A stretch of DNA of 64,000 nt from Haloechinothrix halophila YIM 93223 (GTDB lineage: Bacteria; Actinomycetota; Actinomycetes; Mycobacteriales; Pseudonocardiaceae), in contig NZ_KI632509.1 of NCBI RefSeq assembly GCF_000504245.1, forward strand, positions 743,723 through 807,722, given 5' to 3'. The notes beneath the pieces are model-generated. The model made no database searches. It saw only the letters and a list, made by a program, of their open reading frames with translations, and was not told the origin of the DNA. Below, piece after piece: positions 1-64,000 of this stretch. Made by a program: the position numbers and the translations under genes. Position 1 is the stretch's first letter. Each line of letters opens with the position of its first letter.

Positions 1-540
1 ACGCTCGGACCGACTGAGCGGGCGGTGTTCGTGCTGCGCGAGGTTTTCGAGATGCCGTACGGCGAGATTGGCGAGGCCATCGGAAAGCCCGCCGCGACGG
101 TTCGGCAGATCGGACGACGAGCGCGTGAGCATGTGTCGGCTCGTCGGCCGCGGGTGCGGGTGAGTCGGTCGGAGCAACAAGCCGTGGTGGAGCGGTTCCT
201 GACCGCGCTGCGGACCGGGCAGTTGCAGGAACTGATGGAGATCATGGCGCCGGACGTGGTCGTCGTCGCCGATGGCGGTGGGCTGGCGCGTGCGGTTCGG
301 GTTCCGATCCACGGCGTGGAACGGGTGGCGAAGTTGTTCGCGGCCGCGAACCGGATCCAAGGCAAGGTCGAGACGACGACCGTGTGGCTCAATGGCGCGC
401 CTGCTGGCCGGGTCGTGATCGACGGCGAGTTAACTGCGGTCAGTTTCGTCGTGGAAGACGGTCGGATCAGCCGAATCTACGCGATGCGAAACCCAGAGAA
501 GCTGGCGCGGCTGGACGAACTGGCCGAACTTACTCGGTGA
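1..540 (+). CDS. ECF41-family RNA polymerase sigma factor (SigJ-like), 5' end outside window
   Basis: The frame is open from base 1, so the gene starts upstream and only about 179 C-terminal residues are visible. The first ~50 residues are sigma region 4 (helix-turn-helix; ERAVFVLREVFEMPYGEI is typical sigma-70 region 4). They are followed by a SnoaL/NTF2-like C-terminal extension. That extension carries ECF41 hallmarks: a DGGG motif, WLNGAPA, and NPEKL near the end. In ECF41 factors this domain replaces a classical anti-sigma factor and modulates activity. A partner gene (often a carboxymuconolactone decarboxylase or oxidoreductase) would be expected next to it, but the next gene downstream is unrelated and faces the other way. 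Confidence 0.9.
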   Translation, partial: TLGPTERAVFVLREVFEMPYGEIGEAIGKPAATVRQIGRRAREHVSARRPRVRVSRSEQQAVVERFLTALRTGQLQELMEIMAPDVVVVADGGGLARAVRVPIHGVERVAKLFAAANRIQGKVETTTVWLNGAPAGRVVIDGELTAVSFVVEDGRISRIYAMRNPEKLARLDELAELTR

Positions 541-657
541 GCGCAGATCTGCTCGGTGACGGGCTTCGCGGCGCCAGCGCATGCGGCTGTGCCGCGGCCA
601 GTGGTGCTGGTCGCGGTGGGCCGGTGTGTGGTTGTGGGGTGGGCTGTTTCGGGCCGC

Positions 658-1977
658 CTATCCGGCGGGCTGGCCGAGGGGTTCGGTGTGGGGTGTGGTG
701 AATCGTCTGGGTTGGCGTGTGGGGTCGAGCCAGGTGGGTGGGAGGCATTCCGGCTTGCCGTCGGTGGCCATGCGGATATCCCACCCGGAGTGGTGCACGA
801 GTCGGTGGCAGGCGGTGCAGAGCAGGCAGAGGTTGTCGATGTCGGATGTTCCGCCGTGTTCCCACCAGTTGATGTGGTGGACTTGGCACCAGCGGACGGT
901 GCGGGAGCACATGATGCAGCCGCCGTCGCGGGCGGCGAGGGCGCGGCGTTGGGCGCGGGTGGCGGTGCGCACCTCACGGCCGAGGTCGAGGATTTCGCCG
1001 TTGGAGCCGAGGACCGCGGGCACGAGGCGGGCGTCGCAGGCCAGGCGGCGGGCTTGTTCCGCGGTGACCGGGCATTCCCAGTTCAGGGTGGGGGTGTCGC
1101 CCAGCATCTGCTGCACCGCCCGCTCCCCATCCATCAGTGGGTCGCGCCGCAAGAGTTGGTCGAGCGTCATCGACACGGTCACTACCGGGGTTTCGCCGGC
1201 TTCGGTGGGGCGTTCGGTGGCGCGTTGGGTGTAGTCGAGCAGTTCGGCGAACGCATCCCCCTGGCGTTGCCCGGTGGTGCGCTGATCCGGCATGCCCTCC
1301 ACCGTCGGTCGGGGCTTGGCCAGCGCCGACAACAGGGTTTCCAGCAACTGTCCGGATTCGGAGTCGAGGGTGCCCCGTAGTTTGAGGCGGTTGTGCCGGG
1401 TCCAGGACCACAACAGTTCGCGTTCGGGCTCCGCGAGTTCCTCGTCGTCGGTGGGTTCACGGCCGTCGGGGTCGACTAGGGCGAGTAGGTGGCGTCCGGC
1501 GCGGCGCACCACCGCGGGTTGTGCCTGCCGCGCTAGATCGATCAGCGTCTTCTCGTAGCTGGCGCGGTCGGTGTCGTCGATGTCGGCGGGCATGGCGGCC
1601 ATGGTTTCGCTGATGGCGTCGACGTGGCCGGGGTTGAGCACACCCTCAGCCGCGGCCTGCGCGGCCATCGGCGCCGCCGCGGGCTTCTCACTCGTCCCCT
1701 CGCGAGTGGGGTGCAGCCGCTGGGCCCGCGTGGCACGTTTCTTCGCCTCGGTGGTGCTGATCCGCAGCAGATCGCGCTGCAGTGTCGCCAGCGACGGATA
1801 CCCATAGGTAGCGAACACCCCGCGCGACTGGATCTCGGCCAGCACCGCCGCCTGAGCAGCCTCGGCACGATTCCGCACCTCCTCGGCCGTGCGCAGCGCC
1901 TCGGCGAGTTCGGTGTCGGCCGCTTGCCACCAGCCGTGCGGGCCGGGCTCCGGAAGGAGGGCATCTGCGCTGCTCAT
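658..1977 (-). CDS. DUF222 / 13E12-repeat family HNH endonuclease-like protein
   Basis: 439 aa. The N-terminal two thirds is the helical DUF222 region. Residues ~350-400 form an HNH domain with a CxxC pair (CIMC), HHINWWEHGG, an Asn-containing DNLCLLC segment and CHRLVHH, so zinc-binding cysteines and catalytic histidines are all present. These proteins are multicopy in actinobacteria (the mycobacterial 13E12 family). Nuclease activity is presumed from the motif and the biological role is unknown. The gene stands alone, convergent with the sigma factor. A LexA-like box sits just upstream of the ATG, and family members in mycobacteria are known to carry SOS boxes, so DNA-damage induction is likely. 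Confidence 0.88.
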   Translation of the reverse strand: MSSADALLPEPGPHGWWQAADTELAEALRTAEEVRNRAEAAQAAVLAEIQSRGVFATYGYPSLATLQRDLLRISTTEAKKRATRAQRLHPTREGTSEKPAAAPMAAQAAAEGVLNPGHVDAISETMAAMPADIDDTDRASYEKTLIDLARQAQPAVVRRAGRHLLALVDPDGREPTDDEELAEPERELLWSWTRHNRLKLRGTLDSESGQLLETLLSALAKPRPTVEGMPDQRTTGQRQGDAFAELLDYTQRATERPTEAGETPVVTVSMTLDQLLRRDPLMDGERAVQQMLGDTPTLNWECPVTAEQARRLACDARLVPAVLGSNGEILDLGREVRTATRAQRRALAARDGGCIMCSRTVRWCQVHHINWWEHGGTSDIDNLCLLCTACHRLVHHSGWDIRMATDGKPECLPPTWLDPTRQPRRFTTPHTEPLGQPAG

Positions 1978-1998
1978 ACCCCCAATCCTAGACTCCTA

Positions 1999-2014
1999 TC
2001 GAACGCCTGTTCTA
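1999..2014. promoter_or_regulatory. LexA/SOS-box-like operator upstream of the DUF222-HNH gene
   Basis: The sequence TCGAACGCCTGTTCTA fits the actinobacterial SOS box TCGAAC-N4-GTTCGA with one mismatch in the twelve defined positions. Its proximal edge is 21 nt before the ATG at 1977 (minus strand), where a repressor would cover the promoter. The match is direct; LexA control is inferred. Confidence 0.65.
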
Positions 2015-2143
2015 GTCTCAGGTGTGGAACCCCTGCTGTACTTCCGTAGAACTTTCCCTGCATGTGCATCCATCGAGGCATGGGCGATGGCAGCGAGATC
2101 CGCTGACCAGGACAGGGCCTGGACGTCCTAAAAGAACGTTCTC

Positions 2144-2809
2144 CTACGCAGGTGGCTTAATGGCGGTCAGTCGCTCGATCACGCCAAGGCGGAAGCTCTG
2201 ACGGTAGATGATCGTGAAGTCGGTATGGCGGACCAGCGCGGCCATGCGGCGGGTTTGGGAGTCCTGCACGCCGCGTCGGGCGGAGACTTGTTCGAGGAGG
2301 TGTTGCACGGCACGAACCGGACGATGGGGGCTGGCGACGTGTCCGAGCAGCACCAAATGTCCGCCGGGACGCAGGACGCGGTGCATTTCTGTAATGGCTG
2401 CCCGATCGTCGGGGATGCTGCTCAGCCCGAGAGTGCAGATCACGGTGTCGAAGGAGTCGTCGGCCAACGGCATGGCTTGCGCGTCCCCCTCTAGCAGGGA
2501 AACTGGCGGCTCCATGCCGTCGGCGCGGGTTCGGGCGAGCGCCAGCATGCGGGGGCTGAGATCGATGCCGGTCAGGCGCACGCCCGGTGGGTAGTAGCCA
2601 AGGTTGCGTCCGGTGCCGACGGCGACTTCGAGCACGTCGCCACGGGCTTGTGAGCACGCCCAGGACCGGCCGTCTCCGAGCATGGCGCGTTCGTAGAGGT
2701 GCGTGTCGAAGTCGTAGTGCGATGCGTAGGCGTCGTACTGGCTGCGTGCTCGTGCGGTCGCGTTCTGTTCAGATCCGGAATGTCCTTGCGGCTTGGGCGT
2801 ATTCGTCAC
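2144..2809 (-). CDS. Class I SAM-dependent methyltransferase (Methyltransf_11 type)
   Basis: 221 aa. Motif I is DVLEVAVGTGRNLGYY, followed by LTGIDLSPRML (acidic residue that binds SAM ribose) and the post-I/IV segment FDTVICTLGLSSIPD, then the LRPGGHLVLLGHV strand. This is the small-molecule/quinone-type (UbiE-like) fold; the substrate cannot be read from sequence. The GTG start directly abuts the TGA of the preceding small membrane protein (TGAGTG), so the two are co-translated. Confidence 0.88.
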   Translation of the reverse strand: MTNTPKPQGHSGSEQNATARARSQYDAYASHYDFDTHLYERAMLGDGRSWACSQARGDVLEVAVGTGRNLGYYPPGVRLTGIDLSPRMLALARTRADGMEPPVSLLEGDAQAMPLADDSFDTVICTLGLSSIPDDRAAITEMHRVLRPGGHLVLLGHVASPHRPVRAVQHLLEQVSARRGVQDSQTRRMAALVRHTDFTIIYRQSFRLGVIERLTAIKPPA

Positions 2810-3031
2810 TCAATTCTCCGGCTTTATCAGCAGGTGCACGGGCCGCCATCCGATGAATACCGCCACTGCCCCTTGGAGCGCCGCGTTTGTCCACTCCTGT
2901 TGGAAGCCCCACCACAGCATCGAAGCCAGCGTGAGAACGGAGAGTGCCAGAAACACTTGGTAGATGCGCCCCAAGGCAGCGAGGCGGCGCCGGAACTCGT
3001 CCACGTCAAGAACGTAGCAGCTGCCGCGCAC
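2810..3031 (-). CDS. Small two-helix membrane protein
   Basis: 73 aa from a GTG start; a GTG at 3007 would give a 65-aa version beginning at the conserved-looking DEFRRRLAAL segment. Two hydrophobic segments (IYQVFLALSVLTLASMLWW and a second from about residue 50) suggest a hairpin in the membrane. It lies 9 bp downstream of the luciferase-like gene and abuts the methyltransferase start, so it is the middle gene of a probable three-gene minus-strand operon. The family is not recognised. Confidence 0.6.
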   Translation of the reverse strand: MRGSCYVLDVDEFRRRLAALGRIYQVFLALSVLTLASMLWWGFQQEWTNAALQGAVAVFIGWRPVHLLIKPEN

Positions 3032-3040
3032 TTCAGCGGG

Positions 3041-3880
3041 CTACGCGAGCGGCGCCAATGCCTCGGCCAATGGCTCCAGCACCATCGGCGTGTGTGGTGG
3101 CGGAAGGTAGACGATCGCCAGGTCGAGGCCCTGCTCGCCGAGTGCCGCCGCCTTCTCAGCGACCCGCTTGACGTCGCCATCCTCGCCGAGCCATACGTGG
3201 CTGGACAGCGTGATCTCCGCGGAATCGCGACCGATATCGGCGCAGTGCTGGTGCAAGACGTCGCGCTTGTGGGCGAACTCTTCGGGCGTGCCGCCGCCGA
3301 AGTTCCAGTGCTGCGCGAACCGCGCCGCTGTACGCAGCGTGCGCTTCTCGCCTGCGCCGCCGATGCAGATCGGCGGATGCGGCCGTTGGACGCCTTTGGG
3401 TTCGTTCCGCGCGTCCTTCAACTGGTAGTAGGTGCCGGAGAACGTCGTCGTTTCCCGCGTGAGCAGCCTGACGATCACCTCGCACGCCTCTTCGAACCGG
3501 TCACTGCGCTCGCGGGGCGTGCCCAACTCCATGCCGTAGGCGTCGGATTCCTCGGTGTTCCACCCGGCCCCGATACCGATCTCCAAGCGCCCGTCCGAGA
3601 TGACGTCCAATGTGGACGCCATGTTGGCGAGCACAGCAGGATGCCGATGGTGGATGCCGGTGACCAGGTTGCCCAGCCGTAGACGTCGTGTGGCCTGGGC
3701 CAGCGCCGTCAGCGTGAGCCAGCCTTCGAGACACGGCCCGGTCGAATCGGAGAAGATCGGATAGAAGTGGTCAAACGTCCAGCCGGATTCGAAGATCTCG
3801 ATGTCATCGGCCGCTTGCCACACGCTAAGCATGTCCTGCCACGTGGTGTTCTGGGGCGACGTCTTGAAGGCGAACCGCAT
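3041..3880 (-). CDS. LLM-class F420-dependent oxidoreductase (luciferase-like)
   Basis: 279 aa from the ATG at 3880. An in-frame ATG at 3982 would add 34 residues unlike the family, and MRFAFKTSPQ is the usual N-terminus. Typical features are the FDHFYPIF segment near residue 37, RRLRLGNLVTGIHHRHP, and GRLEIGIGAGWNTEE (the cofactor-proximal GAGW). These TIM-barrel enzymes use F420 (sometimes FMN) for hydride transfer; the substrate is unknown. It is the first gene of a run with the small membrane protein and methyltransferase. An IS3 element sits 120 bp upstream and may have cut it off from an older promoter. Confidence 0.87.
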   Translation of the reverse strand: MRFAFKTSPQNTTWQDMLSVWQAADDIEIFESGWTFDHFYPIFSDSTGPCLEGWLTLTALAQATRRLRLGNLVTGIHHRHPAVLANMASTLDVISDGRLEIGIGAGWNTEESDAYGMELGTPRERSDRFEEACEVIVRLLTRETTTFSGTYYQLKDARNEPKGVQRPHPPICIGGAGEKRTLRTAARFAQHWNFGGGTPEEFAHKRDVLHQHCADIGRDSAEITLSSHVWLGEDGDVKRVAEKAAALGEQGLDLAIVYLPPPHTPMVLEPLAEALAPLA

Positions 3881-3943
3881 GTGGCCATCGTAGTCCGCGT
3901 GATCGGGCGCGCAGAGCGAATTCTGTGACGGTGCTGAGGTCCT

Positions 3944-3959
3944 GGCAAGATCACTTGCC
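3944..3959. promoter_or_regulatory. Palindromic operator-like site upstream of the LLM oxidoreductase
   Basis: GGCAAGATCACTTGCC has perfect 6-bp arms around a 4-bp centre, 64 bp upstream of the chosen start at 3880. The geometry is that of a TetR-type operator. No regulator can be assigned; its arms differ from the operators next to the TetR gene at 5274-5840. Confidence 0.4.
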
Positions 3960-3999
3960 TCCAGAATGTCCGGCCTATACACCGGATGGAACCTTGCTT

Positions 4000-4025
4000 G
4001 GGACTGCCCCGGGTTCGGTTGACTC
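4000..4025 (+). repeat. Left terminal inverted repeat of the IS3 element
   Basis: It begins GGGACTGCCCCGGG and ends TTCGGTTGACTC; three mismatches against the reverse complement of the right end. It is directly preceded by the CTT target copy. Confidence 0.9.
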
Positions 4026-4057
4026 CTTAGCTGTGAGGATTCGTCCTCATTGGAAGG

Positions 4058-4351
4058 ATGATCGCTATGCCGAAGCCGTTCCCTGCCGAGTTCCGTCGTG
4101 ACGTCGTCGCCGTGGCTCGCAAGCGCGAAGCGCCGATGCGCCAGATCGCCAAGGACTTCGGGATTTCCGAGTCCTGTCTGAACCGCTGGTTGCAGCAGGC
4201 CGATGTCGAGGACGGTGTCCGTCCCGGTGCTACGAAGGAAGAGTCGGCCGAGTTGCGGGAGTTGAAGAAGCGCAACCGGGTCCTGGAGCAGGAGAATGAG
4301 ATCCTGCGGCGGGCGGCGGCGTTCTTCGCCAAAGACATCGCCCCAAAATGA
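4058..4351 (+). CDS. IS3-family transposase OrfA (helix-turn-helix subunit)
   Basis: 97 aa; ATG codons at 4058 and 4067 are both possible (MPKPFPAEFRRD is the common N-terminus). An HTH_Tnp_1 domain (IAKDFGISESCLNRWLQQ) binds the terminal repeats. A C-terminal leucine-zipper-like helix (ELRELKKRNRVLEQENEIL) mediates oligomerisation. The stop overlaps the OrfB start (ATGA), and the last codons form a -1 slippery heptamer, so an OrfAB fusion transposase is expected. Confidence 0.92.
   Translation: MIAMPKPFPAEFRRDVVAVARKREAPMRQIAKDFGISESCLNRWLQQADVEDGVRPGATKEESAELRELKKRNRVLEQENEILRRAAAFFAKDIAPK
4342..4348 (+). promoter_or_regulatory. Programmed -1 ribosomal frameshift site in the IS3 element
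   Basis: C CCA AAA, read in the OrfA frame immediately before its TGA, fits the canonical X XXY YYZ slippery heptamer. OrfB lies in the -1 frame, the arrangement used by IS3 elements to make the OrfAB transposase. No pseudoknot was verified. Confidence 0.7.
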
Positions 4352-5217
4352 TGTACCCGCTGGTCCGTGACCTGGCCGCCGAGGACATCCCCGTGGCGGT
4401 GACCTGCCGGGTGCTTGGGTTCTCCAAGCAGGCGTTCTACAAGTGGCGTGCCAACCCCGTCTCGCAGCGGGACTGGGAGGACGCCCACTTGATCAACACC
4501 GCGATCGACGTCCACGAGGATGATCCAGCGTTCGGGTATCGGTTCATCGCCGACGAGCTGGCCGCCCTCGGGCACGTGGCCGGGGAGAACCGGGTGGCCC
4601 GGTTGTGTTCGCTGCAGCGGATCTACTCGGTCTTCAGCAAGAAGCGCGGGCTGAACCGCACGGCCGGACCGCCGGTACACGACGACCTGGTCGAGCGTGA
4701 TTTCACCGCGGCAGCGCCGAACGTCTTGTGGCTGACCGACATCACCGAACACCCCACCGGCGAGGGCAAGCTGTACCTCTGTGCGATCAAGGACGTGTTC
4801 TCCAACCGGATCGTCGGCTACTCCATGGACTCGCGCATGAAGGCCTCCCTCGCGGTAGCCGCGCTGCGCAACGCCGTCGCCCTCCGCAGCCCGGCCGGGA
4901 CGATCGTCCACTCCGACAGAGGCAGTCAATTTCGGTCCCGAAAGTTCGTCCGTGCCTTACACGAGTACGGCCTTGTCGGGTCGATGGGGCGGGTCGGAGC
5001 CTGCGGTGACAACGCCGCGATGGAGTCCTTCTTCGCGCTGCTGCAGCGCAACGTCCTGGACCGGCAACGCTGGGCCACCCGCGACCAGCTGCGCCTGGCC
5101 ATCGTCACCTGGATTGAACGCACCTACCACCGTCGACGCCGGCAACGCCGACTCGGCAGAATGACCCCCGTAGAGATCGAGTTGCTGTTCCACGAACCGG
5201 TCGCACTCGCGGCTTGA
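4348..5217 (+). CDS. IS3-family transposase OrfB (DDE integrase core)
   Basis: 289 aa. An HTH_21 segment lies near residues 50-100, followed by an rve integrase core. The catalytic acidic residues are visible in LWLTDITEH, IVHSDRGSQF and NAAMESFFALLQ, followed by the usual C-terminal YHRRRRQRRLGRMTPVEIE. Length and motif order are normal for IS3 OrfB and no inactivating change is visible. It can start at the ATG inside the OrfA stop or be made by -1 frameshift. Confidence 0.93.
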   Translation: MMYPLVRDLAAEDIPVAVTCRVLGFSKQAFYKWRANPVSQRDWEDAHLINTAIDVHEDDPAFGYRFIADELAALGHVAGENRVARLCSLQRIYSVFSKKRGLNRTAGPPVHDDLVERDFTAAAPNVLWLTDITEHPTGEGKLYLCAIKDVFSNRIVGYSMDSRMKASLAVAALRNAVALRSPAGTIVHSDRGSQFRSRKFVRALHEYGLVGSMGRVGACGDNAAMESFFALLQRNVLDRQRWATRDQLRLAIVTWIERTYHRRRRQRRLGRMTPVEIELLFHEPVALAA

Positions 5218-5231
5218 ACCACCCAACCCGC

Positions 5232-5257
5232 GAGTCAACCGAAGTCAGGGCAGTCCC
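5232..5257 (-). repeat. Right terminal inverted repeat of the IS3 element
   Basis: It reads GAGTCAACCGAAG...GGGCAGTCCC and is followed by the CTT target copy at 5258-5260. Confidence 0.9.
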
Positions 5258-5273
5258 CTTTGCCCAGTGATCG

Positions 5274-5840
5274 TCAGCTTTGCGCGATGGTGGCGATCGC
5301 GTCCGCCAGGTCGCTAACCACGCGCTTGCGCTTGGACTCATCGGGGTCGAGCGGCAGGTCCAGTTGCAGGCCCATGAAGGCGGCGTCGAGCAGCGTCACC
5401 GCTCGCTCCACGCGTGTCCGCGTGCAGCCCGCGGCGACCAGGTGGTCGGCGAGGGCACCCACCCAGTGCTCGTTGGCCTCGCGGACCACCGACACGTAGG
5501 GCTCACGCCCGAGCAGGCCAAGGGCGGCGGCTTCGACGTACATCCGGTGGCAGAGGTCTGACTCCTCCGACGTGCTGACCCGCCAGAGGTCTAGAACCGC
5601 CGCGCGCACGCTCCGAGACCGCGGCAATGCCCTGACCGCCTGGACCGATCGGTCGTTGGAGATTCGGAGCATGGTGGCGACGAGGTCGTCCTTGCTGGCG
5701 AAGTGGTAGAGCAGCATCCGATCGCTGGTGCCGATCTCTGCGGCGAGCGGTCGCAAGCTCAGCCCGATCAAGCCGTGGTTGAGCGCGTAGTCGGTCGCCT
5801 GCGCGGCCAGTTCCTCACGTCGGGCGGTGTTCCGGGCCAT
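5274..5840 (-). CDS. TetR-family repressor of the adjacent SMR efflux gene
   Basis: 188 aa. The N-terminal HTH lies at residues ~10-55 (LAAQATDYALNHGLIGLSLRPLAAEIGTS then LLYHFASKDDL); the C-terminal ligand domain is variable. The gene is divergent from an SMR transporter, and the 75-bp gap contains two 16-bp palindromes, so it very likely represses both promoters until an effector binds. The ligand is unknown; cationic antiseptics or dyes would fit SMR systems. The IS3 element ends only 16 bp past its stop codon and leaves the frame intact. Confidence 0.88.
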   Translation of the reverse strand: MARNTARREELAAQATDYALNHGLIGLSLRPLAAEIGTSDRMLLYHFASKDDLVATMLRISNDRSVQAVRALPRSRSVRAAVLDLWRVSTSEESDLCHRMYVEAAALGLLGREPYVSVVREANEHWVGALADHLVAAGCTRTRVERAVTLLDAAFMGLQLDLPLDPDESKRKRVVSDLADAIATIAQS

Positions 5841-5868
5841 GACGCCTCCTCGTTCCGTTGAGCGTGAG

Positions 5869-5902
5869 TGTAGCGACTGCTACAGTTGTAGCGATTGCTA
5901 CA
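5869..5902. promoter_or_regulatory. Tandem TetR operators between tetR and the SMR efflux gene
   Basis: Two near-identical palindromes, TGTAGCGACTGCTACA (5869-5884) and TGTAGCGATTGCTACA (5887-5902), have perfect 6-bp arms. Their centres are 18 bp apart. They sit in the divergent promoter region, 13 bp before the SMR ATG and 28 bp before the tetR start, positions suited to blocking transcription both ways. Confidence 0.8.
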
Positions 5903-5915
5903 CAAGGGGTGTGTC

Positions 5916-6242
5916 ATGGTTCTGGCCTGGGTGTTGCTGTTGTCGGCTATCGGTGTCGAGGTCGCCGCGACGGCATCGCTGCCACGCACTGACGGCTTCC
6001 GCGACCCTCTCTGGACCGGGCTGGTGTTGCTTGGCTACGCGCTGTCGTACTGGCTGCTGGTCATGGTGATCCGGCAGATCCCTGTTTCGGTCGCATATGC
6101 GATCTGGTCGGGTCTCGGCACCGCTGGCATTGCGATCGTCGGCACGCTGTTTCTCCATGAGCGTTTCGACCTCGCCAAGGTCGCAGGGGTCGCGTTGATC
6201 ATCGTCGGGGTCGCGGTTCTGAACCTGCACGCGGCGCATTGA
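5916..6242 (+). CDS. Small multidrug resistance (SMR/EmrE-type) efflux protein
   Basis: 108 aa from the ATG at 5916, preceded by AAGGGGTG; the ATG at 5895 lies inside the second operator and is unlikely. Four transmembrane helices are apparent. The essential membrane glutamate is at residue 15 (LLLSAIGVEVAATASL, the counterpart of EmrE Glu14). The SMR signature YAIWSGLGTAGIAIVG is present, and the last helix ends in LIIVGVAVLNL. Members are dimeric proton-coupled exporters of quaternary cations or, in the Gdx group, guanidinium. The substrate is not decided by the sequence alone. It is regulated by the divergent TetR. Confidence 0.92.
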   Translation: MVLAWVLLLSAIGVEVAATASLPRTDGFRDPLWTGLVLLGYALSYWLLVMVIRQIPVSVAYAIWSGLGTAGIAIVGTLFLHERFDLAKVAGVALIIVGVAVLNLHAAH

Positions 6243-6392
6243 GGCGTGGACGATTACTGGATGCCCGTGCTCAGTGTTTGACAGCTTGTCGGCACGATTT
6301 CCTATGCAGGGCCTTCTCGGTTGGGTCCGCCGTGAGTTCGGTAGGGATAGACGACGAAGCGCCTGCGATGCGCGATGTGGCAGGCTCGCCCC

Positions 6393-6881
6393 ATGTCCTT
6401 GCCCCAGGCACTGACCACCGAGCCAGGGACGTTCTGGCTACGGCGTGCGACGCTTGACGACGTTCCCGCCGTTGTCGACCTCATCGCCAACGATCCACTG
6501 GGCCGGATGCGCGAGATTCGGTCCGGTGACCTCACCCCGTATGTACGGTCGTTTCATGCGATCGACAGCGATCCCGCGCACCTGCTGGTGGTCGCGGTCG
6601 ACGATGCGGACGCTGTGGTCGGCACGATGCAGTTGACGCTCATCCCGGGGTTAGCCAGGCAGGGTGCGCTGCGGGCACAGATCGAGACCGTCCGGGTTCG
6701 GGAGGACTGCCGTTCGCTCGGGTTGGGGCGCGCCATGATGAGGTGGGCGATCGACGAGTCCCGCCGACGTGGGTGCGCGTTGGTGCAGTTGACGTCGCAC
6801 AAGAAGCGCACGTACGCGCATCGCTTCTACGCTCGGCTCGGGTTCGAGAACTCGCACGAAGGCTTAAAGCTGGTGTTGTAG
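6393..6881 (+). CDS. GNAT-family N-acetyltransferase
   Basis: 162 aa from ATG 6393 (an upstream ATG at 6375 adds six residues). The GNAT core has motif A as TVRVREDCRSLGLGRAMMRWAI, which corresponds to the Q/RxxGxG/A acetyl-CoA pyrophosphate loop. Motif B follows (ALVQLTSHKKRTYAHRFYARLGFENSHEGLKL). The C-terminus resembles actinobacterial small-molecule acetyltransferases that end with a FYxxLGF element. Substrate unknown. It is a single gene after the SMR unit. Confidence 0.87.
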   Translation: MSLPQALTTEPGTFWLRRATLDDVPAVVDLIANDPLGRMREIRSGDLTPYVRSFHAIDSDPAHLLVVAVDDADAVVGTMQLTLIPGLARQGALRAQIETVRVREDCRSLGLGRAMMRWAIDESRRRGCALVQLTSHKKRTYAHRFYARLGFENSHEGLKLVL

Positions 6882-6938
6882 TTCGGGGGCAGCGCGGCGT
6901 TCCGCGGAACCGACGAACGTCGAGGGGTAGTGGCCGAG

Positions 6939-7325
6939 CTACACCTCGATAGTGAAGTCCCGATGCGTCTCGGTCGCGGGAATGCCGTCAAGGCTCCAGT
7001 TCTCAACAGGCGGTTCGTGCAGCACGATCCGCACATCGGAAGCCGGTATGCCGAACGCGCCGAGTTCAGCGACAAGGTACTTGTAGAGGCGACGTTTGGC
7101 CCGTTCCGTGCGGCCCTTGAACATCGTGACCTCGACGATCGTGTACTGCTCCGAATGGTGTTGGGGAGAAATCACATTCTCTGCCGGAAACTCGACAAGC
7201 CTGACCGTCGGATCGTCTTCGGGAATCTGCAATGCGCCGACGAGCGCGCGGCGCACACCTTCGAGAATTCCACGCTTGTCATCGATGCTGCGTCCAGCAA
7301 TGAGTTCGATCGTCGCGAGCGCCAC
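6939..7325 (-). CDS. Tautomerase-superfamily protein lacking the N-terminal proline
   Basis: 128 aa, GTG start. The sequence fits the two-domain Tautomerase_2 family (an opening beta strand, VRRALVGALQIPEDDPTVRLVEF, then FKGRTERAKRRLYKYLV and a final beta segment with VLHEPPVENW). Active members use Pro-1 after removal of Met as the catalytic base. Here the second residue is Ala (MALATIEL), so classical tautomerase chemistry is doubtful unless the real start differs. No upstream in-frame Met-Pro was seen near the start. Function unknown. Confidence 0.72.
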   Translation of the reverse strand: MALATIELIAGRSIDDKRGILEGVRRALVGALQIPEDDPTVRLVEFPAENVISPQHHSEQYTIVEVTMFKGRTERAKRRLYKYLVAELGAFGIPASDVRIVLHEPPVENWSLDGIPATETHRDFTIEV

Positions 7326-7448
7326 GATCGCAGATTAGCACCGGACAACGTCCGGGAATCGCAATTGCCACTCCGAAACGTGATGCCACGACGATTCGTT
7401 GGCGGCGTGGGTGTGGGACACGATGCCCCACACCCACGTGGGTGGTGA

Positions 7449-7670
7449 TTACAGGCAGATCGAGTAGCCCTGGTGCGTGCCGGGCTTGTGCCCACCTTCG
7501 CCGAGTGCTCCGTCCTGCGCGGACGGCTTGATGTGGTGCTGTGCGTAGTCGGAGTTACCCGGTTCGCCGGAGTCGTTGCACGGCCCGGCGTCATGTGCCA
7601 ACGCGGGAGCCGCCCCGCCACCGATCGCCAGTGCGAAGCCAAGTGCTGCGGCCACAGTCAGTCTGCGCAT
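7449..7670 (-). CDS. Small secreted protein
   Basis: 73 aa. A clear signal peptide (MRRLTVAAALGFALAIGGG, then APALA|H as cleavage site) leaves a mature ~45-residue, His- and Gly-rich peptide with two cysteines (in GPCND and at the penultimate residue), possibly joined by a disulfide. A run of identical type is common in actinobacteria but no named family was recognised. It is flanked by divergent or unrelated genes. Confidence 0.6.
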   Translation of the reverse strand: MRRLTVAAALGFALAIGGGAAPALAHDAGPCNDSGEPGNSDYAQHHIKPSAQDGALGEGGHKPGTHQGYSICL

Positions 7671-7886
7671 CGCATCCTCCGTTCTCTCGGGCCTCGAGTG
7701 AGGCCGTGGACGTTGGCCGACGTTGTCGTACTACGAGCGAGGAACGTCAACGGATTGGGTGACGGCGAAATGTACACCGAGTGGCGTAGTCGACGTGTCG
7801 ACAAGCTGACAGGCGCGGCGTCCCTGCCGTGCGGATCACCGCTGGTCCCTGGCGAGAGGAGCGGGTCAAGACACTGGCTGCGGTGG

Positions 7887-8438
7887 CTACCGAACTACGG
7901 GAGTGACCCGGCGCGCGGTGAGCCGCGACGTGCCTGACGCCGTCTGTTCGCTGAGCACCTGAAAGTCCTCGGGTAGCCGTGCGCTCAGCTCGCCGGGTGT
8001 GACGCGGAATCGTCCGCCGTCGGGGTCCGCCAGCGCTTCCCACTGCAGCAGCCCGCCCGGCGTGACAGCCTGACATGCCCGAGCGAAGACGTCCTGGTCC
8101 CAGTATCGGATCGCCACGACCAGTGCGAAGTTACCCTCCGGCGTGTACGCCCGCGCGTCCGCGAGCACGCACTCGACCCGCAGGCCCCTGCGGCTCGCCT
8201 CGTCGGCGAGCTGGCTGAGCGCCAGGTCGGAGACGTCGACCGCGACGACGTCGCGTCCCGCTTCCGCCAGCGCCAGAGCGGTGCCCGACCGGCCGCAGGC
8301 GAGCTCAAGCACCCGGCCGTCGGGGATACCGGCGCGCAACGCCTCCGCCGCGAACTGGTGCGGCACGAAGTCCGGCGGCGTGGTCCCGTAGCGGGCGTTC
8401 CACCGCAGCCGATCGGGGTGCTCCGAATCGAGGCGCAT
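7887..8438 (-). CDS. Class I SAM-dependent methyltransferase (tellurite-resistance/TehB-like group)
   Basis: 183 aa from ATG 8438; the track of open codons continues to 8477, but MRLDSEHPDRLRWNARYG is the family-like N-terminus. Motif I is RVLELACGRSGTALALA; the acidic residue after strand 2 is in VVAVDVSDLAL; motif IV is FALVVAIRYWDQDVF, with TPGGLLQWEA as motif VI. The WNARYG opening and RYWDQ are typical of small SAM methyltransferases acting on thiol or chalcogen substrates, but the substrate is not certain. It is divergent from a flavin oxidoreductase. Confidence 0.85.
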   Translation of the reverse strand: MRLDSEHPDRLRWNARYGTTPPDFVPHQFAAEALRAGIPDGRVLELACGRSGTALALAEAGRDVVAVDVSDLALSQLADEASRRGLRVECVLADARAYTPEGNFALVVAIRYWDQDVFARACQAVTPGGLLQWEALADPDGGRFRVTPGELSARLPEDFQVLSEQTASGTSRLTARRVTPVVR

Positions 8439-8529
8439 GGGGTCACGGTATCCCGCTCGCGAGCTTTCGCCGTGCACGCAGCGGACTGCTAACGTGCGGC
8501 GAGATCAGCTGCGCGGAGGTGAGCCTCAG

Positions 8530-9675
8530 ATGGCGGATGTCCTGGTGCTTGGCGGTGGCTTCGGTGGGCTCGCCGCGGCCCACGAACTGCGGCGTCGCCT
8601 GCCCTCCGATGACACGGTGACCGTGATCGCGGCGCGCGACACCTTCTTCGTCGGGTTCGCGAAGCTGTGGGAGCTGAGCGGACTGCGGCCGTTGGCGGAC
8701 GGCACGCGGTCGCTGTCCGCGCTCGACCAGCACGGCATCCGCTTCGTGCATGCGGACATCACCGCGATCGATGCGGGCGCGCGGAGCGTGGGCACGTCGG
8801 CGGGGGCGTTCACCGCCGACGCCATGGTCATCGCACTCGGCGCCGGATACCAGCAGAAGCACACCGCGCTACTCGGCGAGCATGCTCACAATCTCTACGA
8901 CGCGACGGCACTGCCCGGCATCCGTGCCGATCTCGACGCGCTGACCAGCGGGACGTTGCTGGTCAGCATTCTCGGCGCCCCGTATCTGTGCCCGCCAGCG
9001 CCGTTCGAGGCCGCGCTGCTGCTGGATGAGTGGCTGCGCGCCAACGGCCGTCGCGATCAGGTCGACGTCGTGGTGTCCACCCCGCAACCGCTCACGCTGC
9101 CGGTCGCGGGTCCGGACGCGAGTCACTTCCTTGCCGAGCGCCTGACCGAGCGCGGCGTCACCGTGTTGACCGAGCACCCAGTGGAGTCGGTCGACCACGC
9201 CGCTGGCCTCGCGCGGTTCAGCGACGACCGCAGCCGCGAGTTCCAGCTCATGCTCGGTGTGCCCGCCGCGGCCCCGCTACCGGTGGTCGCCGCGAGCGAC
9301 GTCGCGTCGGAGTCCGGCTGGATCAAGCCCGACCGGTCGATGTTCGCCACCAGCGCTGACCGCGTCTACGCGGTCGGTGACTGCACGATGGTGCCGACCG
9401 CGACCGCGCAACTGCCGAAGGCTGGCGTCTTCGCGGAGGCCGAGGGGCTGGTCGCGGCTGCCAACGTGGCGGCCGACCTGCACGGTGGCGAGCGGGAGTC
9501 GTTCGACGGCTACGGCTATTGCTTCCTCGAACTGCCGGGACAGCGGGTGGCGAAGGTGGAAGGCGACTTCTACGCAGAGCCGAAGCCGGACGTGGCGTTG
9601 ACCCCGCCCGACGAGGCGGCGTTCACGGCGAAGCAGCAGTGGGAGCGGGAGCGGCTGGCCGCCTGGCTGGGGTGA
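8530..9675 (+). CDS. FAD-dependent NAD(P)/sulfide:quinone-type oxidoreductase
   Basis: 381 aa from ATG 8530, preceded by GGAGGTGAG at 8515-8523. The N-terminal Rossmann motif is VLVLGGGFGGLAAAHEL, and the C-terminal FAD site is RVYAVGDCTMVP. The SQR-like architecture includes ILGAPYLCPPAPFEAALLLDEWL, which places a cysteine where SQR-type enzymes keep a redox Cys. The residue around position 130 and the C-terminal membrane-binding helices of true SQR were not confirmed, so it may be a soluble sulfide or persulfide oxidoreductase, or a flavocytochrome-c-like subunit. Divergent from the methyltransferase at 7887-8438, with a shared 91-bp promoter region. Confidence 0.85.
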   Translation: MADVLVLGGGFGGLAAAHELRRRLPSDDTVTVIAARDTFFVGFAKLWELSGLRPLADGTRSLSALDQHGIRFVHADITAIDAGARSVGTSAGAFTADAMVIALGAGYQQKHTALLGEHAHNLYDATALPGIRADLDALTSGTLLVSILGAPYLCPPAPFEAALLLDEWLRANGRRDQVDVVVSTPQPLTLPVAGPDASHFLAERLTERGVTVLTEHPVESVDHAAGLARFSDDRSREFQLMLGVPAAAPLPVVAASDVASESGWIKPDRSMFATSADRVYAVGDCTMVPTATAQLPKAGVFAEAEGLVAAANVAADLHGGERESFDGYGYCFLELPGQRVAKVEGDFYAEPKPDVALTPPDEAAFTAKQQWERERLAAWLG

Positions 9676-9690
9676 GCGCCGGGCTTCGGC

Positions 9691-10056
9691 TTACAGCTTC
9701 TGCGCGAACTCCACGATGTTGCCGTCTGGATCCGCGATGTGCACGGTGCGCTCCCGCCACGGCCGATCGACCGGTCCGGTGAGGATCTCGACGCCCGCTT
9801 GTCGCAGCCGGTCCGCCTCGGCGTCGACGTCGTCGACGATGAACCCGATCTCGCCACACGGCGGGTTGCCACCAGTCTGTCCAATGAGGTCAGTCAGCTT
9901 ACCGCGCTCGAATAACGCGAACTTGGTGTTGTCCATGGCGAACTCGACGTAGCCGTCCCCTTCGATGCGCACCTCCATGCCCAACACGTCGCGGTAGAAC
10001 GCCACGGACCGCTGGAGCGATTCGACGTACCAAATCACGTAGTCAATTCGACGCAT
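9691..10056 (-). CDS. VOC-family (glyoxalase/bleomycin resistance) protein
   Basis: 121 aa from ATG 10056. Two beta-alpha-beta-beta-beta modules are apparent: RIDYVIWYVESLQRSVAFYRDVLGMEV with YVEFAMDNTKFALFE, and GEIGFIVDDVDAEADRLRQ with RTVHIADPDGNIVEFAQKL. The final DPDGNIVEF is the canonical end with a metal-ligand Glu. It could be a lyase, dioxygenase or binding protein for a small electrophile or antibiotic; the sequence does not say. Convergent with the flavin oxidoreductase (15-bp gap). Confidence 0.85.
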   Translation of the reverse strand: MRRIDYVIWYVESLQRSVAFYRDVLGMEVRIEGDGYVEFAMDNTKFALFERGKLTDLIGQTGGNPPCGEIGFIVDDVDAEADRLRQAGVEILTGPVDRPWRERTVHIADPDGNIVEFAQKL

Positions 10057-10132
10057 GCCTTCACGGTATGCGCGACAGGGAGTTAGTGCTTGGTTGTTGG
10101 AACGGGGCGTGGCACGTCGGCGGCGGCTGGTG

Positions 10133-10180
10133 GATCTTGAGGCTTTCTGGCGATCCGGATCGCCAGAAAGCCTCAAGATC
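10133..10180. repeat. Perfect 48-bp palindrome (terminator-like, dispersed repeat type)
   Basis: The 24-bp left arm, GATCTTGAGGCTTTCTGGCG then ATCC, is followed directly by its exact reverse complement with no spacer. It lies downstream of the methyltransferase stop (10243) and upstream of the VOC gene, where a transcription stop would be useful. The outer GGATCTTGAGGC element recurs in the inverted repeat at 27957-28010, which also follows a stop codon. Confidence 0.85.
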
Positions 10181-10242
10181 GGCGGGAACGTCACGGCGCT
10201 GAGTTCGACTCGCGCGGTTCGGGCCGCGCCCGCGCCCCGCCG

Positions 10243-10938
10243 CTACGACCGGCGCCAGACGTAGGCCGCTGAGATCGGGTGGTTCCGATAGCGCTCCCAC
10301 TTCGGCTTCACCGCGATCCACTCGTCGTCGATCACCGCCTCGCGCATCTCCGTGAGCTGCCACCCCGCGTCGATACCAGCCGCGATGTGGTCGCTGATCA
10401 GGTGCACGGTTGTCGTGATCGCGATGTGCTCACCGCTTGAGGACGTGAAGTGCGTCGGCATGCCCGAACGCATGATGAAGTGGGGGTGGAACGTCACCAG
10501 CGCGAACGTCGCGTCCGACGTCGCCACGCGTGCCGCTTCCTGGTACAGCGGCCCTAGGTCACTGAGGTGCTCGTCGATGAGCGACGCGGCCAGCAGGTCA
10601 TATGTGTCCCCGGGCAAGCCGGTCGCGGTCACGTCCGCCTCGATGAGCCGATCGTGCACCCCTCGCTGCTCGGCGAGGGTCAACATTTGCGGTGTGACGT
10701 CGACGCCGTCGATCGCTGTGACGCCGTTGTCGCGCAACCATGCGCCTGTCCTGCCGGTGCCGCAGCCGAGGTCGAGGGCGCGCGTGGCCGACTTCCAGCG
10801 CGGTGTGGTCAGCCGGTCGAACAACGCGATGTCCATCGCGTCGTTGACGGTGTTCTCATAGGTCTCGACCCACTCGCCATACCCGGTACGGGCGTCGACG
10901 GTCCGGTAGCCACGGCTGTCGAAGCTGCTGAAGTCCAT
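10243..10938 (-). CDS. Class I SAM-dependent methyltransferase
   Basis: 231 aa from the internal ATG 10938 (MDFSSFDSRGYRTVDARTGYGEWV); an in-frame ATG at 10974 adds 12 residues. Motif I is RALDLGCGTGRTGAWL; the acidic residue of strand 2 is in IDGVDVTPQML; motif IV is TYDLLAASLIDEHL. The C-terminal extension with VIDDEWIAVKPKWERYRN resembles actinobacterial methyltransferases of unknown substrate. Followed by the 48-bp palindrome. Confidence 0.86.
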   Translation of the reverse strand: MDFSSFDSRGYRTVDARTGYGEWVETYENTVNDAMDIALFDRLTTPRWKSATRALDLGCGTGRTGAWLRDNGVTAIDGVDVTPQMLTLAEQRGVHDRLIEADVTATGLPGDTYDLLAASLIDEHLSDLGPLYQEAARVATSDATFALVTFHPHFIMRSGMPTHFTSSSGEHIAITTTVHLISDHIAAGIDAGWQLTEMREAVIDDEWIAVKPKWERYRNHPISAAYVWRRS

Positions 10939-11048
10939 GCGGTTCAGGATCTCGGCGCGGCGCCGAGTAGCCAACCGAATTTCACGCCAGGGCCTTCTCC
11001 GTAGTCAGGTGACTGCGGTACGTTGTGATCACTGGGTGGAGGTGATCT

Positions 11049-12638
11049 ATGTCACAGGATCAGGCAACGGGGGCAGTGAGCGCATCCACGGCCACGAAGG
11101 GGGAAACGGAACAGAAGGCACCGGGGGTACGGCGATGGAGCGGGCTGCTGCTCGGCGTGCTGCTAGCCGTCATCGTGTACCTGATCTTGCCGGATTCGCT
11201 CGCGACGGAAGCGAGGGCGACGGCAGGCGTCGGCATCCTGATGGCTGTCTGGTGGATGACCGAGGCGATCCCTCTACCCGCCACGGCGCTGGTGCCGCTG
11301 GTTGCCTTCCCGCTGCTGGAGGTCACCCCGGTCGGAACCGTCGACGTCGAGGACGCGGGAACGGACGCGACGACGTCCGACCTGCTCGGTGCCGCCGCGC
11401 CGTACGCGAACCCGGTGATCTTTCTGTTCCTCGGCGGATTCATGCTCGCGCTCGCCATGCAGCGCTGGGGCCTGCACAAACGGATCGCCCTGCGCACGGT
11501 GCTGCTCGTCGGTACGAAGCCGGTCATGCTGGTCGCGGGATTCATGCTCGCCACCGCGTTCCTGTCGATGTGGGTCAGCAACACCGCGACCACGGTCATG
11601 ATGCTGCCTATCGGGCTGTCCGTGCTGGTGCTGGTCTCGCAGCTCGGTGACGGCGATGGCGACCCGAACTTCGCGGTCGCGCTGATGCTCGGCATCGCCT
11701 ACGCCGCGTCCATCGGTTCACTCGGCACGATCATCGGCACGCCGCCGAACGGCTTGCTGGTCTCCAACCTGGAAGAACAGGGCATCAGTATCGGCTTTGG
11801 ACAGTGGATGCTGTTCGGCGTCCCGATCGCGGTCGTGTTCCTGTTCCTCGCCTGGCTCGTGCTGACGCAACTGGTGTTCCGGCCGAGGCTGAAGGAGCTG
11901 CCTGGCGGGCGCCAGCTGATCCAACGGCATCTCAACGAGCTTGGCCCGATGTCGTCGGGCGAATGGACCGTGCTCGCCGTGTTCGTCAGCGCCGCCTTCG
12001 CTTGGATCTTCGTTCCGACGCTGTTCGGCAGCGACGGCGTGGACAGTCTCAAGGAAGCGCTGCCGTTCCTGACGCGGGTCGAGGACGAGGTCATCGCCAT
12101 CGCGATGGCGATCGCGCTGTTCATCATCCCGGTCAGGGGCAGGCCCGGTGAGCGAGTGCTGAACTGGGACACGGCCAAGCAACTGCCGTGGGGCATCCTC
12201 CTGCTGTTCGGCGGTGGGCTGACGCTGGCGAATCAGATCAAGGTCACCGGTCTCGGCGGTTGGATCGGCGAGCAGGTCGAAGGCGTCGGCACTGTGGCGG
12301 TACTCGTGCTGGTCGTGCTTGTGACGGGCCTCGTGCTCCTGTTGACCGAACTGACCAGCAACACCGCGACGACCGCGACGTTCTTGCCGATCCTGATCGG
12401 CGTCTCCGGTGGGCTCGCCGTCGATCCGATGCTGCTCGCCGTGCCGGCGGCGCTCGCGGCGACGTCGGCGTTCATGTTGCCGGTCGCGACGCCGCCGAAC
12501 GCCATCGCGTTCGGCTCCGGCTACATCAGGATGGGCCACATGGTGCGCGCGGGCATCGTGCTCAACGTCGTGGGAATGGTGATGATCACGGTCGCGATGT
12601 TCACGCTCGCGGGGCCAGTGCTCGGTGTGACGTTCTAG
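11049..12638 (+). CDS. SLC13/DASS-family sodium:dicarboxylate symporter
   Basis: 529 aa polytopic membrane protein preceded by a perfect GGAGGTGAT. The DASS substrate/sodium-site SNT motifs are present twice: SMWVSNTATTVMMLPI in the first half and ELTSNTATTATFLPI in the second. The helical-hairpin loops GTIIGTPPNG and LPVATPPNAIAFGSGY are also typical. It probably imports C4-dicarboxylates (succinate, malate, fumarate) with Na+. The N-terminal ~30 residues are a hydrophilic cytoplasmic tail. Its TAG overlaps by 4 bp, tail to tail, with a small membrane-protein gene. Confidence 0.9.
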   Translation: MSQDQATGAVSASTATKGETEQKAPGVRRWSGLLLGVLLAVIVYLILPDSLATEARATAGVGILMAVWWMTEAIPLPATALVPLVAFPLLEVTPVGTVDVEDAGTDATTSDLLGAAAPYANPVIFLFLGGFMLALAMQRWGLHKRIALRTVLLVGTKPVMLVAGFMLATAFLSMWVSNTATTVMMLPIGLSVLVLVSQLGDGDGDPNFAVALMLGIAYAASIGSLGTIIGTPPNGLLVSNLEEQGISIGFGQWMLFGVPIAVVFLFLAWLVLTQLVFRPRLKELPGGRQLIQRHLNELGPMSSGEWTVLAVFVSAAFAWIFVPTLFGSDGVDSLKEALPFLTRVEDEVIAIAMAIALFIIPVRGRPGERVLNWDTAKQLPWGILLLFGGGLTLANQIKVTGLGGWIGEQVEGVGTVAVLVLVVLVTGLVLLLTELTSNTATTATFLPILIGVSGGLAVDPMLLAVPAALAATSAFMLPVATPPNAIAFGSGYIRMGHMVRAGIVLNVVGMVMITVAMFTLAGPVLGVTF

Positions 12639-12781
12639 TGTGAATCCCGCGGTTCGCCGGTGCGTGACGTCGCTGAACGTGCGGCTTCGCCGCGCCGCGA
12701 CCTGCCGTCTTCGCCCGCGACGATCACTGCCGCCACGGTGAACATCAAGACCAGGAGAACGATTACCGCGATCGGGTCCAT
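12635..12781 (-). CDS. Putative 48-aa single-span membrane protein, overlapping the transporter stop
   Basis: ATG 12781 follows GGGAGG at ideal spacing (GGGAGGCGACATG), which decides this start over the longer in-frame reading to 12982. One transmembrane helix opens the protein (MDPIAVIVLLVLMFTVAAVI), followed by a charged Arg/Ser/Glu-rich tail. Its stop and the symporter stop overlap in CTAG (12635-12638). The protein resembles the short accessory peptides that accompany some secondary transporters, but the opposite orientation argues against a simple subunit. No family recognised. Confidence 0.5.
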   Translation of the reverse strand: MDPIAVIVLLVLMFTVAAVIVAGEDGRSRRGEAARSATSRTGEPRDSH

Positions 12782-13068
12782 GTCGCCTCCCGGGTTCGTG
12801 ACATACATTGTGTTGCGAGTCACAGACCGTACCGGGCCTGAGATCGGAACGCCAGCGACTGGCCGGAAAACGGCGGCCGCACCGTGCATGAACTGGTAGG
12901 ACGCCGCGGTGGATCCCGCGGGCTCCCTCCTGACAGGGGCGAAAACTAGTACGAACGTACTGCTCTGCTGTCGAAGTGGCACGTCACGTGGGTGCTAAGC
13001 GACCGTCACATCCCACGACGGTGGCGGAGGCTTTGCCGCGTGTGCGCGGCCGGAGGGAGTGTGGCGAA

Positions 13069-13818
13069 GTGAGCATCGACGCGCGCGGTCAGCGGATGGT
13101 GACGGTCGGCGTCGCCGACACCGAGCCGCTGTTCCGCGACGGGCTTGCCACCCTCATAGAACGGACGCCATGGGCGCGGATGGTCGCTCATTCCGCGAGC
13201 CAGCAGGGCTGTCTGGTCATGATCGACCAGCTGCATCCGGACGTCGTGCTGCTGACGTCCGAACTTGCGCCGCAATGTCAGTTCATCCACACGCTGACCA
13301 CGGGTGGCGACGCGCCGCGCGTGGTGGTCGTGGTCAGCGCCCATGACCGGAACTCGCGCTACGTCGCGGGGACGATGGCCGCTGGTGCCTATGGCGCGGT
13401 CGCGCGTAATGCCGATCCGCACCGGTTCGCGGACGCGATCCGCAGCGTGTGGCACTCGCACCGCTACCTTGACCCGACGTTGCGGGCGATGGCGGGCTCG
13501 GTCGAGCAGTCCAGCGCCTCAGCGGGAAACCGTGGCACTCAGCCGTTGCGGATCCCGTTGTCGCGGCGGGAGTTCCAGGTCATGCAATTGATCGCGGAAG
13601 GCATGGAGAACGCCGCGATCGCGAAGGTGCTGTTCCTGTCCGTCGAGACGGTGCGCACGCATGTCAAGAGCATCCTGCGCAAGTTGTCCGCGCGGGACCG
13701 CACCCACGCGGTGACGATCGCGTTCCGGTCGGGCCTGCTGCAGCTGACACCGTTGCCGCCCACGGAGACCACGTCCGAGGAGAACCCGGTCGCCGCGGGC
13801 AGCTCACCGGCGTCGTGA
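13069..13818 (+). CDS. LuxR/NarL-type response regulator with a degenerate receiver domain
   Basis: 249 aa from GTG 13069, preceded by GGAGGGAG. The receiver-like domain occupies residues ~10-135. The position of the phosphoacceptor aspartate is Thr (PDVVLLTSELAP instead of the usual LLDxxMP), and the N-terminal acidic pair is reduced (VGVADTEPLF), so phosphorylation is unlikely. A C-terminal LuxR HTH at ~180-245 is intact (LSRREFQVMQLIAEGMENAAIAKVLFLSVETVRTHVKSIL). No kinase gene is adjacent. It may be controlled by a ligand, by level or by a partner protein. Confidence 0.85.
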   Translation: MSIDARGQRMVTVGVADTEPLFRDGLATLIERTPWARMVAHSASQQGCLVMIDQLHPDVVLLTSELAPQCQFIHTLTTGGDAPRVVVVVSAHDRNSRYVAGTMAAGAYGAVARNADPHRFADAIRSVWHSHRYLDPTLRAMAGSVEQSSASAGNRGTQPLRIPLSRREFQVMQLIAEGMENAAIAKVLFLSVETVRTHVKSILRKLSARDRTHAVTIAFRSGLLQLTPLPPTETTSEENPVAAGSSPAS

Positions 13819-13950
13819 CCAGCTGAAGCTGACCCAGCTCCGATCCGGGTTGAGGACCGGTGCCCGTCGCCCGTACGGGTCGACCAGACGGCCATCCGGC
13901 GTAGGCCGTGGTGTGATGGTCGAGACATCCAGGCACACCGCTTGCAAGCA

Positions 13951-13988
13951 TTACCCGCGAGTAATACCCTGATGTTACTGGCGAGTAA
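13951..13988. promoter_or_regulatory. Pair of TTACT-N4-AGTAA operators upstream of fadE5
   Basis: Two sites lie in the 355-bp gene-free stretch 13819-14173: TTACCCGCGAGTAA (13951-13964) and TTACTGGCGAGTAA (13975-13988, perfect arms), with 24-bp spacing. The same motif recurs at 35793-35822 beside a tetR gene and at 38977-38990 between fabG4 and fadA2. This supports control of fadE5 by the TetR protein at 35920-36585. The rest of the stretch shows nothing else recognisable. Confidence 0.7.
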
Positions 13989-14173
13989 GCCAGCGGCCAA
14001 CGACGGTGCGCTACGCGCGGCCGATCCGCGGCGCAACCGGGAAACCGGTGACGGGGAGCGGGCCTCGCACGCGCGGCCTTCGACCTGACAAACCAGGCAG
14101 GTAGCCCCTCTCGACGTCGAGGTCACGGCCTCGCGGCGGGAAGCGAGCCGACACCGACACGGAGCAACCAGAC

Positions 14174-16027
14174 ATGGGTCACTACAAGAGCAACATCCGA
14201 GACCTGGAGTTCAACCTCTTCGAGGTGCTCAAGATCCAAGAGCACCTTGGTACCGGGCCATTCGCCGAAGCCGACGAGGACACCACGCGCACCGTGCTGT
14301 CCGAGGTCAACAACCTGGTTTCGGGCGTCGTGGCCGACTCGTTCGAGGACGCGGACCGCAACCCGCCGGTCTTCCACCCGGACAAGTTCGACGTCACCAT
14401 GCCTGAGTCGGTGAAGAAGGCCCTCAAGGCCACCGTTGAGGCCGGCTGGGACCGCATCAGCCTGCCGACCGAGCTGGGCGGCTTCGGCATCCCGCCGACC
14501 GTCGCGTGGTCGGCCGCGGAGCTGTACACCGGCGCGAACGCCGCCGTGTTCTTCTACATGGCTGGCAAGACGTTCGCCAAGATCCTGCACGACAACGGCA
14601 ACGAGCAGCAGAAGAAGTGGGCCCAGATCGCGATCGACCGCAACTGGGGCTCCACCATGGTGCTCACCGAGCCTGACGCCGGTTCCGACGTCGGCGCCGG
14701 TCGCGCCAAGGCGTTCAAGCAGGACGACGGCTCCTGGCACATCGAGGGTGTCAAGCGCTTCATCACCGGTGCCGCGCAGGACGACATGACCGAGAACATC
14801 TTCCACCTGGTTCTCGCGCGTCCCGAGGGTCCTGGCATCGAGACCAAGCCCGGCACCAAGGGCCTCGGCCTGTTCTTCGTGCCCGCCCACCACTTCGATC
14901 CGGAGACCGGTGAGCTGACCGGCGAGCGCAACGGCGCCTTCGTCACCGGTGTCGAGCACAAGATGGGCATCAAGGCGTCCACCACCTGTGAGCTGACCTT
15001 CGGCCAGCACGGCACCCCCGCCAAGGGCTGGCTCGTCGGTGACAAGATCGACGGCATCGCGCAGATGTTCGACGTCATCGAGCACGCGCGCATGATGGTC
15101 GGCACCAAGGCCATCTCCACGCTCTCGACCGCGTACCTGAACACGCTGGAGTACGCCAAGGAGCGGGTGCAGGGCGCTGACCTCACCCAGATGCTCGACA
15201 AGACCGCGCCGCGCGTCACCATCACGCACCACCCGGATGTGCGCCGTGCGCTGATGACGCTGAAGGCCTACGCCGAGGGCCTGCGGGGCGTTTACCTCTA
15301 CACCGCGACGTACCAGGACAAGATCGCGCTGGGCAAGGCAACCGGTGAGGATGTCGACCTGCTGGAGCGCGTCAATGACCTGCTGCTGCCGATCGTCAAG
15401 GGCGGTGGCTCGGAGCGCAGCTGGACGCTGCTCGGTACCGAGGCGCTGCAGACCCTGGGTGGCTCCGGCTTCCTGCAGGACTACCCGATCGAGCAGTACG
15501 TCCGTGACGCCAAGATCGACACCCTGTACGAGGGCACCACGGCGATCCAGTCGCTCGACTTCTTCTTCCGGAAGGTCGTCCGCGACAAGGGCCAGGCGCT
15601 CGCGCACGTGGCTGGCGAGATCACGCAGTTCATCGAGTCGGAGAGCGGCAACGGTCGGCTCAAGGAAGAGCGTGCGCTGCTCAAGCAGGCGCTGGACGAC
15701 GTCCAGGGCATGCTGGGCGCGCTGATCGGCTACCTCACCGCGTCGCAGGACCAGCCGGACAACCTCTACAAGATCGGCCAGCACTCGGTGCGGCTGCTGC
15801 TGTCGGCCACCGACCTCCTCGTCGGCTGGCAGCTGCAGAAGCAGGCCGAGGTCGCGATCGCCGCGCTCGACGGCGGCGCGAGCGAGAAGGACCGGCCGTT
15901 CTACGAGGGCAAGATCGCGGCCGCGTCGTTCTTCGCCAAGACGGTGCTGCCCGAGCTCACTGCCCGTCGCAAGGTCGTCGAGTCCGCTGACAACGGCCTG
16001 ATGGACGTGGACGAAGCCGCCTTCTGA
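14174..16027 (+). CDS. fadE5: Acyl-CoA dehydrogenase FadE5
   Basis: 617 aa, close in length and sequence to mycobacterial FadE5 from the opening [19 protein letters not shown] to the closing DEAAF. It contains the FAD-binding [20 protein letters not shown] segment, FITGAAQDD, and the [19 protein letters not shown] region with the catalytic Glu at about residue 453. It is a broad-range, medium/long-chain acyl-CoA dehydrogenase for the first step of beta-oxidation, larger than classical ACADs because of extra C-terminal helices. In mycobacteria it lies beside fadA2/fabG4/htdX. Here that block is 22 kb away, but the promoter shares its operator. A strong terminator follows. Confidence 0.93.
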
Positions 16028-16051
16028 GCCTTGGCGCTCTGACCACGTAAG

Positions 16052-16091
16052 ACACGCGGGCCCGGGTCGTGCACCCGGGCCCGCGTGTTTT
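16052..16091 (+). terminator. Rho-independent terminator of fadE5
   Basis: A perfect 16-bp stem, ACACGCGGGCCCGGGT (16052-16067) paired with 16073-16088, has a 5-nt loop and a TTTT run at 16088-16091. It lies 25 bp after the fadE5 stop. Confidence 0.9.
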
Positions 16092-16092
16092 G

Positions 16093-16158
16093 CATTCCCG
16101 ACGCCGTGTCCCCCGTTCCGGACGCCGTGTCTGCCGTTCCCGACGTTGTGTTCGGCAA
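16093..16158 (-). repeat. Intergenic 21-bp tandem repeat, array A (three units, inverted relative to array B)
   Basis: GACGCCGTGTC (or GACGTTGTGTT) recurs at 16100, 16121 and 16142, exactly 21 bp apart, with CCGTTCC spacers. The reverse complement matches arrays B (16603-16709) and C (47103-47188): CGGGGGACACGGCGT is shared with B and CGTCGGGAACGGCAGACACG with C. It lies between the fadE5 terminator and the cupin gene. The period is two helical turns. Confidence 0.8.
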
Positions 16159-16200
16159 AGCGTTCGCGACTTCCGCTCTCGCTGTGGCAAGGTCACTGCT

Positions 16201-16557
16201 GTGCGGGGTATCAACATCAGTGAGAAGTTAGCCCAGTTCAGCGAGCATTGGTCACCGAAGACTGTCGCGACGATCAACGACTACGACGTCCGGCTGGTGA
16301 AGGTCCAGGGCGAGTTCGTGCGACACAACCATGCCGACACCGACGAACTCTTCCTGGTGATCGACGGTCAACTCACCATCCGCTTCGACGACGGCGAGGT
16401 CACGCTGGGCCCGGGCGAATTGCACGTGGTCCCGCGCGGCGTGTACCACCAGCCGATTTCCGAAGGCGAGACGTCGATCCTGCTATTCGAACCGAGCGTG
16501 ACGGTCAACACTGGCGACGCGGGTGGAGAGTTGACCGCTGAGCGGACGCCGCTCTGA
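16201..16557 (+). CDS. Single-domain cupin protein
   Basis: 118 aa from GTG 16201; the open frame reaches back to 16069, but that part is made of the 21-bp repeat and terminator and is not coding. Cupin motif 1 is [19 protein letters not shown], and motif 2 is [19 protein letters not shown]. Metal ligands H, H, E and H are all present. Possible roles are a small isomerase or dioxygenase, or a sugar- or metal-binding protein. It is flanked on both sides by inverted arrays of the 21-bp repeat. Confidence 0.85.
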
Positions 16558-16602
16558 TCAGGCGTGCTCGCCGCTGACGTATGCGCGCTGTAGGTACGGG
16601 TG

Positions 16603-16709
16603 CGCAATGCGGCGTCCTGAGGGACGAATACGGCGTCCTGAGGGACGAATACGGCGTCCTGAGTGGGGGACACGCCGTCGAGAGCGGGGGACACGGCGTA
16701 GGGTGCTCG
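16603..16709 (+). repeat. Intergenic 21-bp tandem repeat, array B (five units)
   Basis: The CGGCGT core (one copy CGCCGT) recurs at 16610, 16631, 16652, 16673 and 16694, exactly 21 bp apart. The first three units are almost identical (CGGCGTCCTGAGGGACGAATA); the last two shift towards GGGGGACACGGCGT, the form seen inverted in array A. It lies between the cupin stop and the sugar dehydrogenase start. There are no spacer-like variable segments, so it is not CRISPR. Confidence 0.85.
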
Positions 16710-16812
16710 CGTGCGCTGGGCCGTTTGGAGCAACCTGCGGTCGGGCTCGGTGTGAGGTGAAACAACGGGACCCAAGCGAGCGACCCCTGGTTGACCTGTT
16801 CAACTTCCGGGG

Positions 16813-19800
16813 GTGCGAGTGGTACCGCGTCGACGAACTACGCGAACGTGGACGGCGCTGGCGCGATGTGCCGTCGCGGCCTGCGTCGCTATCGGCCTGA
16901 TCACGCCGCTTCCCGCGTCCGCGAGTACAGCGTCGGCAAGTGCGGCATCGGTGAGTGGGACTGCGGCGTCCTCTGGCGTGGTCACGGCGGGCGCGACCGC
17001 AGCCGAGTCCGCCGCAGCCGCCACCGCTGTCCCGTCCGGTTTCTCCGATGACGTCGTCCTCGACGGCCTGAACATTCCGACGGCCGCGGCGTTCACCGAC
17101 GGCGGCAGGGTGTTCATCGCCGAGAAGAGCGGCATCGTCAAGACGTTCGATTCCCTGACCGATCCCACGGCCACGGTCACCGCCGACCTTCGCGACGCCG
17201 TGTACGACTACTGGGACCGGGGCCTGCTCGGCCTGACCGTCCACCCGGACTACCCCGCCACGCCGTACGTGTACGCGCTCTACAGCCTCGATCGCAAACC
17301 GGGCGGTGGCCAGTGGGGCGACGCGTGCCCCGACCCGCCCGGCGCGAACGACAAGGGCTGCGTCATCAAGGCCAGGTTGTCCCGGCTCACCGTGAACAGC
17401 GACGGCGTCGCCACCGGCGAGAAGGTGCTGCTCACCGGCTGGTGCCAGCAGTACCCCAGCCACTCCATCGGCACCGTCGAGTTCGGCCCGGACGGCGCGC
17501 TCTACGTCGGCTCGGGCGACGGCGCGAGCTTCACCTTCACCGACTACGGCCAGGTGGACAACCCGTGCGGCGACCCGCCCGGGGTCGCTGGCACCGGCCT
17601 CAGCGCACCTGACGCCAGGGGCGGTTCGCTGCGGTCGCAGTCACCGAGGCGGCCTGCGGGCGACCCCATCTCGATGGACGGCTCGATCCTGCGCATCGAC
17701 CCGGAAACCGGCGACGCGATGCCGGGCAACCCGTTCGCCAGCAGCGGCAACGCGAAAAAGCGCCGGATCATCGCCTACGGCATGCGCAACCCGTTTCGGT
17801 TCAGCTTCCGCCCTGGCACTAGCGAGATCTGGGCAGGCGACGTCGGCTGGCGCAAGTGGGAGGAAATCAATCGCGTTCCGGATGCCGCTGACTCCACCGC
17901 CGAGAACTTCGGCTGGCCGTGCTACGAGGGCGGCATCAAGCAGCCGGGCTACAACAACGCCGACCTGACGGCGTGCGAGACGCTCTACACCGGTGCTGGT
18001 CAGAACACGCTGTACTACACCTACCACCACGCGGATGAGGTGGTCGCCGGAGACGGCTGCGGAACTGGCGGCTCCTCCATCAGCGGTATCGCGTTCGAGG
18101 ACGGCACCAGCGACTACCCGCTCGGCTACCTGGGCGCGCTGTTCTTCGCGGACTCCTCGCGTGGCTGCATTTGGGCGATGCGGCGCGGTACCGACGGCCA
18201 ACCCGACCCGAGCGCCATCGAGTTGTTCGCGGGCGGCGTCGTCCGCCCAGTGCAGCTGCTCACCGGGCCAGGCGGCGACCTGTACTACATCGCACTCGAT
18301 GTCGGGGAACTGCATCGCATCAGCTACAACGACGGAAACAACCCGCCTACCGCCGTGGCTGGCGCCGACCCGACCTCCGGAGCGGCGCCGCTGACGGTCG
18401 ACTTCGACGGCACGACGTCCACCGACCCGGACAGCGACGCGCTCAGCTACGCCTGGGATCTCGACGGGGACGGCGCTTTCGACGACGCGTCGACGGCGAC
18501 CGCGCAACACACCTACCTGCAGGAGTCCACAGTGCGAGTGGGACTGCGGGTGACGGATCCGCGGGGGCTATCCGATGTGGACACGGTCACCATCACCGTC
18601 GGCGACCCGCCGGCGGAGGACCCCACCGTCACGATTGACACCCCGCAGTCGGACCTGACCTGGCGCGTCGGCGAGACGGTGTCGTTCTCCGGGCACGCGG
18701 ATGATCCACAAGACGGCCCGCTGCCCGCTGACGCGCTGGACTGGAAACTGACGTTGCAGCACTGCACCAGCGACGGCTGCCACCCCCACGACGTGCAGAT
18801 CTACCGCAGCACGGCGTCCGGCTCGTTCAGCGCACCCGACCATGGCTATCCGTCCTATTTGGAGCTGCGGCTCACCGCGGCTGACTCCGATGGGAACCGG
18901 ACAACCAGCGAACCTCTTCGTCTCAACCCGAAGACCGTGTGGCTGGACTTCGACACGAGGCCGAGCGGACTCGAGCTCGTCGTCGACGACAGCGAGCAGA
19001 CGCCGTTCAGCCGCAGGGTCATCGTCGGTTCGCGCAACACGATCGCCGCGCCGGATCCGCAAGCCCCGGACTACCACTTCACCACGTGGTCGGACGGCGG
19101 TGCGCGCAGCCACGACATCATCGCGCCCGAGAGCCGGACGCTCTACACGGCGAACTACGTTGCTTGCACGGTCAACGGCGTCCCGCAGCCGGATTGCGGC
19201 GAAGCGACCCCGAGCGCGGTGCGCGACCTCGAATCCATCGGCAGGCGCGGCAAGGCGCGGCTGACCTGGCAGGAACCGTACTGGCCCGGACGCGGCGGCG
19301 TGACCAAATACCGCATTCACGTTGACGGCGAGTTCGTTAAGGATGTTGGTCCGGGCAAGCGGCGCACGGTGGTCAAGAACATCGCGGGCCGCCAGTCGCA
19401 CACCTTCCGCGTCACTCCGTTCAGCGCGGCCGGGCCGGGGCCAAGCAAGACGACGACACTCATCGGCACGGATGTGCGGTCGTGGCGGAGCTCGCGATTC
19501 ATCACATTCGGTGACACGCTGCGGGTGAAGGGCACCTACACCCGGACGGATACCGGTGGGCCGGTCAGTGGGGTGGCGGTCCGGCTGGTCGGACGTCCGC
19601 CCGGTGACACGGGCTGGCGCGGCATGGCGTGGAAGAAGACCAACCGCGACGGCGTCGTGGTGTTCTATCGCACGACCAAGCGGAACTGGGAGTACCGGCT
19701 GATCTACTACGGCAACCGGACGTACATGGGCGTCACGTCGACATGGCATCGGGTCACGGTGCGGCAGCGGGTGCGCGCGTTCTTCTCCGACCCCACGCCG

Positions 19801-20061
19801 CACCCCGGCGAGCGGGTGCGCCTCTTCGGCCGCGTCCTGCCGAACCACGCGGGCAAGTGGGTGCGGATCCAGATCCTGCGGGACGGTGAGTGGGTCGCCG
19901 CTGGAAACCGGAAGCTGTCACCCAAGAGCAGGTATCGGCACTTCGTCCGTTGGGACCGTCCGGGTGACTACTACTACCGGGTGCTCCGGTGGCGGCACCA
20001 CGACCACGCCTGGGGCGTGAGCCCGGTCCGCAAGCTCAAAGTCCGGTGGTGGCACGACTAG
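16813..20061 (+). CDS. Secreted PQQ-dependent sugar dehydrogenase-type beta-propeller with PKD and Fn3-like domains
   Basis: 1082 aa. An N-terminal twin-Arg-containing signal peptide (RRRTTRTWTALARCAVAACV, cleaved near PASAS) is followed by an Ala/Ser/Thr-rich linker. The GSDH-type six-bladed propeller spans ~75-510 (LNIPTAAAFTDGGRVFIAEKSG, GLLGLTVHPDY, AYGMRNPFRFSF, ENFGWPCYEGG). A PKD domain follows at ~515-595 (NPPTAVAGADPTSGAAPLTVDF, AYAWDLDGDGAFD type). Next come an Ig-like part, a fibronectin-III-like repeat around 800-880, and a Trp/Arg-rich C-terminal beta domain. It is probably extracellular and oxidises sugars with PQQ; no pqq genes are present in the window. Long for the family because of the added binding domains. 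Confidence 0.88.
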   Translation: MRVVPRRRTTRTWTALARCAVAACVAIGLITPLPASASTASASAASVSGTAASSGVVTAGATAAESAAAATAVPSGFSDDVVLDGLNIPTAAAFTDGGRVFIAEKSGIVKTFDSLTDPTATVTADLRDAVYDYWDRGLLGLTVHPDYPATPYVYALYSLDRKPGGGQWGDACPDPPGANDKGCVIKARLSRLTVNSDGVATGEKVLLTGWCQQYPSHSIGTVEFGPDGALYVGSGDGASFTFTDYGQVDNPCGDPPGVAGTGLSAPDARGGSLRSQSPRRPAGDPISMDGSILRIDPETGDAMPGNPFASSGNAKKRRIIAYGMRNPFRFSFRPGTSEIWAGDVGWRKWEEINRVPDAADSTAENFGWPCYEGGIKQPGYNNADLTACETLYTGAGQNTLYYTYHHADEVVAGDGCGTGGSSISGIAFEDGTSDYPLGYLGALFFADSSRGCIWAMRRGTDGQPDPSAIELFAGGVVRPVQLLTGPGGDLYYIALDVGELHRISYNDGNNPPTAVAGADPTSGAAPLTVDFDGTTSTDPDSDALSYAWDLDGDGAFDDASTATAQHTYLQESTVRVGLRVTDPRGLSDVDTVTITVGDPPAEDPTVTIDTPQSDLTWRVGETVSFSGHADDPQDGPLPADALDWKLTLQHCTSDGCHPHDVQIYRSTASGSFSAPDHGYPSYLELRLTAADSDGNRTTSEPLRLNPKTVWLDFDTRPSGLELVVDDSEQTPFSRRVIVGSRNTIAAPDPQAPDYHFTTWSDGGARSHDIIAPESRTLYTANYVACTVNGVPQPDCGEATPSAVRDLESIGRRGKARLTWQEPYWPGRGGVTKYRIHVDGEFVKDVGPGKRRTVVKNIAGRQSHTFRVTPFSAAGPGPSKTTTLIGTDVRSWRSSRFITFGDTLRVKGTYTRTDTGGPVSGVAVRLVGRPPGDTGWRGMAWKKTNRDGVVVFYRTTKRNWEYRLIYYGNRTYMGVTSTWHRVTVRQRVRAFFSDPTPHPGERVRLFGRVLPNHAGKWVRIQILRDGEWVAAGNRKLSPKSRYRHFVRWDRPGDYYYRVLRWRHHDHAWGVSPVRKLKVRWWHD

Positions 20062-20183
20062 TCGCGGTCACACCTCGCCAGGCAGCGCGCTGAACGACGG
20101 CAGCGCCAGCATGCCAGGACCCTACGAGGCCGCCACGGTCGCCGAGCCGCGTGCCAGTGTCACCGAGTTGCTCGCACCCGCCG

Positions 20184-22439
20184 CTAACTGTCCTTCGTGC
20201 AGACGATCTCCGGCTTCGGGTTGTAGACGGCGGTGTTTTCCTCCCTGCGCACCTCGGCGCCGGTGTCGATGTCGTAGAGGATGCGGGTGTCTGTCACGGT
20301 GAACCCGTCGATGCCCGCTGACGGCGAGCAGTCCGCGGACTTGACCTTCTTCGTGCCCGCTTCCGTGACGTCGGTCTTCGGGCCGGTCTTCGACTCGACG
20401 CGGTAGTGCTTGGTGCCCCAGATCTTCACCGTGACGCTGTCCGGTGTCCAGAACGTCTGGATCGCCACGCCGGTGGGCGAGTCGTTGGTGAACGCGATGT
20501 CGATGACGCTCTGGCCGTCCGGGTACATGAACACCGTCGCTTCCCGCGCCATCGGGTAGCGGCTGATGTAGTAGCTGTGCTCCTGGTGGCCCGCGTCCTT
20601 GAGGCCCGCGAAGTACGCCGCGTTGTAGAGCGTTGTGGCGAACTGCGAGATCCCGCCACCGACAGCTGTGCCAGGCACACCGTTCTCGATGATTCCGGCG
20701 TCGACGTAGCCTTCGGCCTTACCGCGCTTGCCGGTGTGGCCGTTCAGGCTGAACGTGTCACCTGGCTTGACGATCGCGCCGTTGACTTCGGCGGCAACGG
20801 TCCGGATGTTGACGCCGGAGTCCTCCGCGAAACCGCCGGTGGTGAACTCACCGATGACCTCCTTGATGCCGAGGTTCTCGGCCTCCTCGGTCGTTGTCTT
20901 CGGCTTCTGCTCCTTGTAGACGGCGGTCAGCGTGCGTTCCTCGGTCTGCGTGATGACGTCGAGGTACGGCTTGAGCGACTTCTGCCAGTCGATTTGGCGG
21001 CCCACCTTGCTCGGCTTGACCGCGGGCTCGCCGCCCTCGAACACGATCTCGGCGTCCCTGCCCTCGGTCTCGGTGCCCGCGAGTTGCGGCTCAAGCGCCT
21101 CGCGCAGCGTCTTGCGATCCACCTTCGGCTTGAGCGAACCGTCCTTGTCCGGTTTGAACTGGAACGCCTTCCCGATCACCTTCGGCTCGAGGACGCCGTT
21201 GGCGCCCTCGCCTTCCATCGTGATCGGCCCGGACACCGCGGGCTCCGCGACCTGCTCCAGCGTGGCGCGCACGCCTTCCTCAGACGTCTTGACCGGCTTG
21301 CGTGTGACGTCGAGCTGAACGCCGCCTTCGTTCAGCCAGCCACTCTCGATCGTGGCGACCGCGTCCTCGACGCTGGACACCTGCTGTCCCTGCCGGGGCA
21401 TGACGGCGACGGCCTCGACGTCGCCGCCGGAACCGGTGGGTTCGAACTTGATGGTGCCCTCGACCTTGGGGTGGTTCAGCTCGTTCTCCACGAGCCGGGC
21501 CACCGTGTTCTCCAGCCGTTCCGGGATGGACTGGCTGACGATGCCGACCTCGGTCTCAGTCCAGAACGACGTGATCCGGGTGATCGGGCTCAGCGGCGGT
21601 TTGCCAGCCTCCTCGAGCGTGCCCTGCCAGTCGATGCCGAGACCAGCCGACTTCGGGTTGAGCTCGGTCTGGACGTCGCCAGCGGTGATCTTGATCGGAT
21701 CGTCGAACCGTGGTTGGAGCTCCTGGCGCAGCGTCTGCTCGGCAGAGGTGCGGCTCATGCCGCCGACGTCGACACCGGCGACGGTCACGCCGCGTGGCAC
21801 GTCACCCCAGTTGATCAGCAGGTCGGCGAGGTAGGTGAGCACTAGCGCGGCCATCACCGCGCCAGCGACCATCATGGTCTTGCCAATGCCGGAGCGCACC
21901 TTCTCGCCGCTCGGCTGCTCCTGCTGCGCGGCCAGGTCGGCGAACGTCGTGGTCGCGAACTGGTTCGGATCGTCGGGACCGCCCAGTCCCTGTGGCGCGC
22001 CGCCGTACAGGCCAGCGGGCGGCGGGTACTGACCAGGCGGCTGCCCCTGGTACTGCCCCTGGTACTGCTGCCAGGCCGGAGCACCGGGACCTGGTTGGCC
22101 TTGTGGCGGGACCGGCGCGGCGCCGACGACGGTCGGTTCATCGTCAGCTGGCGTGACCTGCGGCGTCGGCGGTGTGACGTGTTGCGTCGGCTGTGAGGCG
22201 ACCGGCTGGAAGGCGTCGGTCGCCTGCTCAGTGCCCTCGAGGCCCTCCGGGTGTTGTCCCGGCCATGGGCCGTGCTGATCGGCACCGGCGGCGGGTTGTG
22301 TCCCGCCGCCGCTGCCGTTTGTGTTGTTGTGGTGCTGCTGTGCGTCCCCCGACGACGTCTCAGCCTGCCCGGATGGCTGGCCGCTCATGCTCCCCTTATC
22401 CGAATCCCATGCCGGCCAGTAGTGTTCCTCATCGGCCAC
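20184..22439 (-). CDS. VanW-domain/YoaR-type envelope protein with peptidoglycan-binding-like repeats
   Basis: 751 aa, GTG start. The first ~180 residues are a disordered cytoplasmic region rich in Pro, Gln and Gly. One transmembrane helix lies at ~190-210 (MMVAGAVMAALVLTYLADLL). The extracellular part has two PG_binding_4-like modules (first beginning VAGVDVGGMSRTSAEQTL) and a C-terminal VanW domain (GVNIRTVAAEVNGAIVKPG, GGISQFATTLYNAAYFAG, HSYYISRYPMARE). VanW occurs in some vancomycin-resistance clusters, but this architecture is a general actinobacterial cell-wall protein. Its enzymatic role is unestablished. Convergent with the sugar dehydrogenase. Confidence 0.88.
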   Translation of the reverse strand: MADEEHYWPAWDSDKGSMSGQPSGQAETSSGDAQQHHNNTNGSGGGTQPAAGADQHGPWPGQHPEGLEGTEQATDAFQPVASQPTQHVTPPTPQVTPADDEPTVVGAAPVPPQGQPGPGAPAWQQYQGQYQGQPPGQYPPPAGLYGGAPQGLGGPDDPNQFATTTFADLAAQQEQPSGEKVRSGIGKTMMVAGAVMAALVLTYLADLLINWGDVPRGVTVAGVDVGGMSRTSAEQTLRQELQPRFDDPIKITAGDVQTELNPKSAGLGIDWQGTLEEAGKPPLSPITRITSFWTETEVGIVSQSIPERLENTVARLVENELNHPKVEGTIKFEPTGSGGDVEAVAVMPRQGQQVSSVEDAVATIESGWLNEGGVQLDVTRKPVKTSEEGVRATLEQVAEPAVSGPITMEGEGANGVLEPKVIGKAFQFKPDKDGSLKPKVDRKTLREALEPQLAGTETEGRDAEIVFEGGEPAVKPSKVGRQIDWQKSLKPYLDVITQTEERTLTAVYKEQKPKTTTEEAENLGIKEVIGEFTTGGFAEDSGVNIRTVAAEVNGAIVKPGDTFSLNGHTGKRGKAEGYVDAGIIENGVPGTAVGGGISQFATTLYNAAYFAGLKDAGHQEHSYYISRYPMAREATVFMYPDGQSVIDIAFTNDSPTGVAIQTFWTPDSVTVKIWGTKHYRVESKTGPKTDVTEAGTKKVKSADCSPSAGIDGFTVTDTRILYDIDTGAEVRREENTAVYNPKPEIVCTKDS

Positions 22440-22454
22440 CGAAACCTCCCGGCC

Positions 22455-22817
22455 CTACAAGTACAACCCCGTACCGTGCTCGGTTCGTTCACTCGCGATC
22501 GCGTGGATGTCGCGCTCCCGCATGACCAGGTAAGACTTGCCTTTGATCTCCACTTCGTATTGGTCTTCCGGGTTGAACAGCACCCGGTCGTCGACCTTCA
22601 CACTGCGGACATTGTTGCCCACACCGAGCACATCGCCCCACGTCAGGCGGCGGGCGACTTGTGCCGTCGCCGGTATAACGATGCCGCCGCTGCTGCGTCG
22701 CTCTCCGTCGTCGGCCGCCACCCGCACCAGCACACGATCGTGTAGGAGCTGGATCTCCAGCTTGTGGTCGTCAGATGCCAGTCCAGGTTCAGACACGGCG
22801 GCAATGGTACTGGTCAC
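22455..22817 (-). CDS. GroES-like (Cpn10 fold) protein
   Basis: 120 aa, GTG start. The segment from LEIQLLHDRVLVRV through GGIVIPATAQVARRLTWGDVLGVG, then VDDRVLFNPEDQYEVEIKGKSYLVMRERDI, follows the Cpn10 order strand by strand. Differences from true GroES are an extra ~20-residue N-terminus, a weak mobile-loop region (SSGGIVIPA) and no partner groEL beside it. It is probably a specialised co-chaperonin paralogue. It lies 25 bp downstream of the beta-helix membrane protein and just upstream of the VanW-type gene, so the three probably form one minus-strand operon. Confidence 0.82.
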   Translation of the reverse strand: MTSTIAAVSEPGLASDDHKLEIQLLHDRVLVRVAADDGERRSSGGIVIPATAQVARRLTWGDVLGVGNNVRSVKVDDRVLFNPEDQYEVEIKGKSYLVMRERDIHAIASERTEHGTGLYL

Positions 22818-22842
22818 TGCCGACCAGATGTCGTAGTGGCCA

Positions 22843-25239
22843 TCATTGTCTCCTCAACGTCCTGGTCAGACCCGCGGCTACCGTCGTAGCCAGGACCCAA
22901 CCCGTTGCGGTGAATCCGGTGGCGACCCACTTGTCGACGCCACCGGTATGCCAACGTCCCTTGTTGCCGAAGTCCACGATTGGCACGAGTAGGTCGACGG
23001 TGTAGAGCACCGGATTCCACTCGAGGCCGGTGTCATCGGCGTTGACCACGCACCTCGGGCCGCTCACCGTGTAGCGGGGGTCATTGACGCACGGATCGGG
23101 CAGCAGCCCGAACCATAAACTGCCCGCGACCAGCAGCAATGCCAGCCAGCCGAGCGCGCGGATGGGCCGGTAGCCGTAGCCGACGACGGCGCGCTGCAGC
23201 CAGCTCCACAGCCACACCCCTGGCCCCATCAGCCCCGCGCCCTTGCGCAGCGCATCGTAGCGGTACTGCTGCTTGCGCATCAGCACGAGGGACGCGTGTT
23301 CCTCGTTACCGCACGCCCGCAGCATGGTGGCGAGCTGGTCGTACGGGCCGGGCCGGTAGCGGCGCATCGCGTGCCGCAGGAGCGCGATCCGCTCGTGGAC
23401 CTGGTCGTCGCGCTCGAGGTCGATCGGGGTGTGCAACGCGTCGTAGCGGAACTCCTCCAGCTCGAGGCCGCCGCTCGCTCGCCACAGCGCCACGTTGTCG
23501 TCCAGCGTCGCGCAATGCGCCCTGCGCAGGACGACCGACCCAACCGGTGGCTGGTGCGGGGTGAGCACGAACTCGTCCGCCACGACGTCGCTGGCATCGA
23601 GCGCGATGCCTCGGACGAGGCCGCGGCCGTCGATGCCAGCGGCGCTTGACTGCCGCGACTCCGGCACGGAGTGCAGCACCGCGCCCGCGAAGCTGATCCT
23701 GCGGCCTACCTTGGCGCCGTCCAGCGTGATGCCACCCTCCGCGGTGAACGGTTTCGCGCCGTGGGCGGTGCAGACCAGGTCCCTGCCGACCGACGCCGCC
23801 CGCAGGTCGACCGAGTAGCTGCGGGTGGTGCGCAGCGTCGGGGAGGTCAGCTCGGCTCCGAACATCTCGATCGACCCGCCGACCTGGATGCCCTGCAACT
23901 GCACCGTGCCGTCGATGGCGGTGTCCGCGAGTTGGACGTTGCCGGACACGTGGGAACGGCGCGCGGAGAAGACGTCGCGGCCGGCGTGCGAGAACGTGGC
24001 GTAGCGGGCGAGCAGGTTGCCGCCGACGCTGATGTCGGCCAGCCGCAGCTGTCCCTCCGTCACCAGCCGTGTCGCCTGGATGTCGCCGCTGATCTCGGTG
24101 CCGTCGATGTGCAGCGCCCTGTCGTATTGCGGCACCTGCTGTTCGCGGCGCCGCACCGCGATCTCGGCGTTGGCCAGCCGTAGCGAGCCGCCGATCACCG
24201 CGTTGATCATGCGCACGGTGCCATCGGAGCGGAAGCCGTCACCACAGATCAGGTTGCCGTCCAGCCGCATCCGGTCCGCGACGAGCGACGGCCACGGATC
24301 GATCGACGGGTCCCCGGTGTGCATGGCGTCGCGCCATTCCTCGATCGCGACGTCGCCACCGGGATTGACGATCAGCCGCGCGCCCCGCATGACCAGATCG
24401 CCGTCGATGTGGGCGCTCTGCACCGAGACCATGCCCCGTGTGGAGAATCGCTGCTGGGTGTCGCCAACGCCGCGCTTGCCGTTCTCCGTTTCGCACAGCA
24501 TGCTGCCACCGATGTGCGCGCCCATCGCGTTCAGCGCGAGCCCGTGCGGGTTGTGCAGCCGCGCGCCGGAGAGGTTGACGTTGCCGCCCGTGCGCAGGCC
24601 GGGCAGTCTGACCTCGCCGTTGGTGTGCAGCCGGTAGGCGAGCAGCGCGCCGGACACCGCGAGCCGGTCGGCCTGGATCGCTCTGCCTTCCCGGTAGTCG
24701 ATGCTGCTCTTGCTCAGCACGACAGAGCCCTCGACGACGGCGTCGGTGAGCACGACGGCGGCGTCCGGCATGCCAGGCTCTTTGCGGGAGCCGAGCGCGA
24801 GACTGGTCTGCGGCTCGCCGGTGGTGGCAGGCGTCAGGTCGACGTGGCTGCGCAGCAGCCGTACGTCGTTCTTGCATTCGAGATTGCGCGCTTTCAGCCC
24901 AGGCAGCCAGCAGCCGAGGAAGGCCAGCCCGAGCAGCCTGGACTCCCTGACGTCCGGCTGCTGCTCGAACCGGCAGTTCTCGAATCGCAACAGGAAGTCG
25001 AGGTCGGCCCCGCGCAGGTCGAGCACGCCGGTGATGTAGCTGTCCTTGACGCTGAACGTCGGCGAGTTCGTCGCGGCGGCGCGCCTGCGCCACAACCCGC
25101 CCGACTCGGGCTCGACGAGCTGTCTGACCAGGTCGGCCGCCTTGACCTCGTACCGAAGGTCGGGACCGACCTTGGCGTCGAAGGTCTCGGCGGCCTGCTG
25201 GCTGGCAGCGTCCGGCTGGGCGATGTTCTCCCCCGGCAT
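22843..25239 (-). CDS. Beta-helix-like repeat protein with C-terminal transmembrane segments
   Basis: 798 aa from ATG 25239, preceded by AAGGGG; the frame is open to 25317 but the added residues look non-coding. Most of the protein (residues ~60-590) is built of ~20-residue repeats of the form xxGxLxLxxAxxxG, as in VTGVLDLRGADLDF, RTGGNVNLSGARL, HIGGSMLCE and AIDGTVQLQGIQVGGSIEM. This is the pattern of a right-handed beta-helix or pentapeptide-like solenoid. Two hydrophobic helices near the C-terminus (LGWLALLLVAGSLWFGLL and VATGFTATGWVLATTVAAG) anchor it. Relatives are often labelled membrane-associated oxidoreductase without visible redox motifs; none are seen here. Function unknown. Confidence 0.75.
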   Translation of the reverse strand: MPGENIAQPDAASQQAAETFDAKVGPDLRYEVKAADLVRQLVEPESGGLWRRRAAATNSPTFSVKDSYITGVLDLRGADLDFLLRFENCRFEQQPDVRESRLLGLAFLGCWLPGLKARNLECKNDVRLLRSHVDLTPATTGEPQTSLALGSRKEPGMPDAAVVLTDAVVEGSVVLSKSSIDYREGRAIQADRLAVSGALLAYRLHTNGEVRLPGLRTGGNVNLSGARLHNPHGLALNAMGAHIGGSMLCETENGKRGVGDTQQRFSTRGMVSVQSAHIDGDLVMRGARLIVNPGGDVAIEEWRDAMHTGDPSIDPWPSLVADRMRLDGNLICGDGFRSDGTVRMINAVIGGSLRLANAEIAVRRREQQVPQYDRALHIDGTEISGDIQATRLVTEGQLRLADISVGGNLLARYATFSHAGRDVFSARRSHVSGNVQLADTAIDGTVQLQGIQVGGSIEMFGAELTSPTLRTTRSYSVDLRAASVGRDLVCTAHGAKPFTAEGGITLDGAKVGRRISFAGAVLHSVPESRQSSAAGIDGRGLVRGIALDASDVVADEFVLTPHQPPVGSVVLRRAHCATLDDNVALWRASGGLELEEFRYDALHTPIDLERDDQVHERIALLRHAMRRYRPGPYDQLATMLRACGNEEHASLVLMRKQQYRYDALRKGAGLMGPGVWLWSWLQRAVVGYGYRPIRALGWLALLLVAGSLWFGLLPDPCVNDPRYTVSGPRCVVNADDTGLEWNPVLYTVDLLVPIVDFGNKGRWHTGGVDKWVATGFTATGWVLATTVAAGLTRTLRRQ

Positions 25240-25294
25240 CAACGCCCCTTCGTTATGCGTGTGACAAATCCCCATTCCCGGTCCCCCAGCCAAT

Positions 25295-25321
25295 CGGATT
25301 GCGCCGACGCGACGCAATCCG
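25295..25321 (-). terminator. Hairpin terminator after the amino-acid ABC operon
   Basis: CGGATTGCG (25295-25303) pairs perfectly with CGCAATCCG (25313-25321) across a 9-nt loop, 15 bp beyond the stop of the ATP-binding gene on the minus strand. There is no strong T-run. Confidence 0.6.
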
Positions 25322-25335
25322 CTGGCGGGGTGCCG

Positions 25336-26103
25336 CTACGGCGACGGCGCCGTCTCTTCGACGTGGGTCGGGTTGAGCACCCGGTGCAGGAACGACTTGG
25401 TCCGCTCGTGCCGAGGGTTGCCGATCACCTGGGCGGGCGGCCCCTGCTCCACGACCTTGCCCTCGTCCATGAACAGCACCACGTCGGCGACCTCCCGCGC
25501 GAACTGCATCTCGTGCGTGACGACGAGCATCGTCATGCCCTCGTCGGCGAGTTGGCGCATCACGGTGAGCACGTCGCCGACGAGCTCGGGGTCGAGCGCC
25601 GACGTCGGCTCGTCGAACAGCATCACGTCCGGGTCCATCGACAACGCGCGGGCCATCGCGACGCGCTGCTGCTGACCGCCGGACAGCTGCGCTGGGTACT
25701 GCGTGGCCTTTTCCGCGACGCCAACCTTCTCGAGGTTGCGCATGCCGATCTCGGTGGCTTTCGACTTGGACCGCTTCAGCACCCTTCGCTGGGCGATGGT
25801 CACGTTGTCCAGCACCGACATGTGTCCGAACAGGTTGAACTGCTGGAACACCATGCCGAGCTTGCGGCGGGCCGCGTCGATGTCGACGTCGATGTGGGTC
25901 AGTTCGATGCCGCTGACGAACACCTGCCCCGCCGTCGGCTCCTCGAGCAGGTTCACACAGCGCAGCAGCGTCGACTTGCCGGATCCCGACGGTCCGATGA
26001 CGCACACCACCTGGCCCTGCTCGACAGTGACGTCGATGCCCTTGAGCACTTCGAGGTCACCGAAGGACTTGTACAGTCCGGTGACCTGGACGGCATGGGT
26101 CAT
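25336..26103 (-). CDS. Polar amino-acid ABC transporter ATP-binding protein (GlnQ/GluA type)
   Basis: 255 aa from ATG 26103, whose A is shared with the permease stop (TGATG). Walker A is [10 protein letters not shown]-loop [13 protein letters not shown], signature [15 protein letters not shown], Walker [15 protein letters not shown], and the switch His is in [11 protein letters not shown]. This is a complete PAAT-family ATPase energising uptake of a polar amino acid with the two upstream genes. Confidence 0.94.
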
Positions 26104-26945
26104 CACACCCGCCCCCTCTTCTGCTTCGCTTCCAGCCTGCGGACGAGGTAGCCGAGCGGCACCGTCAGGCACAGGTAGAGCAGGCCAGCCACGATCAACG
26201 GCGTCGAGTTCCCGGTGCGCGTCGACAGCGACTCGCCGAACTTGAACAGTTCGTAGCCGGACAGCGTGAAGCCGATGACGAACACCAGCGAGGAATCCTT
26301 GAACAGCAGGATCAGCTCGTTCGTCAGCGGCGGGATCACGATCCGGATCGCCTGCGGAACGATGACGGTGAACATCGCCCTGCCCTGCGACATGCCCAGC
26401 GACCGGGCCGCCTCGGTCTGCCCCTTCGGGACCGCCTGGATACCCGCCCGGAACGTCTCGGCGAGGTAGGCCGCGCTGACAAGGCCGAGCGCGAGCGCGA
26501 CGGTGCCGTAGGGGTCGTACGGCATTTCGTAGTCCTGGAATGCGATCGGCACACCGAAGCCAAGGATCATGAAAACCACGATCGCGGGCAGGCCGCGGAA
26601 GACCTCGATGTAGACAAGTGCGATCGCCCGGTACGGCAGGACGTCCGACAGTCGCATCAGCGCGACGATGAGGCCGAGGAAGAACCCGAGCACGTAGCCG
26701 GACAGCGTGTAGATGATGGTGTTCTTCAGCCCGACGGCGAGGATGTCGGGGAAGGCCTTTCGCGCCTCGTCGAGGTTGAAGAACGCGTGCTGGATGGCTG
26801 GCCAGTCAGCGATGACCGCGAGCATGACGACGACGGCGGCGAAGACCGCGTACTGGATCGCCAGGCTTATTTTCTTGCGTTTACGTGGGCTGAGGCGGGC
26901 CCGCGGCGCGGAGCCCGCCTCAGCGACGGTGGTATCGGTTGTCAT
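26103..26945 (-). CDS. Polar amino-acid ABC transporter permease (HisM/GlnP type)
   Basis: 280 aa. A cytoplasmic N-terminus precedes about five to six transmembrane helices. The PAAT segment [20 protein letters not shown] and [17 protein letters not shown] are typical, and the ATPase-coupling EAA loop is [20 protein letters not shown]. Only one permease gene is present, so it probably works as a homodimer. It is translationally coupled to the ATPase gene and lies 6 bp after the binding-protein gene. Confidence 0.93.
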
Positions 26946-26951
26946 CGGTGA

Positions 26952-27809
26952 TTAGGAGCCACTCTCGGTGCCCGTCGGCGTCTTCTCGGGCGCCTCACCG
27001 ATCCACTTCTCGTAGGACTCGGCCCAGCGTCCGTCCTCGAAGGCCTTCTTGAGCGACTCGTCGAGCTTGTCCAGCAGCTCGGAGTTGCCCTTCTCCACCG
27101 CGTAGCCGTACTGGTCACCGGTGTCGACCTTGTCGACGACTTCCCAGTCCTTCGAGATGTCTTCCTTGTTCTTCATCCAGTCGAGCACGGTCGGCAGGTC
27201 CTGCAGCACGACGTCGACCTTGCCCGCCTGCATCGCCTGCACCTGCAACCCCGCGTGGCGGAAGACCTGCGGCTTGAAGCCTTCGGACGTCGCGTAGTCG
27301 AGGCTGGTCGTGTCGGCCTGCACCCCGAGCGTGAGGTCCTGCGACTCGACGTCGTCGAGGCCCGTGACATCCGAGCCCTGCTGCGCCACGACGGCGAGGG
27401 TCTCGTCGAAGTACGGCACGCTGAAGCCGAGGTTCTCCTTGCGCTCCTCGGTGATCGTCATGCCGGCCGCCGCGACGTCACACTTGCCCGCGTTGAGCGC
27501 GGCACCGTTCTTGATCTGCGCGAAGTCGACGTCGATGATCTCCTGCTCGACGCCGAGGTCCTCAGCGAGAATGTCGATCATGTCGACGTCGAAGCCGACG
27601 ATCTCGCCGCTGTCGTCCTGGGCCTGGAACGGCGGGTAGGGCAGGCTGGTGCACGTGGTCAGCGTGCCGTCGTTGACCAGCTCGACGCCGCTGCCGTTGC
27701 CTTCCGCCGTGTCGCCACTGTCATCACCGCCGCCACACGCTGCTGTCGTGAGTGCGAGCGCAGCCGCGGGAAGTAGGGCAAGCCTTGTGAGCTTGGATCG
27801 ACGTGCCAC
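26952..27809 (-). CDS. Polar amino-acid ABC transporter substrate-binding lipoprotein
   Basis: 285 aa from GTG 27809, preceded by GGAGAG; the reading to 28010 runs through a non-coding inverted repeat and is rejected. The lipoprotein signal has LTTAAC with the lipidated Cys at residue 25. The SBP_bac_3 fold shows LTTCTSLPYPPFQAQD, GEIVGFDVDMIDILAEDLG, CDVAAAGMTITEERKENLGFS (substrate Arg/Asp region) and a C-terminal EKWIGEAP. The ligand is probably a polar or acidic amino acid. First gene of the SBP-permease-ATPase operon. Confidence 0.93.
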   Translation of the reverse strand: MARRSKLTRLALLPAAALALTTAACGGGDDSGDTAEGNGSGVELVNDGTLTTCTSLPYPPFQAQDDSGEIVGFDVDMIDILAEDLGVEQEIIDVDFAQIKNGAALNAGKCDVAAAGMTITEERKENLGFSVPYFDETLAVVAQQGSDVTGLDDVESQDLTLGVQADTTSLDYATSEGFKPQVFRHAGLQVQAMQAGKVDVVLQDLPTVLDWMKNKEDISKDWEVVDKVDTGDQYGYAVEKGNSELLDKLDESLKKAFEDGRWAESYEKWIGEAPEKTPTGTESGS

Positions 27810-27956
27810 GATGTCTCTCCGTCTCTGGTGGTATCCGATCGAGTGATCGCATCCTGCCACCTGTCTCAGCTGGCGAGAAGTCCAGGGCGGCGGTAAAGGC
27901 GTGCGATGTCCTACTTCGTAACCAGGACGTGACCCGCCGGTGCTCGTCCGTGCATT

Positions 27957-28010
27957 GTGGATCTTGAGGCGTTGTGGTCGTCCGAGCAGCCACAATGCCT
28001 CAGGATCCAC
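27957..28010. repeat. 54-bp inverted repeat related to the palindrome at 10133-10180
   Basis: The 21-bp arms (27957-27977 and 27990-28010) differ at two positions, both of which would pair as G-U in RNA, around a 12-nt loop. The arm begins GTGGATCTTGAGGC, sharing GGATCTTGAGGC with the element at 10133. It lies 25 bp beyond the M20 peptidase stop, consistent with a terminator, and upstream of the binding-protein gene. Confidence 0.75.
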
Positions 28011-28034
28011 GAATCACTAGGCTGCCGGACGGCG

Positions 28035-29453
28035 TCACGCGCGTGCGTGCGCGTCCAGTAGGTGTGCGACCGCCGCGGTGACCCGCTTCGCGTGGGGAAG
28101 GTGCAGCCACTCGTCCGGGACGTGGGCGTTGGAGTCCGGCCCGAGCGCGCCGGTGACGAGGAACTGCGCGTCCGGGTATTTCTCGCCGAGCAGCCCCATG
28201 AATGGGATCGACCCGCCGAGTCCCGCACCACGCCATGGCGCGTCGAAGATGTCCCTGCTGACCGCGTTCAGCCCGCGCTCCAGCCATGGCGCGAGGTCGG
28301 GGGTGTTCCAGCCGTTCGCGTGCTCCATGTCGGTCAGCTCGACCGTCGCGTTGTACGGGACGTCGGTGGTCAGCGCCCGCTCGATCGCGGCGACGGCCTG
28401 CCCCGCGTCCGCCGTCGGCGGCAGCCGGAAGCTCAGCGCCAGCGTCGACGACGTCCGGAGCACGTTGCCCGCGTTGTCCGGGGTGGGGAAGCCGTCCGCG
28501 CCGATTACCGACAGCGTCGGTCGCCAGCTGGTGTTCAGCAGCAGCTCCACCTCGTCGTCCGACATGGGCTGGACGCCGGGCGCCAGCGGGAAGCCACGCA
28601 GCACCGAGCCCGGTGCGGACGCCACGGTCTGCTCCGCCTCGCGACGCCGGTTCTCCGGGATGGACACCGACAGCTCGGGCAGCAGGATCTCGCCGGTTTC
28701 GGCGTCCTCGATGCGGTTGAGCAGGGCGCGCAGCACCCGGAAGGAGCTGGGCACCGCGCCGCTGGCCATGCCGGAGTGCTGCGCGGTCTCCAGGACGGTG
28801 ACCTTGACGCACACCTGCGCGAGCCCGCGGAGGCTGGTCGTCAGCCACAGCCGGTCGTAGTCGTTGCCGCCGGAGTCGAGGCAGACGACGAAGGTGACAT
28901 CGCCGAGTCGCCGCTCCAAGTGATCGAGGTAGGCGGGCAGGTCGGGGCTGCCGGACTCCTCGCCGGTCTCCAGCAGCACGATCGCCCTGGCGTGTTCGCC
29001 ACCGTGCTCTCGTACCGCCTCGAGCGCGGCGGTCGCGGCGTAGCCGGAGTAGCCGTCATCGGCCGAGCCCCTGCCGTAGAGCCGGTCGTCACGCAGTACC
29101 GGTTGCCACGGCCCGAGGCCATCCGACCAGCCGCCGAGCGGAGGCTGCTTGTCGAGGTGGCCGTAGAGCAGCACGGTGCCGTTGTCCACCCCGCCCGGCG
29201 TTGACGGGACGTCGAGCAGCAGCACGGGGGAGCGACCTGGCAACTGGACGACCTCGATCTCGGCGCCGGGGATGTCCCGCGCGGCGAGCCAGGCCTTGAC
29301 GTGCTCGATGGCTCTGGCGAGCGCGCCGGTGCGCTCCCAGTCCGGGTCGAAACCCGGTGACAGCGCTGGGATTTCGATCAGCCCGCTGAGGCTGGGCAGG
29401 ATGTCGTCCTGCCAGGTCTGGTTCACCGTCGAGGTCACTGCTGCTGCGTCCAC
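28035..29453 (-). CDS. M20-family metallopeptidase (dipeptidase-type)
   Basis: 472 aa from GTG 29453; an alternative start at 29492 adds 13 residues. The M20 pattern is complete: LYGHLDKQPP (metal His, catalytic Asp two residues on), LYGRGSADDGYSG (bridging Asp), LLETGEESGSPDL (catalytic Glu-Glu pair), VCLDSGG, and HVPDEWLHLPHAKR with the last metal His. A lid/dimerisation domain is inserted in the middle. No signal peptide, so a cytoplasmic di- or tripeptide or N-acyl amino-acid hydrolase. Followed by the inverted repeat at 27957. Confidence 0.9.
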   Translation of the reverse strand: MDAAAVTSTVNQTWQDDILPSLSGLIEIPALSPGFDPDWERTGALARAIEHVKAWLAARDIPGAEIEVVQLPGRSPVLLLDVPSTPGGVDNGTVLLYGHLDKQPPLGGWSDGLGPWQPVLRDDRLYGRGSADDGYSGYAATAALEAVREHGGEHARAIVLLETGEESGSPDLPAYLDHLERRLGDVTFVVCLDSGGNDYDRLWLTTSLRGLAQVCVKVTVLETAQHSGMASGAVPSSFRVLRALLNRIEDAETGEILLPELSVSIPENRRREAEQTVASAPGSVLRGFPLAPGVQPMSDDEVELLLNTSWRPTLSVIGADGFPTPDNAGNVLRTSSTLALSFRLPPTADAGQAVAAIERALTTDVPYNATVELTDMEHANGWNTPDLAPWLERGLNAVSRDIFDAPWRGAGLGGSIPFMGLLGEKYPDAQFLVTGALGPDSNAHVPDEWLHLPHAKRVTAAVAHLLDAHARA

Positions 29454-29918
29454 GGCGCAGATGATGCCACCGCTCGCCCGGGTGGCCGACACCCATCCGG
29501 GGTGTGTCCGAGGTCACACTCAAGCCGTGGTTTGTGAAGTGCGGTGGCGGAACAGGCCTCGAGCGTGGCGGGCACGGAGCACGCGAGGGTGGCGATGAGA
29601 CCCCTCGGCGAGCGCGGCCTGAACAGCGACTACTCACCTCGAGCGACCGCTCGGACACTAATCGTTCGCAATCCCGACTCTCGGCGGCCCCATGTTCGGA
29701 AGACCAAGCAGTTTGCGCAGCTCAGCAGCCATATTCAGGCAACGAATCGGAATCTGGGGCTGACATCTGGCTCGGTGCTCATGCCAGGATATGAAGCAGA
29801 ACACCGTCAACGCCGACGGCAGCCGGAACCTTCCCCACCGGAAGTACCCGGCACCGTCGGCAGCAGTCGTCGCACTCGCCACAAGTGGGAGCGAGACAAG
29901 AGACCGAGGAGACAGCAC
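29454..29918. other. 465-bp gene-free divergent promoter region (M20 peptidase / bkd operon)
   Basis: An open frame continues upstream of bkdA through this stretch, but its translation is Arg/Pro-rich and unlike E1alpha proteins. A good ribosome-binding site (GAGGAGAC) immediately precedes the ATG at 29919. No operator, repeat or RNA gene was recognised here. Promoters for both directions must lie in it. Confidence 0.5.
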
Positions 29919-31148
29919 ATGTCGTCCCCAGAACAGTGGGCGCAACCAGATCAAGGAGCAGAGTCGGCCGCGACAGCGGGTCAACCCTCTCCGGACCAAG
30001 TGATCGCGGGATTGCGCGCGACAACGGAAGGCGGAGCTGACCTGATTCAGCTGCTCACCCCGGAAGGTGAGCGAGTAGAGTCCCCGATCTTCGACCCCTA
30101 CGTCGCCGATGTCGACGATGCGTCCTTGCGCGAGCTGTATCGCGACATGGTCATCGTGCGCAGGGCGGACCGGGAAGCCAACGCGATGCAGCGGCAGGGC
30201 CAGCTCGGCATCTGGGTCCCGCTGCTCGGCCAGGAAGCCGCGCAGATCGGCTCCGGCAGGGCGATGCGCCCCAAGGACATGGCGTTCCCGAGCTACCGCG
30301 AGCACGGTGTCGGCTACGCCCGCGGGGTCGACTTCAAGGAACTGCTCGGCATCTTCCGGTGCTCCGACCAGGGCCAGTGGGACTTCGCCAAGCACCGCTT
30401 CCACCCGTACACCATCGTCATCGGCAACCAGGTGCTCAACGCCTGCGGCTACGCGATGGGCCAGAAGTTCGAGGGCAAGGTCGGCAACCCTGAGGCCGAC
30501 GGCGGTGACGAGAACGAGGCCACCATCTGCTACTTCGGCGACGGCGCGACCAGCCAGGGCGATGTCCACGAGGGTTTCGTCTGGGCCGCCGTCTACGACG
30601 CGCCGCTGGTGTTCTTCTGCCAGAACAACCAGTGGGCGATCTCCGAACCGACCGAACGCCAGTCGCGGCTGCCGCTCTACCAGCGGGCCCGCGGCTACGG
30701 CTTCCCCGGCATGCGTGTCGACGGCAACGACGTCCTCGGCTGCCTCGCCGTCACCCGGTGGGCGCTCGACGCCTGTCGCAACGGCAACGGCCCGGTGCTG
30801 ATCGAGGCGTTCACCTACCGGATGGACGCCCACACCACCACGGACGACCCGACGCGCTACCGGCTCTCCGACGAGCTGGAGGCGTGGAAGCTCAAGGACC
30901 CGATCGAGCGGGTACGGGCGTACTTGACCCGTAACGGCGGCGCGGATGCCGACTACTTCGCGGAGGTCGACAATGCGGCCGATGAGTTCGCGGCGGAGCT
31001 GCGCGACTTCTGCTTCAACATGCCCGACCCGCCACCGGAGCGGATATTCAGCAACGTCTACGCGGACCCGTCCCCTGTGGTCGATGCGCAGCGGGAAGAG
31101 TTCCTGTCCTATCTGGACGGTTTTGCCACCGCGGGAGGTGAGCGGTGA
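29919..31148 (+). CDS. bkdA: Branched-chain 2-oxoacid dehydrogenase E1 component, alpha subunit
   Basis: 409 aa from ATG 29919. The thiamine-diphosphate motif is present as CYFGDGATSQGDVHEGFVWAAVYDAPLVFFCQNN (GDG...NN spacing; Mg2+ and ThDP binding). The phosphorylation-loop region is FTYRMDAHTTTDDPTRYR, as in BkdA/PdhA E1alpha. It decarboxylates branched-chain 2-oxoacids (or pyruvate) with the beta subunit and passes the acyl group to E2. First of a three-gene operon; the E1beta start overlaps its stop. No E3 gene is in the window, so a shared Lpd is presumed. Pyruvate as substrate is not excluded. Confidence 0.92.
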   Translation: MSSPEQWAQPDQGAESAATAGQPSPDQVIAGLRATTEGGADLIQLLTPEGERVESPIFDPYVADVDDASLRELYRDMVIVRRADREANAMQRQGQLGIWVPLLGQEAAQIGSGRAMRPKDMAFPSYREHGVGYARGVDFKELLGIFRCSDQGQWDFAKHRFHPYTIVIGNQVLNACGYAMGQKFEGKVGNPEADGGDENEATICYFGDGATSQGDVHEGFVWAAVYDAPLVFFCQNNQWAISEPTERQSRLPLYQRARGYGFPGMRVDGNDVLGCLAVTRWALDACRNGNGPVLIEAFTYRMDAHTTTDDPTRYRLSDELEAWKLKDPIERVRAYLTRNGGADADYFAEVDNAADEFAAELRDFCFNMPDPPPERIFSNVYADPSPVVDAQREEFLSYLDGFATAGGER

Positions 31149-32194
31149 TGGCGGCACCCGCGAAGTCGGCCAACTCGGCAACGGTGAACCACCCCGAAGC
31201 GCCGTCCTCGGTGCAGAACCTGACCATCGGCAAGGCACTCAACCTCGGCTTGCGCAAGGCCATGGAGGAAGACGACAAGGTCATCCTGCTTGGTGAAGAC
31301 ATCGGCAAGCTCGGCGGCGTCTTCCGCATCACAGACGGCCTGCAGAAGGACTTCGGAGAGCAGCGCGTGCTGGACACCCCACTCGCGGAGTCCGGCATCG
31401 TCGGTACCGCGATCGGCCTCGCGGTGCGCGGCTTCCGGCCGGTCTGTGAGATCCAGTTCGAGGGCTTCATCTTCCCCGGCTTCGACCAGATCAACAGCCA
31501 GCTCGCCAAGTTGCACTACCGCACCCAGGGCGAGGTCAAGGTTCCGGTCGTCATCCGGGTGCCCTACGGCGGCGGCATCGGTGCCGTCGAGCACCACTCT
31601 GAGTCGCCGGAGTCGCTGTTCGCGCACCTCGCGGGCCTCAAGGTCGTGTCGTGTGCGAACCCGGTCGACGCCTACTGGATGATCCAGCAGGCGATCAAAT
31701 CCGACGACCCGATCCTGTTCTTCGAGCCGAAGAAGCTCTACCACTCCGGTGCGCTGAAGGCCCCGGTCGACACGGCCGCGACACCGGAGCCGTTGCACAA
31801 GTCGCGGGTGATCAAGCAGGGCACCGCGGCGACCCTCGTTGGCTACGGGCCATCGATCAAGGTGTGCCTCGACGCGGCGACGGCGGCGTCGAGTGAGGGC
31901 ACCGAGTTGGAGGTCATCGACCTGCGCACGCTCTCGCCGCTCGACCTCGCGCCGGTGTTCGAGTCGGTGCGTCGCACCGGACGGCTCATCGCGGTGAGCG
32001 AGGCCCAATCGGAGTCCTCGATCACCTCGGAGATCGTCGCGCGCGTGCAGCAGGAATGCTTCTACTCGCTCGAGGCACCAGTACTGCGGGTGACCGGGTT
32101 CGACACGCCGTACCCGCCCGCCAAGCTGGAGGAGCACTACCTGCCGGACTTGGATCGGGTGCTGCACGCCGTCGACCGCACGCTGGACTGGTGA
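31145..32194 (+). CDS. bkdB: Branched-chain 2-oxoacid dehydrogenase E1 component, beta subunit
   Basis: 349 aa from GTG 31145 (ATG 31148 is equally possible), with GGGAGGTGAG just upstream, overlapping the E1alpha stop. Transketolase-like pyrimidine domain: VILLGEDIGKLGGVFRITDGL, DTPLAESGIVGTAIGLAVRG (catalytic Glu) and the VIRVPYGGGIGAVEHHSES loop. The C-terminal transketolase domain includes EVIDLRTLSPLD. It has a slightly long N-terminus (~20 residues). Forms the alpha2beta2 E1 with bkdA. Confidence 0.93.
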   Translation: MMAAPAKSANSATVNHPEAPSSVQNLTIGKALNLGLRKAMEEDDKVILLGEDIGKLGGVFRITDGLQKDFGEQRVLDTPLAESGIVGTAIGLAVRGFRPVCEIQFEGFIFPGFDQINSQLAKLHYRTQGEVKVPVVIRVPYGGGIGAVEHHSESPESLFAHLAGLKVVSCANPVDAYWMIQQAIKSDDPILFFEPKKLYHSGALKAPVDTAATPEPLHKSRVIKQGTAATLVGYGPSIKVCLDAATAASSEGTELEVIDLRTLSPLDLAPVFESVRRTGRLIAVSEAQSESSITSEIVARVQQECFYSLEAPVLRVTGFDTPYPPAKLEEHYLPDLDRVLHAVDRTLDW

Positions 32195-32209
32195 GGGGGT
32201 CACTGACAC

Positions 32210-33649
32210 ATGCCTGAATACAAGCAGTTTCCCCTTGCCGACACGGCGGAAGGTCTCACCGAAGCCGAGATCCTGAACTGGCTGGTCAAGCCGGGCGACG
32301 AGGTCACGGTGAACCAGATCGTCATCGAGGTCGAGACCGCGAAGGCGGCCGTCGAGCTGCCGATCCCGTGGTCTGGGGTGATCACCGAGCTGCACGTCGA
32401 GCCCGGTCAGGTGGTTGAGGTCGGCTCGCCGCTTCTCACCATCGACGTCGACCCGAACGGTGCAGAGGTGCCGCAGCAGGCCTCGTCCGAGGTGAACGGG
32501 TCGGCTCCCGCCGAGGCCCCTGCCGAGTCGGCTGCGGAGGAACCCGCCGAGGAGGAGATGAAGCCGCTGGTCGGCTACGGCTCCAAGCCGACGGAAACCA
32601 AGCGGCGTCCGCGCAAGGACACCCCGGCGCGCACCGGGGCTCCTGCTGCTTCCGCTCCGTCGGCAGCCGCGTCCGCTCCTGCCGCGCAGGCGTCCGCTCC
32701 CGCTGCGGCGCCGGCGGAGGCCATGTCGAACTCGACCGCCACCCCCGCCTCGCCGGCCAAGTCCGCGTCGGACTACGTGCCGCTGGCCAAGCCGCCGGTG
32801 CGCAAGCTCGCCAAGGACCTTGGCATCGACTTGCGCACGGTGATCGGCCACGGCAGTGGCGGCGTCATCACGCGGGAGGACGTCGAGCGGGCCGCGAACG
32901 GTTCGGCGCCGGCGGCCGAGCAGCCAGCCGCGCCGTCCGGTGTGCGGGAACGCGGCGAGCGCAGGGTGCCGATCAAGGGCGTCCGGCGGATGACCGCCGA
33001 GGCGATGGTCAAGTCGGCGTTCACCGCTCCGCACGTCACGGAGTTCCTCACCATCGACGTCACGCCGATGATGGAGCTGCGGGAGGAGCTGAAGAAGCAC
33101 CCGGACTTCGCTGGCGTGAAGCTGACGCCGCTGACCTTCGCCGCCAAGGCGATGTGCATGGCGGCCAAGCGCACGCCAGAGGTCAACGCGCGGTGGGATG
33201 GCGACGCAGGCGAGATCGTCTACCACGACTACGTCCACCTGGGTGTCGCCGCGGCGACACCGCGCGGGCTGGTCGTGCCGAAGGTCCGCGACGCCGACGA
33301 GCTGTCGTTGGTTGAGCTGGCCAAGGCGATCGAGGAGCTGACCAACACCGCACGGGACGGCAAGACGCCACCGGAGGACATGGTCAACGGCACGATCACC
33401 ATCACCAACGTGGGTGTGTTCGGCGCTGACACCGGCACGCCGATCATCAATCCTGGTGAGGCGGCGATCCTGGCGTTCGGCGCGATCAAGGACATGCCGT
33501 GGGTGGTCGACGGCGAGATCGTGCCGCGCAAGGTGTGCCAGCTCTCGCTGAGCTTCGATCACCGGTTGGTCGACGGCCAGCAGGGCTCGCAGTACATCGC
33601 GGACGTCGGCGCGCTGCTGGCCAACCCGGCTATGGCGATCACGTACTGA
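32210..33649 (+). CDS. bkdC: Branched-chain 2-oxoacid dehydrogenase E2, dihydrolipoyl acyltransferase
   Basis: 479 aa. One lipoyl domain at residues 1-80 has the lipoylated Lys45 (VIEVETAKAAVELP). An Ala/Pro/Glu linker follows, then a peripheral-subunit-binding domain around 185-225 (PPVRKLAKDLGIDLRTVIGHG then GGVITREDVERA). The catalytic acyltransferase domain ends with SFDHRLVDGQQG, whose His (about residue 451) and Asp are catalytic. The single lipoyl domain and EGLTEAEILNW opening favour the BkdC/branched-chain type. 15 bp after bkdB. Confidence 0.93.
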   Translation: MPEYKQFPLADTAEGLTEAEILNWLVKPGDEVTVNQIVIEVETAKAAVELPIPWSGVITELHVEPGQVVEVGSPLLTIDVDPNGAEVPQQASSEVNGSAPAEAPAESAAEEPAEEEMKPLVGYGSKPTETKRRPRKDTPARTGAPAASAPSAAASAPAAQASAPAAAPAEAMSNSTATPASPAKSASDYVPLAKPPVRKLAKDLGIDLRTVIGHGSGGVITREDVERAANGSAPAAEQPAAPSGVRERGERRVPIKGVRRMTAEAMVKSAFTAPHVTEFLTIDVTPMMELREELKKHPDFAGVKLTPLTFAAKAMCMAAKRTPEVNARWDGDAGEIVYHDYVHLGVAAATPRGLVVPKVRDADELSLVELAKAIEELTNTARDGKTPPEDMVNGTITITNVGVFGADTGTPIINPGEAAILAFGAIKDMPWVVDGEIVPRKVCQLSLSFDHRLVDGQQGSQYIADVGALLANPAMAITY

Positions 33650-33711
33650 CCCGGTTCGGGCCGGGGACGACGCGCCCGGCGTTGTCCCCGGCGCCCGGAC
33701 CGCCGCCTCGG

Positions 33712-33805
33712 GCGAGTTGATCACCCACCCTGCTCGTAGGCCCATCGAAATCGGGCAAAACGGCCACTTTTGTGGTTCTACGAGAGGGGAGGGTGATCAA
33801 CTCGC
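33712..33805. repeat. 94-bp inverted repeat (GCGAGTTGATCACCC ends)
   Basis: The ends 33712-33726 and 33791-33805 are perfect 15-bp reverse complements. The next 14 bp inward pair at 10 positions (the CTCGTAG/CTACGAG core is exact). The centre is an AT-richer loop of ~36 bp with a run of four T and one of four A. It lies between the E2 stop and fxsA. It resembles a REP- or MITE-like dispersed element, or a terminator; no ORF is inside. Confidence 0.75.
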
Positions 33806-33859
33806 GGACCATATGGCGTCCTGGGAACGAAACGTCTCCTCGCGTACGTTGAAGGAGAT

Positions 33860-34354
33860 ATGGGCGTAGTACTGCTGCTCTACCTGATCGTTGAGGTCGT
33901 CGCCGTGTGGGCGGTGGCCTCCGTCGTCGGCGCGCTGTGGACGATCCTGCTCCTGCTCGCGGGTGCGATCGTGGGTTCGTGGCTGGCACGTCGCGAGGGC
34001 GGCAAGGCGATGCGCGCGGTCGTCGCCGCCGCGCAGGCCGGACGTTCCGGCCATCAGGAGGTCACCGACGGGATGCTGGTCGCGCTGGGCGGCGTGCTGA
34101 TCTTCCTGCCCGGCTTCGTCACTGACGTGCTCGGTGTGCTCGCCATGGTGCCGCCGACCCGCACCGCGCTGCGTCGTGCCTGGTTACGTCGACTGGAACG
34201 CAGTGCGAGCGGGCCGCGTGGCGGCGGGATGCGGTACGGCCGCAGGGTGGTCGTCGTGGACGGCCAGGTCGTCGAGGACACGTCCTACGACTCAACGTCC
34301 GATCCCCGCCGGGACGACCGTGACGACGGTCCGCCGCGCATCATCGAGGGCTGA
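33860..34354 (+). CDS. fxsA: FxsA-family membrane protein
   Basis: 164 aa, preceded by GAAGGAGAT. Membrane helices at ~3-20, ~22-42 and ~72-98 carry the FxsA signature (GALWTILLLLAGAIVGSWLARREGGKAM, DGMLVALGGVLIFLPGFVTDVLGVL). The C-terminal ~60 residues are charged and disordered, rich in Arg/Asp. In E. coli FxsA overexpression suppresses F-exclusion of phage T7; its normal role is unknown. Convergent with the SCP2 gene. Confidence 0.88.
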   Translation: MGVVLLLYLIVEVVAVWAVASVVGALWTILLLLAGAIVGSWLARREGGKAMRAVVAAAQAGRSGHQEVTDGMLVALGGVLIFLPGFVTDVLGVLAMVPPTRTALRRAWLRRLERSASGPRGGGMRYGRRVVVVDGQVVEDTSYDSTSDPRRDDRDDGPPRIIEG

Positions 34355-34402
34355 GCGGGCGACCAGCCGGCTTGACGCTCCCTAGGCCCGCCGAGCGCGA
34401 CG

Positions 34403-35050
34403 TCAGGCCGCTGGCTTCGGGATGTCGAAGTAGCTGGTCAGCATCGCGGCGACGGAGTAGTCGCCCTTGATCTTCACCTTGCCAGTGACAAACATCGACG
34501 CGAACGCGGCGTTGCCCGTCGCCATCAGAATGAAGTCGTATACCGACACCGTTACGGTGGTGTCGGGAATTCTGTCGAGATCTTTCGCCGCCGAGAAATC
34601 GCCATCCTCGATGACCGTCTGGTAACGGTCATAACCGTCCTCTCCGTCACCATTAGTGAATCGCCACGAAACGACGATGCTGACGTCCCGGACTTTTTCC
34701 TGAATAAGCTGTTTGGACATGCGACGAAATATTTCGTCGAGAAAGAACGGCCGCAGGATTTCGTCCTCGGAAAGCGCCCTGAGTTGCTCCTTGCTCGCCC
34801 GCGACACCAGCCGAACGAGCGAGTCGGTGCTGAGCGTGTTCAGGTGGACACCCGCGCCCGCTTCGCCAAGCATGTGCAGGGTATTCAGCAGTTGCGTGAA
34901 CTGCTCAGGGGTCAGTCTGCTGAGGTCGAGCGCCTGGGCGAGCGTGTCGAGTTCGTCGCCGGTCGTCGTCGCTTCGTCCGCCAGCCGCGGCGCGAAGTAG
35001 CGCTGGCGGATGCGGTGGAACCACGCCTTCGGCGTCCGTTTCTTGGGCAC
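34403..35050 (-). CDS. SCP2-like sterol/lipid-binding domain protein (copy 1)
   Basis: 215 aa. The N-terminal ~95 residues are helical (DLSRLTPEQFTQLLNTLHML). The C-terminal SCP2 fold (~105-210) includes VSIVVSWRFTNGDGEDGYDRYQTVIEDGDF, TVTVSVYDFILMATGNA and MFVTGKVKIKGDYSVA; the last is the lipid-cavity signature. It probably binds or transfers acyl-CoA, fatty acid or sterol-like ligands in the cytoplasm. It is a paralogue of the gene 15 bp upstream. This stretch (34.4-35.1 kb) is visibly less GC-rich at wobble positions than its neighbours. Confidence 0.82.
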   Translation of the reverse strand: MPKKRTPKAWFHRIRQRYFAPRLADEATTTGDELDTLAQALDLSRLTPEQFTQLLNTLHMLGEAGAGVHLNTLSTDSLVRLVSRASKEQLRALSEDEILRPFFLDEIFRRMSKQLIQEKVRDVSIVVSWRFTNGDGEDGYDRYQTVIEDGDFSAAKDLDRIPDTTVTVSVYDFILMATGNAAFASMFVTGKVKIKGDYSVAAMLTSYFDIPKPAA

Positions 35051-35065
35051 GTCAGCGATGGTACG

Positions 35066-35740
35066 TCACGTCCTCGGCGAAGGAAGATCGAAATACCTTA
35101 TCAAGCCGGCGGCGAATCCGAGATCACCTTTCACGTTCAGTTTTCCAGTGACGAATAACACAGCCGGAGTCGCTTGCCGGGTGGTGAGCCGGAGAAAGTC
35201 AACCGGCGACACGGTGATCGTCGCGCGCGGCGTGCCGTCGGTGGCCCCCGCGCGCACCGTGCAGCCGCCGTCGGCGAAGTGGCACTCATATCGGTCGTAA
35301 CCAGCACCGCCAATGCCGCCGTTACCGTCGCCGCCGGTCAACCGCCACCGGACGACCGCGTGCAGCCGCCCGACCCGATCCGGTCGCACGTGCTGCCGCA
35401 TCCGCTGGAACGCCTCGTTGAGCAGGGCCTCCCGCAGATCTGGCTTCGCGAAGACGTCGTCGAGCTGGGCGCGAGATGCGGTCGCGATGAGCGTCGCGAA
35501 CGTGGCTGACTCGACGTCGCTCAGGTTGACGCTTGGCACGGCCGCGCCGATTCTGCGGAGCGCGTCGAGTAGCCTGCGCACGCCGGATCTGTCCAGTTGG
35601 GCGGGATCGACAGCCCGGACGATGGCGTCCGGGCCGAGTCCGGCGCGCGTGACGTCGGTGGGCTCGATGGTCTCCAGCGTCTCGATGAGGTGGTGGCCAC
35701 GTAACGACGGGAGCGCGTCGATGCTGGCGTTGTCCGGCAT
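35066..35740 (-). CDS. SCP2-like sterol/lipid-binding domain protein (copy 2)
   Basis: 224 aa from ATG 35740, preceded by AGGAGGAGCG; the longer frame to 35953 runs over the tetR promoter and is rejected. It has the same architecture as copy 1: AVVRWRLTGG, GYDRYECHFADGG, ATITVSPVDFLRLTTRQA, LFVTGKLNVKGDLGFA. An ancient tandem duplication is likely. The start is 53 bp from the tetR-type operators, so it is expected to belong to the same lipid regulon as fadE5 and fabG4. Confidence 0.82.
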   Translation of the reverse strand: MPDNASIDALPSLRGHHLIETLETIEPTDVTRAGLGPDAIVRAVDPAQLDRSGVRRLLDALRRIGAAVPSVNLSDVESATFATLIATASRAQLDDVFAKPDLREALLNEAFQRMRQHVRPDRVGRLHAVVRWRLTGGDGNGGIGGAGYDRYECHFADGGCTVRAGATDGTPRATITVSPVDFLRLTTRQATPAVLFVTGKLNVKGDLGFAAGLIRYFDLPSPRT

Positions 35741-35792
35741 CGCTCCTCCTGTCAGTCGCAGGTCACCGCGTCCCTGCCTGCTGCGATGGAAC

Positions 35793-35822
35793 CTACTTGG
35801 AAGTAAACCTACCGGCGAGTAG
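35793..35822. promoter_or_regulatory. Tandem lipid-regulon operators between SCP2 genes and tetR
   Basis: CTACTTGGAAGTAA (35793-35806) and CTACCGGCGAGTAG (35809-35822), 16 bp apart, have the same pattern as the sites before fadE5 and between fabG4 and fadA2. They lie in the divergent promoter region of the SCP2 pair (minus) and the tetR gene (plus), implying autoregulation. Confidence 0.7.
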
Positions 35823-35919
35823 ATTACGGGACAACTGACTGTGAAGGATCTAATGTTGGCTGTTGGCGTCCGTGCGGGCCAGCTCAGTACCCTCACGCGG
35901 CGATAGGGAGGTGCTCGGA

Positions 35920-36585
35920 GTGCAGGAGAAGGCAAAGCGGCCGCGGCGGGCACGGCGCTTGCCCCGCGAGGTGCGGGAGCGCCAAATCCTCGACGCCGCG
36001 GTCGAGGTGTTCTCCGCCAACGGCTACCACGCCGCGTCGATGGATGAGGTCGCCGAGGTCGCCGAGGTGTCGAAGCCGATGGTCTACACCTACCTCGGCT
36101 CCAAGGAGGACCTGTTCGCCAAGTGCATCCGGCGGGAGGCGAAGCGGCTGCTGGACGCCGTCGCCGAGGGTGTGGACACCGACATGCCGCCGGACATGCA
36201 GCTGTGGAGCGGGCTGCGGTCGTTCTTCTCGTTCGTGGGCGACAACCGCAGCTCGTGGCTGGTGTTGCACCGGCAGGCGCTGTCGGTCGGGGGCTCGTTC
36301 GCCGAGGAGATCTCGCAGATGCGGGCGCGCTCGATTGAGCTGGTCGCCGCGGTCGTCGTCGCGACGGGCACCAGGCAGGGCATCGGCGAGGAGGCCGAGA
36401 AGTCCGCGGAGGGACTGGCCGCCGCGCTGGTCGGTGCGGCGGAGTCGCTCGCCGTGTGGTGGCTAGACCACCCCGACGTCAGCGACGGCCTGCTCGCGTC
36501 CTGGCTGATGAACCTGGTCTGGCTCGGGTTCGGTGACCTGGTCAAGGGCGAGGTCTGGACGCCCAACTTCCCGGCACCGACGTAG
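35920..36585 (+). CDS. TetR-family regulator, proposed repressor of the fadE5/fabG4-htdX/fadA2/SCP2 genes
   Basis: 221 aa from GTG 35920, preceded by GGGAGG; a start at 35863 would include the untranslated leader. The N-terminal HTH lies at residues ~18-60 (RERQILDAAVEVFSANGYHAASMDEVAEVAEVSKPMVYTYLGSKEDLFAKCI). The C-terminal domain is large and helical, as in acyl-CoA-responsive TetR proteins. It sits beside htdX-fabG4-fadA2; the mycobacterial equivalent block also has a nearby TetR gene (Rv0238). The palindromic sites at three promoters, including its own, make it the best candidate regulator. The ligand is probably an acyl-CoA (inference). Confidence 0.87.
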   Translation: MQEKAKRPRRARRLPREVRERQILDAAVEVFSANGYHAASMDEVAEVAEVSKPMVYTYLGSKEDLFAKCIRREAKRLLDAVAEGVDTDMPPDMQLWSGLRSFFSFVGDNRSSWLVLHRQALSVGGSFAEEISQMRARSIELVAAVVVATGTRQGIGEEAEKSAEGLAAALVGAAESLAVWWLDHPDVSDGLLASWLMNLVWLGFGDLVKGEVWTPNFPAPT

Positions 36586-36619
36586 CGTCCGCCGGAGGCA
36601 CTCTGCCCCCGGCGGACGC
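36585..36619. terminator. Bidirectional terminator between tetR and htdX
   Basis: GCGTCCGCCGG (36585-36595) pairs perfectly with 36609-36619 across a 13-nt loop. It sits exactly between the two convergent genes (stops at 36585 and 36626). Confidence 0.75.
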
Positions 36620-36625
36620 GCCGCT

Positions 36626-37483
36626 TCAGAGCCGCCGGATGCTGCCTTCCAGGTACGGCTTCGGTTTGCGGGCATCCCACAGCTCGAAGGCGTAGCCCTC
36701 CGTGGTTGTCCAGTTGGTGAACCCGGCCTTCGCGGGCAATAGCACCGGCAGCTTGAACGTCACATCGATCTCGTAGGCGTCCGGCAGCTTGCCCTCGAAC
36801 GCGGCGAGTGCGTGCGCCTTCGTCCACATGCCATGTGCGATGGCGCGCGGGAAGCCGAGCAGCTTCGCGGTCGTGTTGTAGAGGTGGATGGGGTTGTGGT
36901 CCCCGGACACCTCCGCGTAGCGCCTGCCGATGTCGTTCGGGATTCGCCAGATCGCCCGCGCCGTCGGCTGTGCCAGCTGTTCCTTTTTGGACTTGCCGCC
37001 GCCACCGCCGCCGCGCTTGAGGTATGTCGACACGTCGATCCACGCTGGCTCGTCCTCACCAGCGAGGATGACCTCGCTGATGACATCGAACTGTGTGCCC
37101 TTCTCGTGGTCGCGCAGGTTCTCGACGTGCACCCGCAGCGTGAACGAGTCAGCCAGCGTGATCGGCCTGCGCTGGGTGATCTTGTTCGACAGGTGCACCA
37201 AGCCCATCAGCGGGAACGGGAACGACGGGTCCGACATCAGCTTGACCTGCAACGGGAACGCCAGGATGTGCGGATACGTCGCGGGTAGCGCGTCAGTCAG
37301 CCGGAACCCACACACCTCGTTGTACTTCGCGAGGTGATCGGGGTCGACGACGACGTCCTTGCGCACCAGCACGGTGTCCGGCAGGTCCTTCCGCCGCGAG
37401 GCGACGCCGGGCAGCATGCCCATGACGGCCCTGCCGAACAGCGGTCCGAGTTTCGGGGACGAATCGAGTTCAACGACACTCAT
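36626..37483 (-). CDS. htdX: MaoC-like (R)-3-hydroxyacyl thioester dehydratase HtdX
   Basis: 285 aa double-hotdog protein. The N-terminal hotdog is degenerate. The C-terminal MaoC hotdog has the catalytic hydratase-2 motif (RYAEVSGDHNPIHLYNTTAKLLGFPRAIAHGMW; catalytic Asp and His in GDHNPIH). Gene order htdX-fabG4 (same operon, 7-bp gap) and divergent fadA2 matches mycobacterial Rv0241c-Rv0242c-Rv0243. It is expected to interconvert (R)-3-hydroxyacyl and enoyl thioesters. Confidence 0.88.
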   Translation of the reverse strand: MSVVELDSSPKLGPLFGRAVMGMLPGVASRRKDLPDTVLVRKDVVVDPDHLAKYNEVCGFRLTDALPATYPHILAFPLQVKLMSDPSFPFPLMGLVHLSNKITQRRPITLADSFTLRVHVENLRDHEKGTQFDVISEVILAGEDEPAWIDVSTYLKRGGGGGGKSKKEQLAQPTARAIWRIPNDIGRRYAEVSGDHNPIHLYNTTAKLLGFPRAIAHGMWTKAHALAAFEGKLPDAYEIDVTFKLPVLLPAKAGFTNWTTTEGYAFELWDARKPKPYLEGSIRRL

Positions 37484-37490
37484 GGCTGCC

Positions 37491-38840
37491 TCACGCCCCG
37501 ATCAGGGCCTGGCCGCAGACACGGACGATGTTGCCGTTGACCCCGGCTGACGCCGGATTGGCGTACCAGGCGATGGTCTCGGCGACGTCCACCGGCAGCC
37601 CGCCCTGCGCCAGGCTCGACAGCCGCCGCGCTGGCTCGCGGATGGTGGCGGGGATCTTCGCCGTCATCTGGGTCTCGATGAAGCCGGGTGCGACCGCGTT
37701 GAAGGTGTGGCCCTTCTCCGCGACAGCGGGCGCTGTGCTGTCGACCATGCCGATGACACCGGCCTTGCTCGCGCCGTAGTTGGTCTGGCCGAGGTTGCCC
37801 GCGATGCCAGCCACCGAGGACACCCCGATGAACCGCGCGTTATCACCGAGCACGGACGACGCGAGCAGCGTGTCGTTCACGGCGAGCTGCGAGAGCAGGT
37901 TCACCGTCAGGACCGAGTCCCAGCGGCCCTCGTCCATGTTGGCCAGCTTCTTGTCCCTGGTGATGCCCGCGTTGTGCACGACGATGTCCAGCTTGCCGTG
38001 CCGCTCGGTGAAGTAGTCGACCAGCTTGGTGCCAGCATCCTTCGCTGTGATGTCGAGCTGGAGTGCCGAGCCGCCGATCTTGTTCGCGACCTGTGAGAGG
38101 TCCGCGCCCTGCGCGGGGATGTCCAGCACGACGACGTGGGCGCCGTCGCGGGCGAGTACGTCGGCGATCGACGCGCCGATGCCGCGCGACGCGCCGGTGA
38201 CCAGCGCGACCTTGCCGTCGAGCGGCTTCTCCCAGTTGGTGGGGGCGGTGATCGTCGCGCCGCCAGCGCCAGCGGTGCCGACCCGGATGACCTGGCCGTC
38301 GACGAACGCCGACTTGGCCGACAGCAGGAACCGCAGCGTGGACTCGGTCGCGCCCTCGCTGCCGGCGGCGACGTAGACCAGCTGCGAGGTCGCGCCTTTC
38401 GTCAACTCCTTGCCGACGGAACGGGTGAAGCCTTCCAGCGCGCGCTGCGCGATCCGCTCCTTGCCGCTGGTCAGCTCGGGCGGGGTGCCGAGCACGACCA
38501 CCCGGCCGCAGTAGCCGACCTGACGCATCACCGGGTGGAAGAAGTCGTACACCTCGCGCAGCTGCGCCGGGTCGGTGATGCCGGTGGCGTCGAAGACGAG
38601 CGCGCCGTACTTGACGCCCTCGGATGCCTCCTTGCGGACGTCGATCCCAGCGCTGTTGAGCTGCTCGGCGACGGTCTTCTCCAGTCGTCCGCCCTTGGCG
38701 GCGCCGACAAGGGCGGGACCGTCGAGTAGGGGCTGACCTGGCTCGTAGCGGCGCAGCGGTGTCGGCTGCGGCAGACCGAGCTTGGGCGCGAGGAACTTGC
38801 CTACGGATGAATTGGTGAACTGCGTGTACCTGTCGGCCAT
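37491..38840 (-). CDS. fabG4: High-molecular-weight 3-oxoacyl-(ACP/CoA) reductase FabG4
   Basis: 449 aa, about 200 residues longer than a normal FabG. The N-terminal half is a flavodoxin-like/degenerate Rossmann domain. The C-terminal SDR has the cofactor motif ALVTGASRGIGASIA (~residue 216), an NAG site (VHNAGITRDKKL), and catalytic Ser-Tyr-Lys in IGVSSVAGIAGNLGQTNYGASKAG. Mycobacterial FabG4 prefers NADH and CoA substrates. It is transcribed with htdX; its promoter is shared with fadA2 and carries a 24-bp palindromic operator. Confidence 0.92.
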   Translation of the reverse strand: MADRYTQFTNSSVGKFLAPKLGLPQPTPLRRYEPGQPLLDGPALVGAAKGGRLEKTVAEQLNSAGIDVRKEASEGVKYGALVFDATGITDPAQLREVYDFFHPVMRQVGYCGRVVVLGTPPELTSGKERIAQRALEGFTRSVGKELTKGATSQLVYVAAGSEGATESTLRFLLSAKSAFVDGQVIRVGTAGAGGATITAPTNWEKPLDGKVALVTGASRGIGASIADVLARDGAHVVVLDIPAQGADLSQVANKIGGSALQLDITAKDAGTKLVDYFTERHGKLDIVVHNAGITRDKKLANMDEGRWDSVLTVNLLSQLAVNDTLLASSVLGDNARFIGVSSVAGIAGNLGQTNYGASKAGVIGMVDSTAPAVAEKGHTFNAVAPGFIETQMTAKIPATIREPARRLSSLAQGGLPVDVAETIAWYANPASAGVNGNIVRVCGQALIGA

Positions 38841-38971
38841 ACCTGCCTCCTTAGTGAGGTCATGCCTTGTTGGTCATGCCAAGCCGTGTTCCGTGGTGGG
38901 CTACCCCGCGACGACCCACATCCCACTCGTGTATCCGAGCGAACTTCCGAGGACGTGTGTCAGCGCACAGC

Positions 38972-38995
38972 CTAACCTACTTGCGAGTAGGTTAG
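38972..38995. promoter_or_regulatory. 24-bp palindromic operator between fabG4 and fadA2
   Basis: The arms CTAACCTACT (38972-38981) and AGTAGGTTAG (38986-38995) are perfect reverse complements around TGCG. The core CTACTTGCGAGTAG matches the sites before fadE5 and tetR. It is the strongest member of the set and lies inside the 355-bp gene-free divergent region 38841-39195, 132 bp from fabG4 and 201 bp from fadA2. Nothing else was recognised in that region. Confidence 0.82.
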
Positions 38996-39195
38996 TATCT
39001 GCAGTGACGACAGTGCCAGACACGTGCAGATACTGGGTCGTTCGTCACGGTAGGCGCATTCGTCGGCCGCGACGACCGGACGCCGTCAGGGAGCACCAAT
39101 GAGCTGATGCCGCCCGTCGCGGAATGCGAGACACTGGCGACGCGCACGCGGGCACGTAGCAGCTTCCATCCCCGCACGAAAGCAGGAGGATTCAC

Positions 39196-40509
39196 ATGGC
39201 CACACCGAAGAAGGCAGCCGGAAGCGCGGGCGGCCGCAAGACGGTCCGCAAGGTGGCGATCATCGGCGCCAACCGTATCCCGTTCGCGCGCTCGAATGGC
39301 CCCTACGCCAAGGCGTCCAACCAGGACATGCTCACCGCGGCGCTCGATGGCCTCGTCAGCCGGTTCGGTCTGCAGGGAGAACGTATCGGCGAGTTCGCGG
39401 CTGGCGCCGTGCTGAAGCACGCGCGGGACTTCAACCTCGCGCGCGAGACGGTGCTCGGCAGCCAGCTCGCCCCGGAGACGGCCGCCTCGGACGTTCAGAT
39501 GGCCTGTGGCACCGGGCTGCAGGCGATCGTCAACGTCGCGAACAAGATCGCGCTCGGTCAGATCGACTCCGCCATCGCCGGTGGCGTCGACACCACAAGT
39601 GACGCGCCGCTCGCGGTCAACGACGACCTGCGCAAGATTCTCGTCCAGCTCAACGCGGCCAAGACCGCGGGCGAACGGGTGAAGTTGCTCGGCAAGGTCC
39701 GGCCGGGCCACATCGTGCCGGAGATCCCGCAGAACGCCGAGCCGCGCACTGGGCTGTCCATGGGCGACCACGCGGCGCTGACGGCGAAGGCTTGGGACAT
39801 CAGCCGCGAGGCGCAGGACGAGCTGGCCGTCGCCAGCCACCGCAACCTCGCCGCCGCCTACGAGCGCGGGTTCTTCGACGACCTGATGACGCCGTTCCTC
39901 AAGCTCACCAAGGACCAGAACCTGCGCGGCGACTCCACCGTCGAGAAGCTGGCCAAGCTCAAGCCGGTGTTCGGCGGGCCGGAGGGCACCATGACGGCGG
40001 CCAACTCGACGCCGCTGTCCGACGGCGCGTCCGTGGTGCTGCTCGGCACGGCGGAGTGGGCACGCAAGCACAATCTGCCGGTGCTGGCGTACCTGACCTA
40101 CAGCCAGACGGCGGCCGTCGACTACATCCACGGCGACGACGGCCTGCTCATGGCACCGACCTACGCGGTGCCTCGGATGCTGGACCAGGCCGGCCTCGGT
40201 CTCGGCGACTTCGACTACTACGAAATCCATGAGGCGTTCGCGTCGCAGGTGCTCTCGACGTTGAAGGCGTGGGAGGACCCGGCGTTCGCCAAGGAGAAGC
40301 TGGGCCTCGACGCGCCGCTCGGCTCGATCGACCGCTCGAAGCTCAACGTCAACGGCTCCTCGCTGGCCGCTGGCCACCCGTTCGCCGCGACCGGCGGCCG
40401 GATCGTGGCCACGCTGGCGAAGCTGCTCAACGAGCAGGGCTCTGGCCGCGGCCTGATCTCCATCTGCGCCGCTGGTGGCCAGGGCATCACCGCGATCGTG
40501 GAGAAGTAA
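39196..40509 (+). CDS. fadA2: Acetyl-CoA C-acetyltransferase (thiolase) FadA2
   Basis: 437 aa, preceded by AGGAGG. The thiolase catalytic set is complete: nucleophile Cys in VQMACGTGLQAI, NEAF-type His as YEIHEAFASQV, GHPFAATGGR, and the second Cys in ISICAAGGQGITAI. The N-terminus carries a Lys/Arg-rich extension (MATPKKAAGSAGGRKTVRK). It catalyses thiolytic cleavage in beta-oxidation or the reverse condensation. Divergent from fabG4, as in mycobacteria (Rv0243), and presumably co-regulated with it through the shared operator. Confidence 0.92.
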   Translation: MATPKKAAGSAGGRKTVRKVAIIGANRIPFARSNGPYAKASNQDMLTAALDGLVSRFGLQGERIGEFAAGAVLKHARDFNLARETVLGSQLAPETAASDVQMACGTGLQAIVNVANKIALGQIDSAIAGGVDTTSDAPLAVNDDLRKILVQLNAAKTAGERVKLLGKVRPGHIVPEIPQNAEPRTGLSMGDHAALTAKAWDISREAQDELAVASHRNLAAAYERGFFDDLMTPFLKLTKDQNLRGDSTVEKLAKLKPVFGGPEGTMTAANSTPLSDGASVVLLGTAEWARKHNLPVLAYLTYSQTAAVDYIHGDDGLLMAPTYAVPRMLDQAGLGLGDFDYYEIHEAFASQVLSTLKAWEDPAFAKEKLGLDAPLGSIDRSKLNVNGSSLAAGHPFAATGGRIVATLAKLLNEQGSGRGLISICAAGGQGITAIVEK

Positions 40510-40747
40510 TCGTGGACATGGAGAAGTAGCGAGCTTGCCGCCGCGACGGTGACCGCGCTGCGGAGTGTGGTCACCGTCGTCGTGGCTCTCGGCGGGTGCT
40601 CGCGCGGCACGTACGCCGTTGGGGTGATGGCCGCTGCGCTAGGCAGCGCTTCGGCGCGCGCCGCCACCGGATGGCGGGTTATGGTCGCGGCAGCTCAGGA
40701 CCAACGGCGGTCCGCGTCGTTCGCACTGGCGCACTGGAGGAGAAGCC

Positions 40748-41191
40748 ATGGGGATATTTGACGTCTCGTTCAGCAAGTTCATCACGCCGACCGTGGTGAA
40801 GGTCGTCTACATCATCCTCATGGTGTTGCTGGCACTTGGCTACGTCGGCGCTGTGATCGGTGGGTTCGCCAACGACGCCGCCGCGGGGTTCCTGGTGCTG
40901 ATCCTCGGCCCGATCTTCGTGTTCCTTTATCTGTTGCTGATCCGGGTCTCGCTCGAAGCTCTGGTTGCTGTCGTCCGCACCGCTGAGAACACCACCGAGC
41001 TGGTGCGTATCCAGGGCGGTGGTGGTAGCCCGGCTGTCCAGTGGCAACCGCAGGGTGGACCGCCGCCCGGCCAGCCGCCGTACGGTGGCCCGCCCCAGCA
41101 GCCCGGCCCGCACGGTGGCCCGCAGCAGTCGCCGTACGGCCAGCAGCCCCCGCCGCAGACGCCACCGCCCGGCTTCTATCCGAACCAGTAA
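40748..41191 (+). CDS. DUF4282 small membrane protein
   Basis: 147 aa, preceded by GGAGGAG. Two transmembrane helices (KVVYIILMVLLALGYVGAVIGG and GFLVLILGPIFVFLYLLLIRV) are followed by the conserved DUF4282 segment RVSLEALVAVVRTAENTTEL. A ~55-residue Pro/Gly/Gln-rich cytoplasmic tail follows (PPGQPPYGGPPQQPGP repeats). Function unknown; it stands alone. The preceding 238 bp contain no gene, only a small local repeat of GGAGAAGTA around the fadA2 stop. Confidence 0.85.
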   Translation: MGIFDVSFSKFITPTVVKVVYIILMVLLALGYVGAVIGGFANDAAAGFLVLILGPIFVFLYLLLIRVSLEALVAVVRTAENTTELVRIQGGGGSPAVQWQPQGGPPPGQPPYGGPPQQPGPHGGPQQSPYGQQPPPQTPPPGFYPNQ

Positions 41192-41283
41192 CGCCGAGGC
41201 CGACGGTCATTCCGTCGTGTTGACCTCCCCTGGCTTTCGCGAAACGCCACATCGCCGGGGCAGTGCCTGGTTAGAATCGCGCG

Positions 41284-42162
41284 GTGTTGAGTGCCCGCGA
41301 GTTGACCAAGGTGTACAACGGCAGACCAGTCGTCTACAACGTTTCGTTCGACCTCCAGCCTGGCACGGTCACCGCGTTTCTCGGGCCGAACGGCGCGGGT
41401 AAGAGCACCACGCTGCGCATGCTGACCGGCCTGACCCGGCCGACGCACGGCCAGTCGTGGTTCGCAGGCAAGCCCTACACCGCGTGGCCGAATCCGGCAC
41501 ATGTCGCTGGCGTGCTGCTCGACGCGTCCGCGACGCATCCCGGCCGCACCGGCCGGGCACACTTGCGCAACATCGCGATCCTCGCCGGGATGCCGACCAG
41601 CCGGGTCGACGAGGTCCTCTACGAAGTGGGACTCGGTGACGCTGGCGGCAAGAAGGTGGGCAAGTACAGCCTGGGCATGCGGCAACGGCTCGGTCTGGCA
41701 CAGGCGCTGCTGACTCGGCCGCCCGTGCTGATCCTCGATGAACCGATCAATGGCCTCGACCCGGAGGGCATCCGCTCGATCCGCAACCTGCTTCGTGGCC
41801 ATGCCGTGGCGGGCGGGACGGTCTTGCTCTCCAGCCATGTCCTCTCCGAGGTCGACCAGACGGCCGACAGAGTGCTGATGATCGGCAACGGGCAGATCGT
41901 CGCCGACGGCCCGCTACGGGAGCTGGTCTCATCGCAGCAGTCGATCGCCAGAGGACCGGACACCGCGCGGCTGGCGCAGGTGCTGCAGGAGGCGGGCATC
42001 GGCGTGCAGCCGACACCGGACGGCGCGGTGTTCGCCAATGCCACCCCGGAGCGGGTTTCCGACGTGGCGTTCAAGGCCGGGGTGCAGATCCACAACATCA
42101 CCGAGCACGAGCAGAGCCTCGAGGAGATCTTCTTCCGGCTGGCGGGAGGGCAGCAGCGATGA
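41284..42162 (+). CDS. ABC transporter ATP-binding protein (CcmA/DrrA-like exporter class)
   Basis: 292 aa, GTG start. Walker A is GPNGAGKST, signature YSLGMRQRLGLAQAL (LGMRQ variant instead of LSGGQ), Walker B PVLILDEPINGLDPEG, switch region LLSSHVLSEV. A C-terminal ~80-residue domain closes with EHEQSLEEIFFRLAGG. The LGMRQ signature and NGLDPEG loop are shared with the ATPase at 60021-60920, marking paralogous bacitracin/lantibiotic-type exporters. Stop overlaps the permease start (ATGA). Confidence 0.92.
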   Translation: MLSARELTKVYNGRPVVYNVSFDLQPGTVTAFLGPNGAGKSTTLRMLTGLTRPTHGQSWFAGKPYTAWPNPAHVAGVLLDASATHPGRTGRAHLRNIAILAGMPTSRVDEVLYEVGLGDAGGKKVGKYSLGMRQRLGLAQALLTRPPVLILDEPINGLDPEGIRSIRNLLRGHAVAGGTVLLSSHVLSEVDQTADRVLMIGNGQIVADGPLRELVSSQQSIARGPDTARLAQVLQEAGIGVQPTPDGAVFANATPERVSDVAFKAGVQIHNITEHEQSLEEIFFRLAGGQQR

Positions 42163-43022
42163 GCGGATATCAGCCACCTCACGGCGCGATGGCGCAGGCC
42201 CCGGCCACAGGTGCGCCACCGATGTCCCCACAGCCGATGCCCGCTGTCGGTCAGCCTCCCGCGCAGCGGTCGCCGTGGCAGTACCGCGCCGAGCGGCGCG
42301 CGTCGTTCCTGGCCCAAGTGCGCGTCGAGTTCCGTAAGCTCGCCGGGACGATCAGCGACCGCATCCTGCTGATCATCGGGCCACTGGTGCTGATCGGGCT
42401 CTCGGTGTGGATGCTCTCCCTCGTTGAGCGGATGGAGTCGGCCGCGGATCAGCTCGCCCCCGCGGTGTGGTTACTCCGGATCGCGGCGATCGTGCTGCAC
42501 GCCGTGCTGATCAAACTGATCGCGGGCGAATGGCAGCACCGCAGCGCGCAACCGACGCTGCTGGTGCAGCCCTCGCGGGCGCGTTACTTTCTCGCGCAGG
42601 CCGTGGTCGTACTGGCCGTGTGGCTGTTCTGCGCCGCCGCGCAGATCGCGGTCACGTTCATCGTCACACCGATGTCGACCGCCCCGACGTCGGGCTATCT
42701 GCTCGATTACCGGCCAGGGTGGGTCATCGGCGTGCTCATGCTCGGGTCGCTGTCCGCTGTCATGGCCGCCTTGATCGTGTCGATGTTGATCCCGAACGCC
42801 GCTGGCGCACTCGCGGTGTACTTCGGCGTCGTTCCCGTCATGGCGATCATGTCCGGCGTCGCGCCGGAGGTGTTCGTCTGGATCGACCCGCTCGCTCCCG
42901 CGGTGACGCTCGCGGGGTTGTCACCGGTCGACAGCCCCGCGCCAGTGTTCACGTCGCTGGCGTTGTGGCTGGGCCTGTTCGCGCTGTCCGGCTGGGCGGT
43001 GTCGCGGCGCGACCTGGCCTGA
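42159..43022 (+). CDS. ABC exporter permease (six-helix, ABC-2-like)
   Basis: 287 aa. A Pro/Gln-rich cytoplasmic N-terminus (~50 residues) is followed by ABC-2-type topology with about six membrane helices (ILLIIGPLVLIGLSVWML, VVVLAVWLFCAAAQIAVTFI, AVMAALIVSMLIPNAAGA, LALWLGLFALSGWAV). It pairs with the ATPase upstream by ATGA overlap. Substrate unknown. Convergent with the DUF3558 lipoprotein (7-bp gap). Confidence 0.85.
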   Translation: MSGYQPPHGAMAQAPATGAPPMSPQPMPAVGQPPAQRSPWQYRAERRASFLAQVRVEFRKLAGTISDRILLIIGPLVLIGLSVWMLSLVERMESAADQLAPAVWLLRIAAIVLHAVLIKLIAGEWQHRSAQPTLLVQPSRARYFLAQAVVVLAVWLFCAAAQIAVTFIVTPMSTAPTSGYLLDYRPGWVIGVLMLGSLSAVMAALIVSMLIPNAAGALAVYFGVVPVMAIMSGVAPEVFVWIDPLAPAVTLAGLSPVDSPAPVFTSLALWLGLFALSGWAVSRRDLA

Positions 43023-43029
43023 GGGGCCG

Positions 43030-43728
43030 TTACCCGGTGGCCAGCGAGCCGCCGTCCGGATCGATCATCGGAAGGAGCTCTTCAGTGATCTCGCGCATTC
43101 GGGGGCAGTGCTCCGTCACGAACGAGGCCGCTTGGTCCTCGTTGACTTCCCACGTCGTAGTCGGTTTGATGAGTTCGCCAAGAGGGGCACCGACGTCCTC
43201 GTGCAGCAAGCCGGTGAACCGGATCGCTTGCGGTGAGCCGGTGTCGACGACGTATTCGCATCGCGGAGTGGTCGGAACGCCACGCAGGTCGAGCTGTTGC
43301 ACGGCGTAGTAGCGGTCGAGCAGGATCGTGCGGCGGAAGTGGCCGCTGTGGTTGCCACCATTCCAGAAATCGGGGAAGGCCCTGTCGACTGAGGGATTCG
43401 GCGGGTATTCGACCGTTATCCAGACCTGAGCCAGCGTGCCTCCCTCACCCCCGTCGAGCTGGCACGACTCGTTGCCAGGCACGCCTGAGTCCCTGCCGGT
43501 CCCGGCGAGCCCCAGCTCGCGTAGCCGACCTGGATCGAACTGGGAGCAATCCCCGGTGTAGGGGTAAGGCCGTTCCTCGAGCGACTTGACGTCGTCGTAG
43601 GCGATGGCCTCCTCGGGGATGCTTGGTGCTGGCATGGTCGGGTCAGGACCAGGCGGGCTGGAGCAACCGACGAGGACCGCCATGCCGGCGAACATCAGGG
43701 CCACTGCGCGCGATGACGATCTCCTCAC
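43030..43728 (-). CDS. DUF3558-family lipoprotein
   Basis: 232 aa, GTG start. Lipobox VLVGC puts the lipidated Cys at residue 22, followed by a Pro-rich linker. The DUF3558 domain has the cysteine pattern GDCSQFDP, NESCQLDG, PRCEYVVDTGSP and TEHCPRM, consistent with two disulfides in an exported protein. Such lipoproteins are numerous in Pseudonocardiales; function unknown. It is flanked by two exporter operons but faces against both. Confidence 0.85.
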   Translation of the reverse strand: MRRSSSRAVALMFAGMAVLVGCSSPPGPDPTMPAPSIPEEAIAYDDVKSLEERPYPYTGDCSQFDPGRLRELGLAGTGRDSGVPGNESCQLDGGEGGTLAQVWITVEYPPNPSVDRAFPDFWNGGNHSGHFRRTILLDRYYAVQQLDLRGVPTTPRCEYVVDTGSPQAIRFTGLLHEDVGAPLGELIKPTTTWEVNEDQAASFVTEHCPRMREITEELLPMIDPDGGSLATG

Positions 43729-44004
43729 CCGGGTATTTCATCACGAACGCCGCAGCCGCGTGGGCGTTTCCCATCCGCAAGGGGCACGGGTTCAGCTCAG
43801 GGAAAAACCCTGACGACTTTGTCGGTGGTTGTCCTTAGCATGACGTCGGCGTCATTGGGAGTGACGCCATGACTCAACATCAGGTCGTTCGCCGCCCTGC
43901 GGTATGGCGCGGCGTCGTCTAGTCAGGCAGCACAAAGCAGCGGTGATGTGCGCCCGGCGAACGGCCGTCAAGAGCGCGGCTTCGCGCTCGTTGCGGAGGG
44001 AAAC

Positions 44005-44994
44005 ATGGGATCTCGCTTCGATGGTGTCGCCGTGCGTGCGGAGGGGTTAGTCAAGTCATTCGGCTCGACCCGCGCGCTCAACGGCGTCGACCTGGAAATA
44101 CCGACGGGCCAAGTGCTAGGACTGCTTGGCCCGAACGGCGCCGGCAAGACGACGACCGTGCGCATCCTGACGACGTTGCTCAAACCGGACTCGGGCAGCG
44201 CGATGGTCGCCGGACACGACGCGGTGGCCGACCCGGATGCGGTGCGCCGCTCGATCGGGCTGTCAGGGCAGTACGCGGCGGTGGACGAGAACCTCACCGG
44301 GTTCGAGAACCTCTACATGGTCGCGCGGCTGTACGGCATGAGCCGTTCGCAGTCCCGCGCCCGCGCCCGTGAACTGCTGGAACGGTTCCGGCTGACCGAG
44401 GACGGCGATCGGCCGTCGAAAGGCTACTCGGGCGGCATGCGGCGTCGGCTCGACCTCGCTGGTGCGCTGGTCGCGCGGCCGGTCGTCGTCGTGCTGGACG
44501 AACCGACCACCGGGCTCGACCCGCGCGGCAGGATGGACACCTGGGAGGTCATCTCCGAGCTCGTTGACGACGGCACCACGGTGCTGTTGACCACGCAGTA
44601 CCTTGAGGAAGCTGACCAGCTCGCGGACGCCATCGTCGTCATCGACAAGGGCAAGGTCATCGCGGGCGGCACCGCCGATGAGCTGAAGAACCAGGTCGGT
44701 GGTGAGCGGCTGGAGCTGATCGTCGCCGACGCCGCCGACCTGCGGTCCACGGCGCGGGTGCTCGCCGAGGTCGGATCGGGTGAGCCGTCGACCGACGTGC
44801 ATACCCGCAAGGCAGACATCTTGGTCGACACCGGGCCGAAGGCGCTGATCGAGGCGCTGCGCAGGCTCGACGCGGAGAACATCCTCGTGTCTGACGTCGC
44901 GCTGCACCGGCCAACGCTCGACGACGTCTTCCTCGCGCTCACCGGCCACGCCGCCGAGGAGGATTCGACTGACACGAAGGGGGTGGCGGTATGA
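44005..44994 (+). CDS. Daunorubicin-resistance-type ABC transporter ATP-binding protein (DrrA family)
   Basis: 329 aa from ATG 44005, preceded by GGAGGG. Walker A is GPNGAGKTTT, signature YSGGMRRRLDLAGALV, Walker B VVVLDEPTTGLDPRGR, and the switch segment LLTTQYLEEADQLAD. The DrrA-specific C-terminal domain ends with RPTLDDVFLALTGH. It powers drug or lipid export with the downstream permease, with which it overlaps by ATGA. Confidence 0.93.
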   Translation: MGSRFDGVAVRAEGLVKSFGSTRALNGVDLEIPTGQVLGLLGPNGAGKTTTVRILTTLLKPDSGSAMVAGHDAVADPDAVRRSIGLSGQYAAVDENLTGFENLYMVARLYGMSRSQSRARARELLERFRLTEDGDRPSKGYSGGMRRRLDLAGALVARPVVVVLDEPTTGLDPRGRMDTWEVISELVDDGTTVLLTTQYLEEADQLADAIVVIDKGKVIAGGTADELKNQVGGERLELIVADAADLRSTARVLAEVGSGEPSTDVHTRKADILVDTGPKALIEALRRLDAENILVSDVALHRPTLDDVFLALTGHAAEEDSTDTKGVAV

Positions 44995-45830
44995 CGGCTG
45001 TCACGCTGGCGCCGCCGCGGGGTGGTTTTGGCAACGCCATCGCACGCACCCTGCGCGACGGCGGCGTCATCACCTGGCGCAACCTGATGAACGTCCGGCG
45101 CAACCCTGAGCTGCTGCTCAGCGCGACCCTGCAGCCGATCATGTTCGTGCTGCTGTTCGCCTACGTCTTCGGTGGCAGCTTCGGCGGCGGGGCGTACCGG
45201 GAATTCCTGATGGGCGGCATCTTCGCGCAGACGGTGGCGTTCAACTCGGCGTTCACCACCATCGGTATGGCCAACGACCTGCAGAAAGGCGTCATCGACC
45301 GGTTCAGGTCGCTGCCGATGTCGCGGATGGCGGTGCTGCTGGGCCGCACTACGGCGGACCTGGCCGTCAACTCGCTCGGCCTCGTCGTGATGTCGCTGTG
45401 CGGACTGATCGTCGGCTGGCGGATTCGTGGCAGTTTCACCGACGCGGTCCTCGGCTTCGCGGTGCTGTTGCTGTTCGGGTTCGTGATGTCCTGGATCGGT
45501 GCGTTCGTCGGGATGCTGGCGGGCAAGGTCGAGGTGGCGCAGAGCGCAGGATTCATCTGGATGTTCCCGGTCACGTTCATCTCGTCGGTGTTCGTGGTGC
45601 AGACGACGTTGCCCGGTCCACTGCGGACATTCGCGGAGTGGAACCCGGTGACGGCGGTCGCTGACTCGGCGCGCAGCCTGTTCGGTAACCCGCCATTGCC
45701 CGGCTTCGAACGTCCGGAAGGTTGGGTTGCGGACAACGCGACGCTGTACGCGATTCTGTGCTGCATCGCGATTTTCGCGATCTTCGCACCACTCGCGGTA
45801 GCGAAGTACCGCAAGGTCGCGAGCAAGTAG
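44991..45830 (+). CDS. Daunorubicin-resistance-type ABC transporter permease (DrrB family)
   Basis: 279 aa ABC-2 permease with six helices. The DrrB-typical segments are TWRNLMNVRRNPELLLSATL at the N-terminal amphipathic region, FAYVFGGSFGGGAYREFLMGGIFAQTV, and the DLQKGVIDRFRSLPMSR loop. Substrate unknown; hydrophobic natural product or lipid export is the family role. A clear terminator follows. Confidence 0.92.
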   Translation: MTAVTLAPPRGGFGNAIARTLRDGGVITWRNLMNVRRNPELLLSATLQPIMFVLLFAYVFGGSFGGGAYREFLMGGIFAQTVAFNSAFTTIGMANDLQKGVIDRFRSLPMSRMAVLLGRTTADLAVNSLGLVVMSLCGLIVGWRIRGSFTDAVLGFAVLLLFGFVMSWIGAFVGMLAGKVEVAQSAGFIWMFPVTFISSVFVVQTTLPGPLRTFAEWNPVTAVADSARSLFGNPPLPGFERPEGWVADNATLYAILCCIAIFAIFAPLAVAKYRKVASK

Positions 45831-45850
45831 GAACGACACGGGATGTCAGC

Positions 45851-45883
45851 AGCGGGGTGTGGCCATGACGGCCGCACCCCGCT
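45851..45883 (+). terminator. Rho-independent terminator of the DrrAB-type operon
   Basis: The 14-bp arms 45851-45864 and 45870-45883 (AGCGGGGTGTGGCC against its complement with one G-U pair) close a 5-nt loop. A T-rich CTTCGTGTTT follows. It lies 20 bp after the permease stop. Confidence 0.85.
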
Positions 45884-45953
45884 CTTCGTGTTTCTGCGGA
45901 TATCTAGCGCAGGTGCTAGACACGGCTAGACAGCCGTAGTTCGCGCGCCAACC

Positions 45954-46084
45954 CCCGCGAGTCGCACCCTATTCGCCGCGAGTTGTACCTTCTGCGGCCC
46001 GAGTTGCACCTTCTCGGCCGCGAGTCCCGCGTTGCTGTGCCGCGAGTCCCGCGTTCCGGTGCGGCGAGCTCCCCGTTCTGGACG
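45954..46084 (+). repeat. Intergenic 21/22-bp tandem repeat, array D (six units, GCGAGT type)
   Basis: GCGAGT (variants CCGAGT, GCGAGC) begins units at 45957, 45978, 45999, 46020, 46042 and 46064. Unit bodies go from CACCTTCTCGGCC to CCCGCGTTCCGGTGC. The sequence differs from arrays A-C, but the 21-bp period is the same. A two-unit inverted copy is at 59806-59857. The array fills most of the 437-bp gene-free stretch 45831-46267; the remainder holds the upstream terminator and the MerR promoter. Confidence 0.8.
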
Positions 46085-46201
46085 GTCGTGTCCACCTTGC
46101 GGCGCGCACCGCTTCCGTAGCGCCGTATTCCACTCTCTTGCTTCAGTGCTAGATGGCCATAGACAACGCCAGAAACTCCTAGCGAATCCGAGAATTCGCG
46201 C

Positions 46202-46232
46202 TTGACCTTGACGTAGCGTCAACTTCTACCGT
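46202..46232 (+). promoter_or_regulatory. MerR-type promoter/operator of the TipAL gene
   Basis: TTGACC (-35, 46202-46207) and TACCGT (-10, 46227-46232; fits the actinobacterial TAnnnT) are separated by 19 bp, the overlong spacer typical of MerR promoters. A perfect palindrome, TTGACGTAGCGTCAA (46208-46222), occupies the spacer. This predicts autogenous activation by DNA distortion, with the start of the MerR gene 36 bp downstream. Confidence 0.75.
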
Positions 46233-46267
46233 GGATCTCACCGACGCCACGAGGGAAGGAGGACGTC

Positions 46268-47029
46268 GTGGCTACCCAGGAGTGGTCGATCCAGGAAATC
46301 GCGCGCGTGGCGGGCACGACCAGTCGCACGCTTCGTCACTACGACGACGTGGGGCTGCTCGCACCCAGCCGGGTCGGCAGCAACGGGTACCGCTACTACG
46401 ACCAACGCTGCCTCGTGCGGCTGCAGCGCATTCTGCTGTTGCGCGAGCTTGGCCTCGGCCTGCCCGCGATCGCGGACGTGCTCGACGGCGAGCGGGACAG
46501 CGCCGCCGCGCTGGCCGTCCACCTGGAGTGGCTGTGTCAGGAGCGCGACCGCATCGAGCGGCAGATCGCGTCGGTGACCACGACCCTGCGGAAGCTGGAA
46601 GGAGGTGAACAGATCATGGCAACCGAAGCATTCGACGGCTTCGATCACACTCAGTACAAGGACGAGGTGATCGAACGTTGGGGCAAGGACGCTTGGGAGC
46701 GCGGCGACAACTGGTGGCGCTCGCTGTCCGATAAGGACAAACGCGAGTTTCAGCAGCGGCAGTACGACATCGCCGCCGACTTCGCCGCGGCGCATAAGCA
46801 AGGCAAGGCTGCCGATAGCGATGACGTGCAGGCGATCGCTCAGCGCCAGTACGACTGGATCGCGATCGGCTGGCAAGGCAAGCGTCCGACGGCGGATGAG
46901 TTCGTCGGCCTCGGTCAGTTGTACGTCGATGACCCGAGGTTTACGGCGCACTACGACCGCCACGGCGAAGGCACGGCGGCGTTCATCCGCGATGCCATGG
47001 CGACCTACGCCGAGCGCACCCTGCGGTGA
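46268..47029 (+). CDS. TipAL-like MerR-family transcriptional activator with TipAS domain
   Basis: 253 aa, the same length as S. lividans TipAL. The MerR HTH is at residues ~6-75 (WSIQEIARVAGTTSRTLRHYDDVGLLAP), followed by a dimerisation coiled coil to ~115. The TipAS globin-like ligand domain is at ~117-253 (FDGFDHTQYKDEVIERWG). The TipAS part contains no cysteine; the residue aligned with the thiopeptide-trapping Cys214 of TipAL lies in DEFVGLGQLYV. A strong internal ribosome-binding site at residue 117 suggests TipAS is also made alone. Autoregulation is predicted from the promoter. Confidence 0.9.
   Translation: MATQEWSIQEIARVAGTTSRTLRHYDDVGLLAPSRVGSNGYRYYDQRCLVRLQRILLLRELGLGLPAIADVLDGERDSAAALAVHLEWLCQERDRIERQIASVTTTLRKLEGGEQIMATEAFDGFDHTQYKDEVIERWGKDAWERGDNWWRSLSDKDKREFQQRQYDIAADFAAAHKQGKAADSDDVQAIAQRQYDWIAIGWQGKRPTADEFVGLGQLYVDDPRFTAHYDRHGEGTAAFIRDAMATYAERTLR
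46597..46618 (+). promoter_or_regulatory. Internal ribosome-binding site and start for a TipAS-like short form
   Basis: GGAAGGAGGTGA followed at good spacing by the in-frame ATG at 46616 (codon 117). It would produce a 137-residue ligand-binding domain without the DNA-binding part, exactly the arrangement known for tipA. An anti-SD match this strong inside a coding region is unusual. Confidence 0.75.
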
Positions 47030-47102
47030 TTCGCCAGGCGCGCGGTAGTCGTCAGCCGCACCGGCTCGGGGCCGCGGACCCGGCCGGGACCGTGCTGGAT
47101 GA

Positions 47103-47188
47103 CGAACACGGCGTCCGGAACGTCGGACACAGCGTCGGGAACGGCAGACACGCCGTTGAGAACGTCGGACACGACGCATGGCAGCGGC
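47103..47188 (+). repeat. Intergenic 21-bp tandem repeat, array C (four units)
   Basis: Unit starts at 47109, 47130, 47151 and 47172 (exactly 21 bp), with the pattern GACAC(G/A)(G/C)CGT followed by (C/T)nGnGAACG(T/G)C. It contains CGTCGGGAACGGCAGACACG, a 20-bp match to the reverse complement of array A 31 kb away. It lies between the TipAL-like gene and the AAA ATPase gene. Confidence 0.82.
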
Positions 47189-47255
47189 GCGACACGCCTA
47201 GGGATATATGCCGGAATATCGGGCTGGCGCTAGAAACGTCGATACGGTGCTAGTC

Positions 47256-48452
47256 ATGGACCCGGTTCGGAACCCGTTCGCGCCAGGGGCGGGCCAGCGC
47301 CCGCCGGAGTTGGCGGGCAGGGAGAAGGAGCTCACCGCCTTCGACGTCGTGCTGGAACGGGTCGCGCGCGGCAGACCGGAACGCAGCCTCGTCCTCACCG
47401 GACTACGCGGCGTCGGCAAGACCGTGCTGCTTGGCGAGCTTCGGTCGATGGCGATGCGCCGCCGCTGGGGTACGGGCAAGATCGAGGCGCGCCCGGACGC
47501 CGAGCTGCGCAAGCCGCTGTCGGCCGCGCTGCACCGGGCGATCCGTGACCTCGCGGTGCGGCACCGCGCGCCGGATCGCGTCGAGGAAGTCCTCGGCGTG
47601 CTGAAGGCATTCGCGTTGCGCGCCAACCGATCCGACGCCAAGCTGCGCGACCGCTGGCAGCCGGGCATCGACGTGCCAGCCGCGCAGGGCCGCGCGGACT
47701 CCGGCGACATCGAGATCGACCTGGTCGAGCTGTTCACCGATGTCGCGGAGTTGGCCGCCGACGTCGGTACCGGAGTCGCGCTGCTGATCGACGAGATGCA
47801 GGACCTCCGGCCGGACGACGTCTCGGCGCTGTGCGCGGCATGCCACGAACTCTCGCAGTCCGGCGCGCCGCTGGTCGTCGTCGGCGCCGGGTTGCCGCAC
47901 GTGCCCGCGGTGTTGTCCGCGTCGAAGTCCTACTCCGAGCGGCTGTTCAGCTACGCCCGCATCGACCGCCTGGATCGGGAGCACGCCGACGTCGCTGTCC
48001 TCGCGCCGATCGAGCGGGAGGACACCGGGATCGAGCCGGAGGCGCTGGATGCGCTGTTCGACGTTTCGGGTGGCTACCCGTACTTCATCCAGGCGTACGG
48101 CAAGGCGGCGTGGGATGCCGCGCCCGCCGACCCGATCACGCACGAGGACGTCAAGGTCGCCGCACCGGAGGCCGAGGCGGAACTGGCGGTCGGCTTCTTC
48201 GGCTCCCGTTACGAGCGCGCGACGCCCGCCGAACGTGAGTACTTGATCGCGATGGCCGAGCTGACCCATGGCCGTGACGAGCCCGCTGGCAGTTCGGACG
48301 TCGCGGTCTATCTCGGGCGCAAACCCTCATCACTGTCGCCAGCGCGCGACAGCCTGATGAAGAAGGGGCTCGTCTACTCCGCCGAGCGGGGCCAGATCGC
48401 CTTCACCGTGCCGCACTTCGGTCACTACCTGCTCGGCAAGCGGGAAGATTAA
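47256..48452 (+). CDS. Stand-alone AAA-type ATPase (AAA_16/Orc-like P-loop)
   Basis: 398 aa from ATG 47256; in-frame starts upstream (47208) would include repeat-flanking sequence. Walker A GLRGVGKTVLL (~residues 50-60), Walker B VALLIDEMQDL, a sensor-1-like VVVGAGLPH, and a C-terminal winged-helix-like part (AEREYLIAMAEL, SPARDSLMKKGLVYSAERGQIAF). The ATPase-plus-winged-helix layout is like archaeal/actinobacterial Orc- or STAND-like proteins. No partner protein is adjacent. Role unknown. Confidence 0.82.
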   Translation: MDPVRNPFAPGAGQRPPELAGREKELTAFDVVLERVARGRPERSLVLTGLRGVGKTVLLGELRSMAMRRRWGTGKIEARPDAELRKPLSAALHRAIRDLAVRHRAPDRVEEVLGVLKAFALRANRSDAKLRDRWQPGIDVPAAQGRADSGDIEIDLVELFTDVAELAADVGTGVALLIDEMQDLRPDDVSALCAACHELSQSGAPLVVVGAGLPHVPAVLSASKSYSERLFSYARIDRLDREHADVAVLAPIEREDTGIEPEALDALFDVSGGYPYFIQAYGKAAWDAAPADPITHEDVKVAAPEAEAELAVGFFGSRYERATPAEREYLIAMAELTHGRDEPAGSSDVAVYLGRKPSSLSPARDSLMKKGLVYSAERGQIAFTVPHFGHYLLGKRED

Positions 48453-48564
48453 AAACGGACATTAAGCCTGAAAGTGGACCATAGTACCACCGCGACGTGG
48501 TGAGCCAGGACACAATTGGGTGAAGGTGTAACGCTGCCATGGACATTGTCGATACTCCAGATGA

Positions 48565-48611
48565 CCCCGTGGTGCTGGCGGACCCCCGACCTGGCAGCAT
48601 CACGGGGTTTT
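48565..48611 (+). terminator. Hairpin with T-run between the AAA ATPase and peptidase genes
   Basis: The 15-bp arms 48565-48579 and 48593-48607 pair at 13 positions (CCCCGTG outer part exact), followed by TTTT at 48608-48611. It is 113 bp beyond the ATPase stop and 116 bp before the peptidase start. It could therefore end the upstream transcript or act as an attenuator in the peptidase leader. Confidence 0.6.
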
Positions 48612-48726
48612 CCAATGCGTGCCCCAGGGTTCATGCGTACCCCGAAGATTCGCGATCTTGGCGCGCGGTACACAATTCAGTACCGAGTGTTACCGCCCGC
48701 GCCCCTTCGACGATTCCAGGAATCTC

Positions 48727-50391
48727 ATGACACGACTGAGGTACGCCGTGGTGATTCCCGCGGCGGTAGTCGGTTTGCTCGCTGGCGGCGTTCCCGCGCT
48801 GTCCACCCCGTCGGCGCCGATCGACCCGCGCGCCGCATACACCGAGCAGCGCATCGACTGGGGTCCGTGCGAGGGCATCCCCGAATCCGCTCCGGCGGCC
48901 GCGAGAAAACTACGGTGCGGTGAGTTCACCGCACCGAGGGATTGGGACAACCCCGGCGACGGCAACGATGTCACGATCGCGGTGAGCAAGCTGCCCGCGA
49001 AGGGCGGCGCGCGCGGCTCGATCCTCACCAACCCGGGTGGTCCCGGCGGGCCGGGCAGGCTGTTCCCGATTCGGTTCCGCGAACAGCAGCGGGTGCGCGC
49101 GAACTACGACATCATCGGCTTCGACCCGCGCGGTACCGGTGAGAGCAGCAACATCACCTGCGGCGGCGCGGTAAGCAACGTCGATCCGCTCGACCCGAGG
49201 GACCGCAGCCAGGAGAACCTCGACCTGATCTTGGACACCACCGAGGCCGCGGCGGACGCGTGCCAGGAAAAGTCCGGCGAGCTCGGGCGATTCATCAACA
49301 CGTACCAGACCCTCCGCGACATTGACCTGCTGCGTCGGCTGCTTCACCGGACGAAAATCAGCTGGATCGGTTACTCGGCGGGCACCTGGCTCGGCGCGCA
49401 GTACGCGACGGCGTTCCCCAATCGGGTGGACAAGATGGTGCTCGACTCCAACATCGAGTTCACCGCTGACTGGCAGACCGCCTTCGACTGGCAGCCGCTC
49501 GGCTTCGAGCGCCGCTGGCGGGCCGATTTCCTGCCGTGGCTGGCGCGGTATCACGACATCTACGGTTACGGCCGCACCAGCCAGACCGCCCGTATCCGTT
49601 ACGAGAAGGTGCGCAACGCGCTAGAGGACGAGCCGGTCAAACTGGACGGCAGGACGATCGGGCCGAACGAGTTCGACATCCAGATCGCGGGCGCGATGTA
49701 CAACAAGCTCGCCTTCCCCGGATTGGGTGAGTACTTGCGGGCGGTGCGCGACCTGGCGATGGACCGCGCGCACGGGCAGCGCCGCGAGGACGCCCTCGAC
49801 ACGTTGCGACGGCTGCGTCTGCGGGAGAACAACGGCGCCCCGCTGCCGCTCGCGGTCGGCATGGACGGCAGTGCAGGTGCGCCCGGCGGCGAACACGACG
49901 ACGCCTTTGACGCGAGTTTCTGGACCATCCCGTGCAACGAGACCGAGTGGCGTGGTGACCGGCGTAGCGTCGTCGCACAGTCGGATTACCTCGGCAAGCG
50001 GTACCCCTTGCTTGGGTGGGGATGGCTGATCCAGCCGTGCATCTTCTGGGACAACGACAACCCTGTCGACTTGCCGACGCCGACCGGTGAGGGTGTGCCA
50101 CCGGTGCTGATGGTGCAATCGACGCACGACCCCGCGACGCCATTGGAAGGCGCCCGCCGCGCACACGCGAACTTCGCGGGATCGCGGATGATCACGGTCA
50201 CCAATGAGGGCGATCACGGCATCTACGCCGGGGGCAACGGCTGTGTGGACAACCTGGTGAACGCCTACCTTGTGGACAACCGGGTGCCGTCGGACTCGCT
50301 GTGTCCCGGCACGCCACTACCCGAGCCGGAAACCGCGCCCGCGCAGCCGCCGCAGCGCGGCATCCCCTTCGGGTGGCACGGCACCTGGTGA
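48727..50391 (+). CDS. Secreted alpha/beta-hydrolase, tripeptidyl aminopeptidase (S33) type
   Basis: 554 aa from ATG 48727, chosen because it opens a Sec signal peptide (MTRLRYAVVIPAAVVGLLAG, cleaved near PALS). The S33-type catalytic domain has the oxyanion strand SILTNPGGPGGPG, DIIGFDPRGTGES, nucleophile Ser in WIGYSAGTWLG, acid Asp in VQSTHDPATP and His in NEGDHGIY. The C-terminal TAP-like domain contains disulfide-type cysteines. It resembles Streptomyces SlpD/SlpE and tripeptidyl aminopeptidases that release N-terminal tripeptides outside the cell. Convergent with pckG. Confidence 0.9.
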   Translation: MTRLRYAVVIPAAVVGLLAGGVPALSTPSAPIDPRAAYTEQRIDWGPCEGIPESAPAAARKLRCGEFTAPRDWDNPGDGNDVTIAVSKLPAKGGARGSILTNPGGPGGPGRLFPIRFREQQRVRANYDIIGFDPRGTGESSNITCGGAVSNVDPLDPRDRSQENLDLILDTTEAAADACQEKSGELGRFINTYQTLRDIDLLRRLLHRTKISWIGYSAGTWLGAQYATAFPNRVDKMVLDSNIEFTADWQTAFDWQPLGFERRWRADFLPWLARYHDIYGYGRTSQTARIRYEKVRNALEDEPVKLDGRTIGPNEFDIQIAGAMYNKLAFPGLGEYLRAVRDLAMDRAHGQRREDALDTLRRLRLRENNGAPLPLAVGMDGSAGAPGGEHDDAFDASFWTIPCNETEWRGDRRSVVAQSDYLGKRYPLLGWGWLIQPCIFWDNDNPVDLPTPTGEGVPPVLMVQSTHDPATPLEGARRAHANFAGSRMITVTNEGDHGIYAGGNGCVDNLVNAYLVDNRVPSDSLCPGTPLPEPETAPAQPPQRGIPFGWHGTW

Positions 50392-50617
50392 CAGCGGCTC
50401 GTCCCGGTTCGGGTCCGTTGTGCCGTCGGCTGACTCGCCGCATCGCTGCGGTCGCGGTGTGGTCACAGCTCGGCATGTCCACCGGTATCCGCCATTCGTC
50501 CACCTAATGGAGCAGTGGGTCCACAGTTTGTTCACAGAGTTATCCACAACCTGGGGGCAACTGGGGACACCGCCCATCAACACGTGGTGTGACACGACGC
50601 CGCCTGCCCATGCGAAT

Positions 50618-50667
50618 GGGCCCGGTGCCCGTCCGGGTGCGACCGCACCGGACAGGGCACCGGGCCC
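50618..50667. terminator. Bidirectional terminator between the peptidase gene and pckG
   Basis: A long GC-rich hairpin: GGGCCCGGTGCCC (50618-50630) pairs perfectly with 50655-50667. It is extended by GTCCGG/CCGGAC after a one-base bulge, giving about 19 bp of stem. It lies 51 bp from the pckG stop in the 326-bp convergent gap 50392-50717. The rest of the gap shows nothing further. Confidence 0.85.
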
Positions 50668-50717
50668 GTTAAGACTCGCTCAGTCGGCGGCTCCAGGAGC
50701 GCGCAAGGAGCCAGACG

Positions 50718-52544
50718 TCAGCCGAGGCGCTGCTTCAGCGACTCCAGCTCGTCGCGCAGCGAGGTCGGCAGCTTCTCGCCGATCTTGTCGAACCACTCCT
50801 CGATCAGCGGGATCTCCTGCCGCCACTCGTCGGCGTTGACCTCGAGCGACGCTTCGATGTCCTCGATCGGGGTGTCCTCGAGGCCGGAGAGGTCGAGCTG
50901 GTCGGCGGTGGGAACCCAGCCGATCGGGGTCTCGCTCGCGGCGGCCTTGCCCTCGATCCTCTCGATGATCCACTTCAGCACGCGCGAGTTCTCGCCGAAG
51001 CCAGGCCACAGGATGCGGCGGTCGTCGCCACGGCGGAACCAGTTCACGTAGAAGATCTTCGGCAGCTTGTTCGCGTCGGCGCGCTTGCCGGTGTCGATCC
51101 AGTGCTGGAAGTAGTCGCCGGCGTTGTAGCCGATGAACGGCAGCATCGCCATCGGGTCGCGGCGCACCTCGCCGACCTTGCCCGCGGCGGCCGCGGTCTT
51201 TTCCGAGGACAGCGTCGCACCCATGAAGGTGCCGTGCTGCCAGTCGCGCGACTCCGTGACCAGCGGGATCGTGTTCGCGCGGCGGCCGCCGAACAGGATC
51301 GCCGAGATCGGCACGCCGTTCGGGTCGTCCCACTCCGGCGCGAGGATCGGGCACTGCGACATCGGCGTGCAGTACCGCGAGTTCGGGTGCGCGGCCTTCT
51401 CCTCGGAGTCCGGCGTCCAGTCCTGCTTCTTCCACGACGTCGCGTGGGAGGGCTGGTTCTCCATCTCTTCCCACCACACGTCGCCGTCATCGGTCAGCGC
51501 GACGTTGGTGAAGACCGAGTTGCCCTTGTTGATGGTCTCCATCGCGTGCGGGTTGGTCTTGTAGTTGGTGCCGGGCGCGACGCCGAAGAAGCCAGCCTCC
51601 GGGTTGACGGCGTAAAGCCTGCCGTCGTCGCCGAAGCGCATCCACGCGATGTCATCGCCCAGCGTCTCGACCCGCCAGCCAGGAATGGTGGGCCGCAGCA
51701 TCGCCAGGTTGGTCTTACCGCAGGCGCTCGGGAACGCGGCCGCGATGTAGTAGACCTTGTTCTCCGGCGAGATCAGCTTGAGGATCAGCATGTGCTCGGC
51801 GAGCCAGCCCTCGTCGCGGCCGATCACCGATGCGATGCGCAGCGAGTAGCACTTCTTGCCGAGCAGCGCGTTGCCGCCGTAGCCGGAGCCGTAGCTCCAG
51901 ATCGTGCGCTCCTCGGGGAAGTGGGTGATGTACTTCGTGTCGTTGCACGGCCACGGAACGTCCTCCTGGCCGGGCTCAAGCGGCGCGCCGAGCGAGTGCA
52001 GCGCGGGCACGAACTCGCGCTCGGTGCCGTCGTCCTTGACGAACTTGTCCAGCGCCTGCTTACCCATGCGGGTCATCACACGCATCGAGGCGATGACGTA
52101 CTCGGAGTCGGTGATCTCGACGCCGAGCTTCGGGTTGTCGTCGGCGAGTGGACCCATGCAGAACGGGATGACGTACATGGTGCGACCCCGCATCGAGCCC
52201 CGGTAGAGCTCGGTCATGATCGCCTTCATCTCATCCGGATGCATCCAGTTGTTGGTCGGCCCGGCGTCTTCTTCCCGCTGGGAGCAGATGAACGTGCGCT
52301 CCTCGACCCGTGCGACGTCGCTCGGGTCGGATGCCGCCCAGTACGAGTTGGGCTTCGACTTCAGCGGCACGAAGGTCCCCTGGTCGACCAGCTTCTGGTT
52401 GATCCGTTCCGATTCGGCGTCTGAGCCGTCGATCCATTCCACACGGTCCGGGGTCGTCAGTTCCGCGACCTCACGCACCCATTCGAGCACGCGGCTATGC
52501 GTCGTAGGTGCGTTGTCCAGTCCGGGGATGGCTACAGCAGTCAT
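50718..52544 (-). CDS. pckG: Phosphoenolpyruvate carboxykinase (GTP)
   Basis: 608 aa, preceded by AGGAGAT. GTP-PEPCK hallmarks: the kinase-1a P-loop FPSACGKTN with the reactive Cys, the Mn2+/substrate region [20 protein letters not shown], kinase-2 [12 protein letters not shown], and the [14 protein letters not shown] loop. Length and all motifs are normal. It converts oxaloacetate + GTP to PEP + CO2 for gluconeogenesis and, in actinobacteria, the anaplerotic node. Monocistronic, with a long leader. Confidence 0.97.
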
Positions 52545-52937
52545 CTCGTAAATCTCCTGACTCCGACACGGTTAGCCCCCGCGGAGACCACGCGGGGCTG
52601 AGTGATCGGCGTGCGGGCTTCGTTGCCGGCGACCGAATGGCTTCGCGCACCGGGAAGCGGACAAGTGCTTGGCGTCGCTTCGTCGGCGTGCTCGTTTTGG
52701 GGGTCCCTTGAGAGTAGCCGGGCAAACGCCAGGTAACCGAGCCTTGTCCTGTCGGTTCTCTCACAAGAACGATAAGGGAATCGATTCAGTTTCCCGTTGT
52801 CGATCACGTTTGGAGTAGTCGGCAGGGCGATTTCCGGCCGCCGGGCGAACTCGTGACTGATCGGCGGCCGCGAGCCGGTGTGCGCTATGACCGTTAGGTC
52901 GGGTCAGAAGATTCTTCGGCGATGACGTCGATCGGCC
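52545..52937. other. 393-bp gene-free region upstream of pckG
   Basis: It holds the pckG ribosome-binding site near 52550 and an AT-richer patch at ~52755-52805 that probably contains the promoter. A weak GGGAA/TTCCC dyad is present. No gene, riboswitch or strong repeat was recognised. Confidence 0.4.
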
Positions 52938-53699
52938 TTAGTTTGGGCTTAACCACTGCCCGGTGTACGGATCGATTTTGGCGACACCCTCGACATTTGT
53001 TGTGATTCCGCTCACGCCACGGTCGGTGGCTGCCGACGCGACGGTGTCGCCAACGCCGCCGCCGGTATCGCCGCCGTGTGCCCCGCTGGTCTGGGTGGTG
53101 CCGGTGTCGACGCGCTCCCACTGGCCATCGCCGGTGTGCTTCAGGGTGGCCGTGCTGCCGTCTGGCTCGACAACGAGTGCGTAGTCCGCCTCGCCGTCGC
53201 TGTTCACGTCGGTGAAGTAGAAGGTGTTGCCCGCGTCGTCCTTGGTGACGGCGGTGTCGTTCACGCCGTCCTCGTTGGTGTCGATCGTCGGCGGTCCGAC
53301 GTCGAGATCACCCTCCGGCATGTCGGCCGTCATCGGCTTATCGGACCTCGGGGTGTCTTCACTGGTCCGCGTGTCGGTCGGCCCCGTGGCGTCCTCGGGC
53401 TGACCCTGCGCCGATGGGTCGACGGCGATCCATTCGCCGGACTGCTCGTCGAACCGTGCCTCGGCGACGGTGTTGCCCCGCTCGTCGGCCTCAAGGTAGA
53501 TGTCGGCGTCGCCGTCCGCGTCCTCGTCGATGTAGGCGCTCTTGGTGCCGTCCGTGTTCTCGACGATCGCGGTGTCGACGTGCCCATCGGAGTCGAGATC
53601 GGCGTTCTTCTCGACGTCGTAATCCTGCCCGTCGACGGTGACGGTCACGTCCTCGCTGGTCACCGTCTCGTCGCTACCGCCGGACTCATCCACGTACAT
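52938..53699 (-). CDS. DUF6802-like acidic protein with Asp-rich calcium-loop-like repeats
   Basis: 253 aa from ATG 53699, preceded by AGGGGAT. Four DxDxDG-like loops are visible: NADLDSDGHVDTAIVEN, IDEDADGDADIYLE, IDTNEDGVNDTAV and FTDVNSDGEADYALV, each followed by a beta-strand. This is the pattern of dockerin/EF-hand-like or FG-GAP-type calcium sites. Very acidic, Gly/Thr-rich and with no signal peptide, so cytoplasmic or exported by another route. Function unknown. Faces away from the dynamin operon by 210 bp on the same strand. Confidence 0.7.
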   Translation of the reverse strand: MYVDESGGSDETVTSEDVTVTVDGQDYDVEKNADLDSDGHVDTAIVENTDGTKSAYIDEDADGDADIYLEADERGNTVAEARFDEQSGEWIAVDPSAQGQPEDATGPTDTRTSEDTPRSDKPMTADMPEGDLDVGPPTIDTNEDGVNDTAVTKDDAGNTFYFTDVNSDGEADYALVVEPDGSTATLKHTGDGQWERVDTGTTQTSGAHGGDTGGGVGDTVASAATDRGVSGITTNVEGVAKIDPYTGQWLSPN

Positions 53700-53909
53700 T
53701 GCTTGATATCCCCTCGTGTCCGTCGCCCGAACGGGCTCACCACGCGAGACTCGTCGCGTGTTCGTCGAAACGTCGTGACTGAGACTCACCGTAGGCCCAC
53801 CGGGTTCCCGGCACAACGAGTCGACACGCCGACGTGCGAATCAAGCTCGCGGCCACCCCGCTGAGCACCAGTAAAACCGGACGAAACGGGCGCTAATGAC
53901 GCTGAGCGG

Positions 53910-55745
53910 TTAACGCAGCGAGCCGAGCAGCGTCTGGGCGGTCTCGCGGCCGTTCTCCGCCTCCGTGAGGTGGGCGCTGACGGCGGCGAGCTGCTTGGAC
54001 TTTTCCGCCGCGCTGAGCTTCAACGTCTTGTCCACCTCCTTGATCTCCGCCTCGATCGCCTCGATCCGCCTGGTCAGCGCCTCGTCCAAGGCGAGGGACA
54101 ACTGGTGTTCCGCGTCGATGATCTGCTCGGACACCAGCTGGTCCACCGCGGAGCGCGCGTCCGCGATGGCCTCGGTCAGCCACGTCTTCACGTGCTGTTT
54201 GTTCGCGGCGTGCCGCCGCGTCCGGCCGATCCACCAGCCAGCTCCGAGCCCAACGGCCAGCACTGGGACGGCGACCAGGCCCGCCGTGGCCAGCGTCATC
54301 GCGCCGCCGGTTGCCAGGCTCAGCCCTGTCCCACTCGCCCCGATGCCCATGTAGGTGCCCATGCCGACCATGAGCTTGTCCTCCGCGGTCGCGGGCCGCT
54401 TGTCCGGCGGGCGCAGCACGACCGGCCGACTGTCACCTCGCGCGAACTGCGCCCGGATCACCCGCAGTTCGTCCTCGCTGAACAACTCGGCGAGCGCGTT
54501 GTTCGTCGCCGCGTTGAGCCGCTGGTCGAGCAGCGTGTTCAGTCGTGACGACACCAGTTGCAACGCGGAGTCGACTTCCTGCGGCAGTGCGTTGAGGACG
54601 TCGGCGTCCGCGCCGTCGATGCGCTGGCGGAACCACGACTGGACGTCGCGCATCTGCCGCGCGACCTCATGAGTGCAGTCGGTCCGCGCGCGCTGGATCT
54701 CGCTGCGCAACGTGAGCTGCCAGCCCCGCGTCGACGACTTCCGCTCCGCCCGCAGCGCGTCGCGGCGTTCCCGCAGCGCGTCGCCCTCCGACTCGCCCGA
54801 GTTCAGCGCCCTGCGCTCGGCGGTGAGCCGCGCCGCCTGCTCCTCGAACGCGGTGACCAGTGTGCGCAGCGTGTTCGCCTCCCGCAGTGCGTCCGCCTTG
54901 CCGATCACGGCTTCCTGCACCGCGGTCTGCAGCGCGATCACGCCTGACTTCTGCCGCAGCATCGCGGCGGCGTCGTCCGATGGCGCATTGCCGGCCAGCT
55001 CGAACATCCGCGCCGAGACCGGCAGGAACTCGGCGTCAGCGAACCGGGGCGCGTGCGTGGCGAGCAGTTCGGTGTTGGCGGCTGCCACCTGCCGCCAGCC
55101 CTTGAAAGCATCCGTTTTGGACAGTGCGAACAGGACTGTTTCGACTCTGTCGCTCATCTTCCGCAGAAAGTTGAGCTCACTCGCGGTGAACGGCGACGAC
55201 GCGTCCACCACGAACAGCAGCGCGGTCGCCGACGCCGCGGCCTCGATAGCCAGCTCGCCGTGCATCGAGTCGAGCCCGCCGACGCCCGGAGTGTCCACAA
55301 GCGACACGCGTGCCAGCAGCGGGCACGGGTAGGCGACTTCGACGTAGCTCGGCGGCAGCTGCCCCTCAGGTAGCTCGCTGGTGGCCGACGTCCAGTTGGC
55401 CAGCTCAGCCAGCTCGAACGGCACGGGTGGCCGCTGACCCGGATAGCAGGCCTGCGCGCGGGGCTCGTCACCGCTGACGAACCGCAGATACGTCGCCGTG
55501 GCGACCTCGGCATCTACTGGGGACAACCCTGGGCTGGCGAGCATGGCATTGACCAGCGAACTCTTACCGCGTTTGGTTTCACCAACGACGACGATGGCAG
55601 GCGCACCCTGCTGCCGCTCGCGGGTATCGCGTACCCAGTTGGCCGCGCCGGCGTCGATATCCTGAAGCGATGCGATGAGCGAATCGCAGCCCTTTCTGAC
55701 CTTCTCGATCGGCGTGGCCCGCGGCTGGAAGAACGCCGATGTCAT
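53910..55745 (-). CDS. Dynamin-like GTPase A (with membrane-interacting segment)
   Basis: 611 aa from ATG 55745; translation to 56006 would overlap the upstream gene in another frame. G1 GETKRGKS (55-62), G3 DTPG (151-154), G4 SKTD (209-212). Long helical stalk segments follow, with a glycine/alanine-rich hydrophobic stretch at ~455-505 (ATGGAMTLATAGLVAVPVLA and GLGAGWWIG) that can act as a membrane paddle, then a C-terminal coiled coil (EALTRRIEAIEAEIKEVDKTL). It is expected to bind and remodel membrane. Its start overlaps the stop of the GrpE-like gene (ATGA). Confidence 0.88.
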   Translation of the reverse strand: MTSAFFQPRATPIEKVRKGCDSLIASLQDIDAGAANWVRDTRERQQGAPAIVVVGETKRGKSSLVNAMLASPGLSPVDAEVATATYLRFVSGDEPRAQACYPGQRPPVPFELAELANWTSATSELPEGQLPPSYVEVAYPCPLLARVSLVDTPGVGGLDSMHGELAIEAAASATALLFVVDASSPFTASELNFLRKMSDRVETVLFALSKTDAFKGWRQVAAANTELLATHAPRFADAEFLPVSARMFELAGNAPSDDAAAMLRQKSGVIALQTAVQEAVIGKADALREANTLRTLVTAFEEQAARLTAERRALNSGESEGDALRERRDALRAERKSSTRGWQLTLRSEIQRARTDCTHEVARQMRDVQSWFRQRIDGADADVLNALPQEVDSALQLVSSRLNTLLDQRLNAATNNALAELFSEDELRVIRAQFARGDSRPVVLRPPDKRPATAEDKLMVGMGTYMGIGASGTGLSLATGGAMTLATAGLVAVPVLAVGLGAGWWIGRTRRHAANKQHVKTWLTEAIADARSAVDQLVSEQIIDAEHQLSLALDEALTRRIEAIEAEIKEVDKTLKLSAAEKSKQLAAVSAHLTEAENGRETAQTLLGSLR

Positions 55746-56212
55746 GTCGGTTCCCCTGCTGTGTACACGGTCACCACGGGTGCGCGGAGCAGCGCGTCGC
55801 CATCGCGGAACCCGACGATCTCGGTCTCCGCGACCGTGCCAGTCAGCGAGTCGTCCGATGTGGACACCGTGCCGCCTGCCTCGTGGCGGGCGGGGTCGAA
55901 CTGCTCGCCGTCCGGGCGAAGCGCGGTGACCCCGACGTCGGCAAGGCCCTCCTCGATGCGCGTGACGATGCCGCAGCTCTGGGTGCGGTCCAGCGCGTAG
56001 AGGCACAGCTGGATCAGCGCGGCGCGGTCGTCTCGCAGCCGCTGGATGTCGCGCCGCCCGCCGGTGTCGGCCGCCGCGATGAGGTGCGCCGCGATCTCCC
56101 CGGTCGGCACGTCATCGGGGTTGGCCCCCGCGTCCCCCGGGAAGATCCGTGCGTTGCCGGGATCGCCGGCTTTGTCGCCTTGGCGGTTGAACCACGCTGC
56201 CACTGCCACCAC
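55742..56212 (-). CDS. GrpE-like nucleotide exchange factor encoded between two dynamin genes
   Basis: 156 aa, GTG start. The C-terminal ~55 residues match the GrpE beta-domain order (GVTALRPDGEQFDPARHEAGGTV, then GTVAETEIVGFRDGDALLRAPVVTVY). A helical middle (LRDDRAALIQLCLYALDRT) is present, but the long N-terminal coiled coil of true GrpE is shortened. A GrpE implies an Hsp70 partner; none is adjacent in this window. Its stop overlaps the start of dynamin A, and its start follows dynamin B by 6 bp, so the three are one operon. Confidence 0.75.
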   Translation of the reverse strand: MVAVAAWFNRQGDKAGDPGNARIFPGDAGANPDDVPTGEIAAHLIAAADTGGRRDIQRLRDDRAALIQLCLYALDRTQSCGIVTRIEEGLADVGVTALRPDGEQFDPARHEAGGTVSTSDDSLTGTVAETEIVGFRDGDALLRAPVVTVYTAGEPT

Positions 56213-56218
56213 TCTCGT

Positions 56219-57763
56219 CTACTTCTCGCGTAGCTGTTGCCAGATCAGGAAGTACGCCCGGTGCACTACGTGCGCCACCCTGCTTTGTGCCGGAGTCGCG
56301 CCGAACGAGGCGAACGAGCGCCACCAGCCCGCCCGCTCCAGCGCGTGCGCCGTCAGCTGCTCCCTGTCGCCGTCTGGCATACCGAGTTGCGCGGTGACGT
56401 CGGCGTTGCTGCCCACCCGCAGCACTTCCTCGGTGAGGTCGTCCGGCAGCTCGACCGCGCCCGATGTGACCAGCGTGAGCGCTTCGAGTACCCGGAGCTG
56501 GTGTGCTTCCGGCTTGGCGAGCAGCACCTCGATCGCGTCGTGCACCTTCGCGCGTTCTGCGGGGTCGGGCGCGGTGTGGGCGAGCGCGGTGATCGACGCC
56601 AGCGCGGCAGCCGCCTTGATGCCGTCCGCCCGCGCCGCGAACACCGTGTTCAGCCGCGATCGCACTGCTTCGAGCCCGGACGCGTCCCTAATCCTGCGGC
56701 GCAGGTCGCCCGCTGTGACGGCCGGGTCCGACCTGATCGCATGGATGCCGCACTGAATGCCGTAGAGGTCGAGCCTGTCGAGCAGCCGCGTCCTCGTACC
56801 CGAGGGGACGTCGCAGTCCCAGCTGGTGAAGATGTCCGCGGAGAGCAGGATCGTCTCAAGCGTTGCGTCGTCCAGTTCGGACAGTGCCCGCAGCGCGTCG
56901 GCGTCCGCCGAGGTGAACCCGCCTGACTCAGCCGATTCCGCCAGCAATCCGATCACCGGGAGGACGTCCGCCACCTTCGGTTTCAGCGTCGCGGCCTGTG
57001 CCTCGGCGAGCAGTGCCGCCGCACGCCAGACGTCACCGTCCGCGCCCGCTACGGACTCAGGGGCGATGATGTCCGCCTTGTTCAGCACGGCGATGGCGTT
57101 GACCGGACCGGCTTCCCTGCTCGCGGTCGCCGCGGTGAACGCGGCGAGCGCCTGCTGATCGTCGGCCCGCACGCTCTGCGTCACCACGTACAGCACCGCC
57201 TCCGCCCCCGCGACGGCGTCCCGGGAGGTGTGGTCGAGCACGTCCCCGCCGTCCGGCTCCCGCCGGGTGCCGAGCACACCCTCGGTGCGCGCCACCGACG
57301 CCGCGTCCAGCGAGCCGAGGCCAGGGGTGTCGATCACCGTCATGTCCCTGAGGACGGCGCTGGTCAGATACGCCTCGATGTGCGAGACGGCGTCGGTGTC
57401 CATGCCGAGCGACGCGGGAATCATGCCGTCGGCGTCGAACGGCAACACCGTGGTGGTGCCGTCGGTGCGCACCACCTCGACCCGGTCCACCGTGCCGTAC
57501 TGGAAGCGGGTGACCAGCCGGGTGCACTCACCGATGTCCGTCGGCGCGACCCTGCGCCCGATCAGCGCGTTGACCAGCGTGGACTTGCCCGACTTGATCC
57601 GCCCGGCCACCGCGACCTGCAGCGGGGCGCCCAGCCTGCGCAGCACCTCTGCGAACCCGGCCGCCGTCGCGGGCCCGACCTGGGGCTGCAGCCTGCGGCA
57701 GAGGTTGGCGACCGAGGTGGACAGCGGACCAGCGAGCGCGCTCTGCTCCGTCACGGCGGTCAC
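56219..57763 (-). CDS. Dynamin-like GTPase B
   Basis: 514 aa from GTG 57763, in MTAVTEQSAL. G1 GRIKSGKS (54-61), G3 DTPG (144-147), G4 NKAD (227-230); a helical C-terminal half with no obvious membrane segment. It differs from dynamin A by lacking the hydrophobic paddle, which suggests a heteromeric pair in which A binds membrane and B is the partner. First gene of the dynamin B - GrpE-like - dynamin A operon, divergent from a histidine kinase gene. Confidence 0.88.
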   Translation of the reverse strand: MTAVTEQSALAGPLSTSVANLCRRLQPQVGPATAAGFAEVLRRLGAPLQVAVAGRIKSGKSTLVNALIGRRVAPTDIGECTRLVTRFQYGTVDRVEVVRTDGTTTVLPFDADGMIPASLGMDTDAVSHIEAYLTSAVLRDMTVIDTPGLGSLDAASVARTEGVLGTRREPDGGDVLDHTSRDAVAGAEAVLYVVTQSVRADDQQALAAFTAATASREAGPVNAIAVLNKADIIAPESVAGADGDVWRAAALLAEAQAATLKPKVADVLPVIGLLAESAESGGFTSADADALRALSELDDATLETILLSADIFTSWDCDVPSGTRTRLLDRLDLYGIQCGIHAIRSDPAVTAGDLRRRIRDASGLEAVRSRLNTVFAARADGIKAAAALASITALAHTAPDPAERAKVHDAIEVLLAKPEAHQLRVLEALTLVTSGAVELPDDLTEEVLRVGSNADVTAQLGMPDGDREQLTAHALERAGWWRSFASFGATPAQSRVAHVVHRAYFLIWQQLREK

Positions 57764-57892
57764 TCCCCCATCCCCTTCCTGATCGGCCCGGCGCGGGTCG
57801 CTTGCGGCATCGTGCCACGACACGGGTCCGCCTGAGGTTCACCCCAGGGTGCTACCTGAGATGGACGCGCGGGCGATGTTTCCCAACATAGT

Positions 57893-59107
57893 GTGAGGCG
57901 TATGCGCCGGCTGAGCCTGTGGCTGCACGCCCATCCGATGGTCGGCGACAGCGCGATGGCCGTGCTGATCGCCCTGTTCGACCTGCTGCTGGTCACCGTC
58001 GATGGCGAACAGCGGATGGGGCCGCCCGCGCCGGACGCCGTCCTCGCCGTGATCATCGTCGCGACGGTCGCGCCGCTGGTCATCCGGCGCAGGCACCCGA
58101 TGTGGTTCGCCTACCTTGTGCTCGCCATCGGCGCCGTGCACGCGGCATACGAGCTGGGGCTCGCCGCCGTCGCCACCGCGTGCATCGCCGTCTACACGCT
58201 GATCGTCTACGTGAACCGGCGGCAGACGGCGATCTACTTCGTGGTGATGGTCGTCTCCTCCGCGGTGCAGATCCTGATCCAGTTCGACCGCGCGGAGTGG
58301 CTGATCGCGCTGGGCTTCACCGGCGGTTCGCTGGGATTCTGCTGGGTGCTTGGCGAGTTCGTCGGCGCGCGGCGGGCGTACCGGGCGGAGATGGAGGCGC
58401 GGCTGCACCTGTTGGAGACCGAACGCGACCAGGCGAGCCAGATCGCCGTCGCCGCGGAGCGAAGCCGGATCGCGCGGGAGCTGCACGACGTCATCGCGCA
58501 CGCGGTGAGCGTGATCGTGGTGCAAGCCGATGGCGCGATGTACACGATCGAGCGGGATCCCGCCACCGCGCGGGACGCGCTGCGCACCATCGCCGAGACC
58601 GGCAGGGGCGCCCTCGACGAGCTGCGTGGGCTGCTCGACGTCCTGCGTGGGTCAGGCGACGCCGCCGAGCAGCCGCTCGCCCCGCAGCCGGGCATCGCCG
58701 CGCTGCCCGAGCTGGCCGAGCGGATGCGCGCCGCTGGTATGCCGGTGCGGCTCGAGCTGGACGGCGACTTCGTCGACGTCTCAACCGGTGTCGAACTCGG
58801 CGTGTTCCGCATCGTGCAGGAGGCGTTGACCAATACGCTCAAGCATGCGGGCCGGACCGCGTCGGCGTCGGTGACGGTGACGCAGCGGGCCGACTCGGTC
58901 GAGGTCGACGTCGTCGATGACGGCGCTGGCAAGGCGCGCCCCGTGCTCGCGCCCGCGCTGACCGACGTGGCGGGCGGGAACGGCTTGATCGGCATGCGCG
59001 AGCGCGCGTCGGTGTTCGGTGGCAGGCTGAACGTCGGGCCGGAACCGGGCGGCGGCTGGCGGGTGCACGCCGTCATCCCGCACCAGGGCAGACACGCCGT
59101 GCCGTGA
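57893..59107 (+). CDS. NarL-type sensor histidine kinase
   Basis: 404 aa from GTG 57893 (ATG 57902 is also possible; neither has a strong ribosome-binding site). About four to five N-terminal membrane helices with hardly any extracellular domain (intramembrane-sensing type). The HisKA_3 H-box ERSRIARELHDVIAHAVSVI has the phospho-His near residue 198. The HATPase has the N-box FRIVQEALTNTLKHAG and G-box NGLIGMRERASVFGG. It pairs with the downstream response regulator. The intramembrane type often responds to cell-envelope stress or antibiotics. Confidence 0.92.
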   Translation: MRRMRRLSLWLHAHPMVGDSAMAVLIALFDLLLVTVDGEQRMGPPAPDAVLAVIIVATVAPLVIRRRHPMWFAYLVLAIGAVHAAYELGLAAVATACIAVYTLIVYVNRRQTAIYFVVMVVSSAVQILIQFDRAEWLIALGFTGGSLGFCWVLGEFVGARRAYRAEMEARLHLLETERDQASQIAVAAERSRIARELHDVIAHAVSVIVVQADGAMYTIERDPATARDALRTIAETGRGALDELRGLLDVLRGSGDAAEQPLAPQPGIAALPELAERMRAAGMPVRLELDGDFVDVSTGVELGVFRIVQEALTNTLKHAGRTASASVTVTQRADSVEVDVVDDGAGKARPVLAPALTDVAGGNGLIGMRERASVFGGRLNVGPEPGGGWRVHAVIPHQGRHAVP

Positions 59108-59152
59108 CCCGGCCGCTGGCACGCGGGGAGAACGCCGAGAACGGGGAGACCA

Positions 59153-59803
59153 GTGATCCGGGTTGTGCTTGTCGATGACCAGGAGCTGATGCGCGTCGGC
59201 TTCCGGATGGTGCTCGGCGCGCAATCCGACATCGACGTCGTCGCCGAGGCGGGTGACGGCGAGCGGGCGGTGCGGCTCGCTGAGCAGCATCGGCCGGATG
59301 TCGTGCTGATGGACGTCCGGATGCCGGTGCTCGATGGCGTTGAGGCCACTCGGCGGATCGTGGCGGCAGGCACCGCGCGCGTGCTGGTGATGACCACCTT
59401 CGACCTGGACGAGTACGTCTACTCCGCGCTACGCGGCGGCGCGAGCGGGTTCTTGCTCAAGGACACCCCGCCGGACGAGCTGGTGTTCGCGCTGCGATCG
59501 GTGGCATCCGGTGACGCCGTCGTCTCGCCGAGTGTGACCCGGCGGCTGCTCGACCGGTTCGTCGACTCCGGTAGCGCGCCGCGCGACACCACCGTGCTCG
59601 AGGTGCTGACCGAACGGGAACGTGAGGTGCTGGCACTGGTGGCGCGCGGGATGTCGAACACCGAGATCGCCGAGAGGCTGTACCTGTCGGAGGCCACCGT
59701 CAAGACGCACGTCGGGCGGATTCTGACCAAGCTGGACCTGCGCGACCGGGTGCAGGCCGTCGTGCTCGCGTACGAGACAGGGCTGGCCCGGCCGGGCGTC
59801 TGA
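59153..59803 (+). CDS. LuxR/NarL-family response regulator
   Basis: 216 aa, preceded by GGGGAGA. The receiver domain has an intact phosphoacceptor Asp in VVLMDVRMPVLDG (residue ~53), acidic DDQE near the N-terminus, and the conserved Lys in FLLKDTPPDEL. The LuxR HTH is TEREREVLALVARGMSNTEIAERLYLSEATVKTHVGRI. All catalytic residues are present, unlike the atypical regulator at 13069. It is expected to control the ABC exporter that follows. Confidence 0.93.
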   Translation: MIRVVLVDDQELMRVGFRMVLGAQSDIDVVAEAGDGERAVRLAEQHRPDVVLMDVRMPVLDGVEATRRIVAAGTARVLVMTTFDLDEYVYSALRGGASGFLLKDTPPDELVFALRSVASGDAVVSPSVTRRLLDRFVDSGSAPRDTTVLEVLTEREREVLALVARGMSNTEIAERLYLSEATVKTHVGRILTKLDLRDRVQAVVLAYETGLARPGV

Positions 59804-59805
59804 CC

Positions 59806-59857
59806 CGGAAGCCGGAACTCGCGGCCCCTGAGCTCGGGACTCGCGAAATTGGGGGCC
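59806..59857 (-). repeat. Intergenic 22-bp repeat, array E (two inverted units of the GCGAGT type)
   Basis: ACTCGC occurs at 59817 and 59839, 22 bp apart. The reverse complement reads GCGAGTCCCGAGCTCAGGGG then GCGAGTTCCGGC, matching the unit type of array D (GCGAGTCCCGCGTTCCGG). It lies between the response regulator stop and the ABC gene. Confidence 0.65.
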
Positions 59858-60020
59858 GGATCAGGGTAATCACCGATACCAGTACGCGCTGGCCACGGGC
59901 ACGCTACGACTTGGGTCGCGCCAGAAATGGGCCCCAGGGATGACGCGCGATGACCCGCGACGCGCCCACGATGGCACCAGCGATCGATTCCGCACCACAG
60001 GCCAGACCAAGGGAGACATC

Positions 60021-60920
60021 ATGATCGAGGCGAAAGGCCTCACCAAGCGTTACGGCGACACCCTCGCCGTCAACGACCTGTCGTTCCAGGCGCGGTCGGG
60101 CACCGTGACCGGCTTCCTCGGGCCGAACGGCGCGGGTAAGTCGACGACGATGCGCATGATCCTCGGCCTCGATCGGCCGACCACGGGCACCGCCACCATC
60201 AACGGCAAGCACTACCACGAGCTGAAGCACCCGCTGCGCACTGTCGGCGCGCTGCTGGACGCCAGGTGGGTGCACCCGAACCGCTCCGCCCGCTCGCACC
60301 TCGCGTGGCTGGCCAAGGCCAACGGCATCAGCAAACGCAGGGTGGACGACGTCCTCGACATCGTGGGCCTGACCAGCGTGGCCGGCAAGCGCGCTGGCGG
60401 GTTCTCGCTCGGCATGTCGCAACGGCTCGGCATCGCGGGCGCGCTGCTCGGCGACCCCGAGGTGCTGCTGTTCGACGAACCGGTGAACGGCCTCGACCCG
60501 GAGGGCATCCTCTGGATGCGCAAGTTCATGCACCGGCTCGCGGACGAGGGCCGCACGGTATTCGTGTCGAGCCACCTGCTCTCCGAGATGTCGCTGACCG
60601 CGAACGACCTGGTCGTCATCGGCAAGGGTGAGCTGGTCGCGCAGAGCAGCACGTCGGACTTCGTCGCCCGCGCCACCGAGCAGGCCGTGCGGGTCCGCTC
60701 ACCGCAGCTGTCGCTGTTCCGCGATGTTCTCGCGGGTGAGAACGCGGGCATGCGCGAGGACGACGGCGGCATCGTCGTGTCCGGAATGGACAGCGAGGCG
60801 ATCGGGGAGCTGGCGGCCAAGCACAGCATCGTGCTGCACGAGCTGAGCCCGCAGCAGGGCTCGCTTGAGCAGGCGTTCATGCACCTCACGGGCGACACCG
60901 TCGAGTACGCCGCCCACTGA
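60021..60920 (+). CDS. ABC transporter ATP-binding protein (BcrA/lantibiotic-resistance type)
   Basis: 299 aa from ATG 60021, preceded by GGGAGAC. Walker A GPNGAGKST, signature FSLGMSQRLGIAGALL, Walker B VLLFDEPVNGLDPEG, switch SSHLLSEM, C-terminal domain ending SLEQAFMHLTGD. A close paralogue of the ATPase at 41284. Together with the permease 50 bp downstream it forms a two-gene exporter, likely under the preceding two-component system (inference from order). Confidence 0.93.
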   Translation: MIEAKGLTKRYGDTLAVNDLSFQARSGTVTGFLGPNGAGKSTTMRMILGLDRPTTGTATINGKHYHELKHPLRTVGALLDARWVHPNRSARSHLAWLAKANGISKRRVDDVLDIVGLTSVAGKRAGGFSLGMSQRLGIAGALLGDPEVLLFDEPVNGLDPEGILWMRKFMHRLADEGRTVFVSSHLLSEMSLTANDLVVIGKGELVAQSSTSDFVARATEQAVRVRSPQLSLFRDVLAGENAGMREDDGGIVVSGMDSEAIGELAAKHSIVLHELSPQQGSLEQAFMHLTGDTVEYAAH

Positions 60921-60970
60921 CCAGCACCGCTCGCACCGGACCACGCACAAGACACGAAAGCTGACACGAC

Positions 60971-61732
60971 ATGACTCTGCTCGCAGTAGAACGGATCAAG
61001 CTGTTCACGACCCGCTCGCCGTGGTGGTGCGCCGCCGTCACGCTGGCCATCGTCATCGGTTTCGCGGCCCTGATGGCGGGCACTGCGGAGAACGACACCT
61101 GGATCAGCGTCGGCAGCTCCCAGTTCGGCTACGGCTTCGGGCTGGCCGTGATCATGGTGCTCGCCGCGCTGTCGATCACCACGGAGTACCGCTTCGGCAC
61201 CATCAAGTCGACGTTCCTCGCCGTGCCGAACCGCCCCGCGGCGCTGCTCGCCAAGACGGGAGTCGTCGCGCTGCTCGCGCTGGTGATCGGCGAGCTCGCC
61301 GCGTTCGGGGCGCTCGGCGTGTCCGCGCTCATGGCGCCATCGGCCGACCTCGCGCTCAACAGCGCCGCCGACTGGAAGCAGGTGGCAGGGGTCGGCATCG
61401 TCTACGCGCTCACCGCCGTCATGGGCGTCGCCGTTGGTGCGCTCATCCGGCACAGCGCTGGGGCGATCTCGGCACTGCTGATCTACGCCGTCGTCGTTGA
61501 GCCGCTGGTCCCGCTGATCCCGCAGTTCGGTGACGACATCTACAAGTGGCTGCCGTTCAACGTCGTCGAGAAGTTCCTCAGCGGCAGCGGCGAGGCACTC
61601 GGCGGTGGCCAGGCCGGCCCGCCGCTGTCGACGTCGACGCTGAGCCCCGCGATGGCGCTGACGTACTTCGCCGGTGTCGCGGCGGTGCTGCTCACCACGG
61701 CGATTCTGGTGGTGCGCAAGCGGGACGCGTGA
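60971..61732 (+). CDS. ABC-2 type exporter permease
   Basis: 253 aa with six membrane helices (WWCAAVTLAIVIGFAALM, LAVIMVLAALSITTEYRFG, VVALLALVIGELAAFGALG, ISALLIYAVVVEPLVPLI, YFAGVAAVLLTTAILVV). The conserved ITTEYRFGTIKSTFLAVPNR loop is the ATPase-coupling element of BcrB-like permeases. Substrate unknown; peptide antibiotic efflux is the family theme. Followed by a terminator. Confidence 0.88.
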   Translation: MTLLAVERIKLFTTRSPWWCAAVTLAIVIGFAALMAGTAENDTWISVGSSQFGYGFGLAVIMVLAALSITTEYRFGTIKSTFLAVPNRPAALLAKTGVVALLALVIGELAAFGALGVSALMAPSADLALNSAADWKQVAGVGIVYALTAVMGVAVGALIRHSAGAISALLIYAVVVEPLVPLIPQFGDDIYKWLPFNVVEKFLSGSGEALGGGQAGPPLSTSTLSPAMALTYFAGVAAVLLTTAILVVRKRDA

Positions 61733-61795
61733 GAACACCCGTCGTGCGCCTTCGGGGTGCGCACGGTGGGTTTCAGGGGGGGGTTCGGGGATAGG

Positions 61796-61828
61796 GAGTC
61801 CGGGTCGCATCGGGGGCGACCCGGACTC
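61796..61828 (+). terminator. Terminator of the two-component/ABC exporter operon
   Basis: GAGTCCGGGTCGC (61796-61808) pairs perfectly with 61816-61828 across a 7-nt loop, 63 bp after the permease stop. Confidence 0.8.
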
Positions 61829-62022
61829 TCACCGTATCGGACTAGTAACGATTCGTGTTCACGATCCGATACCTGCGGTGAGGTCCAATACGACGCTCAG
61901 CGGGCGATCACGGCCGTGACCAACTAGGTTCGAGCTTGTGAGAACACTCACGAACGGCCGACATTGATTCGCTGAGCAGCGAAAATGGAACCGTCCGTCA
62001 TTGAGACGCCTTGGAGGTGACC

Positions 62023-62634
62023 ATGACGGCGACCGAAACACAACAGAGCAGCGATCAGGACACTGCCGCTGAGGACGCTGCTACCGATACCGCGCCGCCA
62101 GGGCAACGCAGCCGGCTGCGCGTCGAACCCACCGCTGGCCTGCAATGGTCGCAGGCGCTGGAACTGCCCCATGCCGCGGCGGACGCCACTCGGCCCGCCG
62201 AGATCCGCAGGGCATACATTCACCGCGCGCCGGAAACGCACGTGCTCGCGCTGTATCGCGATGTCTGCGATGCCGAGGAGCCACGCCCGGATGTGCCAGC
62301 GCCCTGGTGGCTGCGCGCCCTCGCGCGTGGCGACATCGAATCGAGAACCGCTGCGTTCCGGGTCGAGGACAGGATCGCGCAGCTGCTGCTGCCTCGGCCG
62401 GGCTGGGAGTTCGTGCCGTGGGCCGCGGATGGCGAGTCCGGCTACTGGGAGTTCATGCCGTCCGAGCGTGGGCCGTCCGGTTACACGGTGCCGACCACGG
62501 TGCTCAACACCGATCGGCACACCGGCTGGATCGACGTGCTGCCCGCGCATTCGGGGGCGACGCCGGAGCCGATCGCGATCGCTGGTCTCGCGGGGCTGCG
62601 GTCCCGGCTGGGTGAGATCGAGGCCATTCGCTGA
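62023..62634 (+). CDS. Conserved hypothetical protein
   Basis: 203 aa from ATG 62023, preceded by a perfect GGAGGTGA. The N-terminal ~30 residues are disordered, Thr/Asp/Glu-rich; the remainder is a globular alpha/beta protein with several Trp residues (PPWWLRALARGDIE-like and PGWEFVPWA segments). No catalytic motif or membrane segment was recognised. It has no clear operon partner; trmB starts 41 bp downstream. Confidence 0.65.
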   Translation: MTATETQQSSDQDTAAEDAATDTAPPGQRSRLRVEPTAGLQWSQALELPHAAADATRPAEIRRAYIHRAPETHVLALYRDVCDAEEPRPDVPAPWWLRALARGDIESRTAAFRVEDRIAQLLLPRPGWEFVPWAADGESGYWEFMPSERGPSGYTVPTTVLNTDRHTGWIDVLPAHSGATPEPIAIAGLAGLRSRLGEIEAIR

Positions 62635-62675
62635 GGTAGCGCCCGCGGGGGCCGACGTGCCCGCTGGGTAAGGTC

Positions 62676-63398
62676 GTGCTGGTGAGCGGCCAGGAACGAC
62701 CAACCAACGTGGCACACCCGCGCAGCGTGGTCAGCTACGTCAAACGTGGCGGGCGGATGACCGTCGGCCAGCAGCGCGCGTGGCGTGAGCACTGGCCAAC
62801 GCTCGGCAAGGCGGTGTCCGAGCTCGACGGCACGCTGGACGCCGACGCTTGGTTCGGCCGCAAGGCCCCCGTCGTGCTGGAGATCGGCTCCGGCATGGGC
62901 GAGACGACGGCGGAGCTCGCCAAGCGCGAGCCCGACGTCAACTACATCGCCATCGAGGTCTACGACGCAGGGCTCGGCCAGCTCATGCTGCGCGCGGAGA
63001 AGCTGGGCGTCGACAACCTGCGGCTGCTGCACGGCGACGCCGTCGTGCTGCTCACCGAGCATGTCGCGCCCGACTCGCTGGACGTCGTACGGATCTTCTA
63101 CCCGGACCCGTGGCCGAAGAAGCGCCATCACAAGCGGCGGCTGATCCAGCCGGAGTTCATCCGGCTGGTGGCGTCGCGGATTCGGGTCGGCGGCTCGCTG
63201 CATTTGGCGACCGACTGGGAGGATTACGCCGAGCAGATGCGCGATGTCTGCGATGCCGAGCCGCTGCTGCGCAACGTCTACGCCGACGAGCCTGGCGGCT
63301 GGGCGCCGAGGCCGGAGTGGCGGCCGGTCACCAAGTTCGAGTCCCGCGCCGAGCGGGAGGGCAGGGTGTCGCGCGACTTGATCTACGAGCGGCGCTAG
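62676..63398 (+). CDS. trmB: tRNA (guanine46-N7)-methyltransferase
   Basis: 240 aa, GTG start (62676 or 62682). TrmB hallmarks: SVVSYVKRGGRMT near the start, SAM motif VLEIGSGMGETTAELA, the EVYDAGLGQL helix, DSLDVVRIFYPDPWPKKRHHKRRLIQ (the PDPWxKxRHxKRR RNA-binding/catalytic loop), and C-terminal TKFESRAEREG. It methylates G46 of tRNA variable loops using SAM. Length and motifs are complete. Confidence 0.96.
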   Translation: MLVSGQERPTNVAHPRSVVSYVKRGGRMTVGQQRAWREHWPTLGKAVSELDGTLDADAWFGRKAPVVLEIGSGMGETTAELAKREPDVNYIAIEVYDAGLGQLMLRAEKLGVDNLRLLHGDAVVLLTEHVAPDSLDVVRIFYPDPWPKKRHHKRRLIQPEFIRLVASRIRVGGSLHLATDWEDYAEQMRDVCDAEPLLRNVYADEPGGWAPRPEWRPVTKFESRAEREGRVSRDLIYERR

Positions 63399-63449
63399 GC
63401 CAAGCGGCGCTGCGTCTGGGGCGTCGGTAATTTCTGGCAGGATCGAGCC

Positions 63450-64000
63450 ATGCCGCTTCGTTTGTACGCCCCCGCGTTACTACCGTGCGACCGTGACGAT
63501 GAGTGCACCGTCGTGCGCGATGCCGCGCTCGATATCGATGCGACGGGGCGGATCAGCTACGCGGGGCCACGGGCGAACGCGCCGGCACTGAACGACGCCA
63601 CCGTCATCGAGTTGCCCGGCATCCTGCTGCCCGGCCTGATCAACGCGCACGCGCACAGCCCGATGACCGTGCTGCGCGGCATGGGCGGCGACCTGCCGTT
63701 GCTGCGCTGGCTGCGTGAGGTGATCTGGCCAGCCGAGGCGCGCATGGGGCCTGCCGAGATCCACGCGGGCATGGTGCTCGGTTCCGTCGAGATGCTGCGC
63801 CACGGCGTCACCACCAGCGCCGAGATGTACTTCCAGGGCGACCGGGTCGCCGACGCGGTGCTGGCCACCGGTGCACGGGCGGTCATCGGCTGCCCGATCA
63901 TCGACCTGCCAGGCATGGACTGGCGCACCATGATCGCCGAGGTCGACCGCTGGATTGACGCCGACGGCGTGCGGTTCGGGCCCGCTGATCGGATCGAGAT
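63450..64000 (+). CDS. Amidohydrolase (MTA/SAH deaminase or atrazine-chlorohydrolase-like), 3' end outside window
   Basis: From ATG 63450 the frame is open to the end of the window (183 codons, no stop), so the gene runs on. The visible part has the metal-dependent hydrolase opening: GRISYAGP, then LPGILLPGLINAHAHSPM with the first metal HxH, LLRWLREVIWPAEARM and LGSVEMLRHGVTTSAEMY. This is the subgroup I pattern that includes 5-methylthioadenosine/S-adenosylhomocysteine deaminases. Substrate is undecided from the N-terminal half. Starts 51 bp after trmB. Confidence 0.85.
   Translation, partial: MPLRLYAPALLPCDRDDECTVVRDAALDIDATGRISYAGPRANAPALNDATVIELPGILLPGLINAHAHSPMTVLRGMGGDLPLLRWLREVIWPAEARMGPAEIHAGMVLGSVEMLRHGVTTSAEMYFQGDRVADAVLATGARAVIGCPIIDLPGMDWRTMIAEVDRWIDADGVRFGPADRIE

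Follow-up and report, generated by a model that had tools for sequence, protein, structure and literature searches.

Our analysis of the window, the whole 64-kb stretch of DNA under study, revealed an operon in which two dynamin-like GTPases, DynB and DynA, are encoded together with GrpL, a GrpE relative. We put it close to, but short of, an even chance that GrpL serves, as its dedicated exchange factor, an Hsp70-type ATPase without a substrate-binding domain, which would control the dynamin pair and be encoded elsewhere in this genome. This reading draws on the GrpE identity of GrpL with its beta-wing, its linkage to dynamins, the Hsp70-type neighbours at 13 of 13 loci outside the pck site, the NBD-only matches of such ATPases and a split in their tree, as well as on the Hsp70-type genes of iniBAC-type loci and on the 21 relatives, of 28 in which no strong GrpL match was seen, that also lack a strong DynA match. 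Counted against it are intact dynamin pairs without GrpL, the absence of a linked partner Hsp70 at the pck site, a GrpE signature broken in all 41 GrpL sequences, and weak structural matches.

The three genes lie on the minus strand in the order dynB-grpL-dynA (Table 1). The stop codon of dynB is followed after 6 bp by the start of grpL, and the grpL stop and dynA start overlap as ATGA; the window coordinates thereby bear out the junctions claimed in the earlier note. An alternative start for dynB, a GTG at 57823, would give a product of 534 aa. The divergent HisKA_3 kinase is a possible regulator of the dynamin operon, with the LuxR-type regulator as its presumed partner, and pckG serves as a synteny marker and probably does not belong to the dynamin module. 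A scan for promoters and terminators returned nothing exceeding chance.

Table 1. Genes of the dynamin operon and its flanks, in window coordinates
Feature	Position	Strand	Remarks
DynB, dynamin-like GTPase without hydrophobic paddle segment	56219..57763	-	514 aa; Pfam Dynamin_N
GrpL, GrpE-like protein	55742..56212	-	156 aa; Pfam GrpE
DynA, dynamin-like GTPase with hydrophobic paddle-like segment	53910..55745	-	611 aa; IniA/LeoA-like
DUF6802 acidic protein with FG-GAP-like repeats, conserved neighbour	52938..53816	-	Pfam DUF6802 35.4 bits; start codon uncertain
pckG, GTP-dependent PEP carboxykinase, conserved flank	50718..52544	-	Pfam PEPCK_GTP 582 bits
Histidine kinase (HisKA_3), divergent	57893..59107	+	Pfam HisKA_3 and HATPase_c
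LuxR-type response regulator	59153..59803	+	Pfam Response_reg and GerE

Both GTPases matched Pfam Dynamin_N well above its cut-off of 27 bits (DynB, 53; DynA, 60). DynB carries the motifs GRIKSGKS (G1), DTPG (G3) and LNKAD (G4), and both G1 (GxxxxGK[ST]) and G3 (DTPG) occur in each dynamin of the pair, in the window as in 40/40 relatives, in agreement with the earlier description of their G motifs as intact; in a pattern search, a G4-like motif was found in every DynB and was missing from DynA in 5 of 41 loci. Pfam searches of the proteins P0001-P0004 (E ≤ 1) returned Dynamin_N, general GTPase, P-loop or unrelated families, and neither these searches nor those of pckG, the kinase and the regulator (E ≤ 0.001) yielded DO-GTPase or GAP1 domains, for which we assume that Pfam models exist. 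A hydrophobic segment, defined as a 19-residue mean of at least 1.6, was predicted in DynA at 41/41 loci and in DynB at 2/41, with a hydropathy peak of 2.06 near residue 482 of the window DynA. Judged by this sequence measure, the asymmetric pair proposed earlier, with a paddle-like segment in DynA alone, was supported. DynA also matched the IniA structure 6j72 (E = 2.7e-20), and the place of DynB in the pair is IniC-like. The DynB model built from 40 homologues was poor (mean pLDDT, 57.4; alignment A2 held 40 of the 41 DynB).

The 156-aa product proved GrpE-like, as had been suggested. Pfam GrpE scored 29.3 bits against a cut-off of 25.8 over residues 86-149, and profile A1, built on 36 of the 41 GrpL sequences after five with uncertain long N-termini had been left out, found seven matches in the PDB, all of them GrpE. 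FDPxxHEA is present in all 41, and on sequence grounds we regard GrpL as a GrpE relative. Its AlphaFold model comprises helices at residues 42-76 and 80-92 and a beta-wing at about 95-151, without the long coiled coil of GrpE; the N-terminus is variable, with a WF[RK] motif in many relatives. In Foldseek, the top nine matches of the model were all GrpE (best E, 1.6e-3, none at or below 0.001; TM, 0.23-0.30), and VIA gave a Z of 6.7, with an unrelated GAF protein close behind at 6.1. The predicted fold therefore points, weakly, to GrpE and not to the non-GrpE structure that the earlier note had named as evidence against the idea. A PROSITE-like GrpE signature matched 0/41 GrpL. It fits this genome's own canonical GrpE, although one of five other dnaK-linked GrpE proteins (L158) fails it too. 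All 41 GrpL read HEA[GA][GA] and RxP at sites where we take the canonical signature to be HEA[LIVMTN] and RxA, and with this break, binding of GrpL to any Hsp70 is putative.

The dynB-grpL-dynA arrangement is not chance, because all three genes occur on one strand and in the same order in 40/40 fetched relatives, one of which (L070) has 1.3 kb with other ORFs between dynB and grpL. Among 80 named-record loci, which overlap partly in genomes with the 40 relatives, 79 have all three genes and 76 are tightly colinear. Linkage to dynamin genes is thus near universal wherever GrpL occurs (40/40; 79/80), the reverse of the never-linked orthologues that had been named as a possible refutation. The operon is kept at one chromosomal site: pckG was found in 38/40 relatives, the DUF6802 neighbour within the fetched stretch of 38/40, the histidine kinase in 33/40 and the LuxR-type regulator in 31/40.

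GrpL can nevertheless be absent where the dynamins persist. Six fetched pck-linked loci (L169-L174) have both dynamins with G1 and G3 and no GrpL, and L178 combines an Hsp70-like gene with DynA and DynB, also without GrpL. The claim that the three products are made together accordingly holds as to the tight operon, but the six pck-linked loci show that the association is not obligate. In all, GrpL was lost at least three times beside intact dynamins (g35 and g6 might share one loss; G077, whose contig ends inside dynA, was excluded from this count), which marks it as accessory. A strong GrpL match was missing from 28 relatives, and in 21 of these DynA was likewise not matched at E ≤ 1e-150. 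We considered whether GrpL marks GTPase-competent dynamins, and this was half upheld: at 41/41 GrpL-bearing pck-type loci, both dynamins have G1 and G3, and GrpL is missing from every fetched pck-linked locus whose G motifs are lost (five Mycobacteriaceae; two of g42, with DynA lost), but the six intact pairs do without it as well. As a separate observation, this survey brought to light cryptic dynamin descendants without GTPase motifs in the Mycobacteriaceae, adjoining pck and an mmpL3-like gene.

A search with an iterated Hsp70 profile detected no Hsp70-like ORF in the 64-kb window or in 39/40 pck-linked stretches, the remaining one having an Hsp70-type gene 4.8 kb off; PF00012 has 11 matches across the whole genome, all of them outside the window. 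The earlier phrase "without a local Hsp70" is correct for the window but describes only the pck-linked version: beyond the pck site, an Hsp70-type gene lay within 2.5 kb of dynamin and GrpE-like genes at 13/13 loci found, a raw count uncorrected for the number of Hsp70-like genes per f70, f71 or f2 genome. These loci belong to families f71 (L140, L141, L142, L271 and L152), f70 (L143-L146), f2 (L188-L190) and f1 (genus g42, L176). The count concerns loci with dynamins, so that loci without one lie outside it, whether they have GrpE-like and Hsp70-type genes (L147, L148, L153, L156, L275, L276), a canonical dnaK-grpE (L149, L154, L155, L157, L158), neither kind of Hsp70 (L150, L151, L181, L272, L274) or merely a cut Hsp70 piece far away (L273). 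L139 (family f66, no Hsp70 found) is pck-linked and was counted with the pck site, and the wide-flank set left out G561 (of 23 genomes), 9/14 of another set and second f1 matches such as G131. Hsp70-type genes also occur at iniBAC-type loci, namely eight in other genomes (L105-L112) and both in this genome, where two further iniBAC-like dynamin pairs (L020, L021) each have local Hsp70-type genes. Several observations count against the dedicated-exchange-factor reading: no GrpE-like gene was found at those eight loci or L104, or inside the iniBAC loci of this genome; the six dynamin loci L113-L118 have neither GrpE-like nor Hsp70-like genes; and L272 (f71), with a strong GrpE-like match, has no dynamin or Hsp70 nearby.

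The earlier note had left a choice between a distant Hsp70-like ATPase and regulation of the GTPases themselves, and the linked Hsp70-type genes at the 13 other-site loci favour the former. We therefore consider it unlikely that GrpL, no longer serving an Hsp70, has taken on a new role as a regulator or scaffold acting directly on the GTPases (a DynA-DynB adaptor, or a GTPase exchange or assembly factor). The position of grpL between the dynamin genes with tight junctions, the pck-linked stretches without an Hsp70-like ORF, the deviation from conserved GrpE sites and the co-occurrence of GrpL with intact G motifs are what such a regulator would lead one to expect, but GrpL has kept its beta-wing, related GrpE-like genes accompany Hsp70-type genes elsewhere, and six intact pck-linked pairs manage without it.

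In six scanned Hsp70-type proteins, the match to Pfam HSP70 covers the NBD only and never extends past position 373 of 599, whereas both DnaK proteins of this genome matched to position 598. At one f71 locus, the Hsp70-type ATPase is fused to a WD40 propeller. In a midpoint-rooted tree of 26 NBDs (L022 mis-trimmed, beginning at residue 261; Hsp70-likes of L021, L141, L145, L146 and L152 excluded), 12 rows representing 9 of the 13 loci grouped on one side with the 128 kb and 4007 kb Hsp70-likes of this genome, apart from DnaK and the iniBAC-linked Hsp70s, with a split support of 99/98. Against this, a separate tree placed the L152 Hsp70-like beside DnaK on a long branch. Within this genome, the best partner candidate for GrpL is the Hsp70-like gene at about 4.007 Mb, whose 512-aa product appears by inspection to continue after its NBD into a proline-rich linker and then a transmembrane helix. 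That GrpL is instead a second exchange factor for housekeeping DnaK, recruiting general chaperone activity to the membrane so that dynamins are folded or disaggregated under stress, seems quite unlikely: canonical dnaK and grpE lie about 72 kb from the operon and the GrpE beta-wing is kept, but GrpL has neither the long coiled coil nor the canonical signature, and most linked Hsp70s of relatives, L152 excepted, form a group separate from DnaK.

Mere coincidence, with GrpL functionally unrelated to the dynamins and held by operon structure alone, would fit its disappearance from loci where the dynamins persist but is highly improbable given that GrpE-like and dynamin genes are linked elsewhere too, at different sites and with the genes in a different order (L140-L146, L176, L188-L190, L271). 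Least probable of all is the phage-defence role raised earlier, with dynamins as membrane effectors and GrpL/Hsp70 as a sensor-switch comparable to LeoBC or DO-GTPase/GAP1, since, although PADLOC LeoA/LeoBC models match DynA (LeoA, 8.2e-30) and DynB and passages of PMC7159879 describe GTPase, HSP70 and GrpE neighbourhoods for DO-GTPase systems, the operon stays at one site beside pckG, DynB has a median identity of 75% to its 40 relatives across genera, and Pfam gives no DO-GTPase or GAP1 domain.

In the dedicated-exchange-factor reading, the operon would supply a heterotypic dynamin pair together with its own GrpE-type nucleotide exchange factor. DynA would attach to the membrane via its paddle, with DynB, which has no paddle segment, as its partner in a mixed assembly of GTPases at the cytoplasmic membrane. 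GrpL, rather than serving general protein folding, may use its beta-wing to free ADP from a specialised Hsp70-type ATPase (an NBD in which no substrate-binding domain is recognisable). The ATP state of this ATPase would govern the dynamin assembly at the stage of recruitment or of disassembly, putatively for envelope maintenance. The ATPase gene would adjoin the dynamins at non-pck loci and be encoded elsewhere in the pck-linked version. The conserved GrpE partner and the clustered Hsp70-type ATPases suggest that the dynamins are under a chaperone-like switch. More tentatively, an SBD-less Hsp70-type ATPase and a mini-GrpE might drive assembly or disassembly of a heterotypic dynamin coat, as a bacterial counterpart of Hsc70-driven coat remodelling of which the pck-linked form is a widespread split version; the Hsp70-type ATPase of this genome would then probably be membrane-tethered. 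To our knowledge, little is known about the control of bacterial dynamins. The conserved GrpE-like partner with Hsp70-type neighbours in several lineages makes it testable that an Hsp70-type ATP cycle gates membrane-remodelling GTPases, and offers a reason for the dnaK-like genes in iniBAC loci, known for envelope stress.

Dynamins encoded side by side are reportedly found in LeoABC of E. coli, for which the portion of the source consulted mentions no GrpE or Hsp70 partner. The same holds for Cj-DLP1/2 of Campylobacter, as far as the excerpted text goes (PMC6104087). The septal dynamins DynA and DynB of Streptomyces are likewise two interacting actinomycete dynamins, likened here by description and not by orthology, and the word "GrpE" is absent from the main text of that paper (PMC8748795). 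DO-GTPase/GAP1-N2 systems of actinobacteria, as partially excerpted from Kaur et al. 2020 (PMC7159879), encode a GTPase, sometimes as a paralogous pair, with HSP70 and GrpE; DO-GTPases are described there as a separate TRAFAC family accompanying GAP1, whereas the window GTPases are dynamins and Pfam lists no GAP1 domain among the scanned proteins. The IniA/IniC pair of iniBAC (6j72; part of PMC6715688) is also a pair of dynamin-like GTPases, IniA having a membrane-binding tip, but iniBAC is ordered B-A-C, whereas the window operon runs DynB-GrpL-DynA beside pckG, with a GrpE-like gene inserted and no local Hsp70. With iniB and iniR queries taken from the L020 proteins of this genome, which were named by place and inspection, iniR was the best match for no ORF in 40/40 relatives and iniB was not among the matches listed for them. 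With GrpE exchange factors, GrpL shares the beta-wing with FDPxxHEA, G[FY] and LR and a Pfam match above cut-off; unlike canonical GrpE, it has no long N-terminal coiled coil and is encoded with dynamins rather than with dnaK.

The earlier note's tight junctions were confirmed for the window operon, with a 6-bp gap between dynB and grpL and an ATGA shared by grpL and dynA. DynA, the GTPase with the putative paddle, matched IniA (PDB 6j72, E 2.7e-20) and also the LeoA model, and the PDB matches of DynB covered the GTPase part only. The proposed asymmetry was borne out in hydrophobicity. DynA has a strong hydrophobic segment near residue 482, with a 19-residue mean at or above 1.6 in 41/41 sequences (window plus 40 fetched relatives), and DynB mostly lacks one (present in 2/41). 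Downstream of the operon lie pckG and a gene for an acidic DUF6802 protein with FG-GAP-like repeats, and on its upstream side are genes for a divergently oriented histidine kinase and a response regulator; among 40 fetched loci, DUF6802 and pck were kept in 38, the kinase in 33, and the regulator in 31. An F6 small RNA was also noted in the window.

Coordinates of the operon, associated features, and compared loci (own genome, H. halophila; IniB/IniR names in L020 and L021 from position and inspection, Pfam naming the LuxR domain only, as scanned in L020)
Feature	Sequence	Positions	Strand	Description
DynB	window	57763-56219	minus	Pfam Dynamin_N above cut-off
GrpL	window	56212-55742	minus	Pfam GrpE above cut-off, residues 86-149
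DynA	window	55745-53910	minus	Pfam Dynamin_N above cut-off
DUF6802 protein	window	52938-53816
F6 small RNA	window	48558-48614		Rfam RF01791, 67.9 bits
iniBAC-like locus	L020, own genome	4251-14366		LuxR-type regulator, IniB-like, IniA-like, IniC-like, Hsp70-like
iniBAC-like locus	L021, own genome	5142-13698		large regulator, IniB-like, Hsp70-like NBD protein
Locus of the 128-kb Hsp70-like protein (at about 128 kb)	L023, own genome	4293-11537		inside apparent WXG100/EccC type VII secretion cluster (inspection)
NBD-WD40 fusion	L140, f71	4706-7138		WD40 propeller behind Hsp70-type NBD, beside dynamin pair and GrpE-like gene
Dynamin cluster	L176, f1 genus g42	6615-15497		Hsp70-like, DynA, GrpE-like, putative secreted and serine/threonine-kinase-like proteins (both by inspection), DynB
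Degenerate DynB/DynA	L103, f2	9018-11497		between pck and MmpL3-like gene
Degenerate DynB/DynA	L102, f2	7948-10424		between pck and MmpL3-like gene

A profile from GrpL orthologues (A1; 36 of 41) retrieved seven entries from the PDB with E no higher than 1, every one of them a GrpE. The AlphaFold model of GrpL (mean pLDDT 75.7, pTM 0.55) comprises a helix at 42-76, a helix at 80-92, and a beta domain. In the structural check suggested earlier, the top nine Foldseek matches were GrpE (best E 1.6e-3), but TM-scores were low (0.23-0.30), and the fold evidence alone is weak because VIA Z reached at most 6.7, with an unrelated GAF protein at 6.1. GrpL is assigned to GrpE by its sequence. FDPxxHEA was kept in 41/41 GrpL, and HEA[GA][GA] and RxP[IV]V occurred in every GrpL examined; the canonical GrpE signature has other residues at the latter two sites. 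That signature was matched by 0/41 GrpL, by the genome's own canonical GrpE, and by 4/5 other dnaK-linked GrpE; the GrpL family is thus a distinct subfamily. At E up to 10, just two proteins of the own genome matched GrpE, namely GrpL and the canonical one by dnaK.

The window's family (f1) is taken as Pseudonocardiaceae, since the named records that match it best come from Actinophytocola, Amycolatopsis, Thermocrispum, Saccharothrix, Prauserella, and similar genera. GrpL was found at E 4.5e-30 or better in 122/150 sampled f1 genomes, and the expected linkage to dynamins was borne out by a same-strand dynB-grpL-dynA order in 40/40 fetched GrpL loci; grpL and dynA overlap by 4 bp in 29/41, with starts chosen mechanically. 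In named genomes (best 80 of 233 loci, partly overlapping the 40), all three genes were present in 79/80 and tightly colinear in 76/80; a dynB-grpL gap of 1.9-4.5 kb occurred in three, two of which show other ORFs inside, and a contig end cuts one locus. Median identity to the window was 75% for DynB, 60% for DynA, and 64% for GrpL. Synteny and sequence constraint of this degree favour a core function in the cell over a mobile defence system; phage defence, raised earlier as a possible role, is disfavoured by the 40/40 synteny and the DynB identity. A record titled Rhodococcus rhodnii (L226) has a Pseudonocardiaceae-type operon, with GrpL identity (58%) equal to that of Kibdelosporangium records, and its title may be wrong.

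The absence of a local Hsp70 held in the window and beside pckG, where 1/40 pck-linked loci has an Hsp70-like gene (L089, 4.8 kb from dynB), but not in GrpE-like plus dynamin loci elsewhere. GrpE-like matches occurred in 23/296 genomes of the class and 14/121 f2 genomes (profile A1; f2 at 1e-6, top 35.0 bits) and in 12/35 f71 genomes (profile A3); neighbourhoods were then fetched for all class matches but G561 and for 5/14 f2 matches, and three of the other nine (L182-L184) read as ordinary long GrpE. These gave 13 non-pck loci in which a GrpE-like gene accompanies one or more dynamins, spread over f71 (L140, L141, L142, L271, and L152, the last with another GrpE-like subtype), f70 (L143-L146), f2 (L188-L190), and f1 genus g42 (L176, whose GrpE-like protein bears an N-terminal hydrophobic segment). 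In 13/13, no more than 2.5 kb separated an Hsp70-like ORF from a dynamin or the GrpE-like gene. The 13 form about five groups and are not independent cases, and the background they are set against covers only the pck-linked loci (1/40) and the named-genome loci (1/80, where L268 has a cut Hsp70 piece at its edge). Among 20 dynamin loci fetched across the phylum, eight iniBAC-type loci (L105-L112) had Hsp70-like genes; none was found in L104 (cut by a contig end), five pck-linked f2 loci, or L113-L118. GrpE-like and Hsp70-type genes without a dynamin occur in L147 (by inspection, possibly with a DnaJ-like gene), L148, L153, L156, L275, and L276; these may be akin to HSP70/GrpE loci of conflict type in the literature.

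Several Hsp70-type genes lie in the own genome outside the window, two at its other dynamin pairs, L020 and L021. In the proteins scanned (L020, L021, L176, L188, the own-genome 4007-kb protein, and L140, the only f71 one), the Pfam HSP70 match ends by position 373 of 599, covering the NBD only, whereas it reaches 598 in the genome's two DnaK-type proteins. By inspection, the 4007-kb, 128-kb, and L020 proteins have a hydrophobic segment, presumably transmembrane. A tree of 26 NBDs (one row wrongly trimmed) has a 99/98 split, with 12 rows from 9/13 loci, the 128-kb and 4007-kb proteins, L089, and L178 on one side, and DnaK, iniBAC-linked, and other Hsp70s on the other. A tree of 37 longer sequences groups f70/f71 Hsp70s with the genome's own two and L089 at 99/96; L152 falls by DnaK on a long branch.

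The remaining 28 of 150 f1 genomes (22 without a GrpL match, six weak or divergent) were searched with DynA, which matched at E 1e-150 or better in seven; of the 21 below that, 18 carry more distant dynamins and three none at 1e-10. In six of the seven (G081, G079, G046, G069, G035, G006), a dynB-dynA pair with G1 and G3 in both proteins sits next to pck and GrpL is absent; in the seventh, G077, dynA is interrupted by a contig end. The six (including G081, a draft of 620 contigs) span four genera, and GrpL-bearing species are known in two of these (g1, g46), so that three or more separate losses of GrpL took place. No pck-type GrpL was seen in the 121 f2 genomes searched with A1. Five f2 loci (Mycobacteriaceae by inference) have a GrpL-less pair beside pck, with G1 and G3 absent by pattern from both proteins in 5/5; profile comparison supports their homology to DynA (99.95%) and DynB (99.4%). 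Pck-linked pairs in f1 genus g42 (L177, L179) have a DynA without G1/G3 and no GrpL. The f2 pairs (L099-L103) have pck on one side and an MmpL3-like gene (called by inspection of L102 and L103) on the other, and by gene order they correspond to M. tuberculosis Rv0209-Rv0210. PMC6306742 enters Rv0209-Rv0210 as hypothetical/conserved membrane protein.

Three arrangements recur. Dynamins of the iniBAC type come with an Hsp70-like ATPase but lack a GrpE-like gene, those beside pck come with GrpL but lack an Hsp70, and a third set of loci combines all the parts. One functional theme behind them is the simplest account, in which an Hsp70-type switch would act on heterotypic dynamins and GrpL would be its exchange factor. 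The main rival is that GrpL works directly on the GTPases. The earlier note's view that such coupling was undescribed is in keeping with the open-access full-text literature, where no dynamin-GrpE operon was described among the matches listed and 'bacterial dynamin' together with 'GrpE' gave no match. Several elements are already known from published work, namely a dnaK-like gene at the M. smegmatis iniR locus (PMC5760070), non-dynamin DO-GTPases accompanied by HSP70 and GrpE (PMC7159879), the fission activity of IniA (PMC6715688), and heterotypic DLP pairs (PMC6104087).
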